Below, one piece after another: positions 1-64,000 of a stretch of 64,000 bases of DNA. The stretch lies in assembly GCA_020444175.1 (NCBI GenBank), contig JAHLLM010000028.1:1-64000 (forward strand), given 5' to 3'. The notes beneath the pieces are model-generated. The model was not told the origin of the DNA and made no database searches. It saw only the letters and a list, made by a program, of their open reading frames with translations. The stretch is from Desulfobulbaceae bacterium (GTDB taxonomy: Bacteria > Desulfobacterota > Desulfobulbia > Desulfobulbales > SURF-16). Numbering within the stretch: the first letter of the stretch is position 1; each line of letters opens with the position of its first letter. The translations under genes were made by a program, and so were the position numbers.

Positions 1-35
1 TTCAGCATGTTGTGTGTTTTTTGTGTTGAAAGAAA

Positions 36-58
36 TCAAGTCAGAAAGTTGAGTTTAG
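36..58. repeat. Dispersed repeat copy (AAGTCNGAAAGTTGAGTTT)
   Basis: This 23-base stretch just upstream of the first gene matches 17556-17579 at about 20 of 21 positions (core TCAAGTC-A/G-GAAAGTTGAGTTT). The second copy is also intergenic and forms one arm of a hairpin there. Two copies are too few to define a family, but an exact 13-base core is unlikely to be chance in a window this size. Confidence 0.45.
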
Positions 59-68
59 AGTAAAAATT

Positions 69-1289
69 ATGCGAGCCTCTGATGTTTCAGCACATACTAA
101 GCCAAAAATTCTTGTATTAGCTTCGACTTTCCCCAGGTGGAGTGACGATAAAGAGCCTCCATTTGTTTTTGAATTATGTCGTCGTTTATGTAAGGAATTC
201 GATGTAACTGTGCTTGCACCACATGCGGCTGACTGTAAAACGAGAGAGGTGATGGATGGTATTCTTGTATATCGTTTCCGATATTGTTGTATTAATTGGC
301 AGACACTTGCATACAAAGGAGGAATTTTAGAAAATCTAAAAAGAAATCCAATCAAATTTTTCCTTGTTCCCTTTTTTCTTTTTTTTCAATTTCTATTTCT
401 GGTTCAATTACTTAAAAAAGAAAATTTTAATCTCATTCATGCTCACTGGATTATCCCACAAGGATTGATTGCTGTTTTGGCAAAATCTCTCCTCCGATTG
501 AAAATACCATTGCTTTGCACCTCACATGGTGGTGATTTATACGCTCTTAAGGGTAAAATCCTTGGGAATATAAAAAGTTTTGTGATCAAACAGTCTGAGA
601 AGCTTACTGTTGTAAGCAACGCTATGAAGGAATCAGCATTACTTTATTATAAAAAAGCTGATATCCAGATCATACCCATGGGAGTCGATTTGTCCAATCA
701 GTTTATTCCTGGATCAGTGCCCAAAAAAGAAAATTCACTTCTTTATGTCGGCCGTCTTGTTGAAAAAAAAGGGATTCGCTATCTCATAGAAAGCTTATCT
801 GAGGTTGTCACTAAGCACCCAGGAGTACAACTCCAGATAGCAGGAAGCGGCCCTAATGAGGACAAACTTGTTGCCCTTGTTCACCACCTCAACTTATCAC
901 CCCATGTGACTTTTCTAGGCCCTATTCATAATAATAAGCTTCCTGCTTTATACCAGAAATCCCAAATTGTTGTCTTCCCTTCGATTGTTGCCAGAGATGG
1001 AGACAGGGAGGGATTCGGCCTGGTTCTGGTAGAGGCTCTTGGTTGCGAATGTGCTGTTATTGCCACTGATTTAGCTGCAATGGAGGATATCGTTGAAAAT
1101 GATAAAACAGGCTGTATCGTTCGACAAAAAAACAGTAAGGATTTAACACAAAAGATAAATTATCTGCTCAGCCATCCAGAAATTTGTACTGCCCTTGGAA
1201 AAGCCGGAAGAAAATATGTCCAGGCAAAATACGATTGGGAGATAATTGCCTCTCGTTATGCTTCATTGATGAAAGAGATGTTTATATGA
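69..1289 (+). CDS. Glycosyltransferase family 4 (GT-B fold)
   Basis: This is a cytoplasmic retaining glycosyltransferase that would transfer a sugar from a nucleotide donor to a lipid-linked or oligosaccharide acceptor during surface polysaccharide assembly. The N-terminal Rossmann half begins KILVLASTFPRW and contains HAHWIIPQG near residue 125. The C-terminal donor-binding half has LLYVGRLVEKKG near residue 225 and the E-x7-E type motif EGFGLVLVEALG near residue 313. The length of 406 residues is normal for the family. The stop codon overlaps the start of the next gene by four bases, so the two are likely translationally coupled. Donor and acceptor cannot be read from the sequence. The cluster evidently continues to the left of the window. 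Confidence 0.88.
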   Translation: MRASDVSAHTKPKILVLASTFPRWSDDKEPPFVFELCRRLCKEFDVTVLAPHAADCKTREVMDGILVYRFRYCCINWQTLAYKGGILENLKRNPIKFFLVPFFLFFQFLFLVQLLKKENFNLIHAHWIIPQGLIAVLAKSLLRLKIPLLCTSHGGDLYALKGKILGNIKSFVIKQSEKLTVVSNAMKESALLYYKKADIQIIPMGVDLSNQFIPGSVPKKENSLLYVGRLVEKKGIRYLIESLSEVVTKHPGVQLQIAGSGPNEDKLVALVHHLNLSPHVTFLGPIHNNKLPALYQKSQIVVFPSIVARDGDREGFGLVLVEALGCECAVIATDLAAMEDIVENDKTGCIVRQKNSKDLTQKINYLLSHPEICTALGKAGRKYVQAKYDWEIIASRYASLMKEMFI

Positions 1290-1927
1290 AATTCATTGTA
1301 CCTGTAAAGTTTAAAAAATTTTATAAGGAGTACAAAAGCAAGTCCTTTACCATACTCGATGTTGGATGCGGAAATCACGCCCCCTCTTCTACTAAAAACT
1401 GGTTTCCTCATTGCCGTTACTTCGGTGTCGATAAAGAAATGTACAATATTGCCGCCTATGACGTTGAAATAATGGAAAAATTTTACAAACTTGATCTTCG
1501 AGAGCAGGCACTAAACGACATCCCTAACAACTTTTTCAATGTAGCAATAGTCAGCCACATAATTGAACACATACCAAACGGGATAGACGTCATTGAGGAG
1601 TTAACCTGTAAGCTGATAAAAGGTGGGAAAATTTATATTGAATATCCTTCAGTGCGGTCACTTTCTTTTCCACAGAGTAAGGGGTCTCTGCAATTTTGTG
1701 ATGACCCTTCTCATATCAAACTATATGACTTGAAAGAAGTTTGTAATGTATTGCTTGCCAATGATTTTCGTATACTTAAGGCTGGTGTTCGAAGGGACTG
1801 GGTTGGGATACTATTCTTGCCGGCTATTCTTTTTATTAAACTGTTGAGGAAAGAACCTCTTACCGGCTTCGGTCTATGGGATCTAATGGGCTTTGCGGAA
1901 TATGTCTACGCAGAGAAGAAAGAATAA
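1286..1927 (+). CDS. Class I SAM-dependent methyltransferase (type 11)
   Basis: The protein has 213 residues starting at the ATG that overlaps the glycosyltransferase stop codon (ATGA). A longer open frame runs upstream, but it only shadows that gene. SAM-binding motif I is ILDVGCGNHAPS near residue 22, and a HIIEHIPNG segment near residue 88 fits the post-motif-I region of methyltransferase type 11 proteins. Such enzymes in polysaccharide clusters often methylate sugars or chain ends; that role is inferred here from the overlap with a glycosyltransferase gene. The gene ends 20 bases from a convergent gene. Confidence 0.8.
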   Translation: MKFIVPVKFKKFYKEYKSKSFTILDVGCGNHAPSSTKNWFPHCRYFGVDKEMYNIAAYDVEIMEKFYKLDLREQALNDIPNNFFNVAIVSHIIEHIPNGIDVIEELTCKLIKGGKIYIEYPSVRSLSFPQSKGSLQFCDDPSHIKLYDLKEVCNVLLANDFRILKAGVRRDWVGILFLPAILFIKLLRKEPLTGFGLWDLMGFAEYVYAEKKE

Positions 1928-1947
1928 TGTGTTCAAAGTTGTGAATT

Positions 1948-2961
1948 TTAAACAATTTCAAGCAAATGATCCTGAACTGCCTGCCACACTTTTACAGCTG
2001 GGAGTTTTCGAATACATTTTGCATAAAAAAAAGGGATTGGACACTTGTAGCGATTGCAGGCAATGTTACATTCCCCTGATGTAATATTTTTTACCCAAGG
2101 ATAGGGTGGACGCCAGAACTTTGCAGAAGAACCGGTTATACACACAGTTTGTTTTTTTAAGAGAGTGGCAAGGTGGAGGATGCCGGAATTATGGCATATT
2201 ACTCCAGCACTGGCAGAAATAAGAGAGCAGACTTCCTGCAGCGGCATAGAAATGCATAACTCGATGCGGTTCCCGGCATCCAGTTTCATATCATGAATAA
2301 AAGACCTGAGCATCTCTTTTTCACTGTCGACACCAACAATACAAATTGACAGCTCCGTTTCTTGAAGAATTCGCTTTACCAATGACTGCCATTGGGGTAA
2401 TGGCCACCGAGTGGTCTCCCATCGATCTTTTGAACTGATATGAAGGACAAGGAAAGGAGTGCCTTCTTTTTCCTCCTTTTCTGCCAATATATTTTTACTC
2501 CAAGGCAAGCCCCCATAAGGGAATTGTTCAAAAGATTTTTCCCGAAGCCCCAATTCCATGATGTCAGCCTGTATTTGTTCGAGCAAGAACAAAGGACACG
2601 CCCTATGACGTCTGTCCCATACCTGTAAGTGGCCAAGTATCGAACCTAAAAGTCTCGTCTTCCACCTGGGGAAGGGGCCAAGGTATATTAAATCAAATTT
2701 TCCTCGCCATTTTTTGATTACTGGAAACAGAAGACCATAGTTTGTAGGAAATTGAATCAAAGTGACATTTTCATATAAATCTTCGAGCAGTTGTGGAAGG
2801 TGTGAGGCAGTAGTTAACAGGTAAATAAAGATGTTTTTTTTGGTTTGAAGAGCCTTGACAAAGGATCTAAGTATAAGCAGATCTCCAAGGCCGGCTCCCC
2901 ACAGTATGGCAACCCTTATTTCTCCAGTTTTTTTTAAGATATCTGATTTTGATAAATCCAT
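1948..2961 (-). CDS. Glycosyltransferase family 9 (heptosyltransferase-like)
   Basis: This 337-residue GT-B protein resembles the ADP-heptose:LPS heptosyltransferase family. It begins with an N-terminal nucleotide-binding half (VAILWGAGLGDLLILRSF). The family-typical donor-site segment HNSGILHLATLLKKQ lies near residue 265. Family 9 members build the inner core of lipopolysaccharide or add heptose elsewhere. The usual phosphate-contacting region is present, but the substrate cannot be fixed by eye. It lies downstream of another minus-strand glycosyltransferase, 31 bases away, and is probably co-transcribed with it. It is convergent with the methyltransferase gene. Confidence 0.82.
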   Translation of the reverse strand: MDLSKSDILKKTGEIRVAILWGAGLGDLLILRSFVKALQTKKNIFIYLLTTASHLPQLLEDLYENVTLIQFPTNYGLLFPVIKKWRGKFDLIYLGPFPRWKTRLLGSILGHLQVWDRRHRACPLFLLEQIQADIMELGLREKSFEQFPYGGLPWSKNILAEKEEKEGTPFLVLHISSKDRWETTRWPLPQWQSLVKRILQETELSICIVGVDSEKEMLRSFIHDMKLDAGNRIELCISMPLQEVCSLISASAGVICHNSGILHLATLLKKQTVCITGSSAKFWRPPYPWVKNITSGECNIACNRYKCPIPFFYAKCIRKLPAVKVWQAVQDHLLEIV

Positions 2962-2992
2962 ACTGTTTTTCTGAAAAATTGAATTAGAATCT

Positions 2993-3853
2993 TTAACGTT
3001 TTGGTTTGATATCTAAGTGAAATGGCGATAGGAGCAGACCTGAAATTGGAGTAAATGATTTATATCTGAAACATCTCCAGATAGCACGCATTAACAGCAC
3101 AAAGCTTTTTCCTCCAATGGCCGCTATGCGGCTGAGTGGATTACTCAAGAGACGAAAAATAAGAAGAAAGTGTGACCTGGCCACATGGTATTCGTAAAAG
3201 AAAGATGCCATCCTGGAAGATTTACTTCCCTCATGGATCACAAGTTCTTCCTTCAGAATTATAAGAGGAGTCTTCTTTCCATGAGCCCTGTGGCTGTATT
3301 CGGTATCTTCGCCATACATGAAAAATGATGCGTCCATGTAACCGACTTTATTTAGGAAATCCAAATCAAAGGCAAGTGCACAGCCTGTAAGATATTGAAG
3401 CCAACCAAATTTACTTTTTTGAGGTTGGCTTGAGATGAGTCCCAGGTATTTATGATAGTAGCTTCCTCGAACGGTCTGACTTCCCCATTTTATAGCAGGA
3501 GAGATTAGACTTGACGGATGATTTCGATACGCCTTTTCAAGGATTTCACCACTGTTTTGCACAAGAATAGCATCATTATTTAGAATCAGAAAACGATGGA
3601 AACCTTCTTGCCTGGCAGTACGTAGTGCATGGTTTACACCAGCAGCAAAACCGAGGTTGCGGGAAGGAAAAAACAAGTAAACATTGTCTTTTTTCTCAAA
3701 CCATTCTTCTAAAAACTTTTTCTCATTGGCATCAACAGAATTGTCTACGAGAAATATTACCCCATCAAGAGCCGATAAAACAGATTGTACACAGGCCCGT
3801 GAGTCGTCGTGGCCGAAAAAATTAAGTATGATAACTGCGATTCTGTCTGCCAT
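2993..3853 (-). CDS. Glycosyltransferase family 2, rhamnosyltransferase-like
   Basis: This 286-residue GT-A enzyme starts at ATG with the beta-strand IAVIILNFFGHDDS. It contains NLGFAAGVNHAL near residue 66 and the acidic nucleotide-sugar/metal site ILNNDA near residue 92. A GYMDASFFMYGEDTEYSHRA segment near residue 170 is typical of RfbF-like inverting enzymes and probably contains the catalytic base. It is probably expressed with the family 9 enzyme downstream. The acceptor sugar is unknown. Confidence 0.85.
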   Translation of the reverse strand: MADRIAVIILNFFGHDDSRACVQSVLSALDGVIFLVDNSVDANEKKFLEEWFEKKDNVYLFFPSRNLGFAAGVNHALRTARQEGFHRFLILNNDAILVQNSGEILEKAYRNHPSSLISPAIKWGSQTVRGSYYHKYLGLISSQPQKSKFGWLQYLTGCALAFDLDFLNKVGYMDASFFMYGEDTEYSHRAHGKKTPLIILKEELVIHEGSKSSRMASFFYEYHVARSHFLLIFRLLSNPLSRIAAIGGKSFVLLMRAIWRCFRYKSFTPISGLLLSPFHLDIKPKR

Positions 3854-3880
3854 GGATACGTCTGATTATTTTTTTAGTTT

Positions 3881-4047
3881 GTGCCTGTCCATAAATGGCC
3901 CTTTTGACCGATATCTGTGTCATGCTTAAAAAATTATCCTCCGGTAAGCGAGCCTCGGCGAGACACCGAGATATCGTATATATGCCTCCGGTAATTTTTT
4001 GCGCAATCCTTGATCTCGAACAAAATGACCTATTTCTGGACAGACAC
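3881..4047. repeat. MITE-like element with 19-bp imperfect terminal inverted repeats
   Basis: The left end GTGCCTGTCCATAAATGGC (3881-3899) and the inverted right end (4029-4047) match at 15 of 19 positions. They enclose 167 bases with no convincing gene. The interior at 3941-3972 (CCGGTAAGCGAGC, then CACCGAGAT) matches the reverse complement of 35073-35105, inside another intergenic palindromic element. This is the main content of the 350-base gap between the glycosyltransferase and the regulator. A non-autonomous mobile element is inferred. Confidence 0.5.
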
Positions 4048-4153
4048 TAGTTTGCAGGTTATTAGTAACTCCGCGGCTCTTCCGACCTGCACTTTTAAGA
4101 AGGTACTCTATATCAGCATTACTTTTTAGTCGAGTTACGAATTTCTTTTTTTC

Positions 4154-4183
4154 TTGACACTCCCTCTGACTCCACCGCATAAT
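4154..4183 (+). promoter_or_regulatory. Sigma-70-type promoter of the regulator gene
   Basis: TTGACA at 4154-4159 and CATAAT at 4178-4183 are separated by 18 bases. The -10 box lies inside the palindrome at 4177-4207. Transcription would start about 14 bases before the ATG at 4204, leaving almost no leader and no Shine-Dalgarno sequence. Confidence 0.6.
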
Positions 4184-4207
4184 GTTCTAATAAACAGAAC
4201 ATTATGC
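4177..4207. promoter_or_regulatory. Perfect 12-bp inverted repeat across promoter and start codon (putative operator)
   Basis: GCATAATGTTCT (4177-4188) and AGAACATTATGC (4196-4207) are exact inverted copies around a 7-base spacer. The dyad covers the -10 box on one side and the ATG at 4204 on the other. That placement suits autorepression by the winged-helix protein encoded immediately downstream. Protein binding is inferred. Confidence 0.6.
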
Positions 4208-4752
4208 TTATGAATTCTCTTTTTTCCGGACTTATTACATCTAAAACTCGCATACGAATTCTTATGCGCCTCTTTCTTAATCCTGAGCGCCAGGCCTACC
4301 TGCGTGAACTTTCTGCCGAGTTTCATACTTCTCCTAGTCAGATAAAAGGTGAACTTGACCAGCTTAATGACTCAAATCTGCTCATCAGTCAGAAAAAAGG
4401 CAGACAGATTCTCTTTTCAGCCAACACAAACCATCCTGTGTTCAATGAACTGCACTCCATGGTGAAAAAGGCCATGGGAATGGACCACATCCTGGAAAGC
4501 ATTATTGTCAGGCTTGGCAACCTTGAAAAAGCGCTGCTTATTGACGATTATGCCGAAGGGAAGGACACCGGCATCATTGACCTTGTACTTATTGGCGATA
4601 TTGATCATGAAAACTTGCTGGACCTCACGACAAAAGCTGAAAAATATATTGAACGGAAAATAAGAACATTGTCCCTGAGCAGTATTGAATATCACAACCT
4701 TTCTTCAACACTTGCCAGTCGGCCACAATTTGTTCTTTGGGAGAAAGGATAA
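4204..4752 (+). CDS. Winged-helix transcriptional regulator with MNT-like C-terminal region
   Basis: The first 80 residues form an ArsR-like winged helix (SKTRIRILMRLFLNPERQAY, LRELSAEFHTSPSQIKGELD, then a wing ending GRQILFSAN). The C-terminal 100 residues (IVRLGNLEKALLIDDYAEGK, then IIDLVLIGDID) recall a minimal nucleotidyltransferase fold, but the canonical GSxxxG and DxD pattern is degenerate, so it is probably not catalytic. ATG codons at 4204 and 4210 are both possible starts and neither has a ribosome site. Regulators of this build often sit at the head of polysaccharide clusters, and this one precedes the flippase. It is probably an autoregulated controller of the cluster. Confidence 0.72.
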   Translation: MLMNSLFSGLITSKTRIRILMRLFLNPERQAYLRELSAEFHTSPSQIKGELDQLNDSNLLISQKKGRQILFSANTNHPVFNELHSMVKKAMGMDHILESIIVRLGNLEKALLIDDYAEGKDTGIIDLVLIGDIDHENLLDLTTKAEKYIERKIRTLSLSSIEYHNLSSTLASRPQFVLWEKG

Positions 4753-4961
4753 AAAAAAGTGATAAATCCTGTCCTTTTCCCATTCAGCTCCTGAGTCCTT
4801 ATAAACTGGTCAGTTGTACATTACGGCAACCAACAAAAATTAAAGAGTTCGCCATTAAAAAGCCTATCGACAAAAAGAATATCACATGCCCTTCGTCAGC
4901 TCTCAGTCAAACTGCTTTTTTTGACACTGAGCATTTAACAAAAGATCTGAAGGGGCATTCA

Positions 4962-6404
4962 GTGCGCGGTGGATTTTTCACAGTTACCGGCAGAGCTGTA
5001 CAATTTTTCCTTCAGATGGGTTCCACCGCTATACTCGCACGCTTACTTGCCCCGGAGCACTTTGGTTTTATTGCCATGGTCATGGCCTTTACCGGCTTGG
5101 CATCACTTTTCGAGGAAATGGGCTTATCAACAGCTACTATTCAAAAAAAAGAAATAAACCACCAGCAGATAAGTACTCTTTTCTGGATCAATATATCTCT
5201 TGGTCTGATTATTACCTTTTCAGTCATCATATTGACTCCAGTAATTTGCTTGGTTTACCATGAGCCTCAGTTAAAAGAAATAACCTATGCCTTGGCAACG
5301 ACTTTATTTATTTCAAGTCTTGCCACGCAACACCGAGCACTTCTGAGACGGCAAATGCGGTTTGCGACCTTGAGCATAATAGAAATCTTCTCTCAAGCGG
5401 CAGGTATCGTAGCGGCAATTTTTCTGGCATGGCAAGGGGCATCTTTTTGGGCACTTGTCTGGATGAATATAACGAATAAAATCTTTAATGTATTGGGTGT
5501 GTGGCTTTCATTGAGGTGGGTCCCGGGACTTCCGGTCAGAAATTCCGGGATTGGTTCATTTATAAAATTCGGCGGCAATTTAACTGCTGGGAATTTTCTC
5601 AATTACTGCATGCGGCAACTCGACAAAATACTTATTGGAGCCGTGTGGGGAGCAGGTTCAGTTGGGCTCTACTCAAAGGCATATCAGCTTCTCATGCTCC
5701 CGATAAGGCAAATTAATGGTCCAATGGGTGCCGTTGCTATTCCCGCCCTAAGCCGCCTGCAAAACGAACCGGAACGTTTCCGGCATTACTATTGCAAAGG
5801 TATTTCCCTTATGACATCAATTGGTATGCCCATAGTCGCATTTACATTTGTTGAAGCAGATAAGCTCGTGCTGCTTTTTCTTGGCGATCAATGGGTTGCC
5901 GTAACGCCCCTTTTTCGGGCATTAGCACCATCCGCCTTTATTGGAACTTTTAATGTTGTTTTCGGCTGGATATTCATTCCACTGGGGCTGGTCGAACGCC
6001 AACTACGCTTTCTTGCTGCCAGCACAGTTATTACCATTTTTTCTTTTTTAGTAGGATTGCCCTGGGGAGCCTATGGCGTTGCTCTTGCCTTTAGTATCCA
6101 AGCTGTTCTCAAAAGGATTCCTCAAATAATCTATACTTTTCACGGCACCCCGCTGAAACTGGGTGACCTTGGAAAAATCCTATGGCAACCAGCAATTACT
6201 TCTGTTGGTGCAGCTTTCATTCTGGCAGCACTATCACCGTTGCAAACGTATTTTTCCACACTTTTTATACAAATCATTTTTGACTTTACCATCTACTGTA
6301 CAGTCTATTTACTCCTTAATTTTCTTTTACCGCAAAGTAAAGAACGATGGTTTGAACTAGTAAATTTAGTATCTACCCTCTTAAAAAAATCAGTAACTCA
6401 TTAA
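4962..6404 (+). CDS. Wzx-type polysaccharide flippase (MOP superfamily)
   Basis: This inner-membrane protein would flip undecaprenyl-linked oligosaccharides to the periplasm. The signature is STAILARLLAPEHFGFIAMV near the N-terminus, followed by about 12 to 14 hydrophobic helices. I chose the GTG at 4962 because AAGGGG lies 6 bases upstream and gives the normal length of 480 residues. The frame stays open back to a TTG at 4737, which would add 75 hydrophilic residues and overlap the regulator gene. A start slightly upstream of 4962 cannot be excluded, because homologues often keep a few residues before VRGG. If 4962 is right, 209 non-coding bases separate it from the regulator gene. Confidence 0.85.
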   Translation: MRGGFFTVTGRAVQFFLQMGSTAILARLLAPEHFGFIAMVMAFTGLASLFEEMGLSTATIQKKEINHQQISTLFWINISLGLIITFSVIILTPVICLVYHEPQLKEITYALATTLFISSLATQHRALLRRQMRFATLSIIEIFSQAAGIVAAIFLAWQGASFWALVWMNITNKIFNVLGVWLSLRWVPGLPVRNSGIGSFIKFGGNLTAGNFLNYCMRQLDKILIGAVWGAGSVGLYSKAYQLLMLPIRQINGPMGAVAIPALSRLQNEPERFRHYYCKGISLMTSIGMPIVAFTFVEADKLVLLFLGDQWVAVTPLFRALAPSAFIGTFNVVFGWIFIPLGLVERQLRFLAASTVITIFSFLVGLPWGAYGVALAFSIQAVLKRIPQIIYTFHGTPLKLGDLGKILWQPAITSVGAAFILAALSPLQTYFSTLFIQIIFDFTIYCTVYLLLNFLLPQSKERWFELVNLVSTLLKKSVTH

Positions 6405-6448
6405 ACCGAGGCACTCTTAAAAAAAATGGGTGGATCAGGACCAAAGCG

Positions 6449-7582
6449 ATGACTGTTAAAAGAATAAAGACAACGGCTGTAAACTGCCTGAAAACAATCT
6501 CTCACTCACTACTGCTCAATTTTCAATCCATTGCAAACCTTAATGCGTACCCTCGCTTTTTGGTCTTTTACACAACTTTTCGCTGTGATTCCAGATGTAA
6601 AGCCTGCAATGTCTGGAAAGGCATTGATACTGAAAAGCAAAAAGAGGAACTGTCAATAGAGCAAATTGACCACATTTTTTCAGATCCTCTTTTCAGTAAG
6701 CTTGACCACATCAACATTCAGGGTGGTGAGCCGACGTTACGCAACGATCTTCCTGATATTGTAGAGGTAATAATCAAAAGGGCACCTTTACTCAAGCGGG
6801 TCGGAATGCCAACCAATGGACTTGACACTGAAAAGGTAAAGGCTCAAGCCACAAAAATCTATGAAATATGCAGGCAGCATAATATTGCCTTTTCTGTCGG
6901 TATCTCGATTGATGGAGTAGGTAAATACCACGATTTTGCACGTGGGGAAAATGCATTTAAACGTGTCACGAAAACCATTGAAGCCTTATCTCCGCTGCAA
7001 CAGCTGCCAGGTTTTCACTTAGGAACAAACTGCGTTTTAACGGCAAAAAACATAGAAAACCTTGATAAAATTATTACATTTCAAAAAGAGGTGTTCAACA
7101 CCTTCAATATCACCGTAGTTGAATTTCGTGAACATTTTCTCAACGAGAAAGATTCAGCCGAAGCCAAAATGCTTCTTTTTACAGAAAACCCCAAAGAGAA
7201 AGATATTCTTGTTTCGTACCTCAAAAAACACAACTACCCTCAAAATTTTTCTGATTTCATTACTTTTCGCCATGAACAATTGAGAGCAATGCTTGAGGAC
7301 AATGCACCCCGCACCCAGTCATGCCAATACAAGATAAACGGACTGGTACTTGACCATAGAGGCAAACTGATGCTCTGCCCCATTGGCGGTCATTTAGGGT
7401 CCTGCCTTTCAGAAAGTCCTAACCGGATATATTTTTCAAGCAACACTAAAAAAATCAGGCGGGAAATGAGTAATAGCAAATGCAAATCATGTTACCCATA
7501 CAACTTTTACAAAAATGAACGCACAAAGGACCTGGTTAAATACATCCTGTTTTTCATTACTTCGAGACTGAAAAAGAGATAA
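6449..7582 (+). CDS. Radical SAM/SPASM-type protein (first of two)
   Basis: The N-terminal radical SAM core carries the cluster-binding CxxxCxxC motif in TTFRCDSRCKACNVWKG near residue 46, followed by the glycine-rich INIQGGEPTLR. The C-terminal region has further cysteines (SCQYKI, LMLCPIGG, SKCKSCYPYN) that suggest an auxiliary iron-sulfur cluster of SPASM type. These enzymes perform radical chemistry on peptides, sugars or other groups. Its place between a flippase and a pyruvyl transferase suggests modification of a glycan or glycan-bound group, but the substrate is unknown. It is 2 bases from the next, distantly related radical SAM gene. Confidence 0.8.
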   Translation: MTVKRIKTTAVNCLKTISHSLLLNFQSIANLNAYPRFLVFYTTFRCDSRCKACNVWKGIDTEKQKEELSIEQIDHIFSDPLFSKLDHINIQGGEPTLRNDLPDIVEVIIKRAPLLKRVGMPTNGLDTEKVKAQATKIYEICRQHNIAFSVGISIDGVGKYHDFARGENAFKRVTKTIEALSPLQQLPGFHLGTNCVLTAKNIENLDKIITFQKEVFNTFNITVVEFREHFLNEKDSAEAKMLLFTENPKEKDILVSYLKKHNYPQNFSDFITFRHEQLRAMLEDNAPRTQSCQYKINGLVLDHRGKLMLCPIGGHLGSCLSESPNRIYFSSNTKKIRREMSNSKCKSCYPYNFYKNERTKDLVKYILFFITSRLKKR

Positions 7583-7584
7583 GC

Positions 7585-8595
7585 ATGGTTCATATTCCAC
7601 TCATAAAGGGTTTATTAAAAAACGTTCACAATTTAAGACAAACCTTACTGCTGCAGAAAAATATTTCAAAGCGCATGCGGCCGGATGATGTAATTGCACC
7701 AACTCATCTTGCAATTGAAACGACTAATATTTGTCCGGCAAAATGTGTTTTTTGCCCAAGTCAATTTTTGACCCGGCCCCGTGGCGTAATGGATATGGAC
7801 CTATTTAAGCGAATCATCGATGATGCCAAGAATTGCTCATCCATCAATTTCATAACCCATGGAGGACTTGGGGAGCCCTTGGTGGATACATTACTCGCAG
7901 AAAGGGTTAACCATGAAAAATCCATGCTTGGCGCTCAAATACAAATTCACACAAACGGAGCGTTACTTAGTAGCGCAACAACTCAGAAACTTTTCGATGC
8001 CGGTCTTGACGTTCTTTCTATAAGCCTCAATGCCTTCCATTCACGGACACACAGGCAGGTGACCGGGCTTGATTATGATCAGGTTCGTAAAAACACAGAA
8101 CAGGCCTTCAAAATAAAAGAAAAAAGCGGGGTACAAACGGATATTCGCATCACAATGGTCCAAACAAAAAATATTACCCAGGCTGAAGTGAAAGACTTTA
8201 TTGCTTACTGGAGAAAGTTCACCTCCAAGGTCGCGGTTCACCCTCAAAAAAACTGGGGAGGATGGCATAAAAACAATGTTACTGACCCCAAATTTCCCTG
8301 CAAATGGATCTGGCACATGATGTCGGTTAACTGGGATGGATCTGTAACTCTATGCCATGAGGATTACGATGCAAAACACGTTATCGGCAACCTGAAGAAC
8401 TCTACTATTCTTGAGATATTTAATTGTCAAGACTTGCAGGAAATACGTACTCTTTTCGCAAAAGGACAATTCCCCAGCCGGGATCAATGTCATGAATGCA
8501 GCAGGTTGCGACTTGATAAAGCCTTTTGGCTTGAATCAAAAATAAAGAAGCTCCCCTCAGGTATTATCTCGTACACCTATCGCCCAAACAGGTAA
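7585..8595 (+). CDS. Radical SAM/SPASM-type protein (second of two)
   Basis: The CxxxCxxC motif is in ETTNICPAKCVFCPSQ near residue 50, followed by THGGLGEPL in the GGEP position. The C-terminal SPASM-like region contains CKWIW, VTLCHEDYD, then QCHECSRLRL, enough cysteines for at least one auxiliary [4Fe-4S] cluster. The architecture resembles AtsB/MoaA-like enzymes found in surface-carbohydrate loci. It starts 2 bases after the previous gene and ends 12 bases before the pyruvyl transferase, so the three are probably one transcript. The exact reaction cannot be inferred. Confidence 0.82.
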   Translation: MVHIPLIKGLLKNVHNLRQTLLLQKNISKRMRPDDVIAPTHLAIETTNICPAKCVFCPSQFLTRPRGVMDMDLFKRIIDDAKNCSSINFITHGGLGEPLVDTLLAERVNHEKSMLGAQIQIHTNGALLSSATTQKLFDAGLDVLSISLNAFHSRTHRQVTGLDYDQVRKNTEQAFKIKEKSGVQTDIRITMVQTKNITQAEVKDFIAYWRKFTSKVAVHPQKNWGGWHKNNVTDPKFPCKWIWHMMSVNWDGSVTLCHEDYDAKHVIGNLKNSTILEIFNCQDLQEIRTLFAKGQFPSRDQCHECSRLRLDKAFWLESKIKKLPSGIISYTYRPNR

Positions 8596-8607
8596 AAACA
8601 ACACGGG

Positions 8608-9909
8608 ATGATGAAAATACTTATCACAAATACAGTGGCATTAAATGGCGGGGATAGTGCTATTTTATATTCTTTGATGAATCTTTTACACCAGACATTT
8701 GGAGAAGAAACAGAGATTACGGTATTTGACAATGCCCCTCAAACAGCTCAGCGTTATCATCCGCACATCAATTTCCATCAATTGCTTTACATCAGCGCCA
8801 AAAAATCATTTTCCAACCACAAAATATCTCGTTTTATCCCTCACTCCTTAGTGAAACTCCGTTATTATTTCTGTGCCTGGTGCTGGAAGGTCGGACTCCG
8901 CTTTATCACCAGAAATATCCTTTCAAAAAACGAATGTGATGATATAGACCTCTATAACAGCGCAGATCTCATAGTCAGCACAGGCGGCACCTACCTGGTT
9001 GAAAACTACACTCTCACATCGAGAATTTTTGATTTTAATATTTCTCTCCTCATGGGTAAACCGCTGGTATTCTTTACTCAATCTCTTGGCCCCTTCCGCA
9101 GGCCTGCAAACAGGAAAAAACTGCGACGGATATTTAACAAGTCCTTGCTGATATTTGTCAGGGATAAGGCTTCACACCGACATCTGCAGGAGTTGAACAT
9201 TAATATGGGAAAAGTATCAGTCTTTCCGGATGTTGTTTTTGCATTATCCCCTCCAAGGCAGATACAAATAAAACATGACAGCCCCTCTCGTATCAACAAA
9301 CCAATTCATGTTGCCATATCGGTACGCCATTGGAAACATTTTAAATCAGCCACTGCTGAGCAAGGAATGAACAATTACACGACGGTCATCCGAAGTGCTG
9401 TTGAGTATCTTGTCAGGAAATATTCCGCCCGTATCACCTTCATTTCAACCTGCCAGGGGATTTGTGAATACCAACACGATGATTCAATTTTGGCAGAAAA
9501 AATTTACGCAAACCTCTCGAAAAAAATAAAATCTCACGTTGTTGTTGATAAAAACTTCCACTCCCCGGAGCAACTTTGTCAATTTCTCATCTCTGTTGAC
9601 CTGGTCATTTCAACGAGAATGCACATGGCTATTCTATCCTTACTCACAGGTGTACCTGTACTGTCTATTTCATATGAATTCAAAACAAAAGAATTATTCA
9701 AACAACTGGGTCAGGACACATATTGCCATGACATTGAAACAATGACGGAGCAACACTTTCAAAAATCTCTTGATCATCTCATTGAGAACAGACGGCATAT
9801 TCAAAAAGACATTGTTAAAGAAATTAAAAAACAAAAAAGTCTGGTTATGCAGTCAGCAGAATTACTGAAGGAGGAGTATTTAAAAAGGCAGCATATGGAC
9901 TACACCTGA
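8608..9909 (+). CDS. Polysaccharide pyruvyl transferase family protein
   Basis: This 433-residue protein has the N-terminal MKILITNTVALNGGDSAILY of the PS_pyruv_trans family (ExoV/CsaB/WcaK type). It also has VSTGGTYLVENYT and FFTQSLGPFRRPANRKKL in the central region, and STRMHMAILSLLTGVPVLSI near residue 335, the usual GT-B-like substrate site. Members transfer pyruvate from phosphoenolpyruvate to form acidic ketals on sugars, which would give the polysaccharide negative charge. It is followed after 76 bases by a glycosyltransferase. Confidence 0.85.
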   Translation: MMKILITNTVALNGGDSAILYSLMNLLHQTFGEETEITVFDNAPQTAQRYHPHINFHQLLYISAKKSFSNHKISRFIPHSLVKLRYYFCAWCWKVGLRFITRNILSKNECDDIDLYNSADLIVSTGGTYLVENYTLTSRIFDFNISLLMGKPLVFFTQSLGPFRRPANRKKLRRIFNKSLLIFVRDKASHRHLQELNINMGKVSVFPDVVFALSPPRQIQIKHDSPSRINKPIHVAISVRHWKHFKSATAEQGMNNYTTVIRSAVEYLVRKYSARITFISTCQGICEYQHDDSILAEKIYANLSKKIKSHVVVDKNFHSPEQLCQFLISVDLVISTRMHMAILSLLTGVPVLSISYEFKTKELFKQLGQDTYCHDIETMTEQHFQKSLDHLIENRRHIQKDIVKEIKKQKSLVMQSAELLKEEYLKRQHMDYT

Positions 9910-9985
9910 AGGGAAAAAAGTTTATAACAATTAAAGACTTGTGGCAACCAAGCAATTTCAGAGTAAAAAAACAGTAAGGTTGATA

Positions 9986-11218
9986 ATGCGAATTGCGTTT
10001 TTAATAAATAGTTTCCCCGCTCTCTCGGAAACGTTTATCCTTAATCAAATAACAGGAATTCTCGACCGAGGACACGATGTTGACATATTCCCGATCAGGA
10101 AAGGGAACCTGGAAGAAGTCCATCACGATATTGTAAGATACGAACTGCTGAAACATACCCATTTCTGCACTGTACCACCTGAACATGCTCTTCCTCGCAT
10201 ATTCGGATCTTTACAAATTTTAGCGAGTCACTTTCTTACGCGCCCTGTTCTCTCCTCTACTTTTTTTCCTCAACACTGTGACAAACGACCCGGATTGCTG
10301 TCTTTTCCCTATGAGCTTACCCCTTTTAAGGAAAGAGGCGACTATGATATTATTCATTGCCATTACGGCAGTAATGGCTTGAGGGGTGCACTATACCGAC
10401 ATATCGGCATCCTTAAGGGAAAGCTCTTCGTCACATTCCATGGCTTTGATATAACCGAATATTTCAAACTACATGGAGAACATGTATATGACTCTCTGTT
10501 TCAAAGAGCCGATTTGTTTCTTCCAGTCAGTGATAATTGGCATGCTCAGCTTATTGCAAAAGGATGTCCACCTGAAAAAATAAAAACACACCATATGGGT
10601 ATTGATTGCCGTAAATTTCGTTTTACTCCTCGTTTTTTCCCTGAAAAAGGCCCTGTACGTTTTATTACAGTTGCTCGCCTCGTTGAAAAAAAAGGTATTG
10701 AATATGCCATTCAAGCCTTTGCAAGAGTTGTGTCAAAACAGCCTGATGTCGAATACCATATTGTTGGTGACGGTCCCCTCAGGCCTGGCCTTGAAGATCT
10801 CATTACCAAGTTGGACCTCAGCGAGCGGGTTAAACTGGCAGGCTGGAAATCACAGGAAGAACTGCTTTCCTTACTGAACAGTTCCCACATCATGCTGGCC
10901 CCCAGTGTTACAGGGAGTGGAGGGGACCAGGAGGGCATTCCAGTTGCGTTAATGGAAGCAATGGCCTTGGGGATTCCTGTCATTGCCACCCATCATAGCG
11001 GCATCCCGGAACTTATCCATGATGGAAAATCAGGGCTTCTTGCACCGGAAAGGGATGAGCAGATCCTTGCTGAAAAAATGTCTTACATGCTTGATCATCA
11101 TGAAAAATGGCACGAAATGGGCAGTTACGGCCGATCATCTGTGGAGAAGCACTACAACATTAAAACACTTAATAACGAACTCGTACAATTATTTGAGCAT
11201 TATTCGGTGCAAGGCTAA
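9986..11218 (+). CDS. Glycosyltransferase family 4, colanic acid WcaL/AmsK-like
   Basis: I place the start at the ATG at 9986, giving 410 residues and the family-typical opening MRIAFLINSFPALSETFILN. An upstream in-frame GTG at 9941 would only add an unlikely extension. The donor domain carries FITVARLVEKKGIEYAIQAF and the EGIPVALMEAMALGIPVIAT motif with both acidic residues. The SETFILNQ opening is shared with WcaL/AmsK-type enzymes of exopolysaccharide clusters. The next gene starts 3 bases after its stop codon. Confidence 0.87.
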   Translation: MRIAFLINSFPALSETFILNQITGILDRGHDVDIFPIRKGNLEEVHHDIVRYELLKHTHFCTVPPEHALPRIFGSLQILASHFLTRPVLSSTFFPQHCDKRPGLLSFPYELTPFKERGDYDIIHCHYGSNGLRGALYRHIGILKGKLFVTFHGFDITEYFKLHGEHVYDSLFQRADLFLPVSDNWHAQLIAKGCPPEKIKTHHMGIDCRKFRFTPRFFPEKGPVRFITVARLVEKKGIEYAIQAFARVVSKQPDVEYHIVGDGPLRPGLEDLITKLDLSERVKLAGWKSQEELLSLLNSSHIMLAPSVTGSGGDQEGIPVALMEAMALGIPVIATHHSGIPELIHDGKSGLLAPERDEQILAEKMSYMLDHHEKWHEMGSYGRSSVEKHYNIKTLNNELVQLFEHYSVQG

Positions 11219-11221
11219 TTC

Positions 11222-12862
11222 ATGGATTTATTTCATCCACCAGAAACACATTCACACCCTTTTGTATCCATTGTTATTCCGGTACGCAATTCACCTAAAC
11301 GTATAGCGAACTGCATCGAACATCTTCTACAACAAACTTACCCGAAGGATCGTTTTGAGATCATAGTGGTTGACAATGGATCAACCGATGAAACAGCTGA
11401 TGTTATTCAAGAATTTCCAGTAAAATATCTTATTGAAACAAGAGCTCAAAGCCCGTACACAGCACGAAATAAAGGTATAAAAGCAGCTATAGGCGATATA
11501 ATTGCTTTAATAGACGCAAACTGTTTTGCAACTCCTCACTGGATTCAATGCGGAGTTGAGATAATGCAACAAGAAAATGCCGATCTTGTTGGAGGGAAAA
11601 TATCCTTCTTGTTTTCTGGAAAGAAAAAAACAGCGGCGGAAATTTTTGACTCCGTCAGTAACGTGAAAATGAGAGAATCTATTACAAAAAGACAAGTAGC
11701 AAAAGGAGGAAACCTTTTCATCCGCAGAAAGGTATTTGATTCCATCGGCCTTTTTCCCGGCAATATCCGCTCAGGCCTTGATGTCCTCTGGACCAGAAGA
11801 GCCACAAGAAGCGGTTTCAAGCTGTCTTTTTCTGAAAAAGCAGAGGTTTCCTACCCTGCCCGCAGGCTGGTGCCCCTTCTGAAAAAAAGTTATCGGGTCG
11901 GCCAGGGTCAACCACGTATATGGCGTGAAGAAGGTCTAACCGGTATCAATTTATGGAGAAGGATCAGTGCCGGATTTGACCCTGTCAGGCCATCGATACT
12001 CAAACGAGGCATCAAAAAGCGAGGTACAGAAGACATGCTGAACCAGATCTGGAAAATATGGTTTGTCGCATGGCTCTGTGCAATAGCAAGCAATAGTGGC
12101 AGGTTACACTACCTGTCAACTCGCACCATAAACAAAATCGGCAAACGGATGAGAAGATTTTGTTCAGCTGAAATCCCCCCTCCACTCTCTCTCAAATCAA
12201 CCTTTCATCCCAGAACACTGAATGAATCCTTTTCTCGCTGCAGAACAACACAGAAACTCGTGGTTATCGGCTTATCTCACTCAGGAACAAGTCTGCTGCA
12301 GAGGCTTCTCAATGCTTATCCCACCTTTCAGACTGAATACGATTTTTTTGGAGACAAGGTTATTTACAATACATCTTCTTTTTTTCGTAATGGTCTTCGG
12401 TCTGCTGTGCAGAAAAACAGGGCTGACAAGTTTATTTTTCTGATACGTGACCCCAGGGCCCGGATACTTTCCTATTGGAAATGGATACAACAAAGGGATA
12501 AAATTTACTCACATACTGTAGCAAGCCAGGATAATGACCAGTTTGCAGCCGCAATACCCTATGACATGCTGGTTGCACAAGGGAAATTATGGAACATATT
12601 TGCCCGGGATACTCTTGAACTAAGTCAAGACTCATCAAAATGTACCTGGATACGTTATGAAGACCTCGTCACAAATCCACATGACACAATTAAACGCCTC
12701 CTCCTGTTTCTCGACCTTAACCAATCTCTTTACCCGTTTTCTGTGTTATCAAAAGTAAATGCAGCATCGGTTGATAAGTGGAAGTCTGAACTCGATGATG
12801 CAACAAAAAAACTGACCTACGACTTCACAAACAGTTATTTGAACAATTTTAGATACCAGTAA
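11222..12862 (+). CDS. Fused glycosyltransferase family 2 and sulfotransferase
   Basis: The N-terminal 240 residues are a GT-A glycosyltransferase (VSIVIPVRNS, IIVVDNGSTDET, then ALIDANCFATPHW). The usual metal-binding DxD is replaced by D-A-N, which may alter or abolish metal use. Residues 340-546 are a sulfotransferase: the 5'-phosphosulfate loop is VIGLSHSGTSLLQRLL near 343, and the 3'-phosphate motif is FLIRDPRARILSYWKW near 408. This half would use PAPS to sulfate a sugar hydroxyl. The N-terminal half is a paralogue of the gene at 14025. Fusion suggests that addition and sulfation of a residue are coupled. Confidence 0.82.
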   Translation: MDLFHPPETHSHPFVSIVIPVRNSPKRIANCIEHLLQQTYPKDRFEIIVVDNGSTDETADVIQEFPVKYLIETRAQSPYTARNKGIKAAIGDIIALIDANCFATPHWIQCGVEIMQQENADLVGGKISFLFSGKKKTAAEIFDSVSNVKMRESITKRQVAKGGNLFIRRKVFDSIGLFPGNIRSGLDVLWTRRATRSGFKLSFSEKAEVSYPARRLVPLLKKSYRVGQGQPRIWREEGLTGINLWRRISAGFDPVRPSILKRGIKKRGTEDMLNQIWKIWFVAWLCAIASNSGRLHYLSTRTINKIGKRMRRFCSAEIPPPLSLKSTFHPRTLNESFSRCRTTQKLVVIGLSHSGTSLLQRLLNAYPTFQTEYDFFGDKVIYNTSSFFRNGLRSAVQKNRADKFIFLIRDPRARILSYWKWIQQRDKIYSHTVASQDNDQFAAAIPYDMLVAQGKLWNIFARDTLELSQDSSKCTWIRYEDLVTNPHDTIKRLLLFLDLNQSLYPFSVLSKVNAASVDKWKSELDDATKKLTYDFTNSYLNNFRYQ

Positions 12863-12874
12863 AGGATACAGTGC

Positions 12875-14014
12875 ATGGCCTCACTCGCAGAGATCATTCT
12901 GGAATGCATTAACAACCATTTAGAAAGTATGGATCCAAAATCCGGTGCGATGCCTGCCGGGCATAATGGTCCTTATCTTGATCCTGAAACACCACTGCGC
13001 AACACCTGTCACTGGCTGATAAGCTTTGCAAAGGCATATGAGTGGACTGCAGATGAAAAATACTTGAAAGCCGCCGGGCGTTGTGCCAATTACCTCGTAT
13101 GCAAAGAAGCCCGCCCCCACCGTTTTTCTTTTTTCCATAGAAGCGGACCGAAAGATCACTGCAACGGCTTAATCGGCCAGGCCTGGACCTTTGAGGCTTT
13201 GGCAAATGCTGCCCATATATTTAACGACCAGCACTATACAGATCTCGCCGAAGAGGTATTTTTTCAACACAATTTTGACAAAGAATTGGGGTTATGGGAC
13301 AGGCTGGAAATCGATGGAACCCTTTTGTCATGCGATATGACGTTTAACCACCAGCTTTGGTTTGCAGCATGCGCATCTCTTCTAAAAGGGAACAAGCAGG
13401 ACGAACTACACACAATGGTGTTGCACTTCTTACATAACCTGGACAACACTCTTACCATCTTGCCAGGCGGCCTTATTTTTCACCCAATGATTGATCTCTG
13501 GAAAAAAAAGAGTCATTTCCGGTCAGTCACAGTGGCGCTTAAGAAATTCGTCCGAAGCTGGCTCACTGCATTTAAAACGTTTGAGCGTCCAGCTGTACGC
13601 CGGCAAAAATTGCTCTCCAAATCTGTCGGCTACCACTCTTTCAACATGTATGGATTTGCCCTTCTCAAAAAAAAGTTCCCACATCACCCACTATGGTCAT
13701 CGAAAAAATTCTCCAGCATGGTTGACTTCATGACATCAGACTATTTTAAAGAAAAAATAAGCACCAATAAATATGGCTACCCGTATAACCCACCCGGCTT
13801 TGAGGTACCCTTTTCATGTTCTATTTTGAAAGATATGGGGGAAAGAGAACAAATTGATTTAATTCGATACTGGACAGGTGAACAATTTGCTCGATGTTAC
13901 AACCCTCAAAGCAAAATGCTTGATCGCAACACCGATGATGGTGTCACTCTTACTGCCCGTCTGTACGAAATCATGCAATTTCCTTACAACATCCTTAAAA
14001 AGGTAGATATTTAG
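12875..14014 (+). CDS. Six-hairpin (alpha/alpha toroid) protein of polysaccharide cluster
   Basis: This 379-residue soluble protein has repeated helical pairs rich in W, H and aromatic residues (RNTCHWLISFAKAYEWT, NGLIGQAWTFEALANAAHIF, SCDMTFNHQLWFAACASLL). The pattern is typical of six-hairpin glycosidases and N-acylglucosamine 2-epimerase-like folds. No signal peptide is visible, so it should act in the cytoplasm. It could be a glycan epimerase, a glycosidase or a non-catalytic helper. I cannot assign catalytic residues. AAAGGA lies 8 bases before the ATG. It sits between two related family 2 glycosyltransferase genes. Confidence 0.55.
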   Translation: MASLAEIILECINNHLESMDPKSGAMPAGHNGPYLDPETPLRNTCHWLISFAKAYEWTADEKYLKAAGRCANYLVCKEARPHRFSFFHRSGPKDHCNGLIGQAWTFEALANAAHIFNDQHYTDLAEEVFFQHNFDKELGLWDRLEIDGTLLSCDMTFNHQLWFAACASLLKGNKQDELHTMVLHFLHNLDNTLTILPGGLIFHPMIDLWKKKSHFRSVTVALKKFVRSWLTAFKTFERPAVRRQKLLSKSVGYHSFNMYGFALLKKKFPHHPLWSSKKFSSMVDFMTSDYFKEKISTNKYGYPYNPPGFEVPFSCSILKDMGEREQIDLIRYWTGEQFARCYNPQSKMLDRNTDDGVTLTARLYEIMQFPYNILKKVDI

Positions 14015-14024
14015 TTCAGCAGCA

Positions 14025-14918
14025 ATGAAAAACCCATTTGTTTCTGTCATCATACCAACCTTTAATGACTCAAAGTCTCTGGTTCAATGTCTGAAGGCCC
14101 TGGAAGACCAGACTTATCCTCCCCGCTGTTATGAAATAATTGTGGTGGATAATGGCTCACAGGAGAATATTGTCGAACTTGCCAAAAAATATCCGCACGT
14201 CAAAACAGCACATGAAAAAAAACCAGGCTCCTACTCTGCACGGAACAGAGGTTTATTAATGGCGCAGGGAGAAATTTTTGCTTTCACCGATTCTGACTGT
14301 ATACCTGATCGTCAATGGCTGGCAAATGGGGTTGTTCACCTCCTGAAAAAACCGGACTGTGGTATGGTTGGGGGAAGGATTAAGCTTTATTGTCGGAACA
14401 ATGAGAAACCGACGATGGTTGAGCTTTACGAAATTGCCACTGCTTTCCAGCAGAAAAAGAACATTTATGAGGCGAAATTTTCAGTAACAGCAAATCTTTT
14501 TACTTCTAAGAAGGTAATTGACCGGGTGGGACAATTTGATGCTACACTTAAATCGGGTGGTGATGTTGAGTGGGGAAATCGTGTATACAAAAATGGTTTC
14601 AGTTTGGTGTATGGCGACGATGTCTGCGTATCTCACCCTGCCAGACGAACTGTGAAACAATTATACGCTAAAACAGTACGGGTAATGGGAGGAGAAACCG
14701 CTTTGTCATCGCGTCAGTTTCGTACTTTCCTGCAGTCAACGTATCATTGGGTCTGCCAGGCAACTCCTCCTGTCTCAAATATGTTAAACATATTCAGGTG
14801 CAAAAAACTGACAGGATTTCGCCAGAAAATGAAAGCAGCTTTTATTCTGGTATTAGTGAAATACATCAAGCTTATTGAAAAAATAAGATTACGGTCTGGG
14901 GGCAGCCCGCACCGATAA
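14025..14918 (+). CDS. Glycosyltransferase family 2 with intact DxD
   Basis: This 297-residue GT-A enzyme has FVSVIIPTFNDSKS at the start, IIVVDNGS, and the metal/nucleotide site FAFTDSDCIPDRQWL near residue 84. It resembles the N-terminal half of the gene at 11222 over its whole length (shared PYTARN/SYSARN, VGGKI/VGGRI and SYPARR/SHPARR segments). The two therefore look like a duplicated pair, one of which gained a sulfotransferase domain. Here the acidic DSD is intact, unlike the paralogue. Confidence 0.86.
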   Translation: MKNPFVSVIIPTFNDSKSLVQCLKALEDQTYPPRCYEIIVVDNGSQENIVELAKKYPHVKTAHEKKPGSYSARNRGLLMAQGEIFAFTDSDCIPDRQWLANGVVHLLKKPDCGMVGGRIKLYCRNNEKPTMVELYEIATAFQQKKNIYEAKFSVTANLFTSKKVIDRVGQFDATLKSGGDVEWGNRVYKNGFSLVYGDDVCVSHPARRTVKQLYAKTVRVMGGETALSSRQFRTFLQSTYHWVCQATPPVSNMLNIFRCKKLTGFRQKMKAAFILVLVKYIKLIEKIRLRSGGSPHR

Positions 14919-15013
14919 CAAAATGAAGCAGGCATTGACGTTCTATTTCACGACAGACAAGACCCTTTCAGAAAAAATTGTCGCAATTAACGACTACCGG
15001 GCAGAGATAAAAT

Positions 15014-16210
15014 TTGTCTTTACACATCCATCCATCTGATAATAAAAGAATAAAAGTCCTCTTTATTTCGCACTCATCACTTCTTCGAGGAGCAGAAAAG
15101 AGCCTGTTGCTGTTACTGGAACATGTTGACCGCAATGTCATAGAACCGGTTTATCTGGCTCCATCTTCCGGCCCCATATCAGAAAAAATAGGCAAAATTG
15201 GAATTACAACCTATATCGTCAATTATGGCCGGTGGATAAGCAGACCTCTCCCTTTTCTAAAGTTCCTATTTTTTCTGCCTTCCAGCTTAGCTGCTGTTCA
15301 CAGGATCATAAAAAAAGAAGATATCGATATTGTTTATACAAATACAATGGTCATCGTTCAAGGTGCACTGCTGGCCAAATGGATGCGTATCCCCCATATC
15401 TGGCATGTCAGGGAACTGCCTGCCAACGACCCGGGACTTATTCCTATAGTCGGTTTACGAAATACATATAACTTGATACGCCGATTTTCTACAAAAATCA
15501 TAGCCATATCAAAATCTGTTGCACAGCCATTATTGCACAAAGCCGAAAACAAAGTCACTGTCATTTATAATGCAACGGATCTACATTCTCAATTTCCGGC
15601 AGCTCCGGCTCATTGTCGGTTCAATGAAGAGCTGCCCACAAAAAATGATTGTTTGCTCATTGGTGTTGTTGGAGAACTGCACCCAAGAAAGGGACAGGAT
15701 GACGCAATCAGAGCTTTTGCTCTTGTTAAGCAAGAAATGGAGAATGTACAACTGGTACTTGTTGGCAGAGAAGAAAAAAAATATCGTCAATACCTGGAAA
15801 AAATAATCGCCGACCTGAATCTGCACGGCAGTGTTATTTTTACTGGTTTTCAAAAAAACGTGAAACCTCTTATTTCTCAATTCAGAGTTACCCTTATGCC
15901 ATCATGGAGTGAACCATTCGGCAGGGTAACGATAGAGTCCATGGCCCTGGGCGTGCCGGTTGTCGGCACCAACAGCGGCGGCACTTCTGAAATTATTGAG
16001 GATGGAGTATCAGGTTTTCTTGTGCCGCCTCAAAGCCCTGAGCATATGGCTGAAAAAACGCTATTACTTCTCAGGAACAAAAAGTTATGTTCTCAAATGG
16101 CTGAAAAATGCCGTCATATTGCGCAAAAAAATTTCTCACCCCAAAGATACGCTCAAAATATTTCCGCAGTTATTGTAGAGACGTTTCAGGAAAATTCTTC
16201 AACAGAATGA
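15014..16210 (+). CDS. Glycosyltransferase family 4
   Basis: The first in-frame start is a TTG, giving 398 residues that open with RIKVLFISHSSLLRGAEKSL. The RGAEKSL segment is common in family 4 enzymes that add internal sugars. The donor domain has IGVVGELHPRKGQDDAIRAF and the SEPFGRVTIESMALGVPVVG motif with both conserved glutamates. No good Shine-Dalgarno site lies before the TTG, so the start is uncertain by a few codons. It is the last plus-strand gene of the cluster; the 206 bases after it contain nothing I recognise. Confidence 0.86.
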   Translation: MSLHIHPSDNKRIKVLFISHSSLLRGAEKSLLLLLEHVDRNVIEPVYLAPSSGPISEKIGKIGITTYIVNYGRWISRPLPFLKFLFFLPSSLAAVHRIIKKEDIDIVYTNTMVIVQGALLAKWMRIPHIWHVRELPANDPGLIPIVGLRNTYNLIRRFSTKIIAISKSVAQPLLHKAENKVTVIYNATDLHSQFPAAPAHCRFNEELPTKNDCLLIGVVGELHPRKGQDDAIRAFALVKQEMENVQLVLVGREEKKYRQYLEKIIADLNLHGSVIFTGFQKNVKPLISQFRVTLMPSWSEPFGRVTIESMALGVPVVGTNSGGTSEIIEDGVSGFLVPPQSPEHMAEKTLLLLRNKKLCSQMAEKCRHIAQKNFSPQRYAQNISAVIVETFQENSSTE

Positions 16211-16416
16211 CTGACTTTGACGGACTCGTGAAAACCCTCTCGACCGCCGCCGGAACGCGTGTACGTTGTTGATATTTCCTTGGCGGATGGTCAGCTTCGA
16301 GACTTTTTGCGACTTTATCAACTCTCATGATTCGGCAGAGCCGTTGAACTCTGACCACGCCCAAGGGCGGGCTGTTTCAGAATAAAATTTGCTGTTTCAT
16401 TTTCTTGAGAAAACAG

Positions 16417-17286
16417 CTATTCCTCCACCCGGTCATATCGCATTTGCGTTACCTGTTCTGAAACAAGGCCGATCATGAAAACAATGACAGACGTTGACAG
16501 CAGCAGGGCTGACATATTGGTAAAACGGCCGACAGAGAAGAAAGTATAAAAATAGTAGCAAAACCCAACGATAAAAAACATAAAGCTGATAGGGAGAAAT
16601 ACACGAAACGGTGAATAAAGAGTTGCGATTCTGGCAATAATAAGAAGAAAACGCGTTCCATCCTGGAGCAGCTTGATTTTACTCTTGCCTTTCCGTTTTT
16701 TTGCCTTAATCGGAATATATTTTACGCTGTGGCCGCTACGTAAAAATGCCATGGTCAGGGTTGTAGGGTAAGAAAAACCGTTGGGCAACAGATAGATAAA
16801 TTTTCTGGCCTCATCGCGCCGCACCAAGCGAAATCCTGAAGTAAGGTCTTTAACTTTAAAACGGGTTACATACGAGGCAATCCTGTTATAAATCCAATTG
16901 GCTAAGTTCCGATGCCATGCCCCATCCGACCCTCGCTTTCGGGCACAAACCACCATATCGTATTTCCCTTTAAACTCAAGCAATCGAGCAATGTCTGCCG
17001 AGTCGTGCTGGCCATCGGCATCCATCATAATGACCCACTCACCAAGGGCTGTACGCAGACCCTTTTTTATGGCTGCGCCATTACCTATATTATAAGGCTG
17101 CGACCAGACGGTGGCACCGGCAGTCATGGCTACGTGCATGGTATTATCGGTGGACCCGTCATCAACGACAAGTACTTCAAAATCCGGGTACATTTGTCGA
17201 ATTTTTTTTACTGTTTCGCCAATACTCTGTTCTTCGTTATAGGCCGGCAGTAAAACGGTAACATCCGGTTTATTTTTCAATGCCAT
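16417..17286 (-). CDS. Polyprenyl-phosphate sugar transferase (DPM1-like GT2) with C-terminal membrane helices
   Basis: I start at the ATG at 17286, giving 289 residues; two codons upstream is only a TTG. The N-terminus reads DVTVLLPAYNEEQSI, with VVDDGSTDNT and the metal site MMDADGQHDSADI, all typical of dolichol/undecaprenyl-phosphate mannose or glucose synthases. Two hydrophobic helices at residues 225-280 anchor it to the membrane. Such enzymes make lipid-phosphate sugars used by GT-C transferases on the outer face of the inner membrane. Two GT-C-like membrane proteins are encoded just upstream on the same strand, which is a consistent pairing. Confidence 0.84.
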   Translation of the reverse strand: MALKNKPDVTVLLPAYNEEQSIGETVKKIRQMYPDFEVLVVDDGSTDNTMHVAMTAGATVWSQPYNIGNGAAIKKGLRTALGEWVIMMDADGQHDSADIARLLEFKGKYDMVVCARKRGSDGAWHRNLANWIYNRIASYVTRFKVKDLTSGFRLVRRDEARKFIYLLPNGFSYPTTLTMAFLRSGHSVKYIPIKAKKRKGKSKIKLLQDGTRFLLIIARIATLYSPFRVFLPISFMFFIVGFCYYFYTFFSVGRFTNMSALLLSTSVIVFMIGLVSEQVTQMRYDRVEE

Positions 17287-17404
17287 GAGCAAACGTTGTC
17301 CATTTCTCTAAAGTGGGGGGATTCATATGACTTTTCTGTTGCACATTTGTTCAGCAGATCAAGAGCATGACTTTTAAACTTTCCCTGGTTGTGTTTAGTG
17401 TTAT

Positions 17405-17536
17405 TTGTAGGTTGGGTTAATTTCCAATAACCTCTGTTCTTGTTGGGTTATAGGTCTTTCAACTTTTTTACTTATTGCTTGCTACCGAAAACCCAACAAT
17501 TCTGGTAGCATGAAACGAATTTAACCCAACCTACAA
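17405..17536. repeat. Nested palindromic element (GTAGGTTGGGTT type)
   Basis: The outer arms, TTGTAGGTTGGGTTAA (17405-17420) and its exact inverse (17521-17536), form a 16-bp inverted repeat. Inside are TGTTGGGTT (17441-17449) with AACCCAACA (17490-17498), and TGCTACC (17480-17486) with GGTAGCA (17504-17510). The GTAGGTTGGGTT motif resembles REP-type repeats seen in many Proteobacteria. The element fills most of the 311-base gap between the sugar transferase and the membrane protein. Similar GTTTTAAACTTTCC segments lie on both sides (near 17371 and 17574). Confidence 0.6.
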
Positions 17537-17562
17537 TGTAATAACAACGAGTTATGTCAAGT

Positions 17563-17586
17563 CGGAAAGTTGAGTTTTAAACTTTC
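17563..17586 (-). terminator. Hairpin after the membrane protein gene
   Basis: GGAAAGTT and AACTTTCC form a perfect 8-bp stem around an 8-base loop, 12 bases past the stop codon of the minus-strand gene. No clear U-tract follows, so termination is only possible. One arm is part of the repeat shared with 36-58. Confidence 0.35.
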
Positions 17587-17597
17587 CGTGGTAATTT

Positions 17598-19370
17598 TTA
17601 GTTCTGGTGCCAGTGGGGTGAGGAGTTCCCTTTCCGTTCATATTTGTATAACATGTATATGCCCTGCTTTTTTTCCAAGGTAAGAACATGCTCTATTTCA
17701 GCAACAACCCTTTTATCAAAAGCGTATTTAGATCCGTCAAAATCATATTTGTGTTTGGCTATTATAACATATGAGGCCGCATATTTATCCATAATTTGTC
17801 TTCGCACATCCCCTGACTGTGGCTGGAAAAACATGCGGACATCTTTAATCCTGCTGTTTTTGTCGTCTTTGTGCATGGGATATCCCCAATGGGATGCAAA
17901 TGATACAATCACATTACGGTCAGCGATACCGGCAAGGAGATATGAGGAGCGTGGATCACTGATAATTGTTGCATCAGGTGGAGTCAATGCGGCAAGTTCA
18001 AGCAGGTCCTCATAATGATCAAACTGACAGACATTTTTCAGAAACTGGATATTGGCAAATAACAGAAATAATAGAGCTGCAACAGCCCCTCCCAAAACTA
18101 TTCGGTTTTCACCCGCTCCGAGCACACGACCGGACAAGACACTTAACGGCATCAGGGAGACAAGAAAAATACGCCAGTACACACCACCTATATTAAAGTA
18201 CCAGCAGGCAGAGGCAAGAGCTAAAAAAAATCCTGACCAGAAATAAAGAAAATAATTTTGGGTTGTCAAATTTCCCAGAAGAACAATGGCAAACAAGGGA
18301 GAAAGCAGGATGAAAAGTTCGACAGGATTCAGCGTCCTGAAATCTTCTGCCAACATTGTGTATGAGAAATAGCTTGGGAAAGAGGTTTGCAGGACAATGA
18401 CAAGAACAATGCCCCCCGTAACAGCAACCTTTACACCCGGCATTCTCTTTTGAGCATATGTGCCAAATCTCTGTTGTATGCCGCATATAAATTTTTTCAG
18501 ATAAAAGTACACCGGGCAGATAAAAACCATTACAGGCAATAGAGGAGCGCCTCTTTTGAGGGCATCAAGAAACAACTTAAAAGTACTGAAATATGGCCAG
18601 AGAAATGTCATAAGACAGGAGGTCATGACAATCAACAGGGCCCAGGATATTTCTGTGACCTTATTTCTCTTTGTATCTGTCAGATGATCTGTAACCAGTA
18701 ATGCATAGAGTAAAAGCAGCAGGCAGCCTGTAAAAATATGTTGGATAAGACAACAGAACATGAAGAAAATAATTGCTATCCGTGTAAAAGAATTCTGCTT
18801 TTTCTTACCGGCAAAGTACAGGGTGAAAAACAGACAGGCATATGCAGCCGTTTGGGCATAAAAACCATTTATCATGAGTCCCGGCAAAGAAAATACTCCT
18901 GCCCAGATAGCATGATGCGGCCCCCATGCCAGTAAAGCAAAAGCTAGAACAGCCGGCAATTCCCCCCTGCCCCGCACATATTTCCCGGCAAAGAGCAATA
19001 AGCCTTTAACGAAAAATGCTGTCATTGCTGCCCCGGAAAACAAAATAGACAGATGTATATTATTTGTAATTTTAAAAAGAGCGGCCTGGAAAAACAGGGA
19101 TAAATTGTAATGAAGATCCGGAATACCCTCAAGGTGGATAACAGGGCTTCTCGGTGGGAAATTTCGAGCCATTTCGCGTATTGCTGCAAGATAAAAGGGG
19201 CCGTCGGAGTAGTAATAGAGCTGACAGAAATGGTTAATTATGACATAGGCAAACGCTACTAGTAAAACGAAGAAGGAAACGACTCCACCTTGTCCTGATT
19301 CATCATTACCATTTCGCGCCCGGCTCGTCTCATCTCGCTGTAGCATAGAGAAATATCCCTTTATATTCAT
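17598..19370 (-). CDS. Multi-pass membrane protein, GT-C-like
   Basis: This 590-residue protein has about 11 to 12 hydrophobic helices and a soluble C-terminal domain of about 130 residues (TPPDATIISDPRSSYLLAG, then YVIIAKHKYDF). An early extracytoplasmic loop contains SDGPFYLAAIREMARNFP, in the place where GT-C transferases carry acidic catalytic residues. It is probably a polyprenyl-phosphate-sugar-dependent transferase working at the periplasmic face, but I cannot name a family. The start at 19370 overlaps the upstream gene by 41 bases. The ATG at 19346, with AAAGGGA upstream, would reduce the overlap to 17. It may use the lipid-linked sugar made by the gene at 16417. Confidence 0.6.
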   Translation of the reverse strand: MNIKGYFSMLQRDETSRARNGNDESGQGGVVSFFVLLVAFAYVIINHFCQLYYYSDGPFYLAAIREMARNFPPRSPVIHLEGIPDLHYNLSLFFQAALFKITNNIHLSILFSGAAMTAFFVKGLLLFAGKYVRGRGELPAVLAFALLAWGPHHAIWAGVFSLPGLMINGFYAQTAAYACLFFTLYFAGKKKQNSFTRIAIIFFMFCCLIQHIFTGCLLLLLYALLVTDHLTDTKRNKVTEISWALLIVMTSCLMTFLWPYFSTFKLFLDALKRGAPLLPVMVFICPVYFYLKKFICGIQQRFGTYAQKRMPGVKVAVTGGIVLVIVLQTSFPSYFSYTMLAEDFRTLNPVELFILLSPLFAIVLLGNLTTQNYFLYFWSGFFLALASACWYFNIGGVYWRIFLVSLMPLSVLSGRVLGAGENRIVLGGAVAALLFLLFANIQFLKNVCQFDHYEDLLELAALTPPDATIISDPRSSYLLAGIADRNVIVSFASHWGYPMHKDDKNSRIKDVRMFFQPQSGDVRRQIMDKYAASYVIIAKHKYDFDGSKYAFDKRVVAEIEHVLTLEKKQGIYMLYKYERKGNSSPHWHQN

Positions 19371-21174
19371 CTTTTGTGGGCAAAGGAAGCCTTTTGCGGC
19401 TGATTATATAATCTATCCGGCTAGAGCCATCTTTTCCAAACGAATGAGAGTCAATCTGATCAACATATCCTGCCGACTTCATTAAAGAGAGTCTTCTGTT
19501 GTACTCCAGTGCCAATGATCGATTAAATATTATTCCGGCACCTTGCAACCTCGACCAATAAGCTGAAGAACCCAATTCAAACCAGATTCTTTCGACTGGT
19601 AAGGCATTGGTATTTGTAAAGATGAGACTTCCTGCTGGAATTTCTTTCTTCCAGATGTCGACCGGAAAATCTGTCAATTGATCTTTAAGCAATGTTCTTT
19701 GCGGCTCAAGGTGAGAAGGAAGATAACTTGCCGGATTGATACCAGGCAAACAAAGAAATATAAAAAAAATCCCACTGAAAGCAGCGGAGACATACTGCGG
19801 CACCTTATTGGGTAAATACAGTACAACTGAAAGCACGAGAACCGGAAAGTACGGGCCACTGACAAGCACAAACCAGGGTATCAGTGTCTGCAGCCTGAAC
19901 AGGACGGAATAGGTGGTACAATGGAGAAGAACAACAGGTAAAGGTATAGCAAGAAGTATGAAGGCAACAACTGCAAGCAGCGTTGTCTGAATATTTTGTA
20001 CCCGCCTTGAAATGTTTTTGTTTACAGTTTCCGGCAACAAACAGATCATCAGAGCAGCCAGCACCCAGAACAGTTCCGCAGAACTGATTCCCCCGCCCAT
20101 AATGCACGGTATAACCACCATCAGCGCTGCAATTTTTTTGAGAAAATTTCCACTGTCCCAGAGGGCGTAGCCCCAGAGAAAACAGAGAAGCGGGTTAATG
20201 AGCCGCAGGATCCAGAATGCTCTCCAGAACTGAATCTGGAAGGGCAGAGCAAGAGGATAACTGTAGGTAACAACAAGAGATATAATGATGCACACCACTG
20301 TTGTCACTGCCAAAGAAAATACCAGTCGCTTCTGGCCAGCAGAAAGAAACGACAAGGAGGCACCTGCAACAATAAGTGACGCAAGAACGGTCAGCCATTC
20401 ATCCTGCGACCAGTCAAACGGGAATAAATAGGAGGAACGGTTAAAAACAATGTTTCTCCACTCTTCATCAAATTCAAGGAAAGGGTTCAGACCTTTAATG
20501 AGATCAGGGCTGAGAAAGAAAAGCAAAATGAGAAAAGCCGACAGTATCAAAAGGGACAGGCTCAACACTTTCCATTTCCTGCCAAGCAGCCAGAAGACAA
20601 GAGTTACAACACCTCCTCCGAAGGCCATGATCGGATGAAACAATGCGGCAAGGAAAAGCAGGATGATACCGCACATGTTGCGGCCCGTATAAATACTCCC
20701 GAGAACAAATAAGACGAGGGCCTGTGCGGCAAGACGTGGAGTCAGGAATGGTTCATTAACGTCAAAAAAGATATAATGTATTTCGTTGCATGCCAGTACG
20801 ACAGCAGCAATGAAAACAATGACGGAATTTCTACCGGTAAACTGTCGAAAAAAAAAGAGAAGCGAAACTAAAAAAAAGGCCTTGCTCAAGACATACAGGA
20901 CAAGGCTTCCATTGATAAGTCCGAACAATTTTATAAAAAAAACATAAAAAGGACTGAAAACCGTAAAGGCGTCCTGGGACCCAAAAAGAAAAAAGAGATC
21001 CTTGTCGTATCTGCCGGGATGAAGATGAGACATGGCCTGCAAGGCATAAAGTCGTGCATCATGAACAATGCCGGCATAAGGATTGGCGAGACAGTCAATT
21101 ACGAGAAGTAAGAGCAGGCTCAGGAAAAAAGAATACTCCTTTTTTTTTTCTAAATATTGCAACAAATCAGGCAA
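19330..21174 (-). CDS. Multi-pass membrane protein, GT-C-like (second)
   Basis: This 614-residue protein has many hydrophobic helices and a soluble C-terminal tail (LIFTNTNALPVERIWFELGS, then YIISRKRLPLP). The first loop contains GIVHDARLYALQAMSHLHPG, with an acidic residue in the place expected for GT-C enzymes. Its general design matches the neighbouring 590-residue protein. The start is a TTG without a good ribosome site, so the exact N-terminus is uncertain. The pair may form a glycosylation system for pilin or envelope material. Alternatives are unknown membrane enzymes or polymerases. Confidence 0.57.
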   Translation of the reverse strand: MPDLLQYLEKKKEYSFFLSLLLLLVIDCLANPYAGIVHDARLYALQAMSHLHPGRYDKDLFFLFGSQDAFTVFSPFYVFFIKLFGLINGSLVLYVLSKAFFLVSLLFFFRQFTGRNSVIVFIAAVVLACNEIHYIFFDVNEPFLTPRLAAQALVLFVLGSIYTGRNMCGIILLFLAALFHPIMAFGGGVVTLVFWLLGRKWKVLSLSLLILSAFLILLFFLSPDLIKGLNPFLEFDEEWRNIVFNRSSYLFPFDWSQDEWLTVLASLIVAGASLSFLSAGQKRLVFSLAVTTVVCIIISLVVTYSYPLALPFQIQFWRAFWILRLINPLLCFLWGYALWDSGNFLKKIAALMVVIPCIMGGGISSAELFWVLAALMICLLPETVNKNISRRVQNIQTTLLAVVAFILLAIPLPVVLLHCTTYSVLFRLQTLIPWFVLVSGPYFPVLVLSVVLYLPNKVPQYVSAAFSGIFFIFLCLPGINPASYLPSHLEPQRTLLKDQLTDFPVDIWKKEIPAGSLIFTNTNALPVERIWFELGSSAYWSRLQGAGIIFNRSLALEYNRRLSLMKSAGYVDQIDSHSFGKDGSSRIDYIISRKRLPLPTKDEYKGIFLYATAR

Positions 21175-21206
21175 GGAGCAATTTCCCCATTAATGTATGT
21201 CGGCAG

Positions 21207-21232
21207 TGTCGGGAAGGGGTTCCCGACCTACT
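21207..21232. repeat. REP-like palindrome (GTCGGGAA-GGGG-TTCCCGAC)
   Basis: GTCGGGAA (21208-21215) and TTCCCGAC (21220-21227) form a perfect 8-bp stem with a GGGG loop, followed by CTAC. It lies in the 87-base gap between the membrane protein gene and the TPR gene. Repeats of the type GTAGGTCGGGAA...TTCCCGAC are widespread intergenic palindromes. Confidence 0.5.
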
Positions 21233-21261
21233 ATAAATGCAACGAGTGAAATGACCTGTCA

Positions 21262-22110
21262 CTATTGCTGCTCAAGCATTTTGCTAGTGGTATAAACCCG
21301 TCCATTGCTGAGAAGGATAAATTTTCCACCATAAGGATCTTCAGGGATTTCTTTAATAATACCTGAAGAGACAAGATCATCAAGACTCGCCGGCATTTTC
21401 CCGTATTGTTCTTTATAGGCATCAACCTTGTTTTCAAGATAGGACAGTATCTGCAACGCAGTCAGACGCTTCTGAAAATACTTTTTTATTCTTTCATCCC
21501 TTGTCTGAGATATCATATCCTCCAGAAACATTATGCCTGCACGGTGCTCAAAGGAAAAGACAGAAAGCCTTGCTGCCCAACTGGCAAGCCAGTATGGTGA
21601 GTCCGGCAACTTGGAGGCTTTCATAAAATATTCCGAAGCCTTCTGATTATCCTTAATAAAATAGTAATAGTTGAAACCGATATAATAAGGAAACCTGTAA
21701 TTATCAGGAACATTTTCCATGGCTTTTTCAAGGAGGCGGTTGGCAGATTCAGGTCGGCCGGCATCCCAGGCAAGAAATATCTGCGAATACTGATAGGCGT
21801 CAAAATAATAAGGATCAAGATCAGTGATAATATCAAGGGTATCTTCCAGATAGTCCCAATGAAGGTCCGTAAAATTTGGAAGCTCTTGAATCCGACCACC
21901 AATAAAGGTCATAAATTTAAAAAGCAGGAAATCAGCGGTCACGCCTTTAAACTCAAGCGACAAAGGAGCTATCAGTGTAGAAGGAAGAGTATAGGCAATA
22001 AAATCAGTGTCAAGAAACAGTTTCCTCTGCTCCTGCAGTTTGACCGTCAGGGGAATATAGAGGGCAACCAGAATTGCTCCTATGCAGATTGCTTTAAGAA
22101 AACTTTTCAA
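21262..22110 (-). CDS. TPR-like protein with GspG-like C-terminal segment, third gene of PilH/PilI-type operon
   Basis: This 282-residue protein has one N-terminal membrane anchor (residues 5-25), a helical middle with TPR-like pairs (SQIFLAWDAGRPESANRLLE, YRFPYYIGFNYYYFIKDNQK), and a C-terminal segment, DAYKEQYGKMPASLDDLVSSG, then IPEDPYGGKFIL. The last part resembles the calcium-loop region of GspG-type pseudopilins, although no pilin N-terminus is present. The ATG overlaps the permease stop by 4 bases. In Myxococcus the pilH and pilI ABC genes, with pilG, are needed for pilus assembly. By position this could fill the PilG role, but sequence homology to PilG is not shown. Confidence 0.58.
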   Translation of the reverse strand: MKSFLKAICIGAILVALYIPLTVKLQEQRKLFLDTDFIAYTLPSTLIAPLSLEFKGVTADFLLFKFMTFIGGRIQELPNFTDLHWDYLEDTLDIITDLDPYYFDAYQYSQIFLAWDAGRPESANRLLEKAMENVPDNYRFPYYIGFNYYYFIKDNQKASEYFMKASKLPDSPYWLASWAARLSVFSFEHRAGIMFLEDMISQTRDERIKKYFQKRLTALQILSYLENKVDAYKEQYGKMPASLDDLVSSGIIKEIPEDPYGGKFILLSNGRVYTTSKMLEQQ

Positions 22111-22928
22111 TTGAACTCTCTGCGCTTAAAAATCAGAATAGCCATATAGAGAAGCAAAGCAGTATAGGCGACACTGTAACCCACAAGAAAGACAGTATGG
22201 GACATGGTCATAAGTTTGCCGTGACTCGCCATGGTTTTTATATCAAAAGCAGACAGATTCGGCAGGATATACTGAAAGGTTTCAACAGTGTGCTGAATCA
22301 GTGGTGAAGAGAAACCTATGGTCTCCGCCTCTTTTTGAAAAAAAACCACAATCTCTTCAATGGTCTGGCCTACAATATAGGTGGACACGGCAAAAAGCAT
22401 GGTCAAAAACGAGCTTGAAGTAATAGAGCTGTAAAACAGGACAAATCCATTGAGCAAAAGAAGCATCAGAAGTTCATAGCCACAGGCCTGGTAATAACAG
22501 GTCCAGGAAAAATCCTTAAAATAAGCTTCAGCATACGAGGCCTTGCAGAGATAAGCAACAACGCTGCTGAAAGCTATCAGGCAGGTCAGAGACACCGTAA
22601 TAAGTAAGGCAAGGCCGATATATTTCCCTAACACATACTGACTTCTGGATATCGGCTTTGAAAGAACGCAGTAAATGGTTCTTTTATCTATGTCCTTGGC
22701 AATAAGGTTGATATTAATGAAAAAGGTCATGAGAAGACCGGCTAGTCCAATGGTAGATAACGTCAGATCCACTGTGACCTTGCCGATATCATAACCGAAC
22801 AGTTGCGTGGCAAGTAAAGTGGCAAGCAGCATGAACAATGCAAGAAGGCCGATACCATGAAGCGCTCTGTCGCGGATGCCCTCTTTATATGTGAGAACGG
22901 CGACAGACCAAATACGTACAAGGATCAT
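22107..22928 (-). CDS. ABC-2 type permease, PilI-like by context
   Basis: This 273-residue inner-membrane protein has six hydrophobic helices and the ABC-2/NosY-like loop LIAKDIDKRTIYCVLSKPIS near residue 75. It overlaps the ATPase gene by 4 bases (ATGA) upstream and the TPR gene by 4 bases downstream, so the three are translationally coupled. The position just after pilA matches the Myxococcus pilH-pilI arrangement, where the transporter is required for type IV pili. What it transports is unknown. Confidence 0.72.
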   Translation of the reverse strand: MILVRIWSVAVLTYKEGIRDRALHGIGLLALFMLLATLLATQLFGYDIGKVTVDLTLSTIGLAGLLMTFFININLIAKDIDKRTIYCVLSKPISRSQYVLGKYIGLALLITVSLTCLIAFSSVVAYLCKASYAEAYFKDFSWTCYYQACGYELLMLLLLNGFVLFYSSITSSSFLTMLFAVSTYIVGQTIEEIVVFFQKEAETIGFSSPLIQHTVETFQYILPNLSAFDIKTMASHGKLMTMSHTVFLVGYSVAYTALLLYMAILIFKRREFN

Positions 22929-23842
22929 TTTCCTCCCTCCAGCCAGCGCAAAAACTCTCTTTCAAGGACATTGGAAACAACATCTAAATGCTCGCATTCA
23001 AGTTTTTGTTCAGAAAGAAACAGCATTACCCTGGGAAGATTACTCTTTTGGCATATTATGGCAGTGGATTTCCCCTCCTGCTTTTTTTCTGCACCGATAG
23101 TGTGGAGTACCTGAACTTGATCGGCTGACATTTCCGGTACATACACTTTTATCTGTGTCTGTTGCGACACAAGGTTTTCCTTGTCCAGGATTGTCTTGAG
23201 CTGACCTTTTGCCATGATGGCAACCCTGTCACAAAGACGTTCCACGTCATTTAAAATGTGAGAACAAAAGAGGATGGTTTTTCCCTGTTTTTTGAGAGTC
23301 AGGATCAAATCGACCACAAGTTTGCGACCAATGGGGTCAAGTCCGGACATTGGCTCATCGAGAATAATAATCTCAGGATCGTGAATCAAGGCAAAACATA
23401 TACCTGCCCGCTGGGTCATCCCTTTGGAGTAGCTCCTGAGCTTTCTCTTACGGGCATGATCAAGGGCCAGAGTCTGCAACAGTTCATCCATCCTGGGCTT
23501 AATCGACTCGGAAGGCATCCCGGCAGTCACCGCACTGAACCGCATAAGTTCCTCGGCGGAAAGATAATCATAAAAATAGGGATTTTCCGGCAGAAAGCCT
23601 ATCTTTGTCCGGACATCGGCCTCGGCAGGTGAACGGCCGTCAATGGTGACCGTACCGGATGTTGCCCTGATAAAACCCAATAGGATTTTAAGAATAGTAC
23701 TTTTGCCCGCTCCGTTGGGACCGACAATACCAAGCACCTCACCCGGATGGACATCGAGGCTGAAGTTATAAACAGCTTGCACCTTTTTCTGGAACAGACC
23801 GGGATTGAAACGCTTATGGACTTTTTGAAATGAAATACTCAC
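22925..23842 (-). CDS. ABC transporter ATPase, PilH-like by context
   Basis: This 305-residue ATPase has Walker [18 protein letters not shown] near residue 38 and signature [20 protein letters not shown], an unusual form of LSGGQ often seen in NosF/CcmA-like drug and pilus-linked ATPases. Walker B is [15 protein letters not shown], and the H-loop is ILFCSHIL. The start is GTG with a poor ribosome site. The operon starts just beyond the terminator of the pilA genes, so it probably has its own promoter in the 60 bases between. It would power the permease encoded downstream. Confidence 0.78.
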
Positions 23843-23908
23843 GTGAATAGAGGAAGTTAATCAGCTTTTTGAACATTTAACATCTTATTAGTCATAAGAC
23901 ATATAATA

Positions 23909-23945
23909 AAAAGTCCAGGCAACTAACTTAGCTGCCTGGACTTTT
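23909..23945 (-). terminator. Rho-independent terminator of the pilA operon
   Basis: AAAAGTCCAGGCA and TGCCTGGACTTTT form a perfect 13-bp stem with an 11-base loop. On the minus strand the stem runs into TTTTTATTATAT. It lies 34 bases past the stop of the gene at 23979 and separates the pilin genes from the ABC operon. Confidence 0.85.
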
Positions 23946-23978
23946 GCGAAACTTGAATCAGCTTAACATTGACAAAAA

Positions 23979-24476
23979 TCAACTGCCGCCGCGCACTTGC
24001 CAGCCATCTTGTATAGTACCAGAACCATCAAAAACTGCAGTAGTACCAGACCCAGCTACGGTATCAAGATCATCAGGATCAGGAGCTGTTTCATATGCAC
24101 TTCCCTGAACAGTTGCTGCAGCAGCCTGGTAAATACTGTTATCAGCAGGACAATTAGCAGAATCAGCAGAAATAGAGTCACGCGCTGCAAAAAAGAGGCG
24201 TACTGCGGGGGAGGCTGAGGTACTTACAGAGGCAACGGACATGACCTCACCAGGTGTGCAGTTGACTGTTGTATAGCCCATACCATCTGCTGAGCCACCA
24301 TCATAGCGAACTAAACTTGCGGCAGCAATGGGAATACCTAACACTCCAGGCCCACTTGTATCACTAAGATCGATGGTACCGCTACCTGAATCATCCTCAG
24401 CGGCCTGAGAAATGATTGGAGTCATCAGCAGGCACGCTGCAAGAATTGACAGTGTTCTTTTTGAAAAACGTTTCAT
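23979..24476 (-). CDS. Sec-exported PilA-C-like protein encoded after the short pilin
   Basis: This 165-residue protein has a signal peptide (MKRFSKRTLSILAACLLMTP) with likely cleavage after SQAA at residue 26, giving about 139 residues rich in S, A, G, T and D. It has only two cysteines in the mature part (C73 and C109), which could form a disulfide. AAGGAG lies 8 bases before the ATG. It follows the pilin gene by 66 bases and is closed by a strong terminator. In Geobacter the truncated pilin PilA-N is followed by PilA-C, which completes the pilin. This gene has the same position, but I cannot show homology by eye, and PilA-C proteins vary. Alternatives are a pilin chaperone or an unrelated secreted protein. 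Confidence 0.5.
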   Translation of the reverse strand: MKRFSKRTLSILAACLLMTPIISQAAEDDSGSGTIDLSDTSGPGVLGIPIAAASLVRYDGGSADGMGYTTVNCTPGEVMSVASVSTSASPAVRLFFAARDSISADSANCPADNSIYQAAAATVQGSAYETAPDPDDLDTVAGSGTTAVFDGSGTIQDGWQVRGGS

Positions 24477-24542
24477 AATTAAATCTCCTTTTTTAAAAAG
24501 GTGTAATAGCGAAATAGTGAACTACCTAACTAACCTGAAACA

Positions 24543-24770
24543 TTAATTGGTTGGAAAGTGATCCCATTCACCGTTGTATGCCTGGGCTTCGTTTTTTACC
24601 TGCCGTACATCCCCAAGGGCCTGGGTGTTGAAGGCACGGGAACGATAACGGGTGAACTGTGGAATGGCAACGGCTGCCAAAATACCGATAATAGCAATAA
24701 CAATCATCAACTCAACAAGTGTAAAGCCCATCTGGCGTCTTTTTTTCATTTGTTTGAGTAATGTAATCAT
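24543..24770 (-). CDS. pilA: Type IV major pilin, short aromatic-rich (e-pilin-like, PilA-N)
   Basis: The start is the ATG at 24770, with GGAGG 6 bases upstream; the longer open frame has no such site. The prepilin has 75 residues: a 15-residue leader ending KKRRQMG, then mature [20 protein letters not shown] with the conserved Glu5. The mature protein has only 60 residues, with no globular head or C-terminal disulfide loop, as in Geobacter sulfurreducens PilA (61). Aromatics are at F1, F24, Y27, F32, Y50, W54 and F57 (7 of 60). Five of these positions match Geobacter's directly, and the longest aromatic-free stretch is 22 residues. The gene is driven by a sigma-54 promoter and followed by a PilA-C-like gene. 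Confidence 0.88.
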
Positions 24771-24878
24771 GGGAAACCTCCTTTTTTGACCTGTGTTTTT
24801 TTGACCAGCAGATCGGTTATGATTCTTGTGCTCAAATTTTCTTTTGGGAGCATTTTTTTTATTGTTGTTTTTCTTTAA

Positions 24879-24894
24879 TGCGACTTGCGTGCCA
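24879..24894 (-). promoter_or_regulatory. Sigma-54 (RpoN) -24/-12 promoter of pilA
   Basis: On the minus strand the site reads TGGCACGCAAGTCGCA, with a perfect -24 TGGCACG and a -12 TCGC that differs from TTGC by one base, at exact spacing. Transcription would start near 24868 and leave a leader of about 98 bases. pilA is RpoN- and PilR-dependent in Geobacter, Myxococcus and Pseudomonas. Confidence 0.75.
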
Positions 24895-25008
24895 AACATT
24901 TACTCTTTTCACTCAAAACGACTAACATCTTAATTTCACAATATCTTTCCTAGAAAAATTTATAAACTCACTTCATATTAATCTCTTTCATTCTTCAAAC
25001 TCTTTTAA

Positions 25009-25068
25009 CTGACAAAATTTGTCAGCAATCAGTGACAAATATTGTCAGCAAGTAAACAAATTTTGTCA
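25009..25068. promoter_or_regulatory. Three helically phased TGACAA/TTGTCA dyads, likely enhancer (PilR-type) sites
   Basis: CTGACAAAATTTGTCAG (25009-25025) is a perfect 17-bp dyad. TGACAA-ATA-TTGTCA (25033-25047) is the second. ACAAATTTTGTCA (to 25068) is a third with one degenerate arm. Centres at about 25017, 25040 and 25061 are 21-23 bases apart, two helical turns. They lie about 150-195 bases upstream of the predicted pilA start, the usual position for NtrC-family activators. Confidence 0.65.
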
Positions 25069-25104
25069 CTGGGACAACTACCTATATTCAAAGTAAAATT
25101 TTCT

Positions 25105-25176
25105 GAACAAAAAAAATTGCCGGTTTCCAATCAACATTTCCGGTAAAAACCTGAATTGTTAATCGCAAACCGGCAA
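25105..25176 (-). terminator. Terminator of the pilY1 operon
   Basis: TTGCCGGTTT (25117-25126) and AAACCGGCAA (25167-25176) pair perfectly over 10 bp around a 40-base loop. On the minus strand the stem is followed by TTTTTTTTGTTC. It lies 49 bases past the pilY1 stop and upstream of the pilA enhancer region. Confidence 0.7.
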
Positions 25177-25225
25177 CTTGAATTGGCATACCAGCTTTTT
25201 TATATTTCGAATTTTATTACACCAA

Positions 25226-28200
25226 CTATTTCTCCTTCCAGGATGTCTTGCCGCTTCGAACGGCCGTTGCCGTATCAGCAGTCTGCCGGAACACATCGCC
25301 CGTAGACATCTGTGTAAAGACGCTTACAGTTGCCCCATCTTCGCCGCCATCACCGCTGCCGTCGTCACCTCCTCCGCCTGATCCGGAATGAATGGCAGGC
25401 GAAGTGGCAAGCCCACGCCCCAAGTCCACATAACGTGTTGCCTTGTATTTTACTTCACCATCTATGGTCACTGCTTCTGTGCCAAAAATAGTGGGCGAAG
25501 GATAGGATGTTCCTGTTTTGTAGTATTGCCCGTACAACCGGCTGTTGCCCTCTCCGGCACAGGGATCGTCACTTGGCTGGAAGACTGAAGTAAAGAGAAT
25601 TCCGCCAAGAAGTGCCGACTGGCCCAGACTGCGAGTTGCCGGAGCAATACCGGTTGTGCCGACAATGGCCGGCAAATCAAGGTACCAGCCCATCTTATAG
25701 TCATCCACCTCTGTAACCAGATCCTTGAAATTGGTTATCTGTGCCCCGCCTATTGTTGCATTCGGGCCATTAACCACTGTCTGAGCATCGTCGGTATAAA
25801 CATCGATATCTGTGGAATCAATGAGTTGTGTTGCAACATTGATTGAACCACCAGAGTCATCATCTTTGACACCATAGAGACTCTGAATTGTTGTACTGGA
25901 CTTATCGTCCATGACATAGTAGCGACCGGTTCCGAAATAGACCCATTTATTGTTAAAGTTATCAACGCTCAAGGCCGGCTGAGAGACAACCGGTTGCCCC
26001 ACATCTACCAAGGTGGTCGGAGCATCCCATTGTGCAGGATCACGGTTCTCATCGAGATTACAACGCATTAAGCGGCCAACATCTGCATCGGCATCCCCAA
26101 CAAGGCCGAAATAGAGGGTATCTGCATTAAAATCCAGATCCCAGTCAACAGAGACCGGACTCCCCATGAAAGTATCGGCAACACCCGTATCACAGGTAAT
26201 GACCCTCATCCCGGAAGCTCCCAGCGCAGTCAAGGCGCAACCGGTCGGGGCATTGGTTGTTGTCCCCGGAGTGGTGAGTTCCTCAAGGTCAAGGACATAC
26301 ATTTTAGCCGTGGAACCACTGGCCGCGGTTGAAATTGATTCCGGACCAGAACCAAAAACAAGATACCATTTATTTGAAGGAATTGTGGAATCCCTGAATG
26401 CCATAACGGTTGGATAAACCATGGTCAGACTGCCGTCAGGGGGTTGAATTTCGCCAAGTAATGTCGGTTCTTCTTCCGGGTTGGTGATGTCAAAGATCAC
26501 ATATGCCGACCGCATTGCGACATCATTTGCATCCGGGTTACCTGGAGGATGTATTGTGCCGAGACCGTCTGCAGCAGTATCGATAACCATCTCACCACCA
26601 CCGAAACGCATACTCACAACCATGACCGTTCCCCAGCCGTTAGGATGATTGGCATCAACAGTAAAGATGTTAGCGTCAAAAACTCTTGGTTTGCCATCAA
26701 CATAATAGACATGAGAGTAGTTTGGATCCTTAAGCCACTTTAAATGAGGAAGCAGATTCATAGGCGCATAGGCCCATATTTCACTCCCCAGAGGGTGCTC
26801 AGTGGCGGCGCCATCAGTTGCGCAGTTTTTACCGGAAACCGAGTAGCGCACTTTCTGCTCAGCCGTATCGTAGCCCGCATCCCCCGGGGCCAGAATATTA
26901 TTTGCGGCATCGACTCGAACAAGTTCATAAAAACCGGCGTTAAAGGCATGCAGCAGGCCATCATTGCCGCCGACATAGGCAACTACCCTTCTGTCTGCGT
27001 ATTGCTGCCGATATGCCGTATAGGTGGAATCATCATAGAGGATATTAAATGCCTCCTGGGGTGAGGAAATGACCGTGGGGGTCGAATTGATAATATCACC
27101 AAGCCGCATCACCCTGGCAGTTGCGTCGTCCGAGGTATATTTAACGGTTCGTGAACGATATCCTGCAACATCAACACCTCGCACGTAGTTCACCAAATTT
27201 TCAGCATCAGTCTGGTTGTCAACATCAAAAAAGCCATAGCTCACAGGACTTGCACCGGCGAACATGGTTTCCTCAAATTCAACATATTCGCCGGTATCAA
27301 CTGTAGAATCCAGATCCTTGTCAATCCAGGTCATGATGTGGCGGCCAGTGTCAGCCTGGGCGGAATAAAGTCTGTTTGATTCTATCTGAGCGTCACTGAG
27401 CCCTTCAAGGTACAACTGCTCCCTGGCATTCCACAGGTAACCAAGTTCATAAAGTTCCTTTTCAATGAAATCAAAATTTGACAGCATCAACCTGTCGCCC
27501 TCTTCAATCCAGTCTAAAACAGGCGTTACGGTAAAAGCCAGAGAACCTGAATTTGCCAGGGTGAGAACAGTTGCACTGGAGCCACCATTGCCGGTAGTCT
27601 TGTTGACCACGCTCCAACTACTGTATGTATCCCCGGCATAACCTGTCATATTAAAGGTTGCTATTTTGGCACTCGTACACCCTGTAAAAACATCATCTTC
27701 AACGGTGATTACAACCTCTCCCGTGTTCACCAGGGTGATGTCGTGAACTACAGTGCTTTCCGCAGCGGCAGAAAGGCACTCAATATACCAGTTATCATAC
27801 CCCTTTCCCTGCTCACCTACTAAATTATAGGTTGATATCGTTAAATCATCATGAACAACCAACCAGTCTCCGGCTGGGTCTACAGTAAAGGTAAGGCTTC
27901 CGCTGTCGGACAGGGTTAACGAGGTATCGCTTCTGGCAGTTAAAAGCGACGTGCTGTCATATATCTGCCATTTATCAAACGCCTGGCCTGCCGGTCCTAG
28001 AAGTGTTCCTTCTGTAATTGCCAGAGTAACTTCCCCGGTGTCCGGATCATAGGCAGTTACCTCCCCGGTCATGGAATACGGCTCAAGTGTTATCACTCGA
28101 TCAGCATATGCGGTGACAGCACCTTCCATAGAATAGGGAACAAGGGTTACATCTCCTGCAGTATAATCAGAGACCACACCTTCCATGGAATAAGGATCAA

Positions 28201-31200
28201 AAACATCGCCATCATCACTTGTATAGACCCTGATACGTGTCCTTTCTTCCGTTTCATCATAAAAGGACTGTATCACCTGGTCATACAGATAATTATCAAG
28301 GATACCGTTTGGCGTACATTCTCCTCCGGCAATATTATCGGTGAGGCTGCAATCCTGTCTGGTATAGCCATAACTGTCCAGCCAGAGCGCATGAACCGTA
28401 CCGAGCCAACTGGCCTGCCTGCCTTCAAGATCTTTTTTTAACGGTTCAAAATATGCCTGGTACAGGGCGCCTTCACCCCTGACGTTGTTTGAAACAACGG
28501 CTGCAGCAGTGCCTGAGGATGTTCGCTCAAGAATTGTCAGAAAAACACGATTCAGAGCGTCTTCAAGCTGCTGGGGATGGCTGGCATAAAAATATGTATC
28601 AGGAATATCATCTGAACCACTTTCACCAGTAGCATTTATGACGCTGTCCCATTCCTCTTTCCGATCAGGAATGTCATTATCATTCATATCCTCGAAACCG
28701 CCCCATTTGGAGGCATACCAGAGAGGATCTTCAAGCAAACCGGCACTGGCGTCTCCAAGCGTATAGGTTCGACTGGAAGTGCTGCCTCCATCAACCAGAC
28801 CGTAACAGTTTGTACAACCGGCTATAGACGTCGGGTCTGTATAATTAAAACCATTTGTCCCGGAATGAATATGAAGTCCATCGTCTTCAGTACCGCTGAT
28901 GACATAACCATGGCCAATGCTGTAACCCAGGTTCTCAAGTGTAACTCCAGTGGTAATGGTGATATTTGTTGCAGTTATAGAGTATTCAATAATTCCTCCG
29001 GCATCGAGGTCATAGTCATTGCCCTGAAGACTGTCCTCCCAGATAACCAGAAATTTACCGTGCCCTACTCCGGCAACCTCGGTATGGGGTTTGACAATTT
29101 TGAAATCCACCATTGTGCAGCCATAATCATCCTTATCATTGGTAATACAGGATGGAAGAAGCGTTACGACTTCGTCATCCGGCGCTCCAGGGATCGGAAT
29201 TTCAATAACCGGATTTCCTGCAGCCAAACGAACAGAATAGGTATCAACCTTTTGAATCCCAACCAAAGCACGGTTACCGGTCAAAGTGTCAGGCCGAATA
29301 TCATTGGTATGGGCATACCAGGCAAGCCCGGCAACGCGGAATCCGCCTCTGAGATCGGGTCCTTCCGGGCAGAGTCCACGCACCTCGCCCAAATCTGTAA
29401 TTTCTTTAGCCGTACATTTTCGGTTCTGGTCGGCATCGGTTTCGCCGACAAACCACTTTCTGTCAGGATGAGCAGCATCAGGATAAACCTCTTCCACCCT
29501 GCCGATTATTTCAGTAAGTTCCTGGGAATTTCGAGAGGAGTCCAAATCCTTGACCACACCGAAGCTGTTTGTATCGAGTTCATCCTTAACAGCAGCCGGA
29601 TCGGAATCAAAGACAGTATCTGCCGAAATAACACTGGAATTAAAGTTGACGACATTAAGGCGTGTGCAGTAGTTATCTGTGGTCACGGGATCTACCCAGA
29701 CACCTGTATTATAGTTGATGCCTTCTATAAATTGACCATCTCCCGACTGATAATCAGTTGGGGAATTTTCACCGGCAAAATATCGGAGACCACTCAGATA
29801 AATCTCGGCAAAGGGATTTCCCCAGTTATGGCATTCACTGTCGCTGGTATCCCCAAAAAAATTGATAGACAGTGGACATTTATCCCCCTGGTTGGAATTA
29901 TAGTTCCAATTGTCATAGTCATACCCATAAATGCGAAAGAGGCTCCAGGTGTTAATCACTCCCTCTGATTTCGTGGCATGTCCGATGGGTCCGCCGGCAG
30001 AAGAATACACACGCTTAAAGGTTCCATCACCGATATGATGATTAGCGTCAACCCAGTCGTCCTGATTATTAAATCCCGTATCAGTGCCTCCGTCGACATC
30101 GCCATCACCGTCACAGTCGCGGCCAAGGTTGATCTCACGGCACATGCCGTCAACACCGTCAATATTGGCTATTTTCTGCACCATTTCTCCGCCACGCGTG
30201 GCCTTACCATAGGTACCGGCAACCATACCGAAGAGCAGCTTATCATCATCACCATATAGCTGTAGCAGGCCGATGGGCTTGAAGTTCCCGTAGGGATACT
30301 GTTTACATTTTTCCTTACTGGAAACAAGATCAAGAACACCATCTGCATTTGCGTCCTTGCAAACCTGAACCCTTGCAACATAGTCATCCAGGCCGAGTCC
30401 AACATCTGCTTTTTTAGGGTTGTCCTGGGCAGCATATATCTCGGAATAAACAGGATCGTTATAATTCTTGCCATTGGAACCGGGATCCTCTTCCTCCCAC
30501 ATGCACTGATGCACCTCACCGGCACTCCAGAAGGCATAATTCCCTTCAGCAACCCGGATAAGAGGCGGCTCGGTAATTTCTTCCGAAAAATCATTTGCTG
30601 AAGAGTAGGTAACATTGCAGATCGTCAGTCCCGTCCGGGTGAGATTGGTGATATCCCAGTCGGCAATCGTCCCAGACCCTCCGGTAGTTTTAACATTCAC
30701 GGTTAACGGATTGCCGTCAGAGCTGTCAAAGGAAGTCACCCAGCCCTTCATAAAATTCCCGGAATTGGCGTGATCAATTATGGTGACATAATCCCCGACC
30801 TCAACCCAGTTACCGGCCTGGTTCGTATTAAAATTTTTTGACCCGGTGCCAATCCCGACGCTTGAAGAACTTGATCCGGTGGGAGATGAGGAATTGACGG
30901 AGAATGGCGTCAGGTCATTGATGTCATTTCCATCATAGTGTTTGGCAAAGGCATGGATATCAAGAGGAATGAAAGCACGTTCCAAGACCGTATCGGTGGA
31001 GGTATCTACCCTGCGATGACCGCCGAAAAGAATTTTCCTAATGGCATCGATCCGGGTCATGGAAGCCCAATTCAGAAAATTGCCGCTCCAGTAACTTGAA
31101 CTTGCCCCGGTACAGTACTTATCAGCAGTGACGGCAACAGGCTCGAACCGTTGGTCACCGGCATCATAGTCATAACATTTATAGCTGTCAAAATAGCCGT

Positions 31201-31489
31201 AGTAGTCTATTGAATGCTTATAGGTTGTTTCCGGTATATCATCATCATCAAGGTCGGAATAGTCGTTATAGGCCTTGAAAAAAAGCTGATGATCATTGGA
31301 GGAATTGATCATTACCTGGGGGCTGACCGCGGTTTCAATAAGACTTATCGGGGCGGATGAAAAATCCGCCATGGTGTAGGTTGATACTTCAGCATGAACC
31401 GACGCAACACCCCAACAGACGACTAAAAAAACAAGGACTCCCTGCATGTGTCTTATTCTTTGACAAAGCATCATTTTTAAGAACCTCAT
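25226..31489 (-). CDS. pilY1: PilY1-like pilus tip adhesin, very large
   Basis: I start at the ATG at 31489, with GGGAGG 5 bases upstream, giving 2087 residues with a signal peptide ending near VHA. PilY1 caps type IV pili, helps assembly and mediates adhesion. The C-terminal PilY1 beta-propeller starts around residue 1490 with VVAYVGGNDGLLHAFN. An aspartate-rich calcium-type segment, DWDLDFNADTLYFG, is near 1782. Other Ca-type loops are DANADGVLD near 378 and DCDGDGDVDGG near 456. Residues about 1095-1290 are an insert with three PYSM-x-G repeats and two SGSLxFTVxP repeats. Typical PilY1 proteins have 1000-1200 residues, so about 900 are extra. It is the last gene of the minor pilin operon. 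Confidence 0.87.
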   Translation of the reverse strand: MRFLKMMLCQRIRHMQGVLVFLVVCWGVASVHAEVSTYTMADFSSAPISLIETAVSPQVMINSSNDHQLFFKAYNDYSDLDDDDIPETTYKHSIDYYGYFDSYKCYDYDAGDQRFEPVAVTADKYCTGASSSYWSGNFLNWASMTRIDAIRKILFGGHRRVDTSTDTVLERAFIPLDIHAFAKHYDGNDINDLTPFSVNSSSPTGSSSSSVGIGTGSKNFNTNQAGNWVEVGDYVTIIDHANSGNFMKGWVTSFDSSDGNPLTVNVKTTGGSGTIADWDITNLTRTGLTICNVTYSSANDFSEEITEPPLIRVAEGNYAFWSAGEVHQCMWEEEDPGSNGKNYNDPVYSEIYAAQDNPKKADVGLGLDDYVARVQVCKDANADGVLDLVSSKEKCKQYPYGNFKPIGLLQLYGDDDKLLFGMVAGTYGKATRGGEMVQKIANIDGVDGMCREINLGRDCDGDGDVDGGTDTGFNNQDDWVDANHHIGDGTFKRVYSSAGGPIGHATKSEGVINTWSLFRIYGYDYDNWNYNSNQGDKCPLSINFFGDTSDSECHNWGNPFAEIYLSGLRYFAGENSPTDYQSGDGQFIEGINYNTGVWVDPVTTDNYCTRLNVVNFNSSVISADTVFDSDPAAVKDELDTNSFGVVKDLDSSRNSQELTEIIGRVEEVYPDAAHPDRKWFVGETDADQNRKCTAKEITDLGEVRGLCPEGPDLRGGFRVAGLAWYAHTNDIRPDTLTGNRALVGIQKVDTYSVRLAAGNPVIEIPIPGAPDDEVVTLLPSCITNDKDDYGCTMVDFKIVKPHTEVAGVGHGKFLVIWEDSLQGNDYDLDAGGIIEYSITATNITITTGVTLENLGYSIGHGYVISGTEDDGLHIHSGTNGFNYTDPTSIAGCTNCYGLVDGGSTSSRTYTLGDASAGLLEDPLWYASKWGGFEDMNDNDIPDRKEEWDSVINATGESGSDDIPDTYFYASHPQQLEDALNRVFLTILERTSSGTAAAVVSNNVRGEGALYQAYFEPLKKDLEGRQASWLGTVHALWLDSYGYTRQDCSLTDNIAGGECTPNGILDNYLYDQVIQSFYDETEERTRIRVYTSDDGDVFDPYSMEGVVSDYTAGDVTLVPYSMEGAVTAYADRVITLEPYSMTGEVTAYDPDTGEVTLAITEGTLLGPAGQAFDKWQIYDSTSLLTARSDTSLTLSDSGSLTFTVDPAGDWLVVHDDLTISTYNLVGEQGKGYDNWYIECLSAAAESTVVHDITLVNTGEVVITVEDDVFTGCTSAKIATFNMTGYAGDTYSSWSVVNKTTGNGGSSATVLTLANSGSLAFTVTPVLDWIEEGDRLMLSNFDFIEKELYELGYLWNAREQLYLEGLSDAQIESNRLYSAQADTGRHIMTWIDKDLDSTVDTGEYVEFEETMFAGASPVSYGFFDVDNQTDAENLVNYVRGVDVAGYRSRTVKYTSDDATARVMRLGDIINSTPTVISSPQEAFNILYDDSTYTAYRQQYADRRVVAYVGGNDGLLHAFNAGFYELVRVDAANNILAPGDAGYDTAEQKVRYSVSGKNCATDGAATEHPLGSEIWAYAPMNLLPHLKWLKDPNYSHVYYVDGKPRVFDANIFTVDANHPNGWGTVMVVSMRFGGGEMVIDTAADGLGTIHPPGNPDANDVAMRSAYVIFDITNPEEEPTLLGEIQPPDGSLTMVYPTVMAFRDSTIPSNKWYLVFGSGPESISTAASGSTAKMYVLDLEELTTPGTTTNAPTGCALTALGASGMRVITCDTGVADTFMGSPVSVDWDLDFNADTLYFGLVGDADADVGRLMRCNLDENRDPAQWDAPTTLVDVGQPVVSQPALSVDNFNNKWVYFGTGRYYVMDDKSSTTIQSLYGVKDDDSGGSINVATQLIDSTDIDVYTDDAQTVVNGPNATIGGAQITNFKDLVTEVDDYKMGWYLDLPAIVGTTGIAPATRSLGQSALLGGILFTSVFQPSDDPCAGEGNSRLYGQYYKTGTSYPSPTIFGTEAVTIDGEVKYKATRYVDLGRGLATSPAIHSGSGGGGDDGSGDGGEDGATVSVFTQMSTGDVFRQTADTATAVRSGKTSWKEK

Positions 31490-31527
31490 GACGGCCTCCC
31501 GGAATGTAACTTTCATGGACATAAATT

Positions 31528-32181
31528 TCAAAATGATTTTTCGCAGTCACTTGAACTTGCGTTATTAATGAGATGAGTACTGAGCTTCCACTCGACAGCA
31601 ACGACAGACTCACTATTCTGGACACCTTCATGGTCAGCGATAATCGTGTAGTTTATGTGGGTTCCACCAGCAGCAGATCCTTTACCAAGCCCCTCATAGC
31701 CGGCAATCATCTGCAAGCCGCTGCCTTCCGAATTTCGTGTCAATCCTCCGGCAGAAATATTCGTGTGAGGAGCGGTGACGTCTGTCGGATCTGTATAAAA
31801 AACAGCATCCCGGCTGGTATCAGTAGGAGGAGCAACAAAAGCAACTTTCAAAGATGAGGCATAATCGAGATCTTCCACAACTATATTACCGCTGGTGCCG
31901 ACGATCTGCTTTGTTGTCCCCGCAGGAGGAGAATCGGCCGTAAAACCGTTGAAATTAATGCAGAGAGCATTCTCATAGGTCAATCGGATACCAAGTTCCG
32001 CACCACCGTCTGCCTGGTAGAATGTCTGTTTATGCACCTTATCATTACCAGCAATCTGTAACTCAATAATCGTCGAGTTCGTTGCGGCAACACCGATAAT
32101 GACAAGTATCAGCAGAACAAGAAGGGAGGCAACGAGAATAAAGCCGCTTTCTTTACTTTTTTTTTCTAAAATATCAGCCAC
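31528..32181 (-). CDS. pilX: PilX-like minor pilus assembly protein
   Basis: This 217-residue protein starts at a GTG with AGGTG upstream. Its leader MADILEKKSKESG precedes the hydrophobic FILVASLLVLLILVIIGVAA. Position 5 of the mature part is Ala rather than Glu, as is common in PilX. A following ELQIAGNDKVHKQTFYQADG segment is typical of PilX N-terminal domains. PilX with PilV, PilW, FimT and PilY1 forms the priming tip complex. It follows pilV by 8 bases and precedes pilY1 by 38 bases. Confidence 0.82.
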   Translation of the reverse strand: MADILEKKSKESGFILVASLLVLLILVIIGVAATNSTIIELQIAGNDKVHKQTFYQADGGAELGIRLTYENALCINFNGFTADSPPAGTTKQIVGTSGNIVVEDLDYASSLKVAFVAPPTDTSRDAVFYTDPTDVTAPHTNISAGGLTRNSEGSGLQMIAGYEGLGKGSAAGGTHINYTIIADHEGVQNSESVVAVEWKLSTHLINNASSSDCEKSF

Positions 32182-32189
32182 ATATACAC

Positions 32190-32558
32190 CTATACCGAGT
32201 CAGCTTTAACATACGTCATGGTCACGGTTTTTGTTCCGCCTCTCACCTGCCGCTGAACACTGACAGTGATGGTCATCAGGCCTTCGAAAGGGTCATCCGG
32301 AGATACGTTAACGGTGACATCACCTGTTACGGAAGCCGCGATATCATCATAGTTCTCACCCAGGATGAGTTCCACCTGATCTGTGGCGTCCGTGGCAATC
32401 TCCGTGAGATCACTTGCCGAGGAATTGCCTTTAATTGAGGCAATCTGCATGGCATTGACCGACAAAATACCGAGGGTAAAGATGGCCACGGCGATGAGAA
32501 CCTCAATCAAGGTAAAACCAGCCTGGGGATTCGATGATAATCCTTGAACGTCTTTCAT
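32190..32558 (-). CDS. pilV: PilV-like minor pilin
   Basis: I start at the ATG at 32558, two bases past the pilW stop, giving 122 residues with a 14-residue leader MKDVQGLSSNPQAG and mature FTLIEVLIAVAIFTLGILSV with Glu5. An ATG eight codons earlier overlaps pilW and is possible. The segment NAMQIASIKGNSSASDLTEI is characteristic of PilV. It is a priming-complex minor pilin in the inner membrane. Confidence 0.85.
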   Translation of the reverse strand: MKDVQGLSSNPQAGFTLIEVLIAVAIFTLGILSVNAMQIASIKGNSSASDLTEIATDATDQVELILGENYDDIAASVTGDVTVNVSPDDPFEGLMTITVSVQRQVRGGTKTVTMTYVKADSV

Positions 32559-32560
32559 TA

Positions 32561-33367
32561 TTATAACCCCATATTTCGGCACTGTACCGTGGTTGTGAGC
32601 AGGCGGCGTCTAAAATTTGATGTAGGGGGATTCCAGATTGCCCCGGAGGGTGTCACATAGGTTTGATCGTTGACAAAATTGGGATCAGCCCTCTCAGCCC
32701 TGGCAAGGATGGTTATTTCCACACTTCTTATCCTGGCAAGATTCCCTGGAGTGAGAGTCTTCGTGTCATCATCCAAAGTATAATAAAATTCTACAGCCAT
32801 GATGTTTTCAGCAATGGGCTGAAATATGATACCACCATCTGTAGAACGACCAAGATTAGCGGCCACGCTCCAGTCAGCGCCTCCTCCGTCGGCTATGCCG
32901 TTTACGTCAGCGTCTTCGGCTGCGGCAAAGCCATAGGTAATATTTTCATTGGCGCCCGTACAGTCACCATTGCCGAATTCTCCAAACTCATCACCTTCAA
33001 TTACACCGTTTCCGTTGTTGTCCGCCCCCTCATCAACGGTGCCGTCATTGTCATTATCCAAGCCATCCGATTCACCACCAGTAATATCACAGGTAAACTG
33101 CAGGCTACCGGAAGTTGCCACAAGAATAGTTGCCCCGGAAGTACCAAGAGGATCATAGCCCGCCATCCTGATTTCCCTGGACATGAAATCGATTCCCGCC
33201 CTGATATTCTGCTGCATTTCCGTTACCTGATCCTGGGCCAGATAGCTGTTCTGCTGGGACTGAAATGCTGAATAAATGGAGGCCATGACAATGCCGGATA
33301 TCAACATGGCAATCAAAACTTCAATCAAGGTAAAACCTTTATTTTGTCTCAATGTATTGTAGTTCAT
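32561..33367 (-). CDS. pilW: PilW-like minor pilin
   Basis: This 268-residue protein has leader MNYNTLRQNKG and mature FTLIEVLIAMLISGIVMASI with Glu5. It continues into QDQVTEMQQNIRAGIDFMSR and EIRMAGYDP, the PilW signature. A central DGLDNDNDGTVDEGADNNGN stretch is strongly acidic and calcium-loop-like (near residue 97). The gene lies 12 bases after fimT. It ends in RNMGL just before pilV. Confidence 0.88.
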   Translation of the reverse strand: MNYNTLRQNKGFTLIEVLIAMLISGIVMASIYSAFQSQQNSYLAQDQVTEMQQNIRAGIDFMSREIRMAGYDPLGTSGATILVATSGSLQFTCDITGGESDGLDNDNDGTVDEGADNNGNGVIEGDEFGEFGNGDCTGANENITYGFAAAEDADVNGIADGGGADWSVAANLGRSTDGGIIFQPIAENIMAVEFYYTLDDDTKTLTPGNLARIRSVEITILARAERADPNFVNDQTYVTPSGAIWNPPTSNFRRRLLTTTVQCRNMGL

Positions 33368-33379
33368 ATAAATCTGCTT

Positions 33380-33970
33380 TTAACTCCAGCTGTCTCCGAC
33401 TCCGTCACTGTTCGAATCAGTGCCTATCTGCAGCCTTAATCCACCGGCTAAAGACAATGTAATTCTATACCAACGGTTATTGGTGTTTCGCAACTGGACA
33501 TTCCCTATTCTGCTTCGCAGGGGCAAACCTTTTGGAGTAAATCCGGGTGTTGTTGAACCAAACGAAAAATTTGCGCTGTCAAGTATCACCTCATCAGGAA
33601 AGGTAATATTCATCAGAATGAACTCGTCTCCGTTTTGCGTATCATCACCGGCAGTTCCTGTTGTTCCACCATCATCGATAAAAATCATGTAACTATTAGC
33701 TGCAACATTAAAAGAAATAACGACATCGTTGTTCGTTTTTATAGCTGTAATTTTTGCTTTCTGAAAATTGGAATAAAGGTCTCGTGCGGCTGCCTTTAAT
33801 TTATAATTGGGCACCAACAACGAAAAACTTGGAACAACAACAAGGGTCAGAATGCCTATTATCCCAATAACAATCATAAGCTCAACAAGAGAAAACCCCT
33901 GCTCGTCATGAAAACGCCTGAGGAGAGTTAAATAAGATATGTTAAATTTTTTTTCACTATTCATATTCAT
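33380..33970 (-). CDS. fimT: FimT/GspH-like minor pilin
   Basis: This 196-residue protein has a 26-residue leader ending FHDEQG and mature [20 protein letters not shown] with Glu5. It continues with NYKLKAAARDLYSNFQKAKI and AIKTNNDVVISF, the GspH/FimT domain. A second ATG at 33964 is possible and neither start has a strong ribosome site. It is first in the fimT-pilW-pilV-pilX-pilY1 order, as in Pseudomonas and Myxococcus. A TATAAT-like -10 lies at 33990-33995 on the minus strand, without a convincing -35. Confidence 0.84.
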   Translation of the reverse strand: MNMNSEKKFNISYLTLLRRFHDEQGFSLVELMIVIGIIGILTLVVVPSFSLLVPNYKLKAAARDLYSNFQKAKITAIKTNNDVVISFNVAANSYMIFIDDGGTTGTAGDDTQNGDEFILMNITFPDEVILDSANFSFGSTTPGFTPKGLPLRSRIGNVQLRNTNNRWYRITLSLAGGLRLQIGTDSNSDGVGDSWS

Positions 33971-34627
33971 ATGTTATTTTGTTGCACAAATTATACCTAC
34001 AAGAACTAACCATAGAAAAATTTAACAGCTTTTACGCCAAAAATGTCAAGGGAAAACCAATTATAACTCTGGGGGATCTTTTATTTAACTTTGTTTAATT
34101 TCGTTTACTCCTCTACTGTTTAAGACAACTTTCCCGAACAGGAATCATAAAAAGAGTTAATAGTTCTGCCGAATAAGAATCTGTTACAAAGGGCAACTTC
34201 ATGACACCAGAGTTATGGAATACTCTGAAAATAAAGGGATTATTATCATGAGAAAATCAAGGTATAGGTAAGAAAACAAACAAATCCGGGGAAAGAACAT
34301 GTATAAAAAACAGCATGAATCAGAAAAAAAGTGACTGCAGGTAAAATCGCAAGGGTTGGACGCAAGATTGAAACTGGGGTGCGGGCATAAGATAACTAGC
34401 TAATATCGCGAATAATAAAACTAAATCCATGGCAACAAAGACGTCCTTGCATTTTCATACTCATTCGTAAAATTCAACGAAACACATGAATAACCATCCA
34501 CTCAAAACTATAAATTTTTTTTATAGCACCAATCTCAACTGGAGCAAAAAAGAGAGATTTACAACACATTTTGGCAGGAATGGCAGGGACTCATCCACAC
34601 GCTGAAACCGATTCAAACCACTCTCCT
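33971..34627. other. 657-base intergenic region upstream of fimT
   Basis: No gene is evident. It holds the possible -10 for fimT near 33990, a weak AGAGT/ACTCT hairpin near 34208, and an AT-only CTATAAA/TTTATAG stem at 34508-34526 downstream of the zinc-ribbon gene. I found no -24/-12 pattern for fimT and no tRNA. Confidence 0.5.
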
Positions 34628-34822
34628 TCAATGTTCAGCACCGGCATCGCTGCAGCCACAGCTATTCTTTTCAGCATCACACATCGGGCACATAATTATG
34701 CCCTCATCCTCGTCATGCACCACCTGACTTGCCTTGATTTCCTTTCCACACATCTGACAAATGGCCATTGTAGAAGACACCTTGCCGGAACAAAAAACTT
34801 TTTTATTTTGATTACCACTCAT
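34628..34822 (-). CDS. Small zinc-ribbon protein
   Basis: This protein has 64 residues with paired cysteines: CQMC (C22, C25) and CPMC (C45, C48), 19 residues apart, as in a zinc ribbon, plus a CGC near the end. The function is unknown; many such proteins are accessory metal-binding factors. The start at 34822 has AAGG upstream and lies inside a repeated sequence at the end of the palindromic element to its right. A shorter start at 34768 (MAICQMCGKE) would give a 46-residue protein that keeps both cysteine pairs, but has no ribosome site. Confidence 0.6.
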   Translation of the reverse strand: MSGNQNKKVFCSGKVSSTMAICQMCGKEIKASQVVHDEDEGIIMCPMCDAEKNSCGCSDAGAEH

Positions 34823-34997
34823 CTTCAGCCTTTTTATACGTCATTCCCGCAAAAGCAGGAATCTAGGCGGACTAGCCAGCTACTCTGGATTCCCGCTTTC
34901 GCGGGAATGACTTTTGTGTAGACAGTATTTTTTGAATTATTAATGCATTACAGTACCTGCTGCAAGACTGGCTGAGTTTCAGTGGTAATCACAATTT
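34806..34997. repeat. Palindromic element 1 with TTTTGATTACCACTCA ends
   Basis: The left end TTTTGATTACCACTCATC...CAGCC (34806-34830) is an inverted copy of the right end GGCTGA...AGTGGTAATCACAA (34970-34994). Inside, GTCATTCCCGC (34840-34850) pairs exactly with GCGGGAATGAC (34901-34911). This inner part is a common proteobacterial palindrome type. The left end carries the ribosome site and first codons of the zinc-ribbon gene. Confidence 0.6.
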
Positions 34998-34998
34998 T

Positions 34999-35245
34999 TT
35001 TTGATTACCACTCATTTTAGCCAAGGTTATAGCTATAATATTAATTTTTCTTGTCATTTCGTACGATTTCTTGTCATCTCGGTGCCTCACAAGCTCGCTT
35101 ACCGGAACGGATGTGAGAAATCTTTATTGCGGTGGAGTCAGGTTTCTCACATCCGTTCGAAATGACGACATTGGTAGTATTGTAGACAATTCATTAGGTG
35201 ACATGCAACTTGGCAACTATGGCTGAAAATGAGTGGTAATCAAAA
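34999..35245. repeat. Palindromic element 2 with the same ends
   Basis: The left end TTTTGATTACCACTCATTTT (34999-35018) and right end AAATGAGTGGTAATCAAAA (35227-35245) are inverted copies that match element 1. The inside differs: AACGGATGTGAGAAA (35106-35120) pairs with TTTCTCACATCCGTT (35143-35157). TTTCTCACATCCGTTCGAAATGAC (35143-35166) equals the right end of the GIY-YIG element at 41504-41527. TGTAGACA occurs after the inner palindrome in both elements. Confidence 0.6.
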
Positions 35246-35248
35246 ATA

Positions 35249-35776
35249 TTAATGTGTTTCATCTTCAGGAAATGCAAAATGAACAGGAAAATGAGTATAG
35301 CTTACTTCCACTTGCAAAGGGAAGCTTCCGAAACGTTTTCCAATTATTTTCCCATTGTTTTTATAAACAACACCCGCCTGCTGATCCATTGCCTTAAAAT
35401 GATGCAGATATTGTTGAATGGAAAACATTCCCTCATCAAAAAAATATGCTGACGACAGAAAAAAAGCAGGAACAACAACAGTCGAATTCTGCTCAAGCGT
35501 TATGATGATTGTCAGCAATCGTTCCATATGCTTACCAATCATCTCGTCTCCCTTGAAAAGCTCTATTTTCCAGCTTGAATTATTTGTTACTCTTCCCTGA
35601 GATATGCCGTCATAATTTTCAACTTGCTCAACCTCAATCATTTTTTCCTGCAGAGCCTGCTCATACGAAATTTTGCCTGCATCTTGATCACAATTTCTTT
35701 CTAATAAAATATTCCGGAAAGAAACTGTTTGCTGCTGATTTTTTGTCCATGCCCAAGTCTGCATAATTTTTCCCAT
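35249..35776 (-). CDS. DUF6569/ARPP-1-like protein
   Basis: This 175-residue protein lacks a signal peptide. The pattern KISYEQALQEKMIEVEQVEN, then GRVTNNSSWKIELFKGDEMI and KHMERLLTIIITLEQNSTVV, matches my memory of the ARPP-1 domain. That domain is named for association with ADP-ribosylglycohydrolases and rhodanese-phosphatases. Its biochemical role is not known to me; a link to NAD or ADP-ribose metabolism is suggested from genome context in other species. Here it is divergent from a WYL regulator whose next gene is a macrodomain ADP-ribose hydrolase, which agrees with that link. A 10-bp dyad lies in the shared promoter region. Confidence 0.6.
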   Translation of the reverse strand: MGKIMQTWAWTKNQQQTVSFRNILLERNCDQDAGKISYEQALQEKMIEVEQVENYDGISQGRVTNNSSWKIELFKGDEMIGKHMERLLTIIITLEQNSTVVVPAFFLSSAYFFDEGMFSIQQYLHHFKAMDQQAGVVYKNNGKIIGKRFGSFPLQVEVSYTHFPVHFAFPEDETH

Positions 35777-35836
35777 GATGTCCCCCTTTTGATTTACTTC
35801 AGATGATTTATTTTGTTTGAATCACCATACAAAAGG

Positions 35837-35861
35837 TGGTAGGACAAATAATGTCCTACCA
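35837..35861. promoter_or_regulatory. 10-bp inverted repeat, likely operator of the WYL regulator
   Basis: TGGTAGGACA (35837-35846) and TGTCCTACCA (35852-35861) are exact inverted copies with a 5-base spacer. The dyad sits in the 105-base divergent region, ending 20 bases before the WYL start and 60 bases from the ARPP-1-like start. WYL repressors such as BrxR and CapW bind comparable dyads and autoregulate. Confidence 0.62.
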
Positions 35862-35881
35862 AATAAAAAAAGAAAAAAATT

Positions 35882-36856
35882 ATGAAAAAATTTAAACCGC
35901 AGCACAGCCGACTTCTTTTCATCGACAAAAAAATACGGGAAAATTGCTACCCAAGTTGCGCAACTCTCGCTGAAGAATGGGAAGTAAGCAGCAAAACCAT
36001 CCAGCGCGACCTTGACTACATGCGAAACATGCTTGATGCGCCTCTCTCCTATAGTGCAAAAAAAAGAGGATATTACTATACAGAAGAGAACTTCCATCTT
36101 CCAGCCATGGCTCTCAATGACAGCGACCTGTTTGCTATCTTTATTGCAGGCAAGGTACTGAAACAATATGAAAATACCCCCATTTACAGCCGTCTCACAT
36201 CGGTTTTCGACAAAATAAGCGATTCTCTTCCTGAAAAAGTGACAATGGACCCGACCCATCTGGAAGGCAGATTCTCCTTTTTTCAGAACCCTCTCACTAC
36301 TATTTCGACAACGATCTGGGAAAACATTTTTAACGCACTGCGGTCATCAAAAACAATCTCAATTCTTTATCGGAAACCTGGCATATCATCGCCTGAAAAA
36401 CGCTGCATTGACCCGTATCATGTAATCAGCTTTCAGGGAGAATGGTATGTTGTCGCCTTTTGCCGGACAAAGCAAGACATAAGAACCTTTGCACTTTCAC
36501 GTATCAGCGAGGCGCTCCTGACTGATAACTTTTTTAAAATTGCCGAAGATTTTGACTTTCAGCAGACAACACGAAGTCGTTTTGGTGTACAATGGAGCGA
36601 GAAAGAATACGAGGTCAAAATTAGATTTTCAGCCCAGGCAGCTCCCTATGTCAAGGAAAGGATATGGCAACCGGGTCAAAAAATATCAGAAAATGTTGAC
36701 AAGAGCATCATTATGACATGCACGGTAAGCCACCTGTTTGAACTCAAAAGATGGATCCTCTCATGGGGAAACATGGCCCGTGTCCTTGAACCGGTTGAGC
36801 TAGCTGACGAGATAAAAAAAACACTCCAGGATTCGCTAAATAATTACGAGGTCTAA
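35882..36856 (+). CDS. HTH-WYL transcriptional regulator
   Basis: This 324-residue protein has an N-terminal HTH ([21 protein letters not shown] near residue 27) and a WYL domain ([20 protein letters not shown], then [10 protein letters not shown] near residues 178-215), with a C-terminal WCX extension. WYL domains sense ligands, often nucleic acid or nucleotide signals. They commonly control defence, DNA damage or metabolic operons. The gene heads an apparent operon: the macrodomain gene starts 1 base after its stop codon. It probably autoregulates through the dyad upstream. Confidence 0.85.
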
Positions 36857-36857
36857 A

Positions 36858-37367
36858 ATGGGCAGGGAAATTATTGAACTGCGGGAAACAGATATCACAA
36901 CTTTACAGGTCGATGCAATCATCAACGCGGCCAACAATTCACTGCTTGGAGGCGGCGGAGTTGACGGCGCTATCCACAGGGCAGCGGGCCCGGAACTTTT
37001 AAAAGAATGCCGCACTCTAAACGGATGTCCTACTGGTGAAGCCAAAATAACCAAGGCATATAAGCTTCCCTGCCGCTATGTTATCCATACGGTTGGCCCT
37101 GTCTGGCACGGCGGAAAGGACAATGAAGCTGAACTTCTTGCCTCCTGTTACCGCAATATTTTTACCCTTGCCGATGAATATACCCTGAAATCTCTTGCCA
37201 TCCCTGCCATAAGCACCGGGGTTTATGGATACCCCAAACCGCAAGCAGCCCGTATCGCCGTTTGCGAATCTCTTACGGCAACTAAACAATATTCCAGCTT
37301 AAAGCATATTATTTTCACCTGTTTTAACGAAGACAGCAAAAAGGCGTATGAAGAGGCTCTCAAATGA
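36858..37367 (+). CDS. Macrodomain ADP-ribose hydrolase (YmdB/MacroD-type)
   Basis: This 169-residue macrodomain has [20 protein letters not shown] followed by [13 protein letters not shown], the MacroD signature for removing ADP-ribose from acidic residues or hydrolysing O-acetyl-ADP-ribose. The second ribose/phosphate loop is [20 protein letters not shown] near residue 115. The N-terminal substrate loop with Asn-Asn and the GGGGVD catalytic region look intact. It is coupled to the WYL gene upstream and overlaps the M20 gene by 4 bases. Confidence 0.9.
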
Positions 37368-38545
37368 AAAACCCGCTTACACCGGATAAAAAACTTATTG
37401 AGTGGATGACGGACATTCGCAGGCACATTCATCAAAATCCGGAACTTTCTTATCACGAATTTCAGACAGCTGAGTTTATAGCAGAAAAGCTTGACGAACT
37501 TTCCATCAGCTTTCAAAAGGGTATTGCCCAAACAGGCCTGGTTGCAACCATAGGAGAACAAAAACAAGGTGAACGTATAGTTGCCCTGCGTGCAGACATG
37601 GATGCCCTTCCCATATTTGAAAAAACCGGCCTGTCATTCTCCTCTATAAAACCAGGTGTCATGCATGCATGCGGCCATGATGGACATGTAGCCATGCTGC
37701 TTGGCGCAGCAGCGCTTCTTCAAAAACAAGAGGTTAAAGGGAAAGTTGTTTTGCTTTTTCAACCTGCAGAGGAAGAAGAAGGCGGAGCACAAAAAATGAT
37801 CGAACAAGGGGCGCTTGATGGTGTCTCATTTATTTTTGCAGGACATATTGATCGCCATTTTTCAGTTGGTGAACTTGCCGTGCAGCCTGGACTCATTTGC
37901 GCTTTTACTGATGAATTCAGAATTACTATCCGAGGCCAGGGAGGTCATGCAGCCAAACCACATGAAACCATTGATTGCATCGTTGTGGCGAGTCTGCTGG
38001 TAATGAGCATGCAGACCCTTGTTTCACGGGAAATCAACCCATCATTCCCCACTGTTGTCACGGTTGGGAAGATATCCGGTGGCAGCGCCGCCAATGTTAT
38101 AGCTGATCAGGCTGTACTTGAAGGAACCATCCGGACAACCCACCCCGAGTCCCGGGAAAAAATAATCACGGGTCTTGAACGGATGGTGTTAGCCATGGAA
38201 GACCTGTATAATGCTAAGACGGAAATTAAAATTACCCCAGGCTACCCACCGGTTATTAATGATGAAAAAGCGGTCGTCATTGCCCAGCAGGCGGTTTTAG
38301 ATACTGTGGGGGAAAGCGGTTTGCAAAACCAGCCAAACCCGAGCCTGGGCGGTGAGGATTTTTCATTTTTCCTGAAAAAAACATCGGGTTGCCTGGCTCG
38401 CTTTGGGGCAAGGCGTGATGATCTGGCAAATGTCGCTGCCCATAGTCCACGATTTGACTTTGACGAAAGAGTGCTGCCAATAGGTGCCGAGTACTTGGCA
38501 CGATGCGCATTGCTGGCATTGGAGCATACAGAAAATATGGATTAA
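37364..38545 (+). CDS. M20 family amidohydrolase (hippurate/IAA-conjugate type)
   Basis: This 393-residue zinc or manganese hydrolase begins with the family motif [20 protein letters not shown]. It has ADMDALPI near residue 77 and metal site [17 protein letters not shown] near residue 100, then [10 protein letters not shown] and FAGHID. The lid domain has [13 protein letters not shown]. Relatives cleave N-acyl or aminoacyl amides such as hippurate, or conjugates of amino acids. It overlaps the macrodomain gene by 4 bases (ATGA) and is 6 bases from the ligase gene, so it belongs to the same operon. Confidence 0.88.
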
Positions 38546-38551
38546 CGTGCT

Positions 38552-39655
38552 ATGCAACCACTTGAATTTATCCCAAGCGATCCTTTTACAATCGGTGTCG
38601 AGCTCGAATTCCAGCTTCTCGATCCGGTCACTTATGACCTGACTCCCAGTGGTCCGAAACTGCTTAAAAAGATTGATTCGGATCTTCGGCCTTATGTAAA
38701 AGCTGAGTTTATCCAATCCATGGTTGAAATATGCACCCCCGTCTGCAATAACATGACTGAAGTTGCCGACAAACTAGGTGCACTCTGCAAGAGCATCTAT
38801 TCACTTTCCTCACAAAGCAATTGCATTCCTTTTGCAACAAGCCTTCATCCATTTGCTTTGATAAACGCCAGACAAACCTCCCCAGGCAAGCGATATCATG
38901 AGATTATGGATCACTTGCAGATTGCAGGGCGCCGTATGATGACCCAGGCCATGCATGTCCATATCGGCATGGATGACAAGGAACGCACCATTCAGGTATG
39001 CAATGATATACGCCAGTACCTGCCCATCCTTCTGGCCCTCACAACCTCTTCTCCTTTTCTCGAAGGTGAGAATACCGGTTTTTACTCCTACCGCACAAAT
39101 ATCTTCTGTTGCCTCCCAAGGACGGGTATCCCTGACACACTGAGAAACTGGAAAGATTTTGAAGAAATCATTGTCATACTTAACGAGGCCACCATCCTTA
39201 ACGGCATCAAGGAACTCTGGTGGGATGTGCGACCCCATCCTGATTTCGGCACCATAGAAATTCGGATATGCGATCTTCCTTCTCAATTTAATCAGGTTCT
39301 GGCCATTGCAGCTTTGATTCAGGCCCTTGTCGCCACATTGGCTGATTCCCCGGAACAAAGACGTTACAGCAAGGAAATCATCACCCATAATAAATGGCAT
39401 GCCGCGCGCTATGGACTGGATGGCACATTCATCAACCATCGCCCCGGCAGACATCCAACTTTTAAATCTGCCGCAGAAGATTTACTGAGTCTCATCACTC
39501 CCAAGGCAAAATCATTAAACAGCGGAGATTTTCTTCGCCCCATAAATGATATTCTGGCACAGGGAAGCAGCGCACACAGGCAATTGAAGCTGCATAAGGA
39601 GCATGACAACCTGCAGTCTGTGATCGAAATACTTCAAAAGGAATTCTGGCAATGA
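38552..39655 (+). CDS. ybdK: YbdK-type carboxylate-amine ligase (GCS2 family)
   Basis: This 367-residue protein begins with FTIGVELEFQLLDPVTYDLT and contains MTQAMHVHIGMDD near residue 130, then RPHPDFGTIEIRICDLPS near residue 227. These are the magnesium and ATP-site acidic and histidine residues of glutamate-cysteine ligase family 2. E. coli YbdK is a weak gamma-glutamylcysteine synthetase; many relatives act on other amines. In this operon it could make a gamma-glutamyl amide. Its stop codon overlaps the start of the gamma-glutamyltransferase-like gene by 4 bases. Confidence 0.86.
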   Translation: MQPLEFIPSDPFTIGVELEFQLLDPVTYDLTPSGPKLLKKIDSDLRPYVKAEFIQSMVEICTPVCNNMTEVADKLGALCKSIYSLSSQSNCIPFATSLHPFALINARQTSPGKRYHEIMDHLQIAGRRMMTQAMHVHIGMDDKERTIQVCNDIRQYLPILLALTTSSPFLEGENTGFYSYRTNIFCCLPRTGIPDTLRNWKDFEEIIVILNEATILNGIKELWWDVRPHPDFGTIEIRICDLPSQFNQVLAIAALIQALVATLADSPEQRRYSKEIITHNKWHAARYGLDGTFINHRPGRHPTFKSAAEDLLSLITPKAKSLNSGDFLRPINDILAQGSSAHRQLKLHKEHDNLQSVIEILQKEFWQ

Positions 39656-41136
39656 CATTTATGAACATTTGTGCTTCCGGACATCCTTTGGTCAGTGAAG
39701 CAGCAATAGAAATACTCGACCAGGGAGGAAATGCATTTGACGCTGTTCTTGCCGCAGGTTTTGTCAGTTCCGTTGCAGAACCCGCCCTGACAAGTCTTGG
39801 GGGAGGCGGATTTCTTATGTCACGCACCTCGAATAATGAAATTTTCCTTTTTGATTTTTTTACTGACACCCCAGGAAAAGGCCTTGGAAAAGTTGAACCT
39901 GATCCTCATTTTTTCCCGGTTACGGTAGAATTCTCCGGCTCAAATCAGGACTTTAATGTCGGCATGGGATCTGTTGCAGTGCCCGGCACCTTGAAAGGCT
40001 ATCTGCATGTCCACAAAAAGCTTGGCAGTCTTCCTCTCTCACGAATTCTGCAACCAGCTGTAAAGGCTGCCCGTTCAGGAGTGCATCTCTCGGAACAACA
40101 GGCGCATTTCCTGGAACTTCTTGAACCCATACTCACTATGACCGAAGAGGGAAAAAAGCTTTACTTGCAAGATGGCTGTTATCCCGGCACTGGGCATCTT
40201 CTGAAAAATAATGATCTTGCTGCTTTTTTTGAGCATCTTGCAGATGATCATGATGCAACTTTTTATTCAGGAAAATGGGCTGAACAGATCAATAAGGACA
40301 TGGCGAACGGCAAAGGCATTCTCACCAGAGATGATCTTAGCCAATATCAGGTAATAGAAAGGGATCCCATTTCGGTTAACTACAAAGGCTTTACCTTGCT
40401 GACCAATCCACCTCCGTCATTTGGCGGCAGCCTCATTGCCATGGCCCTTGAAGAGCTTGCAACATACTCACACTTACCCTGCAGTCCCTCCTCTCCTGAA
40501 TATGTTTTCGCCCACGGGAAGATAATGCTCTCTGTCGATGAAATGCGCCATAAGGTGCATAACAATAATGTGGCGAGTCAGAAGCAAAAAACTTTCAGCC
40601 GGGGGACCACCCATATCAGTGTTGTTGACAAAGCCGGCAATGTCGCCTCCCTGACAAATTCAAACGGTGAAGGTTCCGGATATATCGTGCCTGGCACAGG
40701 TATTATGCTCAACAACATGATGGGGGAAGATGATCTTCACCCAGGCGGATTTCACACTGACCCGCCCGGGATGCGGGTAGCATCCATGATGTCTCCATCG
40801 ATCCTTCTGGATACGAATGAAGAGGTTAAACTTGTTATCGGCAGCGGCGGCAGCAAACGAATTCGCACCACCCTCACCCAGGTCATTTCCCTTATTGTGG
40901 ACTGCGGATTAGATGTACAGGAGGCAATTAATTTTCCAAGACTGCATTGGGACGGAGAGTCATTTCAAGTTGAACCTGGATTTTCAACAGAAGCTTTACG
41001 CGAACTAGGCAAACTTGGGCCGGTCAATGTCTGGTCGGAGAAAAACGTTTACTTTGGAGGCGTCCACGCCGTTATGCCTGGTCAGGGCGGGGGGGGTGAT
41101 CCCAGACGTGGTGGTGCGGTTAGAATCTCTGGATAA
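39652..41136 (+). CDS. Gamma-glutamyltransferase-like Ntn hydrolase
   Basis: This 494-residue protein has SLGGGGFLMSRT near residue 46 and the processing/catalytic threonine in FSRGTTHISVVDKAGNVASL near residue 320. NSNGEGSGYIVPGTGIMLNN and IGSGGSKRIRT follow. Self-cleavage before the Thr would give two subunits. The substrate-carboxylate arginine of classical enzymes (DFRE in E. coli) is absent: the matching region reads FLFDFFTDTPGKG. This indicates a different subfamily with an unknown gamma-glutamyl substrate. No signal peptide is visible, so it would be cytoplasmic. It is the last gene of the operon. Confidence 0.82.
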   Translation: MTFMNICASGHPLVSEAAIEILDQGGNAFDAVLAAGFVSSVAEPALTSLGGGGFLMSRTSNNEIFLFDFFTDTPGKGLGKVEPDPHFFPVTVEFSGSNQDFNVGMGSVAVPGTLKGYLHVHKKLGSLPLSRILQPAVKAARSGVHLSEQQAHFLELLEPILTMTEEGKKLYLQDGCYPGTGHLLKNNDLAAFFEHLADDHDATFYSGKWAEQINKDMANGKGILTRDDLSQYQVIERDPISVNYKGFTLLTNPPPSFGGSLIAMALEELATYSHLPCSPSSPEYVFAHGKIMLSVDEMRHKVHNNNVASQKQKTFSRGTTHISVVDKAGNVASLTNSNGEGSGYIVPGTGIMLNNMMGEDDLHPGGFHTDPPGMRVASMMSPSILLDTNEEVKLVIGSGGSKRIRTTLTQVISLIVDCGLDVQEAINFPRLHWDGESFQVEPGFSTEALRELGKLGPVNVWSEKNVYFGGVHAVMPGQGGGGDPRRGGAVRISG

Positions 41137-41181
41137 CTACAAACAAAGACACTTTGTAATCCTGCCATCATATGCCTTTCT

Positions 41182-41527
41182 GTCATTTCGACCAAAGGGA
41201 GAAATCTGACTTGAACAGATCTTATTTTGTCTATCTTATGACCAACTGGAACAATAAAGTGTTGTATACAGGAGTGACCAACAATCTGGAACGTCGAGTT
41301 TTTGAGCATAAAAATAAGAAGACAAAGGGATTTGCAGCAAAATACAATGTCACAAAACTTGTGTATTATGAAGAAACCAATGATGTAGAGTCTGCAATTG
41401 CCAGGGAAAAAGAAATTAAAAAGTGGCGTCGGGAGAAAAAGAACAAGCTCATAAGTGTCATGAACCCAAAATGGGAGGATCTGGCCTCTTTCGAGAGATA
41501 AGATTTCTCACATCCGTTCGAAATGAC
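41182..41527 (+). mobile_element. 346-bp single-gene element with terminal inverted repeats
   Basis: The left end GTCATTTCGA-N7-GAGAAATCT (41182-41207) is mirrored by the right end AGATTTCTC-N8-TCGAAATGAC (41501-41527). They enclose one GIY-YIG gene that starts 4 bases inside the left end and whose stop shares one base with the right end. The left end contains GGGAG, which would serve as the ribosome site. Gene-less relatives of the right end occur at 35143-35166 and 41542-41558. No clear target duplication is visible. Confidence 0.6.
41211..41501 (+). CDS. GIY-YIG nuclease family protein (UPF0213/YhbQ-like)
   Basis: I take the TTG at 41211 as start, with GGGAG 9 bases upstream; the ATG at 41172 lies outside the inverted repeat and would translate the repeat itself. 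The 96-residue protein has FVYLMTN near residue 5, YTGVTNNLERRVFEHK near residue 17 and ESAIAREKEIKKWRREKK near residue 61. That is the GIY-YIG core with the tyrosine, arginine and glutamate of the active site. Small stand-alone members are abundant, and their physiological role is unclear. Its tight enclosure between inverted repeats suggests that it is the protein of a tiny mobile unit. Confidence 0.82.
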   Translation: MNRSYFVYLMTNWNNKVLYTGVTNNLERRVFEHKNKKTKGFAAKYNVTKLVYYEETNDVESAIAREKEIKKWRREKKNKLISVMNPKWEDLASFER

Positions 41528-41567
41528 ACCTGCATCCTCTTGTCATTCCGAACGGATGTAGGAAGTT
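41511..41567. repeat. Palindromic repeat overlapping the GIY-YIG element right end
   Basis: CATCCGTTCGAAATGAC (41511-41527) and GTCATTCCGAACGGATG (41542-41558) form a 17-bp inverted repeat with one mismatch around 14 bases. The same CATCCGTTCGAAATGAC arm occurs inside palindromic element 2 (35150-35166). It lies downstream of the GIY-YIG gene. Confidence 0.6.
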
Positions 41568-41655
41568 TGACCGTGAAGATAAAGATTCCTCCCTCGAGTT
41601 CTATAACTAAATCGCAATACTCCGAGACGACAAATAAAACAGCATCCCATAAAAA

Positions 41656-42975
41656 CTATCGCATCAGGCTCACAACAGTCTCAAGGTGATGTGTCTGGGG
41701 AAACATATCCACCACCTTTATTTTTTCAACCTGAAACCCTTCTTTTTCAAGCTGGACAAGATCACGGCACAAGGTGGCGGGATCACAGGAAATATAGATT
41801 ACCTGCCTTGCTGCAATATGAGATAAAAAGGGAACAACCTCGTTGCACCCCTGGCGGGGTGGGTCAAGGAGTACCAGATCAAATTTTTCTCCTGCTTTGG
41901 CAAAGCCTTCCGCCCCATCACGGGCGGATGATTTTGCAAAGATACATTTTTCAGAAAGCCCATTTCGTTCCGCGTTTCGCTTGGCACTGCGGATAGCTGA
42001 GCGCTGCAAATCCATGCCCCGAACATACATTCCTCTCTGTGCCAGTGGCAAAGAGAAATTTCCCATGCCGCAAAAAAGATCAAGTGCTGTGCCCTTATTC
42101 AAGTCCATTAACCATTCAAGAACAAGGGCGATGAGATTTTCATTCTGGGCAAGATTCACCTGGGAAAAGCCACCTGGTTCAAGATCCATATGCAGTTTGT
42201 CGTCACTTGGCAACAGATGTTCAAAGTGTAAAAAATGCGCTTCAGGTTTATTTTGCACGGGATACATGCCAACCATGCCGTAATCTGTCGCCAAAACCAC
42301 GACACTTTTCAGGCGAGAACAGTCGCTGATCAGCTTCTCTATTCTTTTTTTATCAGCCGGACGGGGTTTTCGCGTCATATGGAAAAGGCCAACAACCTGT
42401 TCATCAACCGGACTAAGGCGAAGTTCTAAGGATGAGAGATGACTCGACATTTCATAAAATACAGATGAACTGTTTAGAGAATTCAACACCTCATTTATCT
42501 CTTTCCTGGCCAGCAGACAGATGGAAACCTGCTCAACATCGTGGCTGCGAGACCGATAAAAGCCCAGTTTGCCATTTTTGCTTATCCGAAGTTTGATTCT
42601 CTGGCGATAGTGAAACGTGAGGGGTGAAGCGATAGGGGTGAGGAGACGGTCTTTCATATCAGCTTGAAAAGAAAAGCGCTCAAGCTGCTCTTGGAACATG
42701 AAATTTTTATAATATGCCTGTTTCTCGGGTAATACGTGCTGAAAATCACAACCGCCACATTCTCCGAAATGTGGACATGGCGGGCTTACCCTGTCCGGCG
42801 ATGGTTCAAGAATGTGTACGGCTTCTGCCTGGGTATACTTTTTAGTTTTGTGGACAGTCATCACTTCGACTTTTTCGCCGGGAAGTACATGGGGAACCAT
42901 GACCACTTTCCCGTCCGAAGTACGGCCAAGACCAAGACCGCCGATGACGAGTTTTTCTATCTGAAGGGTTGACAT
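41656..42975 (-). CDS. rlmD: 23S rRNA (uracil-5-)-methyltransferase RlmD/RumA family
   Basis: I start at the ATG at 42975, giving 439 residues; the 13 extra codons upstream come from the hairpin at 42991-43053. An N-terminal TRAM domain (LVIGGLGLGRTSDGKVVMVP) is followed by the [4Fe-4S] cysteines CPHFGECGGCDFQH near residue 68. The SAM site is ALDLFCGMGNFSLPLAQRG, and the catalytic cysteine is in ISCDPATLCRDL near residue 402. The protein ends in QTHHLETVVSLMR. It makes m5U in 23S rRNA (m5U1939 in E. coli). Confidence 0.86.
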   Translation of the reverse strand: MSTLQIEKLVIGGLGLGRTSDGKVVMVPHVLPGEKVEVMTVHKTKKYTQAEAVHILEPSPDRVSPPCPHFGECGGCDFQHVLPEKQAYYKNFMFQEQLERFSFQADMKDRLLTPIASPLTFHYRQRIKLRISKNGKLGFYRSRSHDVEQVSICLLARKEINEVLNSLNSSSVFYEMSSHLSSLELRLSPVDEQVVGLFHMTRKPRPADKKRIEKLISDCSRLKSVVVLATDYGMVGMYPVQNKPEAHFLHFEHLLPSDDKLHMDLEPGGFSQVNLAQNENLIALVLEWLMDLNKGTALDLFCGMGNFSLPLAQRGMYVRGMDLQRSAIRSAKRNAERNGLSEKCIFAKSSARDGAEGFAKAGEKFDLVLLDPPRQGCNEVVPFLSHIAARQVIYISCDPATLCRDLVQLEKEGFQVEKIKVVDMFPQTHHLETVVSLMR

Positions 42976-42990
42976 ATTTTTTAACGGACA

Positions 42991-43053
42991 AACCACAAAG
43001 GCACAGAGACACAAAGAATTTCTTTTTCTTCGTGTCTCTGTGCCTTTGTGGTT
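42991..43053. repeat. Long perfect hairpin (AACCACAAAGGCACAGAGACAC)
   Basis: The 22-base arm at 42991-43012 is exactly inverted at 43032-43053, and pairing continues for five of the next six positions around a short loop. The arm is a sequence type seen repeatedly between genes in many bacteria. It lies between rlmD and the terminator of the PEP-CTERM gene. Confidence 0.7.
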
Positions 43054-43060
43054 AAAACAA

Positions 43061-43094
43061 AAATCCCGTCAGTTAATCAAAACTGACGGGATTT
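43061..43094 (-). terminator. Rho-independent terminator of the dockerin/PEP-CTERM operon
   Basis: AAATCCCGTCAGTT and AACTGACGGGATTT form a perfect 14-bp stem with a 6-base loop, 22 bases past the PEP-CTERM gene. On the minus strand it runs into TTTTTGTTTT. Confidence 0.9.
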
Positions 43095-43116
43095 CTTATA
43101 GGATTGTTTTTTCTTA

Positions 43117-43806
43117 TTAGCTGTTTTTGCGTCTTAGAGCAACAAGACCAGTGAGCCCGGAGCCAAGGAGCCATAATGCACCTGGAATTGGTACAGCAGA
43201 AACGTCGGCTCCCATTGCCCCATCAAAATTCATCACTACAGGAATGTCCCCAAGAGCGGCCCATGGCAATATTCCTTCATTACCTGTTTGAGCATCTAAC
43301 CATACATCTGAGAGTCCATCTGCCGCCATACCTGCCGTTACGTCAAAATATAAAGTGGCGATGTGATACTGGCTACCAGCAGTTAGATTAGTACCATATG
43401 TTGCTGATAATGGAGCCGCAGCAGCGAAGGAAACTGTATTTGCAGTAGTTGATGCCGCCAATCTGTCCCAACCAGCTAGAACAATATCAAGCTTTGGTTC
43501 ATCAATGCTGTAAATAGGAGGAGGAGCCGGCGTTGAAACCATTGAATAAGCAAGTTCGTTGCTATCAAAGTTAAAAGTTAGATCAATTCCTGTTGCGTAA
43601 ATACCATATCCGGAACCTTCAGCAGGATCGACGTTAAAAAACAAGTCAAATGCAATCTCGTCTCCCAAGTTTGCTACTATTGGACTATCTGCAAGCGATG
43701 GGCTTATAGACCAGGTTGAAGCTGCTTCTGCATTATTGTGGAAACTCGCCAATATTGTAAAACAAGCTGCAATTGTTAAATATTTTTTTAATCTCATGAC
43801 TTTCAC
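43117..43806 (-). CDS. PEP-CTERM-sorted surface protein with cohesin-like domain
   Basis: This 229-residue protein has a signal peptide (residues 1-28, ending NAEA) and a C-terminal VPIPGALWLLGSGLTGLVAL followed by RRKNS. That is the PEP-CTERM pattern recognised by an exosortase: Pro, hydrophobic helix, basic end. The middle (GDEIAFDLFFNVDP, ATGIDLTFNFDSNELAYS, HIATLYFDVTA) reads like a cohesin-type beta-sandwich. It would be anchored or released at the cell surface in a matrix-producing cell. No exosortase is encoded in the window. The dockerin gene is 38 bases upstream and AAAGGG precedes the ATG. A strong terminator follows. Confidence 0.8.
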   Translation of the reverse strand: MKVMRLKKYLTIAACFTILASFHNNAEAASTWSISPSLADSPIVANLGDEIAFDLFFNVDPAEGSGYGIYATGIDLTFNFDSNELAYSMVSTPAPPPIYSIDEPKLDIVLAGWDRLAASTTANTVSFAAAAPLSATYGTNLTAGSQYHIATLYFDVTAGMAADGLSDVWLDAQTGNEGILPWAALGDIPVVMNFDGAMGADVSAVPIPGALWLLGSGLTGLVALRRKNS

Positions 43807-43844
43807 CCTTTTTCTTTTAGTTTAAATAGATTTTCATTTTATAT

Positions 43845-44615
43845 TTATGGGCAACTTGTACCATAATTAGCCCTGAAGATTCCATAATCTACTAGATCAA
43901 CTGTTCCGCTACCGTCTAAATCGGCTGGATTAACACCTGTCTGACCATAATTAGCCCTGAAAATTCCATAATCCACAAGGTCAACAGCGTTACTTCCATC
44001 AAAATCTCCAACCAGCACACAAGGGGCATCTGCGGTATAACTCGTGCTGTCATATGTAACACTTCCATCAAGATCGCTCCCTGCCTTAGAGGCAAAATTC
44101 ACATAACTTGGATAGGTAGTACGATCTTTGCCAAGAGAAACACTGATACCAAACGTTCCGGCTTCGTCAGCTACTGGAACATCGGAGGTATTTCTATCAA
44201 AGGTGACGGTTCCAAGCAGCACGCCAGTTCCGCTTACACCGCTTTGATCCGTTTCCGTTGAGTCAATTCTGCCGAGAAGGAAAACCACTTGACCTGCACC
44301 GGCATCAATGGCAGGAGCGATATAACTATAGTTACCAGCAACGGTTCCATCACCGAAGTACCAGACGTTCTCATTTTTTTCCGCAACGGGGTTAGCAAGC
44401 TCACCGTTATTATAGGACAATGTAACTCCGCTGCTTACCAGGGGATCGCCATCCGAGGCATCAACATCAGCCATTATATTGACGACCATGTTGGTATCCG
44501 TATAGGTAGCATCAGCGTATACCTGAACGGTGGCTGCAGCAGCAGTGAAACTGGTTCCCGAGATGAGAGCTGATGTCAAAACAGCAGCCAGACTGTATTT
44601 TATTTTTCTTTTCAA
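43845..44615 (-). CDS. Secreted protein with cohesin-like domain and two dockerin repeats
   Basis: This 256-residue protein starts at a TTG with GGAGG 6 bases upstream; no ATG is in frame nearby. A signal peptide ends near AAA (residue 27). The middle (VVNIMADVDASDGDPLVSSG, then VVFLLGRIDS and LLGTVTFD) resembles a cohesin beta-sandwich. The C-terminus holds two type I dockerin calcium repeats: DFDGSNAVDLVDYGIFRANYG and DLDGSGTVDLVDYGIFRANYG. The second 21-residue copy is nearly identical to the first. Dockerins bind cohesins, so it may pair with the PEP-CTERM protein encoded next. Two sigma-54-like boxes lie upstream. Confidence 0.8.
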   Translation of the reverse strand: MKRKIKYSLAAVLTSALISGTSFTAAAATVQVYADATYTDTNMVVNIMADVDASDGDPLVSSGVTLSYNNGELANPVAEKNENVWYFGDGTVAGNYSYIAPAIDAGAGQVVFLLGRIDSTETDQSGVSGTGVLLGTVTFDRNTSDVPVADEAGTFGISVSLGKDRTTYPSYVNFASKAGSDLDGSVTYDSTSYTADAPCVLVGDFDGSNAVDLVDYGIFRANYGQTGVNPADLDGSGTVDLVDYGIFRANYGTSCP

Positions 44616-44709
44616 TTTCTCCCTCCATTATTTATTTTTTCAATCAGCTTTCCTGGCTAAGTGAAAAAAAGTGGAAAGCGCTTAAAGTCAAATTTTATTG
44701 TTTACTTTA

Positions 44710-44724
44710 GCAAATCGTATGCCA
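44710..44724 (-). promoter_or_regulatory. Sigma-54-like promoter, proximal
   Basis: The minus strand reads TGGCATACGATTTGC, with exact TGGCA-N6-TTGC spacing. Transcription would start near 44698, 83 bases before the dockerin start. Confidence 0.6.
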
Positions 44725-44780
44725 TATACATTCTTGCTTAAGGAATTTAGAGTTTAAGCTTTATTAACCTACAAGTTATA

Positions 44781-44795
44781 GCAATGTATATGCCA
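44781..44795 (-). promoter_or_regulatory. Sigma-54-like promoter, distal
   Basis: The minus strand reads TGGCATATACATTGC, with the same exact spacing, 71 bases upstream of the proximal box. Two such boxes in 90 bases are unlikely by chance. In other PEP-CTERM bacteria these genes are RpoN- and PrsR-controlled. Confidence 0.55.
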
Positions 44796-44892
44796 TTCAC
44801 ACCATTTAACACATAAGAATGAATAAATCCTTTTAATATCAACAAGTAAATACTTTTACTCAAAATAAAATCTTAAAATATTTTGTTCAAAA

Positions 44893-44984
44893 AACTGTTT
44901 TTTTCCGGCTTTTCAGAAAAAAACAGTTCAAAAAAACGGAAAAGCGTTTTCAGATTAAAAAAACAAACAGGGTTAAAAAACCCT
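44893..44984 (-). terminator. Two hairpins downstream of leuD
   Basis: AGGGTT-AAAA-AACCCT (44969-44984) is a 6-bp stem, and AACTGTTTTTTT (44893-44904) with AAAAAAACAGTT (44917-44928) is a 12-bp stem. They lie 100-190 bases past the leuD stop and could end the leuCD transcript. They share the 470-base gap with the sigma-54 boxes of the divergently spaced surface-protein gene; nothing else is evident in the gap. Confidence 0.5.
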
Positions 44985-45085
44985 TTTAATCGGTTCCATC
45001 TGTGCGTCAAATGACCCGAAAACCAAATCACGGGCCAAAACTCCGTACCAGACGATAAAATTTGAGTCACTTAAGACTCGCAACA

Positions 45086-45601
45086 TCAATATTTCTTATC
45101 AGCGTATGCAAGCCAACCACCAGCTTGAACTAAAGCCTTATCAAAGGAGTTCAAAACAAAAGAACAGGTCATTTCTCTCTTTCCTTTGGCGGTTATTGTT
45201 TCCTTATCAATATCAACGCTAATAGTGACATTCCCTCCAAGAGAAAACAGGGCGTCAATATCATCTTCGGAAAGCTCAATGGCAAGCATTCCGCAGTTGA
45301 ACATATTCTGACGGAAGATGCGGGCAAAACTTGTACCGATGACAACATTAATATCATTCACCTCAAAAACCCAGACAGCATGCTCCCTGGAAGAGCCGCA
45401 CCCGAAATTGGAACGAGTCACGATAACTGCGGCCTCTTTGGTATCAGCCAGGGGATCAAAACCGGGTAGTTTCAGGTCCTCCAAAATATATGGTTTTAAA
45501 GCCAGCTTGGAATTCTCCGTCAAATATTTTGCTGGAATAATTTCATCGGTATTAATATCACTTCTGTCCAGGAAAAGAGCTGGACCACCAAATGTTTTCA
45601 T
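45086..45601 (-). CDS. leuD: 3-isopropylmalate dehydratase small subunit
   Basis: I start at the ATG at 45601, with GGAG 6 bases upstream, giving 171 residues. The swivelling domain begins TFGGPALFLDRSDINTDEII and has the signature NFGCGSSREHAVWVFEV near residue 66, the substrate-binding SRE loop. With LeuC it isomerises 2-isopropylmalate to 3-isopropylmalate in leucine synthesis. The short LeuD matches the archaeal-type LeuC encoded upstream. It is separated from leuC by a 102-base palindromic AT-rich insert. Confidence 0.9.
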   Translation of the reverse strand: MKTFGGPALFLDRSDINTDEIIPAKYLTENSKLALKPYILEDLKLPGFDPLADTKEAAVIVTRSNFGCGSSREHAVWVFEVNDINVVIGTSFARIFRQNMFNCGMLAIELSEDDIDALFSLGGNVTISVDIDKETITAKGKREMTCSFVLNSFDKALVQAGGWLAYADKKY

Positions 45602-45613
45602 AGCATTCTCCAT

Positions 45614-45706
45614 ATATTAATTGATAATTTACGATTGAAAATTGAGGATTTGTCCTTACTTATCTCTTAAAATTTTCCTCAATTCTTAATTATCAACTAT
45701 CAATTA
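45614..45706. repeat. AT-rich palindrome between leuC and leuD, related to the ends of the four-helix-bundle element
   Basis: AATTGATAATTTACGATTGA...AATTGAGGA on the left is inverted on the right as TCCTCAATTCTTAATTATCA...ATCAATTA; about 27 of 36 positions agree. The same AATTGATAATT/AATTGA units flank the gene at 50794. The middle here is only about 24 bases with no gene. Confidence 0.6.
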
Positions 45707-46984
45707 TACGTTTCTCGGATCGGTAATACATCCCTTCACGGCTGCGGCTGCGGCACTGTAGGGACTCATCAGATGCACCATGCCGCCCTTGCCCATGCGG
45801 CCGTTAAAGTTCCGGTTGGTGGTTGAAGCGCAGACTTCGCCACTGGCAAGCACACCGTTACTCATGCCGAGACAGGCGCCACAGGTGGGATTTGTTACAC
45901 AGAAACCGGCATCCATGTAGATCTTTATAAGCCCTTCTTCCAGGGCCTGATTATAAATTTTAGGTGTGGCGGGTGACAAAATTGCTCTCACATTATCTGC
46001 TATCTTCCGCCCCTTTAATATCTCGGCACCTGCCCGCAGATCCTCAATACGGCCATTGGTGCAGGACCCCATATAGATCTGGTCCACCGAAGAACCTTCG
46101 AGTTCCATTATATCCTTCACCTCATCGGGCTTGAACCCGTAGGTAACCTGCGGGGCCAGATCGGAAACATCAAGGGTTATTTCGCCGACATAGCTCGCGT
46201 CGACATCTGAATGCCATTTTTTGAAGTCTTCAACTGCCGCTTCAATGGAATCGTATTCGTCTTGGATAAAAGGCCAGAGATATTCTGCAGTCACCCGATC
46301 AGGCGGACACACACCACAAGTGGCACCGGCCTCAATGGCCATATTGCACAGCGTCATCCGCGATTCCATACTCATGGCCTCCACGACAGGACCGCAAAAC
46401 TCCATGACCTTGTCTGTTGCGCCATTGACGGTGAGTTCTTTTATAATTTTCAGGATAACGTCTTTGGCATAAACCCCGGGAGAAAGCTCTCCGACGATGT
46501 TGATCTTCATGGTTTCAGGCAGCCGGAAAGAACAAACGCCTTTTAAAATGCCGACCTCAAGATCCGTGGTACCGATTCCGGCGGCAAAGGCGCCGAAAGC
46601 ACCGTGTGTGCAGGTATGGGAGTCACCCATGATAACTGTGTAACCTGGGCGAATAAAGCCTTTCTCGGGGAAAAGCGCATGACAGACGCCATTGGCTCCG
46701 ACATCAAAAAAATCTTTAATATTCTGCCTCCTGGCCCAGTCACGCAATATTTTGGCCTGGGTTGCAGTTTTGGAATCCTTTGACGGGGTTACATGATCAA
46801 TAACGACCTTAATCTTAGCCGGATCAAAAACCCTGTCCATACCACGTTCCTGCAGATCATTGATCGCTATGGGAGTGGTAATCTCATGGCACATGACAAC
46901 ATCTATATCAAGCACGACATTATTTCCGGATGGAACGTCCCTCTGATGAGTCTCAAATATCTTCTCAGTAATGGTTTTACCCAT
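45704..46984 (-). CDS. leuC: 3-isopropylmalate dehydratase large subunit, archaeal/HacA type
   Basis: I start at the ATG at 46984, with GGAGG 8 bases upstream, giving 426 residues, the length of the shorter HacA/archaeal type. The opening GKTITEKIFETHQ is typical. The [4Fe-4S] ligands are the cysteines in YMGSCTNGRIEDL near residue 294 and NPTCGACLGMSNGVLASGE near residue 352. DSHTCTHGAFGAF is the substrate loop. The product works with LeuD in leucine biosynthesis; a homoaconitase or citraconate role is possible for this type, but leucine is most likely. GGCTCC/GGAGCC and AGGGG/CCCCT hairpins lie in the leader. Confidence 0.88.
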   Translation of the reverse strand: MGKTITEKIFETHQRDVPSGNNVVLDIDVVMCHEITTPIAINDLQERGMDRVFDPAKIKVVIDHVTPSKDSKTATQAKILRDWARRQNIKDFFDVGANGVCHALFPEKGFIRPGYTVIMGDSHTCTHGAFGAFAAGIGTTDLEVGILKGVCSFRLPETMKINIVGELSPGVYAKDVILKIIKELTVNGATDKVMEFCGPVVEAMSMESRMTLCNMAIEAGATCGVCPPDRVTAEYLWPFIQDEYDSIEAAVEDFKKWHSDVDASYVGEITLDVSDLAPQVTYGFKPDEVKDIMELEGSSVDQIYMGSCTNGRIEDLRAGAEILKGRKIADNVRAILSPATPKIYNQALEEGLIKIYMDAGFCVTNPTCGACLGMSNGVLASGEVCASTTNRNFNGRMGKGGMVHLMSPYSAAAAAVKGCITDPRNV

Positions 46985-47236
46985 TGATGAATCCTCCAAT
47001 TTTAATATCATTTACAACCAACCCAGGGGAAATACCCCTAAAATCGGTTTAACTCTTGTATTAAACAAGGCTCCAGATGGAGCCGCCTCATGCTCATTGA
47101 TGAACTTTTGACATTAATAAATACTTTAAAGTTAATCAATTTTTTTATGGTTTGTAGTCAATTCATTATGTGATATAACATAACAGAAATTGGCCGAAAT
47201 GCTTTTTTCCCAGCCTCATCACGATACAACACGCGT

Positions 47237-48931
47237 ATGCAGATAAAAAACTCTCAACTTTTCTTCGAAAAACTCCCACCGGAAGAGACACATATCCCGC
47301 CGGAAAATATTGTTCGCCAAATCGAAGAGATCAGCATGAACGAATATGGTCGTGTAGACAAAAAACTGAGTCAGCTTGCTGAGGATGTAATTGCCCTTTA
47401 TGAAGGCGAATGGCCTGAACATGAAGCGTGCCAGGTCGGTTATCATAACATTCACCACTCACTGGCGGTTGGCCTGACAACAGCACGTATGGTGAGCGGC
47501 TGGAACAAAGAAAATGATGACAATATCCTTCCTGAAAGACTTTTTCTTGCCGGTTTAGCAGCCGCCTTTTTCCACGACTCAGGTTACCTTAAGGATAAAA
47601 AGGACCAGCAGGGCCACGGCGGCAAATATACATTTTCCCATGTTTCGCGCAGCAGGAATCTCGCCCATGACTACCTGAAGAGAACCGGCTGGAACAAAGA
47701 CGATGTCTCTTTTGTCTGCCAAACTATAGACATCACCGAGTTTGGAGAAGATCCAAACCTGTCGGTCTTTCAAAACGACAGCCAGCTTACAATGGCAAAA
47801 ATCGTTGCTTCAGCTGATCTTATCGCACAACTTGCCGACATAAATTATCTGCGCCGTCTGCAGGATCTCTACGATGAATTCGAAGAAGGCTATGAGGCCG
47901 AGGGCCGCAATTCCCTTCGCAACCGCTCTATATATATTTATAAATCTTTTGCGGAAATGCTGAATAAAACCCCTGAATTTTATGAACATTTTGTCCTTCC
48001 ACGCCTGCAGTTGTTCGGCAGGAAGGATAAATATCTTGGCTCTTTTTTTGCCGACGGCAGAAATCCGTATTTTGAAAGCATCACAGCAAATATATCGGGT
48101 CAGCTTTTAAATAACAGGTTCCAATGGCAGCGGCTTGGCGATATTCTGTTACAACATGGCCTGGTAGATAAATCTTTTATAAATGAGGCCCTTGTCAGGC
48201 AGCAATCCAATGCACGGCAAAAAAACAGCTTTCAGGAAAAGAAACCTTTGCCGGAAAACATGGGTGATCTTTTACTCTACTGGCTGCAAGACAGGCATTA
48301 CAGCAAGGACCGCCTGGGTGACATACTCATGGAGATGAAAGCCGTTGATCCGCAGACATTGCGAACAGGCTTATTGACCCAGCTTCTCCCCGAAGACCTC
48401 ACGAACAAGCTTTCCCGCAAAGAACTCCTTTACCTGCTGCGAATTTCCCTCCTTGTCCAGAACCTTTATGATGATCCCTGGATTTTTTCCCAGATTCTCG
48501 AAATGACACTGGAGATTATGAATGCCGAGGCTGCCTCACTCCTTCTTGCCAACCGGGAAAAAACAGAACTCCTCATAGCGGTTCATGCCGGCCCGAAAAA
48601 GAAAGAACTTGAAGGGAAAAAGGTTATAGTAGGCAATGGCTTATCAGGCTGGGTGTTTCATCATGGACGCTCAGCCTATGTTTCCAAAGCTATTATTGAT
48701 GACCAGTACTGGGATAAGTCATATCCTGACGGGTCGGTAATTGACTCAATTCTCGCTGTTCCCATTCATATCGAGGGGGACATTATCGGTGTGGTTGAAA
48801 TCATTAACAAAAACAAAGACAACTTTAATGACCATGATGCTGATATTCTAACATTACTTGCCAACATCATGGCTTCTTCCCTCTCACTTGTCAGCAAGTT
48901 ACAGGTAGTGAGAGGGAGGGAGGTTGAGTGA
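47237..48931 (+). CDS. HD-domain protein with MshEN-like motifs and GAF domain
   Basis: This 564-residue cytoplasmic protein starts with an HD phosphohydrolase-like domain (YHNIHHSLAVG near residue 73, LAAAFFHDSGYLKDKKDQQG near residue 108). Two copies of the MshEN-type motif follow: RLGDILLQHGLVDKS...EALVRQ near residue 297 and RLGDILMEMKAVDP...LLTQ near residue 357. A C-terminal GAF domain (residues 410-555) has GNGLSGWVFHHGRSAYVSK and SILAVPIHIEGDIIGVVEII. MshEN motifs bind cyclic di-GMP in MshE. The protein could link a nucleotide signal to phosphohydrolysis. The next gene begins with an overlapping GTGA. Confidence 0.75.
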   Translation: MQIKNSQLFFEKLPPEETHIPPENIVRQIEEISMNEYGRVDKKLSQLAEDVIALYEGEWPEHEACQVGYHNIHHSLAVGLTTARMVSGWNKENDDNILPERLFLAGLAAAFFHDSGYLKDKKDQQGHGGKYTFSHVSRSRNLAHDYLKRTGWNKDDVSFVCQTIDITEFGEDPNLSVFQNDSQLTMAKIVASADLIAQLADINYLRRLQDLYDEFEEGYEAEGRNSLRNRSIYIYKSFAEMLNKTPEFYEHFVLPRLQLFGRKDKYLGSFFADGRNPYFESITANISGQLLNNRFQWQRLGDILLQHGLVDKSFINEALVRQQSNARQKNSFQEKKPLPENMGDLLLYWLQDRHYSKDRLGDILMEMKAVDPQTLRTGLLTQLLPEDLTNKLSRKELLYLLRISLLVQNLYDDPWIFSQILEMTLEIMNAEAASLLLANREKTELLIAVHAGPKKKELEGKKVIVGNGLSGWVFHHGRSAYVSKAIIDDQYWDKSYPDGSVIDSILAVPIHIEGDIIGVVEIINKNKDNFNDHDADILTLLANIMASSLSLVSKLQVVRGREVE

Positions 48932-50763
48932 GTGGTGAGGAAACAGAGGGAACTATGATTCCAAATATATTTCAAACAAAAACAGTGAGACTTTTTTTCA
49001 CATTCATACTGGTCTGCATTTTCAGCAGATCGGCATTTGCCGCTCATGGCGTGAGCATTGACGGTATTCTTAAATATCCGGCAGACTTTAAAAAATTCGA
49101 TTACGCATCCGACAAGGCGGTCAAGGGAGGAGAACTGGTTCTTCATTCCCTGGGAAGTTTTGACAAAATGAACCCATTTACCTTGAAAGGAACTCCTCCG
49201 GACGGGCTGACCGCTCTTGTTTTTGAAACCCTGGCTGAACCGAGTCTTGATGAGCCTTTTGCCGAATACGGTCTCATTGCCGAAGACATTGATGTTGCTG
49301 AAGACAAAATGAGTGTCACATTCACGTTAAACCCCAAAGCACGGTTTTCCGACGGCGCGCCCATTACCCCCGAAGATGTCAAGTTTTCCCTGGAAACCTT
49401 AAAAAGTGATGATGCCCATCCCTTTTATCCGTCTTATTACCAGGACATCAGTCATGCGGAAATCGTCAGCAATGACAAAATACGCTTTTATTTTGCCAAA
49501 GCCAACCGTGAAATCCACATGATCGCAAGCCAGCTTCCGGTCTTTTCTAGATCCTTTTATACCAAAAATCCTTTTAATACATCGAATATGATTCCGCCTG
49601 TTGGCAGCGGCCCTTATGTTGTCAGTGATTTCAAACAGGGAAAATCAATTACCTACAAACGAAACCCTGATTATTGGGCCAAGGATCTCCCCTGCCGCCG
49701 CGGCATGTTTAATTTCGACACCATTACCTACAAATTTTTTAAAGACCAGATTGTCTCGGTTGAAGCCTTCAAGGCCGGTGAATATGATTTCATGCACATA
49801 AATATCGCCAAACAGTGGGCTCGCGATCTTACAGGTTCCAGGTTCGACAAAGGAGAAATATTAAAAAAACTGTACCCCCACAAAAACAATCAAGGCATGC
49901 AGGCCTTTGTCTTTAATATCAGAAAACCTTTTTTCAAAGATCCCCTTGTCCGCAGGGCTCTGGGCCTGGCCTTTGATTTTGAAAGAACCAATACCACTCT
50001 TTTTTTCGACCAGTATACCCAGACCAAAAGTTATTTCAGCAACTCCGATCTTGCTGCCGAAGGGCTCCCCAAAGGACTTGAACTTGAAATCCTGGAACCG
50101 TTCAGGGATCAGGTACCTCCCGAAGTTTTTACAACCCCGCTCACACCGGTCAAAACAGGGTCTCCGCAAGAGTTACGCCAGAATTTAAGAAAAGCGCGCA
50201 AACTCCTGCAGGACGCAGGCTGGACCATCCAGGACGGCAAGCTGAAAAACAGGGAAGGCAAAGCTTTTACCTTTGAGATTCTTCTTGTTTCCCCATCCTT
50301 TGAAAGAGTGATGGCGGATTATGTAAAAAATCTTGAAATTCTCGGCATAAATGCCACCTATCGGACCATTGATCCGGCACTCTACGTGAGACGCATGCAG
50401 AATTTTGATTATGAAATGACGGTTGAAGTTTTCGGTCAATCCCAGTCTCCGGGCAACGAGCAGAGGGATTACTGGACAAGTTCCGCTGCCGACCGCAAAG
50501 GATCGCGAAATATCATCGGCATTAAAAACCCTGTGGTTGACAAGCTTGTCGACAAAATAATCTACGCCTCCACCCAGGAAGAGCTGACTGCCTCCTGCAA
50601 GGCCCTGGACCGGGTTCTCTGGTATAATTACTACCTTGTCCCCAACTGGTACCTTGCCTCCTACCGCCTGACCTACTGGAATAAATTTGAGCAACCCGAT
50701 ACCCTTCCCCTCTACTATAATCCGACTCAAATGCTCATGACATGGTGGAGGAAGGACAAGTAA
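48928..50763 (+). CDS. yejA: YejA-like peptide-type solute-binding protein
   Basis: This ABC transporter family 5 extracellular solute-binding protein has 611 residues from GTG at 48928, or 602 from the ATG at 48955, whose signal peptide (VRLFFTFILVCIFSRSAFA) looks better placed. HGVSIDGILKYPADFKKFDY is followed by GGELVLHSLGSFDKMNPFTL, the YejA opening. SGPYVVSDFKQGKSITYKRN and NPDYWAKDLP are family-typical. The protein would bind oligopeptides or microcin-like peptides in the periplasm and hand them to YejB. It lies upstream of yejB, but the two are separated by an inserted element. Confidence 0.85.
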   Translation: MSGEETEGTMIPNIFQTKTVRLFFTFILVCIFSRSAFAAHGVSIDGILKYPADFKKFDYASDKAVKGGELVLHSLGSFDKMNPFTLKGTPPDGLTALVFETLAEPSLDEPFAEYGLIAEDIDVAEDKMSVTFTLNPKARFSDGAPITPEDVKFSLETLKSDDAHPFYPSYYQDISHAEIVSNDKIRFYFAKANREIHMIASQLPVFSRSFYTKNPFNTSNMIPPVGSGPYVVSDFKQGKSITYKRNPDYWAKDLPCRRGMFNFDTITYKFFKDQIVSVEAFKAGEYDFMHINIAKQWARDLTGSRFDKGEILKKLYPHKNNQGMQAFVFNIRKPFFKDPLVRRALGLAFDFERTNTTLFFDQYTQTKSYFSNSDLAAEGLPKGLELEILEPFRDQVPPEVFTTPLTPVKTGSPQELRQNLRKARKLLQDAGWTIQDGKLKNREGKAFTFEILLVSPSFERVMADYVKNLEILGINATYRTIDPALYVRRMQNFDYEMTVEVFGQSQSPGNEQRDYWTSSAADRKGSRNIIGIKNPVVDKLVDKIIYASTQEELTASCKALDRVLWYNYYLVPNWYLASYRLTYWNKFEQPDTLPLYYNPTQMLMTWWRKDK

Positions 50764-51204
50764 TAATTGATAATTAAAAATTGATAATTGATAGTGAGTG
50801 GCGAAAATATCATTCAAGAGAAAAGTTATGCTTTTGCGCTTCGTGTGATCAGACTATACAAACACTTAGCAAAAGAGAGGGGTGAATATATCCTTGGCCA
50901 GCAAATTTTAAAAAGCGGGACAAGCATTGGCGCTAATATTGAAGAAGCAATCCAAGCCGAAAGCAGAGCTGACTTTATTCACAAACTCTCAATAGCAAAC
51001 AAAGAGGCTCACGAAACCAAATACTGGATAAAACTGCTCATTGACAGTGAAACGGTAAAAAAAGACACTGCTTCACTTTCATTACTTGATGATTGTGTTG
51101 AACTTATTAAATTGCTGACGGCAATACTGAAAACATCAAAAAAACAAAATTAAAAAAATCCATTCCTTCATTCTCAATTATCCATTTTCAATTTTCAATT
51201 ATCT
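50764..51204. mobile_element. AT-rich inverted-repeat element carrying a four-helix-bundle gene
   Basis: The left end, AATTGATAATTAAAAATTGATAATTGATA, starts right after the yejA stop. The right end mirrors it in the 40 bases before yejB: ATAATTGAAAATTGAAAATGGATA on the reverse strand, about 30 of 35 positions matching. Between them is a single gene. The element fills the whole yejA-yejB gap, so yejB is left without a ribosome-binding site. A gene-less relative lies between leuC and leuD. Confidence 0.6.
50794..51153 (+). CDS. Four-helix-bundle protein (23S rRNA intervening-sequence family)
   Basis: I prefer the GTG at 50794, giving 119 residues (SGENIIQEKSYAFALRVIRL); a TTG two codons upstream is the alternative. 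The conserved QILKSGTSIGANIEEAIQAE near residue 41 and KLSIANKEAHETKYWIKLL near residue 66 identify the family first seen as open frames inside intervening sequences of 23S rRNA genes. Members form pentameric four-helix bundles with basic surfaces; their function is unknown. Here it is not in rRNA but between two ABC transporter genes, flanked by AT-rich inverted repeats. Confidence 0.85.
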   Translation: MSGENIIQEKSYAFALRVIRLYKHLAKERGEYILGQQILKSGTSIGANIEEAIQAESRADFIHKLSIANKEAHETKYWIKLLIDSETVKKDTASLSLLDDCVELIKLLTAILKTSKKQN

Positions 51205-52254
51205 ATGTTCGCTTATATTTTACGCCGCATACTTCTCATGATCCCAACTCTTGTGGGAATCATGCTCATCACCTTTACGGTTACCCAGTTTGTTCCCGGC
51301 GGTCCTGTGGAAAGAATGATCGCCGACCTGCAAGGGGCTTCCAAAGGGGGCGAGGTCAGCATGGGGGCCGCCAATATTTATCAAGGCAGTCAGGGACTTG
51401 ACCAGGAACGCCTCAATCAGATCAAGGCGATGTACGGCTTTGACAAACCTCCAGTGCAGAGATTTCTCACCATGATGGCGAGTTACCTGGTCTTTGATTT
51501 CGGTGACTCGTACTACCACCACCAGACTGTTGTTGATCTTGTCATATCAAAGCTCCCGGTATCCATGTCGCTCGGGCTCTGGTCCTTTATCATTGTTTAT
51601 GGAGTCTGCATTCCACTTGGCATCAAAAAAGCGGTAAGGGATGGTTCGCGGTTTGATGTTTTTTCAAGTACCATGATTCTTGTGGGCTATGCAATTCCCG
51701 GTTTCGTGTTGGCAATTTTGCTGATCGTTCTTTTTGGGGGGGGGAGCTTCTGGAACATCTTTCCCTTGCGGGGACTGGTCTCTGACAACTGGTCGGAAAT
51801 GAGTCTGATCAGTAAAATACTTGACTATCTCTGGCACATGGTTTTACCCATTACGTCGAGTGCGGTGGGGAGTCTGGCCGTTATGACCCTGCTGACCAAA
51901 AACAGTTTTCTGGAAGAGATAAGAAAGCAATATGTTATCACGGCCAGGGCCAAAGGCTTAAGCGAAAATACCGTACTTTACCGACACATATTCAGGAATG
52001 CCATTATCCCGATCATTACAGGCTTTCCCGGTTCTTTTATTACGGCATTCTTTACGGGCAGCCTCCTGATAGAAACCATCTTCTCCCTGGACGGCATGGG
52101 GCTCTTGGCCTATGAATCAATTCTGAACCGCGATTATCCGGTGGTTCTCGGCACCCTCTACTTTTTTACCATCATCGGGCTTCTATCGCGGCTCCTTTCC
52201 GATCTCAGTTATGTTGTTGTTGATCCGAGAATCACCTTTGACAGTGTGGAGTAA
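51205..52254 (+). CDS. yejB: YejB-like ABC transporter permease
   Basis: This 349-residue inner-membrane permease has six helices. It opens with MFAYILRRILLMIPTLVGIM and carries the EAA-type coupling loop QYVITARAKGLSENTVLYRH near residue 236. AKGLSE lies at its centre. The end DLSYVVVDPRITFDSVE is typical of YejB. The bases directly before its ATG belong to the inserted element, and no Shine-Dalgarno sequence is visible. The partner genes yejE and yejF are not here: the next gene is convergent. The transporter is incomplete unless they lie elsewhere. Confidence 0.87.
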   Translation: MFAYILRRILLMIPTLVGIMLITFTVTQFVPGGPVERMIADLQGASKGGEVSMGAANIYQGSQGLDQERLNQIKAMYGFDKPPVQRFLTMMASYLVFDFGDSYYHHQTVVDLVISKLPVSMSLGLWSFIIVYGVCIPLGIKKAVRDGSRFDVFSSTMILVGYAIPGFVLAILLIVLFGGGSFWNIFPLRGLVSDNWSEMSLISKILDYLWHMVLPITSSAVGSLAVMTLLTKNSFLEEIRKQYVITARAKGLSENTVLYRHIFRNAIIPIITGFPGSFITAFFTGSLLIETIFSLDGMGLLAYESILNRDYPVVLGTLYFFTIIGLLSRLLSDLSYVVVDPRITFDSVE

Positions 52255-52277
52255 AACGATTAACAACCTCTATTTCA

Positions 52278-53852
52278 TCAAAAAAGGCCGTCAACTTTCT
52301 CTTTTAAAACCTCTTTGGTAAAGGGTTTTGTTATGAAATCCGTCACACCTGCCTCTCTGGCAAGGTCAGTCTGAGATTTCTCAGACTCGGTACTGGCCAT
52401 AAGGATAGGTATGTCGAGCTGCAGTGTATTGCGCACCTCACGTACAAGCTCAATGCCATCCATGTTGGGCATATTGAGATCGGTAATGAGAAGATCAAAC
52501 TCCTCACCTGATTTCAGCAGGTTAAGGGCCTGCAGGCCATCTTCCGCCGTAGTCAGACTGACATTCATTTCAGCAGTTGCCGATGTATAGAAAAAGATCA
52601 TCGCCTTGGAATCATCAGCTGCGAGTATGCGCTTATCTCCGGAGGCGCCTTCACTCATTTCAAGCTTCTTCAGCGCCTCGCCGGCCTGCTCCCCTTCAAG
52701 TGAGGCCAGAATTTCTTTAAAAAATTCCATTGATTCAGTATTGCGGCTGGCAACAAGGATATCCATTAACTCATCGAGATAATTCCCGTCCTGACAGACA
52801 ACGCCGAACAGCTTGCCGGCTCTTGTGGTGACAAGGGCGGATAAAATCCTTTTCTTTTGATCTGCATCCTTGCCCAGGGTGTCAATAAGCATCTTGGCAA
52901 CCCCGGGATTAAAAATATCATTTAACGCAGTCATAACGGCTACGAGAATCATCTCATCCGTTTCAGATAAGCCGTCACAAAGCCCGACAACACTCCTCAT
53001 GGAGGGAATACGTCCAAGTGCTTCATATGCAGCAAATTTAAGATTAGCCTCTAAACTGTCGGCACCATCCAGCAGCTCGGTTAGAATATCAGCGCCAACT
53101 TTGTCACCGATAAGACCAATGACATTGGCAGCCATAATTTTCTCATCCTTGTCGCCTTCCCCCAAGACCTTCTGAAGTGTCGGGAGTGCTTCTTTCCCTA
53201 CATGGATAAGCTGTTCATGGACTATCTTTCGAATAGTTGGATTTTCATTATGAATATGCGAAGTAAGAAAAGATATAGCTTTTTCATCTGTAAACTTTCC
53301 AAGTTTTGTTAAGGCAAGACCGATGCCGAGAACATTATCCCCTGTTGCGCAGGCGGATGTTATATAATCACATAAAGAGTCACGGCCTGGTTCACCGCTG
53401 TTTGATGCTTTTTCCATTGCAAGGCCTGCAACTGTAGCATCTTCATGTTTCATGTATGGTAAAAGAACATCAAAGAGAGCAGGATCATCGAGCCTTGATA
53501 AAGCTCGAACTACTTCAGTGAGGAATTCAATATCACCAGAACAGGATTCAAGCATTTTTTTTAACGGATCAAGGGCGGCTGAAACACCGTTTTCTCCAGC
53601 AGCCTTGATACAGAGAAGCTTTACCCTTAAGGCTTCATGATTGAAACCTGCAAGAATCTGAGCGTGATCATCCCTCAGCAAACTGATGAGAGCATGATAA
53701 ACCATCTCATCAACAGCTGTATCCGGCAAGGGAGAGGAGTAGATATCAAAAAGAGCGGATATAGCCTGCCCCTGGCCGCTTTCACGGATTTCGTCCAGGA
53801 TCATAATCTGCTCAATCATATTCTTGTCTTGAAAATTCTGAAGTGTATCCAT
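52278..53852 (-). CDS. HEAT-repeat protein with C-terminal receiver domain
   Basis: I start at the ATG at 53852, with GAGG 6 bases upstream, giving 524 residues. Residues 1-390 are alpha-helical repeats of HEAT type (DPLKKMLESCSGDIEFLTEV, ADILTELLDGADSLEANLKF). Residues 405-524 are a CheY-like receiver (ILAADDSKAMIFFYTS, LLITDLNMPNMDGIELV with the phospho-acceptor Asp, then DFITKPFTKEVL with the conserved Lys). It is the last gene of the che operon, 19 bases after cheB. A scaffold that changes partners on phosphorylation by CheA is a reasonable guess. Confidence 0.76.
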   Translation of the reverse strand: MDTLQNFQDKNMIEQIMILDEIRESGQGQAISALFDIYSSPLPDTAVDEMVYHALISLLRDDHAQILAGFNHEALRVKLLCIKAAGENGVSAALDPLKKMLESCSGDIEFLTEVVRALSRLDDPALFDVLLPYMKHEDATVAGLAMEKASNSGEPGRDSLCDYITSACATGDNVLGIGLALTKLGKFTDEKAISFLTSHIHNENPTIRKIVHEQLIHVGKEALPTLQKVLGEGDKDEKIMAANVIGLIGDKVGADILTELLDGADSLEANLKFAAYEALGRIPSMRSVVGLCDGLSETDEMILVAVMTALNDIFNPGVAKMLIDTLGKDADQKKRILSALVTTRAGKLFGVVCQDGNYLDELMDILVASRNTESMEFFKEILASLEGEQAGEALKKLEMSEGASGDKRILAADDSKAMIFFYTSATAEMNVSLTTAEDGLQALNLLKSGEEFDLLITDLNMPNMDGIELVREVRNTLQLDIPILMASTESEKSQTDLAREAGVTDFITKPFTKEVLKEKVDGLF

Positions 53853-53871
53853 AAGTATCCTCAAAGAAATT

Positions 53872-54945
53872 TTAACTTCTACAGGAAGTAATTTTTGCTG
53901 CCAGATCGGACAGGGGAACTATCTCATCCACTGCTCCCAACTTAATCGCCACCTGTGGCATACCGAACACCACACAGCTTTTTTCATCCTGGGCAAAAGT
54001 CTTTGCCCCGGCCTGTTTCATCTCCAAAAGGCCTTTGGCCCCGTCATCCCCCATACCGGTCATAATAATGCCTGTGGCATTTTTTCCAGCATATCGGGCT
54101 GTTGAACGGAACAAAACATCCACAGACGGCCTGTGTCGACAGACCAGGGGACCATCTTTTACCTCAACGAAATATCGAGCACCACTTCTCTGTAACAATG
54201 TATGCCTGTTGCCAGGCGCTATCAAGGCCTGACCACGTAAAACAGTATCACCATTTTCCGCCTCTTTGACCCGAATCTGGCAAAGCCCATCCAGTCTTTT
54301 GGCAAAAGCTTTGGTAAATCCTTCAGGCATATGCTGTACAACCACTATTCCCGGCACATCGCGGGGCAGGTTCATTAAAACATTTTTCAGGGCCTCGGTA
54401 CCTCCTGTTGAGGCACCTATGGAAATGACCCTTTCCGTGGTCTTTACCATGGCCGCTTTTTTAGCTGGAGGAATCACGGCATCTGCTGTTAATTTTTTCC
54501 TTGGATTATAGGACGATTTCGTAAAAGTACGTTTTTTTACCGTCACCCTTGCTGCAGCCTTGACACTGTCGCAAATTCGTATTCTCGATTCCTCAATAAA
54601 TTGACGAGCACCCATCTTCGGCTTCGTGATGATATCCACCGCCCCGTATTCCAAGGCTCTAATGGTTGTCTCTTCGCCCTTTTCAGTCAGGCTTGAACAC
54701 ATGACAACAGGAATTGGATGCTGACTCATAAGTTTTTTCAGAAAGGTCAGTCCGTCCATTCTCGGCATCTCCACGTCAAGCGTGATGACATCAGGGCACT
54801 CTTTTTCTATTCTGTCAGCAGCCACAAAAGGATCACTGGCAGGATTCATTATTTCAAAAACAGGATCGGATTGAAAAACCTCACTCAGTGCCTTTCGAAC
54901 AACTGCGGAATCATCAATGATCAGGACTTTTATCTTTCTGCCCAT
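53872..54945 (-). CDS. cheB: CheB protein-glutamate methylesterase/deamidase
   Basis: This 357-residue protein has an N-terminal receiver ([11 protein letters not shown], then [10 protein letters not shown] with phospho-acceptor D57) and a C-terminal methylesterase. The catalytic triad is visible: S179 in [14 protein letters not shown]205 in [13 protein letters not shown] and D300 in [12 protein letters not shown]. It removes methyl groups from the MCP and deamidates glutamine. The phosphorylated form is activated by CheA. It lies between cheD and the HEAT-receiver gene. Confidence 0.95.
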
Positions 54946-55006
54946 TATCTACGCAAACCTCTCTTTAAAAACATGCTGGCTTTTACCTTATTTTACCTTG
55001 CAAACA

Positions 55007-55489
55007 TTATAAACGACCAAGGTAAACATCCCCTGTACCGGAATGAAAATGCAGCTTATATCCTTTGTGTCCACCAACGCATTCGGCAACCAGCGGAATT
55101 TCAAGCTTTCTCAAAACGTTCCTTGCCATTTCTATATTTGCAGGACCAACAAGTAATGCCGAGGTTGAAGTCCTTTTTATGCGTGAAACAGCGCCTCCGA
55201 AAAGTTTCGCCTTCATTCCCTTCAGAGGCAGGCCTATGTCCTGAAACTTCTGCATCATTCGGGGAAGAGTGCTGTCAACGTAGCGATAAATGCTTTCATT
55301 GCCATCAACACCGGAAGGAAGAAGACAATGACACATTGCACCTGCTGAATATTTCGAATGAAAAAGACACACTGTGACGCAGGAGCCGAGAATAGTCGTC
55401 ACCACTGTCGGCACCCTGGAGACAAAGAGCTCTCCGGGCTGCAACCACACATGAGGCAAATTTCTCATCAACTTTTTTACTTCTTGCAT
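55007..55489 (-). CDS. cheD: CheD chemoreceptor glutamine deamidase
   Basis: This 160-residue protein has the catalytic Cys in TTILGSCVTVCLFHSKYSAG near residue 36, His in MCHCLLPSG, and the Thr nearby (VVTTILG), as known for CheD. It deamidates receptor glutamines to glutamates and can be controlled by CheC or CheY. The start at 55489 overlaps cheR by 13 bases; an ATG at 55468 would remove the overlap. The order cheR-cheD-cheB suggests one receptor-modification module. Confidence 0.93.
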   Translation of the reverse strand: MQEVKKLMRNLPHVWLQPGELFVSRVPTVVTTILGSCVTVCLFHSKYSAGAMCHCLLPSGVDGNESIYRYVDSTLPRMMQKFQDIGLPLKGMKAKLFGGAVSRIKRTSTSALLVGPANIEMARNVLRKLEIPLVAECVGGHKGYKLHFHSGTGDVYLGRL

Positions 55490-56349
55490 TGATAAACAGA
55501 GGATTCGATTTTAACAAATTTTTTCTCCATTCCCTGAAGATTCTCAGCATGTCCAAGAAACAGAAAGCCATCCGGTTTTAAGTTATTATGGAATTTTTGA
55601 AATAATTTTATCTGGGTTTGTCGATCAAAATAAATAATCACATTTCTACAAAAGATAATATCAAAGTCCATCTTGAAATTAAATTTTTTATCCATAAGAT
55701 TTAATCGCTGAAATGTAATCTTTTGTCGAAGTTCCGGCACCACACGATGCAGACCCGACCTTTGTCCTTTTCCTCTCATAAAATATTTAAATTTCAAATT
55801 TTTCGGGACAGTTTCCAGAAGCTCATCTTCATAAATGCCCTGCCTGGCACGACTTAACACCTGACTATTTATATCTGTTGCAATAATAGAATAGCTGAAC
55901 CAGGGGTTAAGCTTTTCATATTCAGCCAGAACGATGGAAAGAGTGTATGGTTCTTCTCCGCTGGAACACCCAGCACTCCATACTCGCAGATTTGCACTGT
56001 TTTTGCTGCGTTGTTCATAGTATAAACGAGGCAAAAGCGTCCGCGACATATAATCGAAATGTTGCCTTTCCCGAAAAAAATTTGTCTTATTGGTACTGAC
56101 TGCATCAATAAGATGGCCCCATTCCCGCTCCTCCCCCTCTTCACTTAAGACAAAATCTATATATGACTTGAAAGACCCTAAGCCGCAGGCTTTAACACGC
56201 CTTCTCAACCTGGAGGAAAGCATGGTTTTTTTGGAGGCAGGAAGATTTATACCCCAATTTTCATAAATAAATGCGCTCAGCTTGCGGAAATCTCTGTCCG
56301 CAAGCAAAGAAGCATTTAAACTTTTGCCCCAGTCTTCAGGCACAATCAT
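55477..56349 (-). CDS. cheR: CheR MCP methyltransferase
   Basis: This 290-residue protein has an N-terminal all-alpha domain (FRKLSAFIYENWGINLPASK) and a SAM-binding domain with VWSAGCSSGEEPYTLSIVLA near residue 124, ATDINSQVLSRARQGIY near residue 156 and FCRNVIIYFDRQTQIKLF. It methylates receptor glutamates. The ATG at 56349 has AGAGG directly adjacent, whereas a GTG two codons on (56343) has it at 6 bases, so the true start may be that GTG. Confidence 0.94.
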   Translation of the reverse strand: MIVPEDWGKSLNASLLADRDFRKLSAFIYENWGINLPASKKTMLSSRLRRRVKACGLGSFKSYIDFVLSEEGEEREWGHLIDAVSTNKTNFFRERQHFDYMSRTLLPRLYYEQRSKNSANLRVWSAGCSSGEEPYTLSIVLAEYEKLNPWFSYSIIATDINSQVLSRARQGIYEDELLETVPKNLKFKYFMRGKGQRSGLHRVVPELRQKITFQRLNLMDKKFNFKMDFDIIFCRNVIIYFDRQTQIKLFQKFHNNLKPDGFLFLGHAENLQGMEKKFVKIESSVYQCKK

Positions 56350-56362
56350 CCTCTTTTGTTAC

Positions 56363-58435
56363 TCATGTACAGCTTTCTGTTTCCTCAAGCTGGGCGGATT
56401 TTGCCAGTGCCTGGGTGTCTATGATCAAAGCAACCTCACCATTCCCAAGAATTGTCGAACCTGATAAACCGGTGGCATTGCGATATACCCAGCCAAGCGA
56501 TTTTATGACAGTCTGATGACCGCCGATCACATCATCAACGACAAGCCCGATCTGTTCATTTCTCAACCTGACAACAACCATTTGCTCCCTTTCCGGTTTT
56601 TTTCCTGGTATAGCAAAAAAATCGCGCAGCCTGACGTAAGGTATCAAATGCTCCCGTACCTCGAAAACGCGGCGCTCTTTAAAACGGGCAATATCTTTTC
56701 CCGTCAGTTCGAAACATTCCTCAACCTCAGAAAGGGGAAGAACAAAATGCGTATCTCGTGTGCGGACCAGGAGACCATCAATAATTGCAAGGGTAAGAGG
56801 AAGGGTAATTGTAACCGTGGTGCCGCTGCCTTTTTCACTGTCAACATGCACAGAGCCACGCAGTTTCTCAATAGCACTTTTTACAACATCCATACCTACG
56901 CCACGACCGGAAACGCTGCTCACCTCTTTGGCAGTGGAAACACCTGCAGCAAAAATAAGATCAAAGATCTCCTGCTTGCTGAGTTCTTCATCTCCTTTGA
57001 GTATTCCCTTTTCAATGGATTTTTTCCGAATGGACTCTGCATCGAGCCCTTTGCCGTCGTCAATTATGGAGATAACGACGTTGGCACCGGTGTGCGTTGC
57101 AGACAAACGCAGTGTCCCTGTCGAATCCTTACCACTTTTGTTTCTGATATCTGGTTTTTCAATACCGTGATCAATTGAGTTCCTGATCAGATGGATAAGG
57201 GGATCATTCAACTGCTCAATAACTGTTTTATCAAGCTCCGTGTCTTCGCCTTCCGTAACCATTTCCACTTCTTTGCCGAGTTCTGCTGAAAGATCACGAA
57301 CAAGACGCTTAAATCGGGTAAAGGTAGTGCCGATTGGCAGCATTCTGATATTTAAAACCAGATCGCGCAGTTCGGCGGTGAGGTGTTCAATTTGCTCAAC
57401 TGGCTCCATAAACTCAACTTGCTGGGAAACCGTGGCAACATCCGTCAATCTGGCCTGAGTCACGACAAGTTCGCCGACAAGGTTGATCAGGGAATCAAGT
57501 TTATCTGCGGCAACCCTGATGCTTTCAGCAGATTTCAGCTTCTGAAATTCTGCTCTTTTGCTTGTTTTCTCAGGAGCTTGAGTTTTTTTACTTTTTGGAG
57601 TCGGAGGTATCTCTTTTGCGGTTTGAACCGGCGGAGTTTCTTTTCCATCAGCCTTGCCGGTATCTGATGCGCCTATCTCCTGGGCGATCTGTTGATGGCT
57701 TTTTCCACTCTCCTGTTCCTCAATCTCCAGTTTTGAGCTTGACTCGGCAAAGATAAAAACATCTCTTATTACATTAAAATCACCTGCAGCACTGACAAGA
57801 ATTTTCCAGTCGGGCCTATCGAGACTCTCCTTATTCCTTGGTCCTTCTCTAAGAAAAGTAACTTCACCAAGCGCATCGATATCTTTCAGAATCTGCTCAA
57901 TATCCCCACCCTCTTCAAAAAAAGCCGGTTGAGGGCAAAAATCGATGAGATAATGCTGCAATGAAGCAGTATCCTCACTATCCGTTGACACAGTTTTCTT
58001 TTCAGCCTCAGCCTCCTCTTCCGGAACAGGTTCAGCGTCTTTCGTTTCTCCTTCACCACTTGTCAGCAAGGCGAGCTCATTAATAATAGAGTTTCCCCTT
58101 TCAGTGTCAGGCTCATCACCTCCTGAGGCTGCATCAAGAAGCATCTTGATAAAATCACGGGACTCAAGGACAAGGCTTATAAGCTCACTGCTGACAGGAA
58201 CAGCCCCATCCCGCACACGGTCTAAGACGGTTTCGACATGATGCGTAAAATCAGCAATTCGGTCAAAACCGAACATGGCTGCCGACCCTTTAATAGTGTG
58301 CATGCTGCGGAAAACCTTTCCAACAAGTTTCAGATCTCCCGGAGATTCCTCTAATTCGAGGAGTGCCCCTTCAAGATCCTCAAGGAGCTCCATAGCCTCT
58401 TCCTGGAAAACTGCAAAAAAATCTGTTTCTGCCAT
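56363..58435 (-). CDS. cheA: CheA sensor histidine kinase
   Basis: This 690-residue kinase has an N-terminal Hpt domain with phospho-acceptor His46 in RSMHTIKGSAAMFGF. A ferredoxin-like P2-type region follows (LQHYLIDFCPQPAFFEEGGD near residue 150). A dimerisation helix leads to the P4 ATPase (HLIRNSIDHGIEKPDIRNKS, DDGKGLDAESIRKKS, GRGVGMDVVKSAI) and a C-terminal CheW-like P5 domain. It phosphorylates CheB and the receiver proteins. It is the classical CheA of the operon, whereas the 771-residue kinase encoded further upstream is a hybrid. Confidence 0.95.
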   Translation of the reverse strand: MAETDFFAVFQEEAMELLEDLEGALLELEESPGDLKLVGKVFRSMHTIKGSAAMFGFDRIADFTHHVETVLDRVRDGAVPVSSELISLVLESRDFIKMLLDAASGGDEPDTERGNSIINELALLTSGEGETKDAEPVPEEEAEAEKKTVSTDSEDTASLQHYLIDFCPQPAFFEEGGDIEQILKDIDALGEVTFLREGPRNKESLDRPDWKILVSAAGDFNVIRDVFIFAESSSKLEIEEQESGKSHQQIAQEIGASDTGKADGKETPPVQTAKEIPPTPKSKKTQAPEKTSKRAEFQKLKSAESIRVAADKLDSLINLVGELVVTQARLTDVATVSQQVEFMEPVEQIEHLTAELRDLVLNIRMLPIGTTFTRFKRLVRDLSAELGKEVEMVTEGEDTELDKTVIEQLNDPLIHLIRNSIDHGIEKPDIRNKSGKDSTGTLRLSATHTGANVVISIIDDGKGLDAESIRKKSIEKGILKGDEELSKQEIFDLIFAAGVSTAKEVSSVSGRGVGMDVVKSAIEKLRGSVHVDSEKGSGTTVTITLPLTLAIIDGLLVRTRDTHFVLPLSEVEECFELTGKDIARFKERRVFEVREHLIPYVRLRDFFAIPGKKPEREQMVVVRLRNEQIGLVVDDVIGGHQTVIKSLGWVYRNATGLSGSTILGNGEVALIIDTQALAKSAQLEETESCT

Positions 58436-58444
58436 TGAATTTTC

Positions 58445-58984
58445 CTATTCGGCTTGATGTTCTTCTGTCGCTACTATTTCTGGGGAAACTGCCCCAAGAG
58501 TTGCGTCACGCAGGGTTGCCTCACCTTCACTTGCCAGGATCTTGTCAATATCCAGCAGGATGAGAAATTTATCATCATGGCGTCCCATACCCTTAATAAA
58601 ATCCGTATTCAAATTGGTACCCATGCTTGGTACGGTTTCGATATTTGCCGGGTCAAGGTCAAGGACGGCTTGTACGGCATCGGTTAATACACCCATGAGA
58701 ACGGGTTCTGCATCTATCTCAACAGCTATCTCCATTATCATGATACACGTGTTAATTGTTTTAACAACAGGCTCCATGCCGAGTTTCAATCCCAGATCAA
58801 CAACCGGCACAACATTTCCACGCAGATTAATAACACCGCACAGATATTCGGGCATTCTGGGTATCCTGGTCAAGGTTGCTACGTCAAGTACCTCCCGAAC
58901 CTTAAATATTTCCACGGCAAAATCTTCATCCCGGAGGGTAAATGAAAGATACTGGCTACCTATGTTTTCATCCTGGATGTCCAT
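58445..58984 (-). CDS. cheW: CheW coupling protein
   Basis: This 179-residue SH3-like protein has QYLSFTLRDEDFAVEIFKVR, RIPRMPEYLCGVINLRGNVV and VPVVDLGLKLGM, the CheW core that bridges CheA and receptor. GGAG lies before the ATG. It is 10 bases from cheA and 14 bases from the MCP gene. Confidence 0.94.
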   Translation of the reverse strand: MDIQDENIGSQYLSFTLRDEDFAVEIFKVREVLDVATLTRIPRMPEYLCGVINLRGNVVPVVDLGLKLGMEPVVKTINTCIMIMEIAVEIDAEPVLMGVLTDAVQAVLDLDPANIETVPSMGTNLNTDFIKGMGRHDDKFLILLDIDKILASEGEATLRDATLGAVSPEIVATEEHQAE

Positions 58985-58998
58985 GTGATTCTCCTTTG

Positions 58999-61101
58999 TT
59001 AATATCTTTCAAAATCATCTTCAGAATCTGACAGGTGCAGTTTAACACCAGCGTCCTGTTCTTTTTTATCCGTAGGCTCTGACTTTGGTAATTCAAGGGA
59101 CGGGATCGACCTTTTCGGCGGCATTGAGTGGTTGTGGTGTTGTATTACTGATGTTGCATAGCCCTCGCCTGTTTTGAAAAATGAAATAGCAGTCATCAAT
59201 TCGTTTGATTGGGCATTCAGCTCTTCAGCAGAAGCGGACAGCTGCTCGGAGGCAGAACTGTTTTGCTGAATTACCTGATTGAGCTGTTCCACTGCCATGC
59301 AGTTTTCCTGCACACCTTTTGCCTGTTCAGCACTGGCGGCATCGATCTCTTCAACGAGATCAGCAGTCTTTTTAATCTGCGGCACCATTTCAAGGATCAC
59401 CTTACCTGCATTGGCCGCAATTTCCACACTGCTACCCGCTACACCCTTAATTTCCTGTGCTGCAGTCTGACTTCTTTCTGCAAGTTTGCGAACCTCAGCA
59501 GCAACAACGGCAAAACCTTTGCCATGCTCCCCGGCACGTGCTGCCTCAATAGCGGCATTGAGAGCAAGCAGGTTTGTCTGCCTGGAAATTTCTTCTATAA
59601 TTTCAATCTTTTCAGCAATGGTCTGCATGGCACTCTCTGTATCAGCCACGGCCTGACCGCCTCTCTCTGCATCCTGTGCTGCCTTTTTAGCAATGGCCGC
59701 TGTCTGCCGGGCACTGTCGGCACTCTGATCAACGGTACTTGTCATCTCTTCCATGGAAGAGGAAATCTCTTCAACCGTTGCAGCCTGTTCACTGGCTCCC
59801 TGGGATACGGTCTGGGAGGTTGCTCCAAGTTCGTTGCTGCCGGCGGCAACCTGGTTGGCAATTTCCCTGATTGTCATGACCGTGTTTTTGAGCCTGGCAA
59901 CCATTGATCGCATGGCTTGGGCAAGGTTACCGATCTCATCTTTACTCTCAAGACTGATTGTCGTCGTCAAGTCGCCTGCGGCAACCTCTTCGGCAAACTT
60001 GACCCCCATGTTAAGAGGATCGATAATGGAACGAGACACCTTATAAAGAAAAACAGCAAGTACTCCTGTGGCCAACAGGTATGTGAAAATAGCCATAAGA
60101 TTTGCGGTTGACATAACACCGGCAAGATCATCTTCTGCCTCTGTACGCTCTTCGGCCACGGAAACTTCAAATTCTTTCAGATTTTTCTCAAGGGCTTCGG
60201 CTGCTTCATCTAGGTTGTCATCAATATCTTCAAATGATTTTTCTATACGGGCGAGATCAACGGCACTTTTCTCGATAAGATCCTTCAGTTCAACACGAAC
60301 GCCTTTATCCAGATTTTCCACACCTTTGGCAACGTCAGAGGCCATCTGTTTTTCGATACCGCTTTCAGCAAAAGAGAAGAGCTCTTCAAGGGAAGAATGA
60401 AGATATTTCAAACTGTCATTGATGACAGTCATCCTCTCTTCGTCAATTTTGCCATGGTCCTTATCAATGAGTGAATCCATGGCAGCCAGCATGAGTTCAA
60501 GGTGAGCCACCCGCATATCATTGACATGCTCCATTACCACCGAGATGGCCTGGGCTTCTTTTGGTGTGGCTTTTTCGAGTCTGGCTCCGAGAGATTCATC
60601 AAATTTTGCCAGATTGCCGCCAACGGCATCTCCATATTCGTCAAGCACATCATCCATGTGATCAAAATCTTTTTCAATACGCTCAACCTCAGCTCCAGCT
60701 TGCTCGATCATCTGCACCAGATCTTTTTGAATAGCAATGGTAAGTTGCTCTATCTGCCCGGTCATATTCACAGCAAGCTGCTCTTCCAGTGTATTATCAG
60801 CAGCCTCTGTAATTACAGGAAGATTGGACTTCAGAAAAGAAGCGGACTTGTTAATAAGCTGCAGACGTTCTTTACTGACCGTACCTTCTCCCTTATCGAT
60901 AATGGCGTCCATGGCTGCCAGCATCAATTCTCCCTGAGCAGCCTCCATAGCCTTAATCGTTTCCAACTGACTGTTGCGCAACCGATTTAAATCCATGGCC
61001 TTATTTACAGACCTGTTGGAAAAAAACATCACTCCGAACAGAACTGTTAAGGCCAGAATAGATATGGCACCTGCTAATCCCAGTTTCCTAGCGATAGTCA
61101 T
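58999..61101 (-). CDS. Methyl-accepting chemotaxis protein with duplicated sensor module
   Basis: This 700-residue receptor has TM1 at residues 8-28 and TM2 at 334-355. The periplasmic part holds two similar helical modules, residues about 58-170 and 202-314. Both begin ELMLAAMD, then IDK and ER, and end with RIEK.F, D.LDE and NL..F. A HAMP domain follows ([20 protein letters not shown]), then the signalling hairpin tip [20 protein letters not shown] near residue 546. The C-terminus ends SEDDFERY and lacks the NWETF CheR tether. GGAGG precedes the ATG. It is the only receptor in the operon; its ligand is unknown. Confidence 0.92.
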
Positions 61102-61226
61102 AGTTTCCCTCCTGATGACCGTTTGAGAATCTGCCTGATCAAGTATTTGATTTCACATTGTATTTAAAACCGACAAAGAAGTATTCTCTCTTCACTTCTG
61201 ACTCTTCAAACTTGTCATCTCACTCG

Positions 61227-63542
61227 TCATGCTTCCTGGGCAATTTTATCCACGTCAACAATTAAAACGATATCTTCGTTGCCAAGCACAGTGTAGCCGT
61301 AGATTCCGGGGATATTCCTGAACTGCTTGTAGCCATGGGAAAACACCTTAACAACAACCTGCTGATGATTAAAAACCTGATCTACAAGAAGAGCCATGTT
61401 CTGATCAGTACAAACGACCAGAACTTGCTCATCCGTCAGGGTATCACCAATCGGTTGCCCATAAAAAAAGTCATTCGCATCAATCACCCGCAGAATTCTA
61501 CCGTTATAGGCAAAAGCATTTTTATCCTGCAGAATATTGACGAATTTTTTTTCCGGGTAGATGGTTGTGGTGACCTTGTCCGAGGGAATGGCAAAAAACT
61601 GCCCGGCTGATTTTACTATGAGGGCCTCACGGGTGACCAGAGTCCTGGTAAGGGGGATGGTAATGGTAACCTTTGTTCCCTTTCCTACTCTGGAATCAAC
61701 GTCAATGACCCCGTTATTTTTCTGCAGGGCCGACATCACGACATCCATCCCCACACCGCGTCCTGAGACATCAGAAATTTTCTGGGCTGAACTGAATCCC
61801 GCTTTAAAGATCAGATTAACCAGATCCTTATCCGTCAATTCATTCACCTGACGCTCGTTCATAAATCCTTTTTTTACAGCCACCTCTTTCATCTTCACGG
61901 GATCAATCCCGCTTCCGTCGTCCTCAATGACAAGGTAGACGTACTCATCGTCAACAGAAGCGGCAAGGGTCAGCACACCTGTAGCCTGCTTTCCAGCGTT
62001 CATTCTCGCCTCAGGACTCTCGATGCCATGATCCACGGCATTTCGTAAAATATGAACCAGAGGATTCTCAATATCTTCAATCAAATCCTTGTCTATTACT
62101 GTTTCCTCTCCTACCAGACGAAAATCAATATCCTTATTGAGTGAAGCTGAAAGTTTCCTGATCACTTTAGGAAAACGCTGAAACAAAATCTGTACAGGAA
62201 GACGTCGCACGCTCATGATATCTTCCTGCAAATGGGCGACCATATCGTCCATGGTGGTGATGGTGTTGGTGTAACGCGTGATGATGTCCATGGATACGGA
62301 GGCTTGTTCAAGCTGCCGCTTGAGGAAATTAAAGGAGTCCAAGGTGATAAAAAGGTCTCCCACTGATTCAGCGAAACTGTCAAGTTTGGACTGGTCAATC
62401 CTGATTGATTTTCCAGAGGGCACCCCTTCCCCTCTTTTCACATGGGTATTTAAAAGCTGTTTTTCCTGGACAACAAGGGCTCGATTTAAGTCGTCTTCGC
62501 TAATCAACCCCTCTTTTACCAATATATCTCCAACCTTCTCCTGCCGGGAAAGGGCTTCCATAAGCTGCTCGGGACTGATTTTTCCCTGATCGACAAGAAT
62601 TTTACCGAGTTTCTCGCTCTCGGCAGCGGCTTCATCATCTTGAAGATTTCCCCCTTGAACTACAAAATGATCTACAACCTGACGCAACAGGGTACAGATA
62701 GAAGCAGCGAACTCCCTACTGGCTACCATGAGATCATCATCAATAAAATTAAGGAGTGAAGTAAGCTCAGCAAAAATTTCGCTGATTTGTTCTTCATCTT
62801 TAAGAAGATGCTGAGCTTCATCGATATGTTCTTTTAATGAATGCCGCAATTCTCCCTTGACCGGGATACCTTCAACAAGACTTTCATAAACGACATGAAA
62901 GCAGTTCACCATGGGTGTACAATCTTTTTCTTTATAAGAATAGGAACACTCAGGCTTATAAAATGATATTCTGGCGAGCTGTTCCAGTTCATCAACCATC
63001 TTTTCCAGATAAAGGTTACATTTCTCAATCTGCTCCAGTGTCGCGGAAACGAGGCTGTCGTCTGAGGTCCTGAAGTCCAGCTCGTCACCTCTAGCAAGTA
63101 ATTTTTCCAGATCAAGCACACTTTTCAAAGAGCCCTTCACCTGCTGAGGTTTACATGTTTCAATCTTATTCTGTAAAAACTCTTCTTCTTCCGGACGCAA
63201 TGAAACATCATCAAGGTTATCCAATACCCTGTTAATCATACCCTCCAGATATTCAACACCAGTAAGAAGAATATCTATAATTTCTTTATCAACAGTAATT
63301 TCTCCCCTGCGGATAAAGTCGAGGAGATCCTCCAAGCGATGGGCAAAACGATTGATATGGGAAAGCCCGAAGAAACCGGAATTTCCTTTCATGCTGTGCA
63401 CAGGACGAAATATTTTTGTGATAATGTCCAGATTGGCAGGGTCGCGTTCAAGCTCAATAAAGGCGTTTTCTATATCCTGGAGGGAATCATTTGTTTCATC
63501 AATGAAACCTTTTAGTGCGACGAGATCTTGCTCACTTACCAT
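61227..63542 (-). CDS. Hybrid CheA-type kinase with MshEN-like motifs
   Basis: I start at the ATG at 63542, giving 771 residues; the extra 31 codons upstream overlap the receiver gene. The Hpt domain has His49 in RPVHSMKGNSGFFGL. Residues 307-365 hold two MshEN-like units, KLGKILVDQGKISPEQLMEA and KVGDILVKEGLISEDDLNRA, each ending in ALxxQE. The P4 domain has HILRNAVDHGIESPEARMNA near residue 497 and GRGVGMDVVMSAL. A CheW-like P5 domain closes the protein. It could put a cyclic-di-GMP signal into chemotaxis. The arginine of the first position is Lys here, so binding is uncertain. Confidence 0.82.
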   Translation of the reverse strand: MVSEQDLVALKGFIDETNDSLQDIENAFIELERDPANLDIITKIFRPVHSMKGNSGFFGLSHINRFAHRLEDLLDFIRRGEITVDKEIIDILLTGVEYLEGMINRVLDNLDDVSLRPEEEEFLQNKIETCKPQQVKGSLKSVLDLEKLLARGDELDFRTSDDSLVSATLEQIEKCNLYLEKMVDELEQLARISFYKPECSYSYKEKDCTPMVNCFHVVYESLVEGIPVKGELRHSLKEHIDEAQHLLKDEEQISEIFAELTSLLNFIDDDLMVASREFAASICTLLRQVVDHFVVQGGNLQDDEAAAESEKLGKILVDQGKISPEQLMEALSRQEKVGDILVKEGLISEDDLNRALVVQEKQLLNTHVKRGEGVPSGKSIRIDQSKLDSFAESVGDLFITLDSFNFLKRQLEQASVSMDIITRYTNTITTMDDMVAHLQEDIMSVRRLPVQILFQRFPKVIRKLSASLNKDIDFRLVGEETVIDKDLIEDIENPLVHILRNAVDHGIESPEARMNAGKQATGVLTLAASVDDEYVYLVIEDDGSGIDPVKMKEVAVKKGFMNERQVNELTDKDLVNLIFKAGFSSAQKISDVSGRGVGMDVVMSALQKNNGVIDVDSRVGKGTKVTITIPLTRTLVTREALIVKSAGQFFAIPSDKVTTTIYPEKKFVNILQDKNAFAYNGRILRVIDANDFFYGQPIGDTLTDEQVLVVCTDQNMALLVDQVFNHQQVVVKVFSHGYKQFRNIPGIYGYTVLGNEDIVLIVDVDKIAQEA

Positions 63543-63546
63543 ATTA

Positions 63547-63972
63547 TTACTTTTTCCCTTTATGCATTGCAGCCTGTGTAAGCAAACTGCGAACCCGTTC
63601 CAGCCTTTCTGCGGCGACAGCAGCAGCGCTGACAATCATTTCAGGATTTACCGGCTTGAAAAAAAGATCTTCAGCACCGTATCGAAAGGCATTAAGGGTA
63701 TTATTAACAGTTATATAGCCTGTAATGATAATCACCTTGATCATGCCATTGTGGGCCTTGATTTTCTTCAAAAGATCAAGACCGTTCATGTCCGGCATTT
63801 CAATATCGCTGATAACAATATCAACGGGTTCTTTTTCTATTATTTCATAGGCCCGCAACGGACTGTCGGTGGTTATCACCTGAAACGGACTTTCCTTAAA
63901 AGCTTCTGAAAGTACAGAAAGAACAGATTTCGAGTCGTCAACAATGAGGACTCTATAAGATTTACCACCCAT
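63547..63972 (-). CDS. Stand-alone receiver protein (CheY-like)
   Basis: This 141-residue response regulator has VLIVDDSKSVLSVLSEAF, the phospho-acceptor Asp in VISDIEMPDMNGLDLLKKI near residue 56, and LFFKPVNPEM near residue 104 with the conserved Lys. A helical tail of about 30 residues (MIVSAAAVAAERLERVRSLL) extends the normal 120-residue fold. GGGAG lies 5 bases before the ATG. It is the first gene of the operon in this window; the promoter is probably to the right of the window. A CheY or kinase-modulating role is likely. Confidence 0.88.
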   Translation of the reverse strand: MGGKSYRVLIVDDSKSVLSVLSEAFKESPFQVITTDSPLRAYEIIEKEPVDIVISDIEMPDMNGLDLLKKIKAHNGMIKVIIITGYITVNNTLNAFRYGAEDLFFKPVNPEMIVSAAAVAAERLERVRSLLTQAAMHKGKK

Positions 63973-64000
63973 ATATGCTCCCGGTGCAAAGTGATTGAGA

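Follow-up and report, generated by a model that had tools for sequence, protein, structure and literature searches.

A compact MshEN_N-like tandem motif in a CheA kinase of a Desulfobulbaceae bacterium, a candidate built-in c-di-GMP input

In most descriptions, CheA lacks a sensor domain of its own (PMC10782961). Most known links between cyclic di-GMP (c-di-GMP) and chemosensory systems depend either on separate adaptors, such as the PilZ protein MapZ, which acts on a chemotaxis methyltransferase (cited in PMC12564702), or on enzymes that bind CheA, such as Pch (PMC10212136). Does the CheA encoded at the locus studied here carry a c-di-GMP site of its own? Such a site, if true, would be a direct allosteric input to the kinase. 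The window is the whole stretch of DNA that was analysed, 64,000 nucleotides of contig JAHLLM010000028.1 from a Desulfobulbaceae bacterium.

A complete CheA within a che gene cluster

The CheA kinase that a sequence-only reading of the window had placed at 61227-63542 is indeed encoded there, by an open reading frame on the minus strand whose product, hereafter CheA1, has all four Pfam domains above cut-off: Hpt (residues 10-105), H-kinase_dim (378-445), HATPase_c (492-632) and CheW (640-770). These four domains in this order, together with a phosphorylatable histidine, are those of a CheA histidine kinase, and CheA1 is a complete CheA. The boxes HSMKGNS (His50), NPLVHILRNAVDHG, DDGSG and GRGVGMD can be read in its sequence, and the kinase boxes N, G1 and G2 look intact. 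From its N-terminus, the protein consists of Hpt/P1 (His50), a helical segment (~106-305), a compact MshEN_N-like element (311-359), P3, P4 and P5. The helical segment has no Pfam match, is weakly conserved across orthologs, and no P2 domain was recognised. The features of the cluster are as follows.

63547..63972 (-), stand-alone receiver, 141 aa (PF00072, E 1.4e-27)
61227..63542 (-), CheA1, 771 aa (open reading frame, ATG start)
62208..62411 (-), P3 dimerization domain of CheA1 (Pfam PF02895, residues 378-445)
58999..61101 (-), methyl-accepting chemotaxis protein, HAMP and MCPsignal (Pfam)
58445..58984 (-), CheW (Pfam)
56363..58435 (-), CheA2, 690 aa, without the motif (Pfam; no motif by NF053729)
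55477..56349 (-), CheR (Pfam)
55007..55489 (-), CheD (Pfam)
53872..54945 (-), CheB (Pfam)
52278..53864 (-), HEAT-repeat protein with a receiver at its C-terminus, last gene of the che cluster (Pfam)

The ATG of cheA1 lies 4 bases past the stop codon of the upstream receiver gene, and a receiver gene immediately precedes cheA1 in all nine orthologous loci that extend that far. The 141-aa receiver is likely the phosphoacceptor of CheA1. The other neighbours vary across the orthologous loci and include NtrC-type regulators, Hpt-receiver proteins and a histidine kinase with a receiver. A single che cluster thus holds two full CheAs, CheA1 with the motif and CheA2 without it. The HEAT-receiver protein (52278-53864, minus strand) is an unusual partner for CheB and CheD.

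In a tree built from 57 CheAs over their P3-P5 core, CheA1 and 10 orthologs fall into one fully supported clade, all with the same motif spacing of 25 residues; Desulfobulbaceae and Desulfurivibrionaceae MAGs are among the sources of the named orthologs. On this tree CheA2 is nested among motif-bearing, spacing-25 CheAs, because of which we consider that it has probably lost the domain. Genome-wide, H-kinase_dim had 7 matches, 2 of them in motif-bearing CheAs.

The tandem motif, its contact positions and its spacing

The sequence-only reading had reported two MshEN-type motifs within residues 307-365 of the kinase. They are present, as two 24-residue units separated by a single residue:

62541..62612 (-), motif I, K311-Q334, KLGKILVDQGKISPEQLMEALSRQ (within the NF053729 match 311-358)
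62538..62540 (-), spacer E335, one residue between motifs I and II (sequence; hhalign gap of 4)
62466..62537 (-), motif II, K336-Q359, KVGDILVKEGLISEDDLNRALVVQ (within the NF053729 match 311-358)

The NCBIfam profile NF053729 (c-di-GMP motif, MshE-related), a curated 53-position profile with a cut-off of 38 bits, matches residues 311-358 with 57.7 bits (E 7.5e-16). A phmmer search of CheA1 against PDB sequences returned the PilF c-di-GMP-binding domain at E ~1.5e-5 (single-domain entries) and MshE (5htl) at 3.5e-4; the matches of the motifs are PilF GSPII domains, MshE and PilB, the others being weak, unrelated and above E 0.01. When the compact motif pair was aligned by hhalign to 20 ordinary MshEN pairs from related genomes, the probability was 99.2% and the sole gap was one of 4 residues, inside the spacer. 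These searches support, at the sequence level, a relationship between the tandem motif and the MshE-type c-di-GMP motif. A match to unrelated helical repeats only, named at the outset as the result that would speak against the motif, was not what they gave, the significant matches being MshE, PilF and PilB; a chance helical repeat is ruled out by the profile and PDB sequence searches. The proposed MshEN profile search gave a divided answer: NF053729 scores above its curated cut-off, but the Pfam MshEN model is silent, no match to MshEN_C / PF05157 being reported by the Pfam search of CheA1. PF05157 was dropped as the only test for MshEN, as it is silent on CheA1 where NF053729 scores. DUF4388 and FumaraseC_C match the motif region weakly, below the Pfam cut-off.

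Both motifs fit the pattern of two 24-residue units, (R/K/L)LGxx(LVI)(LVI)xxG... ending in Q, with V337 for L, a conservative change, as the sole departure. A strict MshEN domain has a 5-residue spacer and 53 residues; because the spacer of CheA1 has 1 residue and its domain 49, the element is best classed from its sequence as a compact MshEN_N-like variant and not as a strict MshEN domain. The motifs start 25 residues apart, versus 29 in MshE. In MshE, two 24-residue motifs joined by a 5-residue spacer bind one c-di-GMP (PMC5013675), and therefore motifs I and II of CheA1 are expected to form one domain binding one c-di-GMP rather than two sites. The initial description of two adjacent units of the MshE pattern is thus borne out as to the relationship (by profile, PDB searches and contact positions), but not as to the layout, since the starts are 25 and not 29 residues apart and the units make up one domain for one ligand.

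The positions equivalent to the ligand contacts of MshE are K311, L312, G313, L327, L331 and Q334 in motif I (MshE R9, L10, G11, L25, L29 and Q32) and K336, V337, G338, L352, L356 and Q359 in motif II (MshE R38, L39, G40, L54, L58 and Q61). Among the 11 orthologs, no substitution at these 12 positions goes beyond K/R or L/I/V, and 7 of them do not vary at all. Reduced-alphabet entropy in the same 11 sequences is 0.0 at the contact positions versus 0.84 elsewhere in the domain (permutation p 1e-4). The orthologs share ~50% overall identity, the segment 130-304 of CheA1 drifts, and the structural first-turn glycine 320 is not conserved (G in 2 of 11 orthologs). The contact positions overlap the hydrophobic core, and their conservation is by itself no proof of a ligand. 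As for the lysines, PilF GSPII-B has K and L at the corresponding first positions and binds c-di-GMP at 6 nM, and the motif consensus has since been extended to R/K/L at position 1 (PMC11731258); Lys for Arg at this position is therefore compatible with binding. Other compact-type CheAs have P, L or Q at motif II position 1.

The shortened spacer is not confined to this locus. Across 58 related genomes, the 150 top-scoring NF053729 matches comprise 137 free of indels, 8 longer by one residue and 5 shorter by 3-4 residues; these last five are all CheAs. In motif-bearing CheA linkers from related and named genomes, counted apart from the window's own (25), the spacing is 25 in 31 and 26 in 15. 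A further sample of the phylum gave 25 or 26 in 13 of 15 (window CheA1 included), the remaining two being at 30 and 31. These linker spacings indicate that the compact motif is a recurrent CheA variant in this phylum, and a result on one compact CheA would therefore bear on many species. Of the CheA linkers retrieved around P3 domains, 59 could be read and 12 of these have the motif pair; the sample omitted most of the CheAs collected earlier. An apparent 29-residue pair in the linker L019 was a spurious regular-expression match, the actual pair being at 26.

The compact spacing is not universal in motif-bearing CheAs, as spacings of 30, 31, 33 and 36 refute this. The CheAs L156 and L158 have the same tandem motif at 31 and 30, and two longer-spaced CheAs are encoded on gammaproteobacterial plasmids, L139 of Aeromonas sp. 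BC14 (33) and L140 of Pseudomonas sp. HR96 (36). On both plasmids a response regulator and a STAS protein precede CheA.

Predicted fold, proposed mechanism and alternatives

An AlphaFold2 model of the 69-residue domain, made from an alignment of 47 compact CheA sequences, has four helices with a core pLDDT of ~90 and a pTM of 0.51. Its last helix extends to about residue 371, ~7 residues short of P3. A Foldseek search of 350,542 chains returned MshE-c-di-GMP (5htl) as the top match of the model, at a non-significant E of 2.0, and VIA-align did not report 5htl for the model at Z >= 2. The model lies 10.6 Å from 5htl over 55 columns, and the monomer fails to superpose on MshE, so that the model does not confirm a closed four-helix bundle like that of 5htl. 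In the model, the halves appear to match MshE locally while their mutual arrangement differs; either the monomer is mispredicted, or the short hinge alters the arrangement, perhaps with pairing across the CheA dimer. A first model that included P3 (165 aa, pLDDT 70) drew structure matches almost exclusively through its helical P3 part and was uninformative on the motifs.

We lean towards a reading of CheA1 as a complete chemosensory kinase into which a c-di-GMP input is built, in the form of one compact MshEN_N-type domain. Most likely c-di-GMP binds this domain and adjusts kinase output; we infer the binding, and likewise its affinity, the sign of its effect on the kinase and the output. Published data show that MshEN_C is dispensable for binding (PMC5013675, PMC11731258): MshEN_N by itself binds c-di-GMP at 0.35 µM (PMC5013675), and the N-terminal subdomain of PilF GSPII-B, isolated from the C-terminal subdomain, at 54 nM (PMC11731258). 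Judging from its gene content, the genome makes c-di-GMP, because a profile search yielded ~45 GGDEF matches and 24 PilZ matches over cut-off. Each CheA1 chain would hold one c-di-GMP in its compact domain, the two guanines stacking against the leucine clusters of the motifs and Q334 and Q359 bonding ribose and phosphate. The site would lie between the N-terminal helical segment and P3, which begins ~18 residues past motif II. As only ~7 residues lead from the last helix to P3, the ligand would be in a good position to alter the geometry of P3/P4 or the access of P1, and its binding would change phosphate flow to the partner receiver. In PilF, ligand binding causes the first turn of helix 1 to unwind and the following subdomain to tilt (PMC11731258); a similar movement in CheA1 would reach P3 via the last helix of the domain.

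The alternative that survives best, which we nevertheless regard as unlikely, is an MshEN_N descendant that no longer binds c-di-GMP and whose role, between the N-terminal helices and P3, is now structural or one of protein contact. We know of no c-di-GMP binder with a 1-residue spacer; the spacer is 4 residues shorter than in MshE, and the failure of the predicted monomer to superpose on MshE would be consistent with lost binding. The domain is also dispensable in places, as CheA2 has none and in some CheAs the glutamine of motif I is replaced by K or R, and XpsE/GspE of Xanthomonas provides a precedent for a fold kept and a ligand lost. However, XpsE, unlike CheA1, has lost several contact residues (PMC5013675). 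In the 11 orthologs, whose overall identity is about one half, neither glutamine has been lost and every stacking position is retained, and the contacts stay while the turn glycine and segment 130-304 drift, which argues against the loss.

A second alternative places c-di-GMP only across the CheA dimer, bound by motif I of one chain and motif II of the other, beside P3. It is a sub-case of the built-in input and compatible with it. Shortened hinges favour domain swapping, and here the hinge is cut to 1 residue, which would prevent each chain from closing on itself; the domain directly precedes the dimerization domain, and the monomer model keeps its four confidently predicted helices without adopting the MshE arrangement. 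A monomer model with this pTM nevertheless says little about how the halves are arranged, and the few motif CheAs whose starts are 30-36 residues apart would need no swap, so that we regard bridging as rather improbable. The broader proposal, in which the compact domain would be a c-di-GMP site between subunits that bridges the CheA dimer and sets its geometry, in a design widespread in CheAs of this phylum, seems to us slightly more doubtful still. Another guanine dinucleotide as the ligand in place of c-di-GMP, such as 3',3'-cGAMP, which MshEN binds weakly (KD 3.3e-4 M; PMC5013675), is very improbable, as CheA1 has the c-di-GMP consensus at its contact positions and the genome encodes many GGDEF and PilZ proteins.

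Relation to known systems and genome context

The built-in input that we favour has its nearest described counterpart in the N-terminal domain of MshE (MshEN, Vibrio cholerae, 5htl), which CheA1 resembles in its two 24-residue motifs, their order and the 12 contact equivalents. CheA1 differs from MshE by (i) a spacer of 1 residue, not 5, (ii) K in place of R at position 1 of each motif and V in place of L39, (iii) the absence of MshEN_C and (iv) its fusion to CheA, MshE being fused to a pilus ATPase. The closest PDB sequence family is PilF GSPII-B (Thermus thermophilus, PDB 8pdk and others), which likewise has K at motif I position 1 and whose N-terminal subdomain binds c-di-GMP alone, but whose spacer is unshortened and whose protein context is different. 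The NF053729 profile itself matches CheA1 only with a deletion of ~4 positions in the spacer.

The MshEN-CheA architecture is not new: CheA is named among the MshEN fusion partners by Wang et al. 2016 (PMC5013675), and these fusions have the domain combination found in CheA1. For the CheA fusions, its main text reports neither spacer length nor position nor binding data, so that they could be compact or not. The combination is absent from a survey of CheA architectures (PMC10782961), and our search, which mostly covered literature outside subscription, found no paper testing it. In the searchable literature, neither the compact spacing nor its wide occurrence among CheAs of the phylum appears to have been described.

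Elsewhere in the window, two adjacent, overlapping large hydrophobic membrane proteins of 590 and 614 aa (17598-21174, minus strand) have no Pfam or NCBIfam match. The same holds for a 2101-aa open reading frame (25226-31531, minus strand) that adjoins a PilX-like protein (31528-32181, minus strand); its position and the look of its sequence make it a probable PilY1-like pilus tip protein, encoded within a minor pilin cluster. The genome encodes three PilT-family proteins over cut-off, as well as FliM/FliN.
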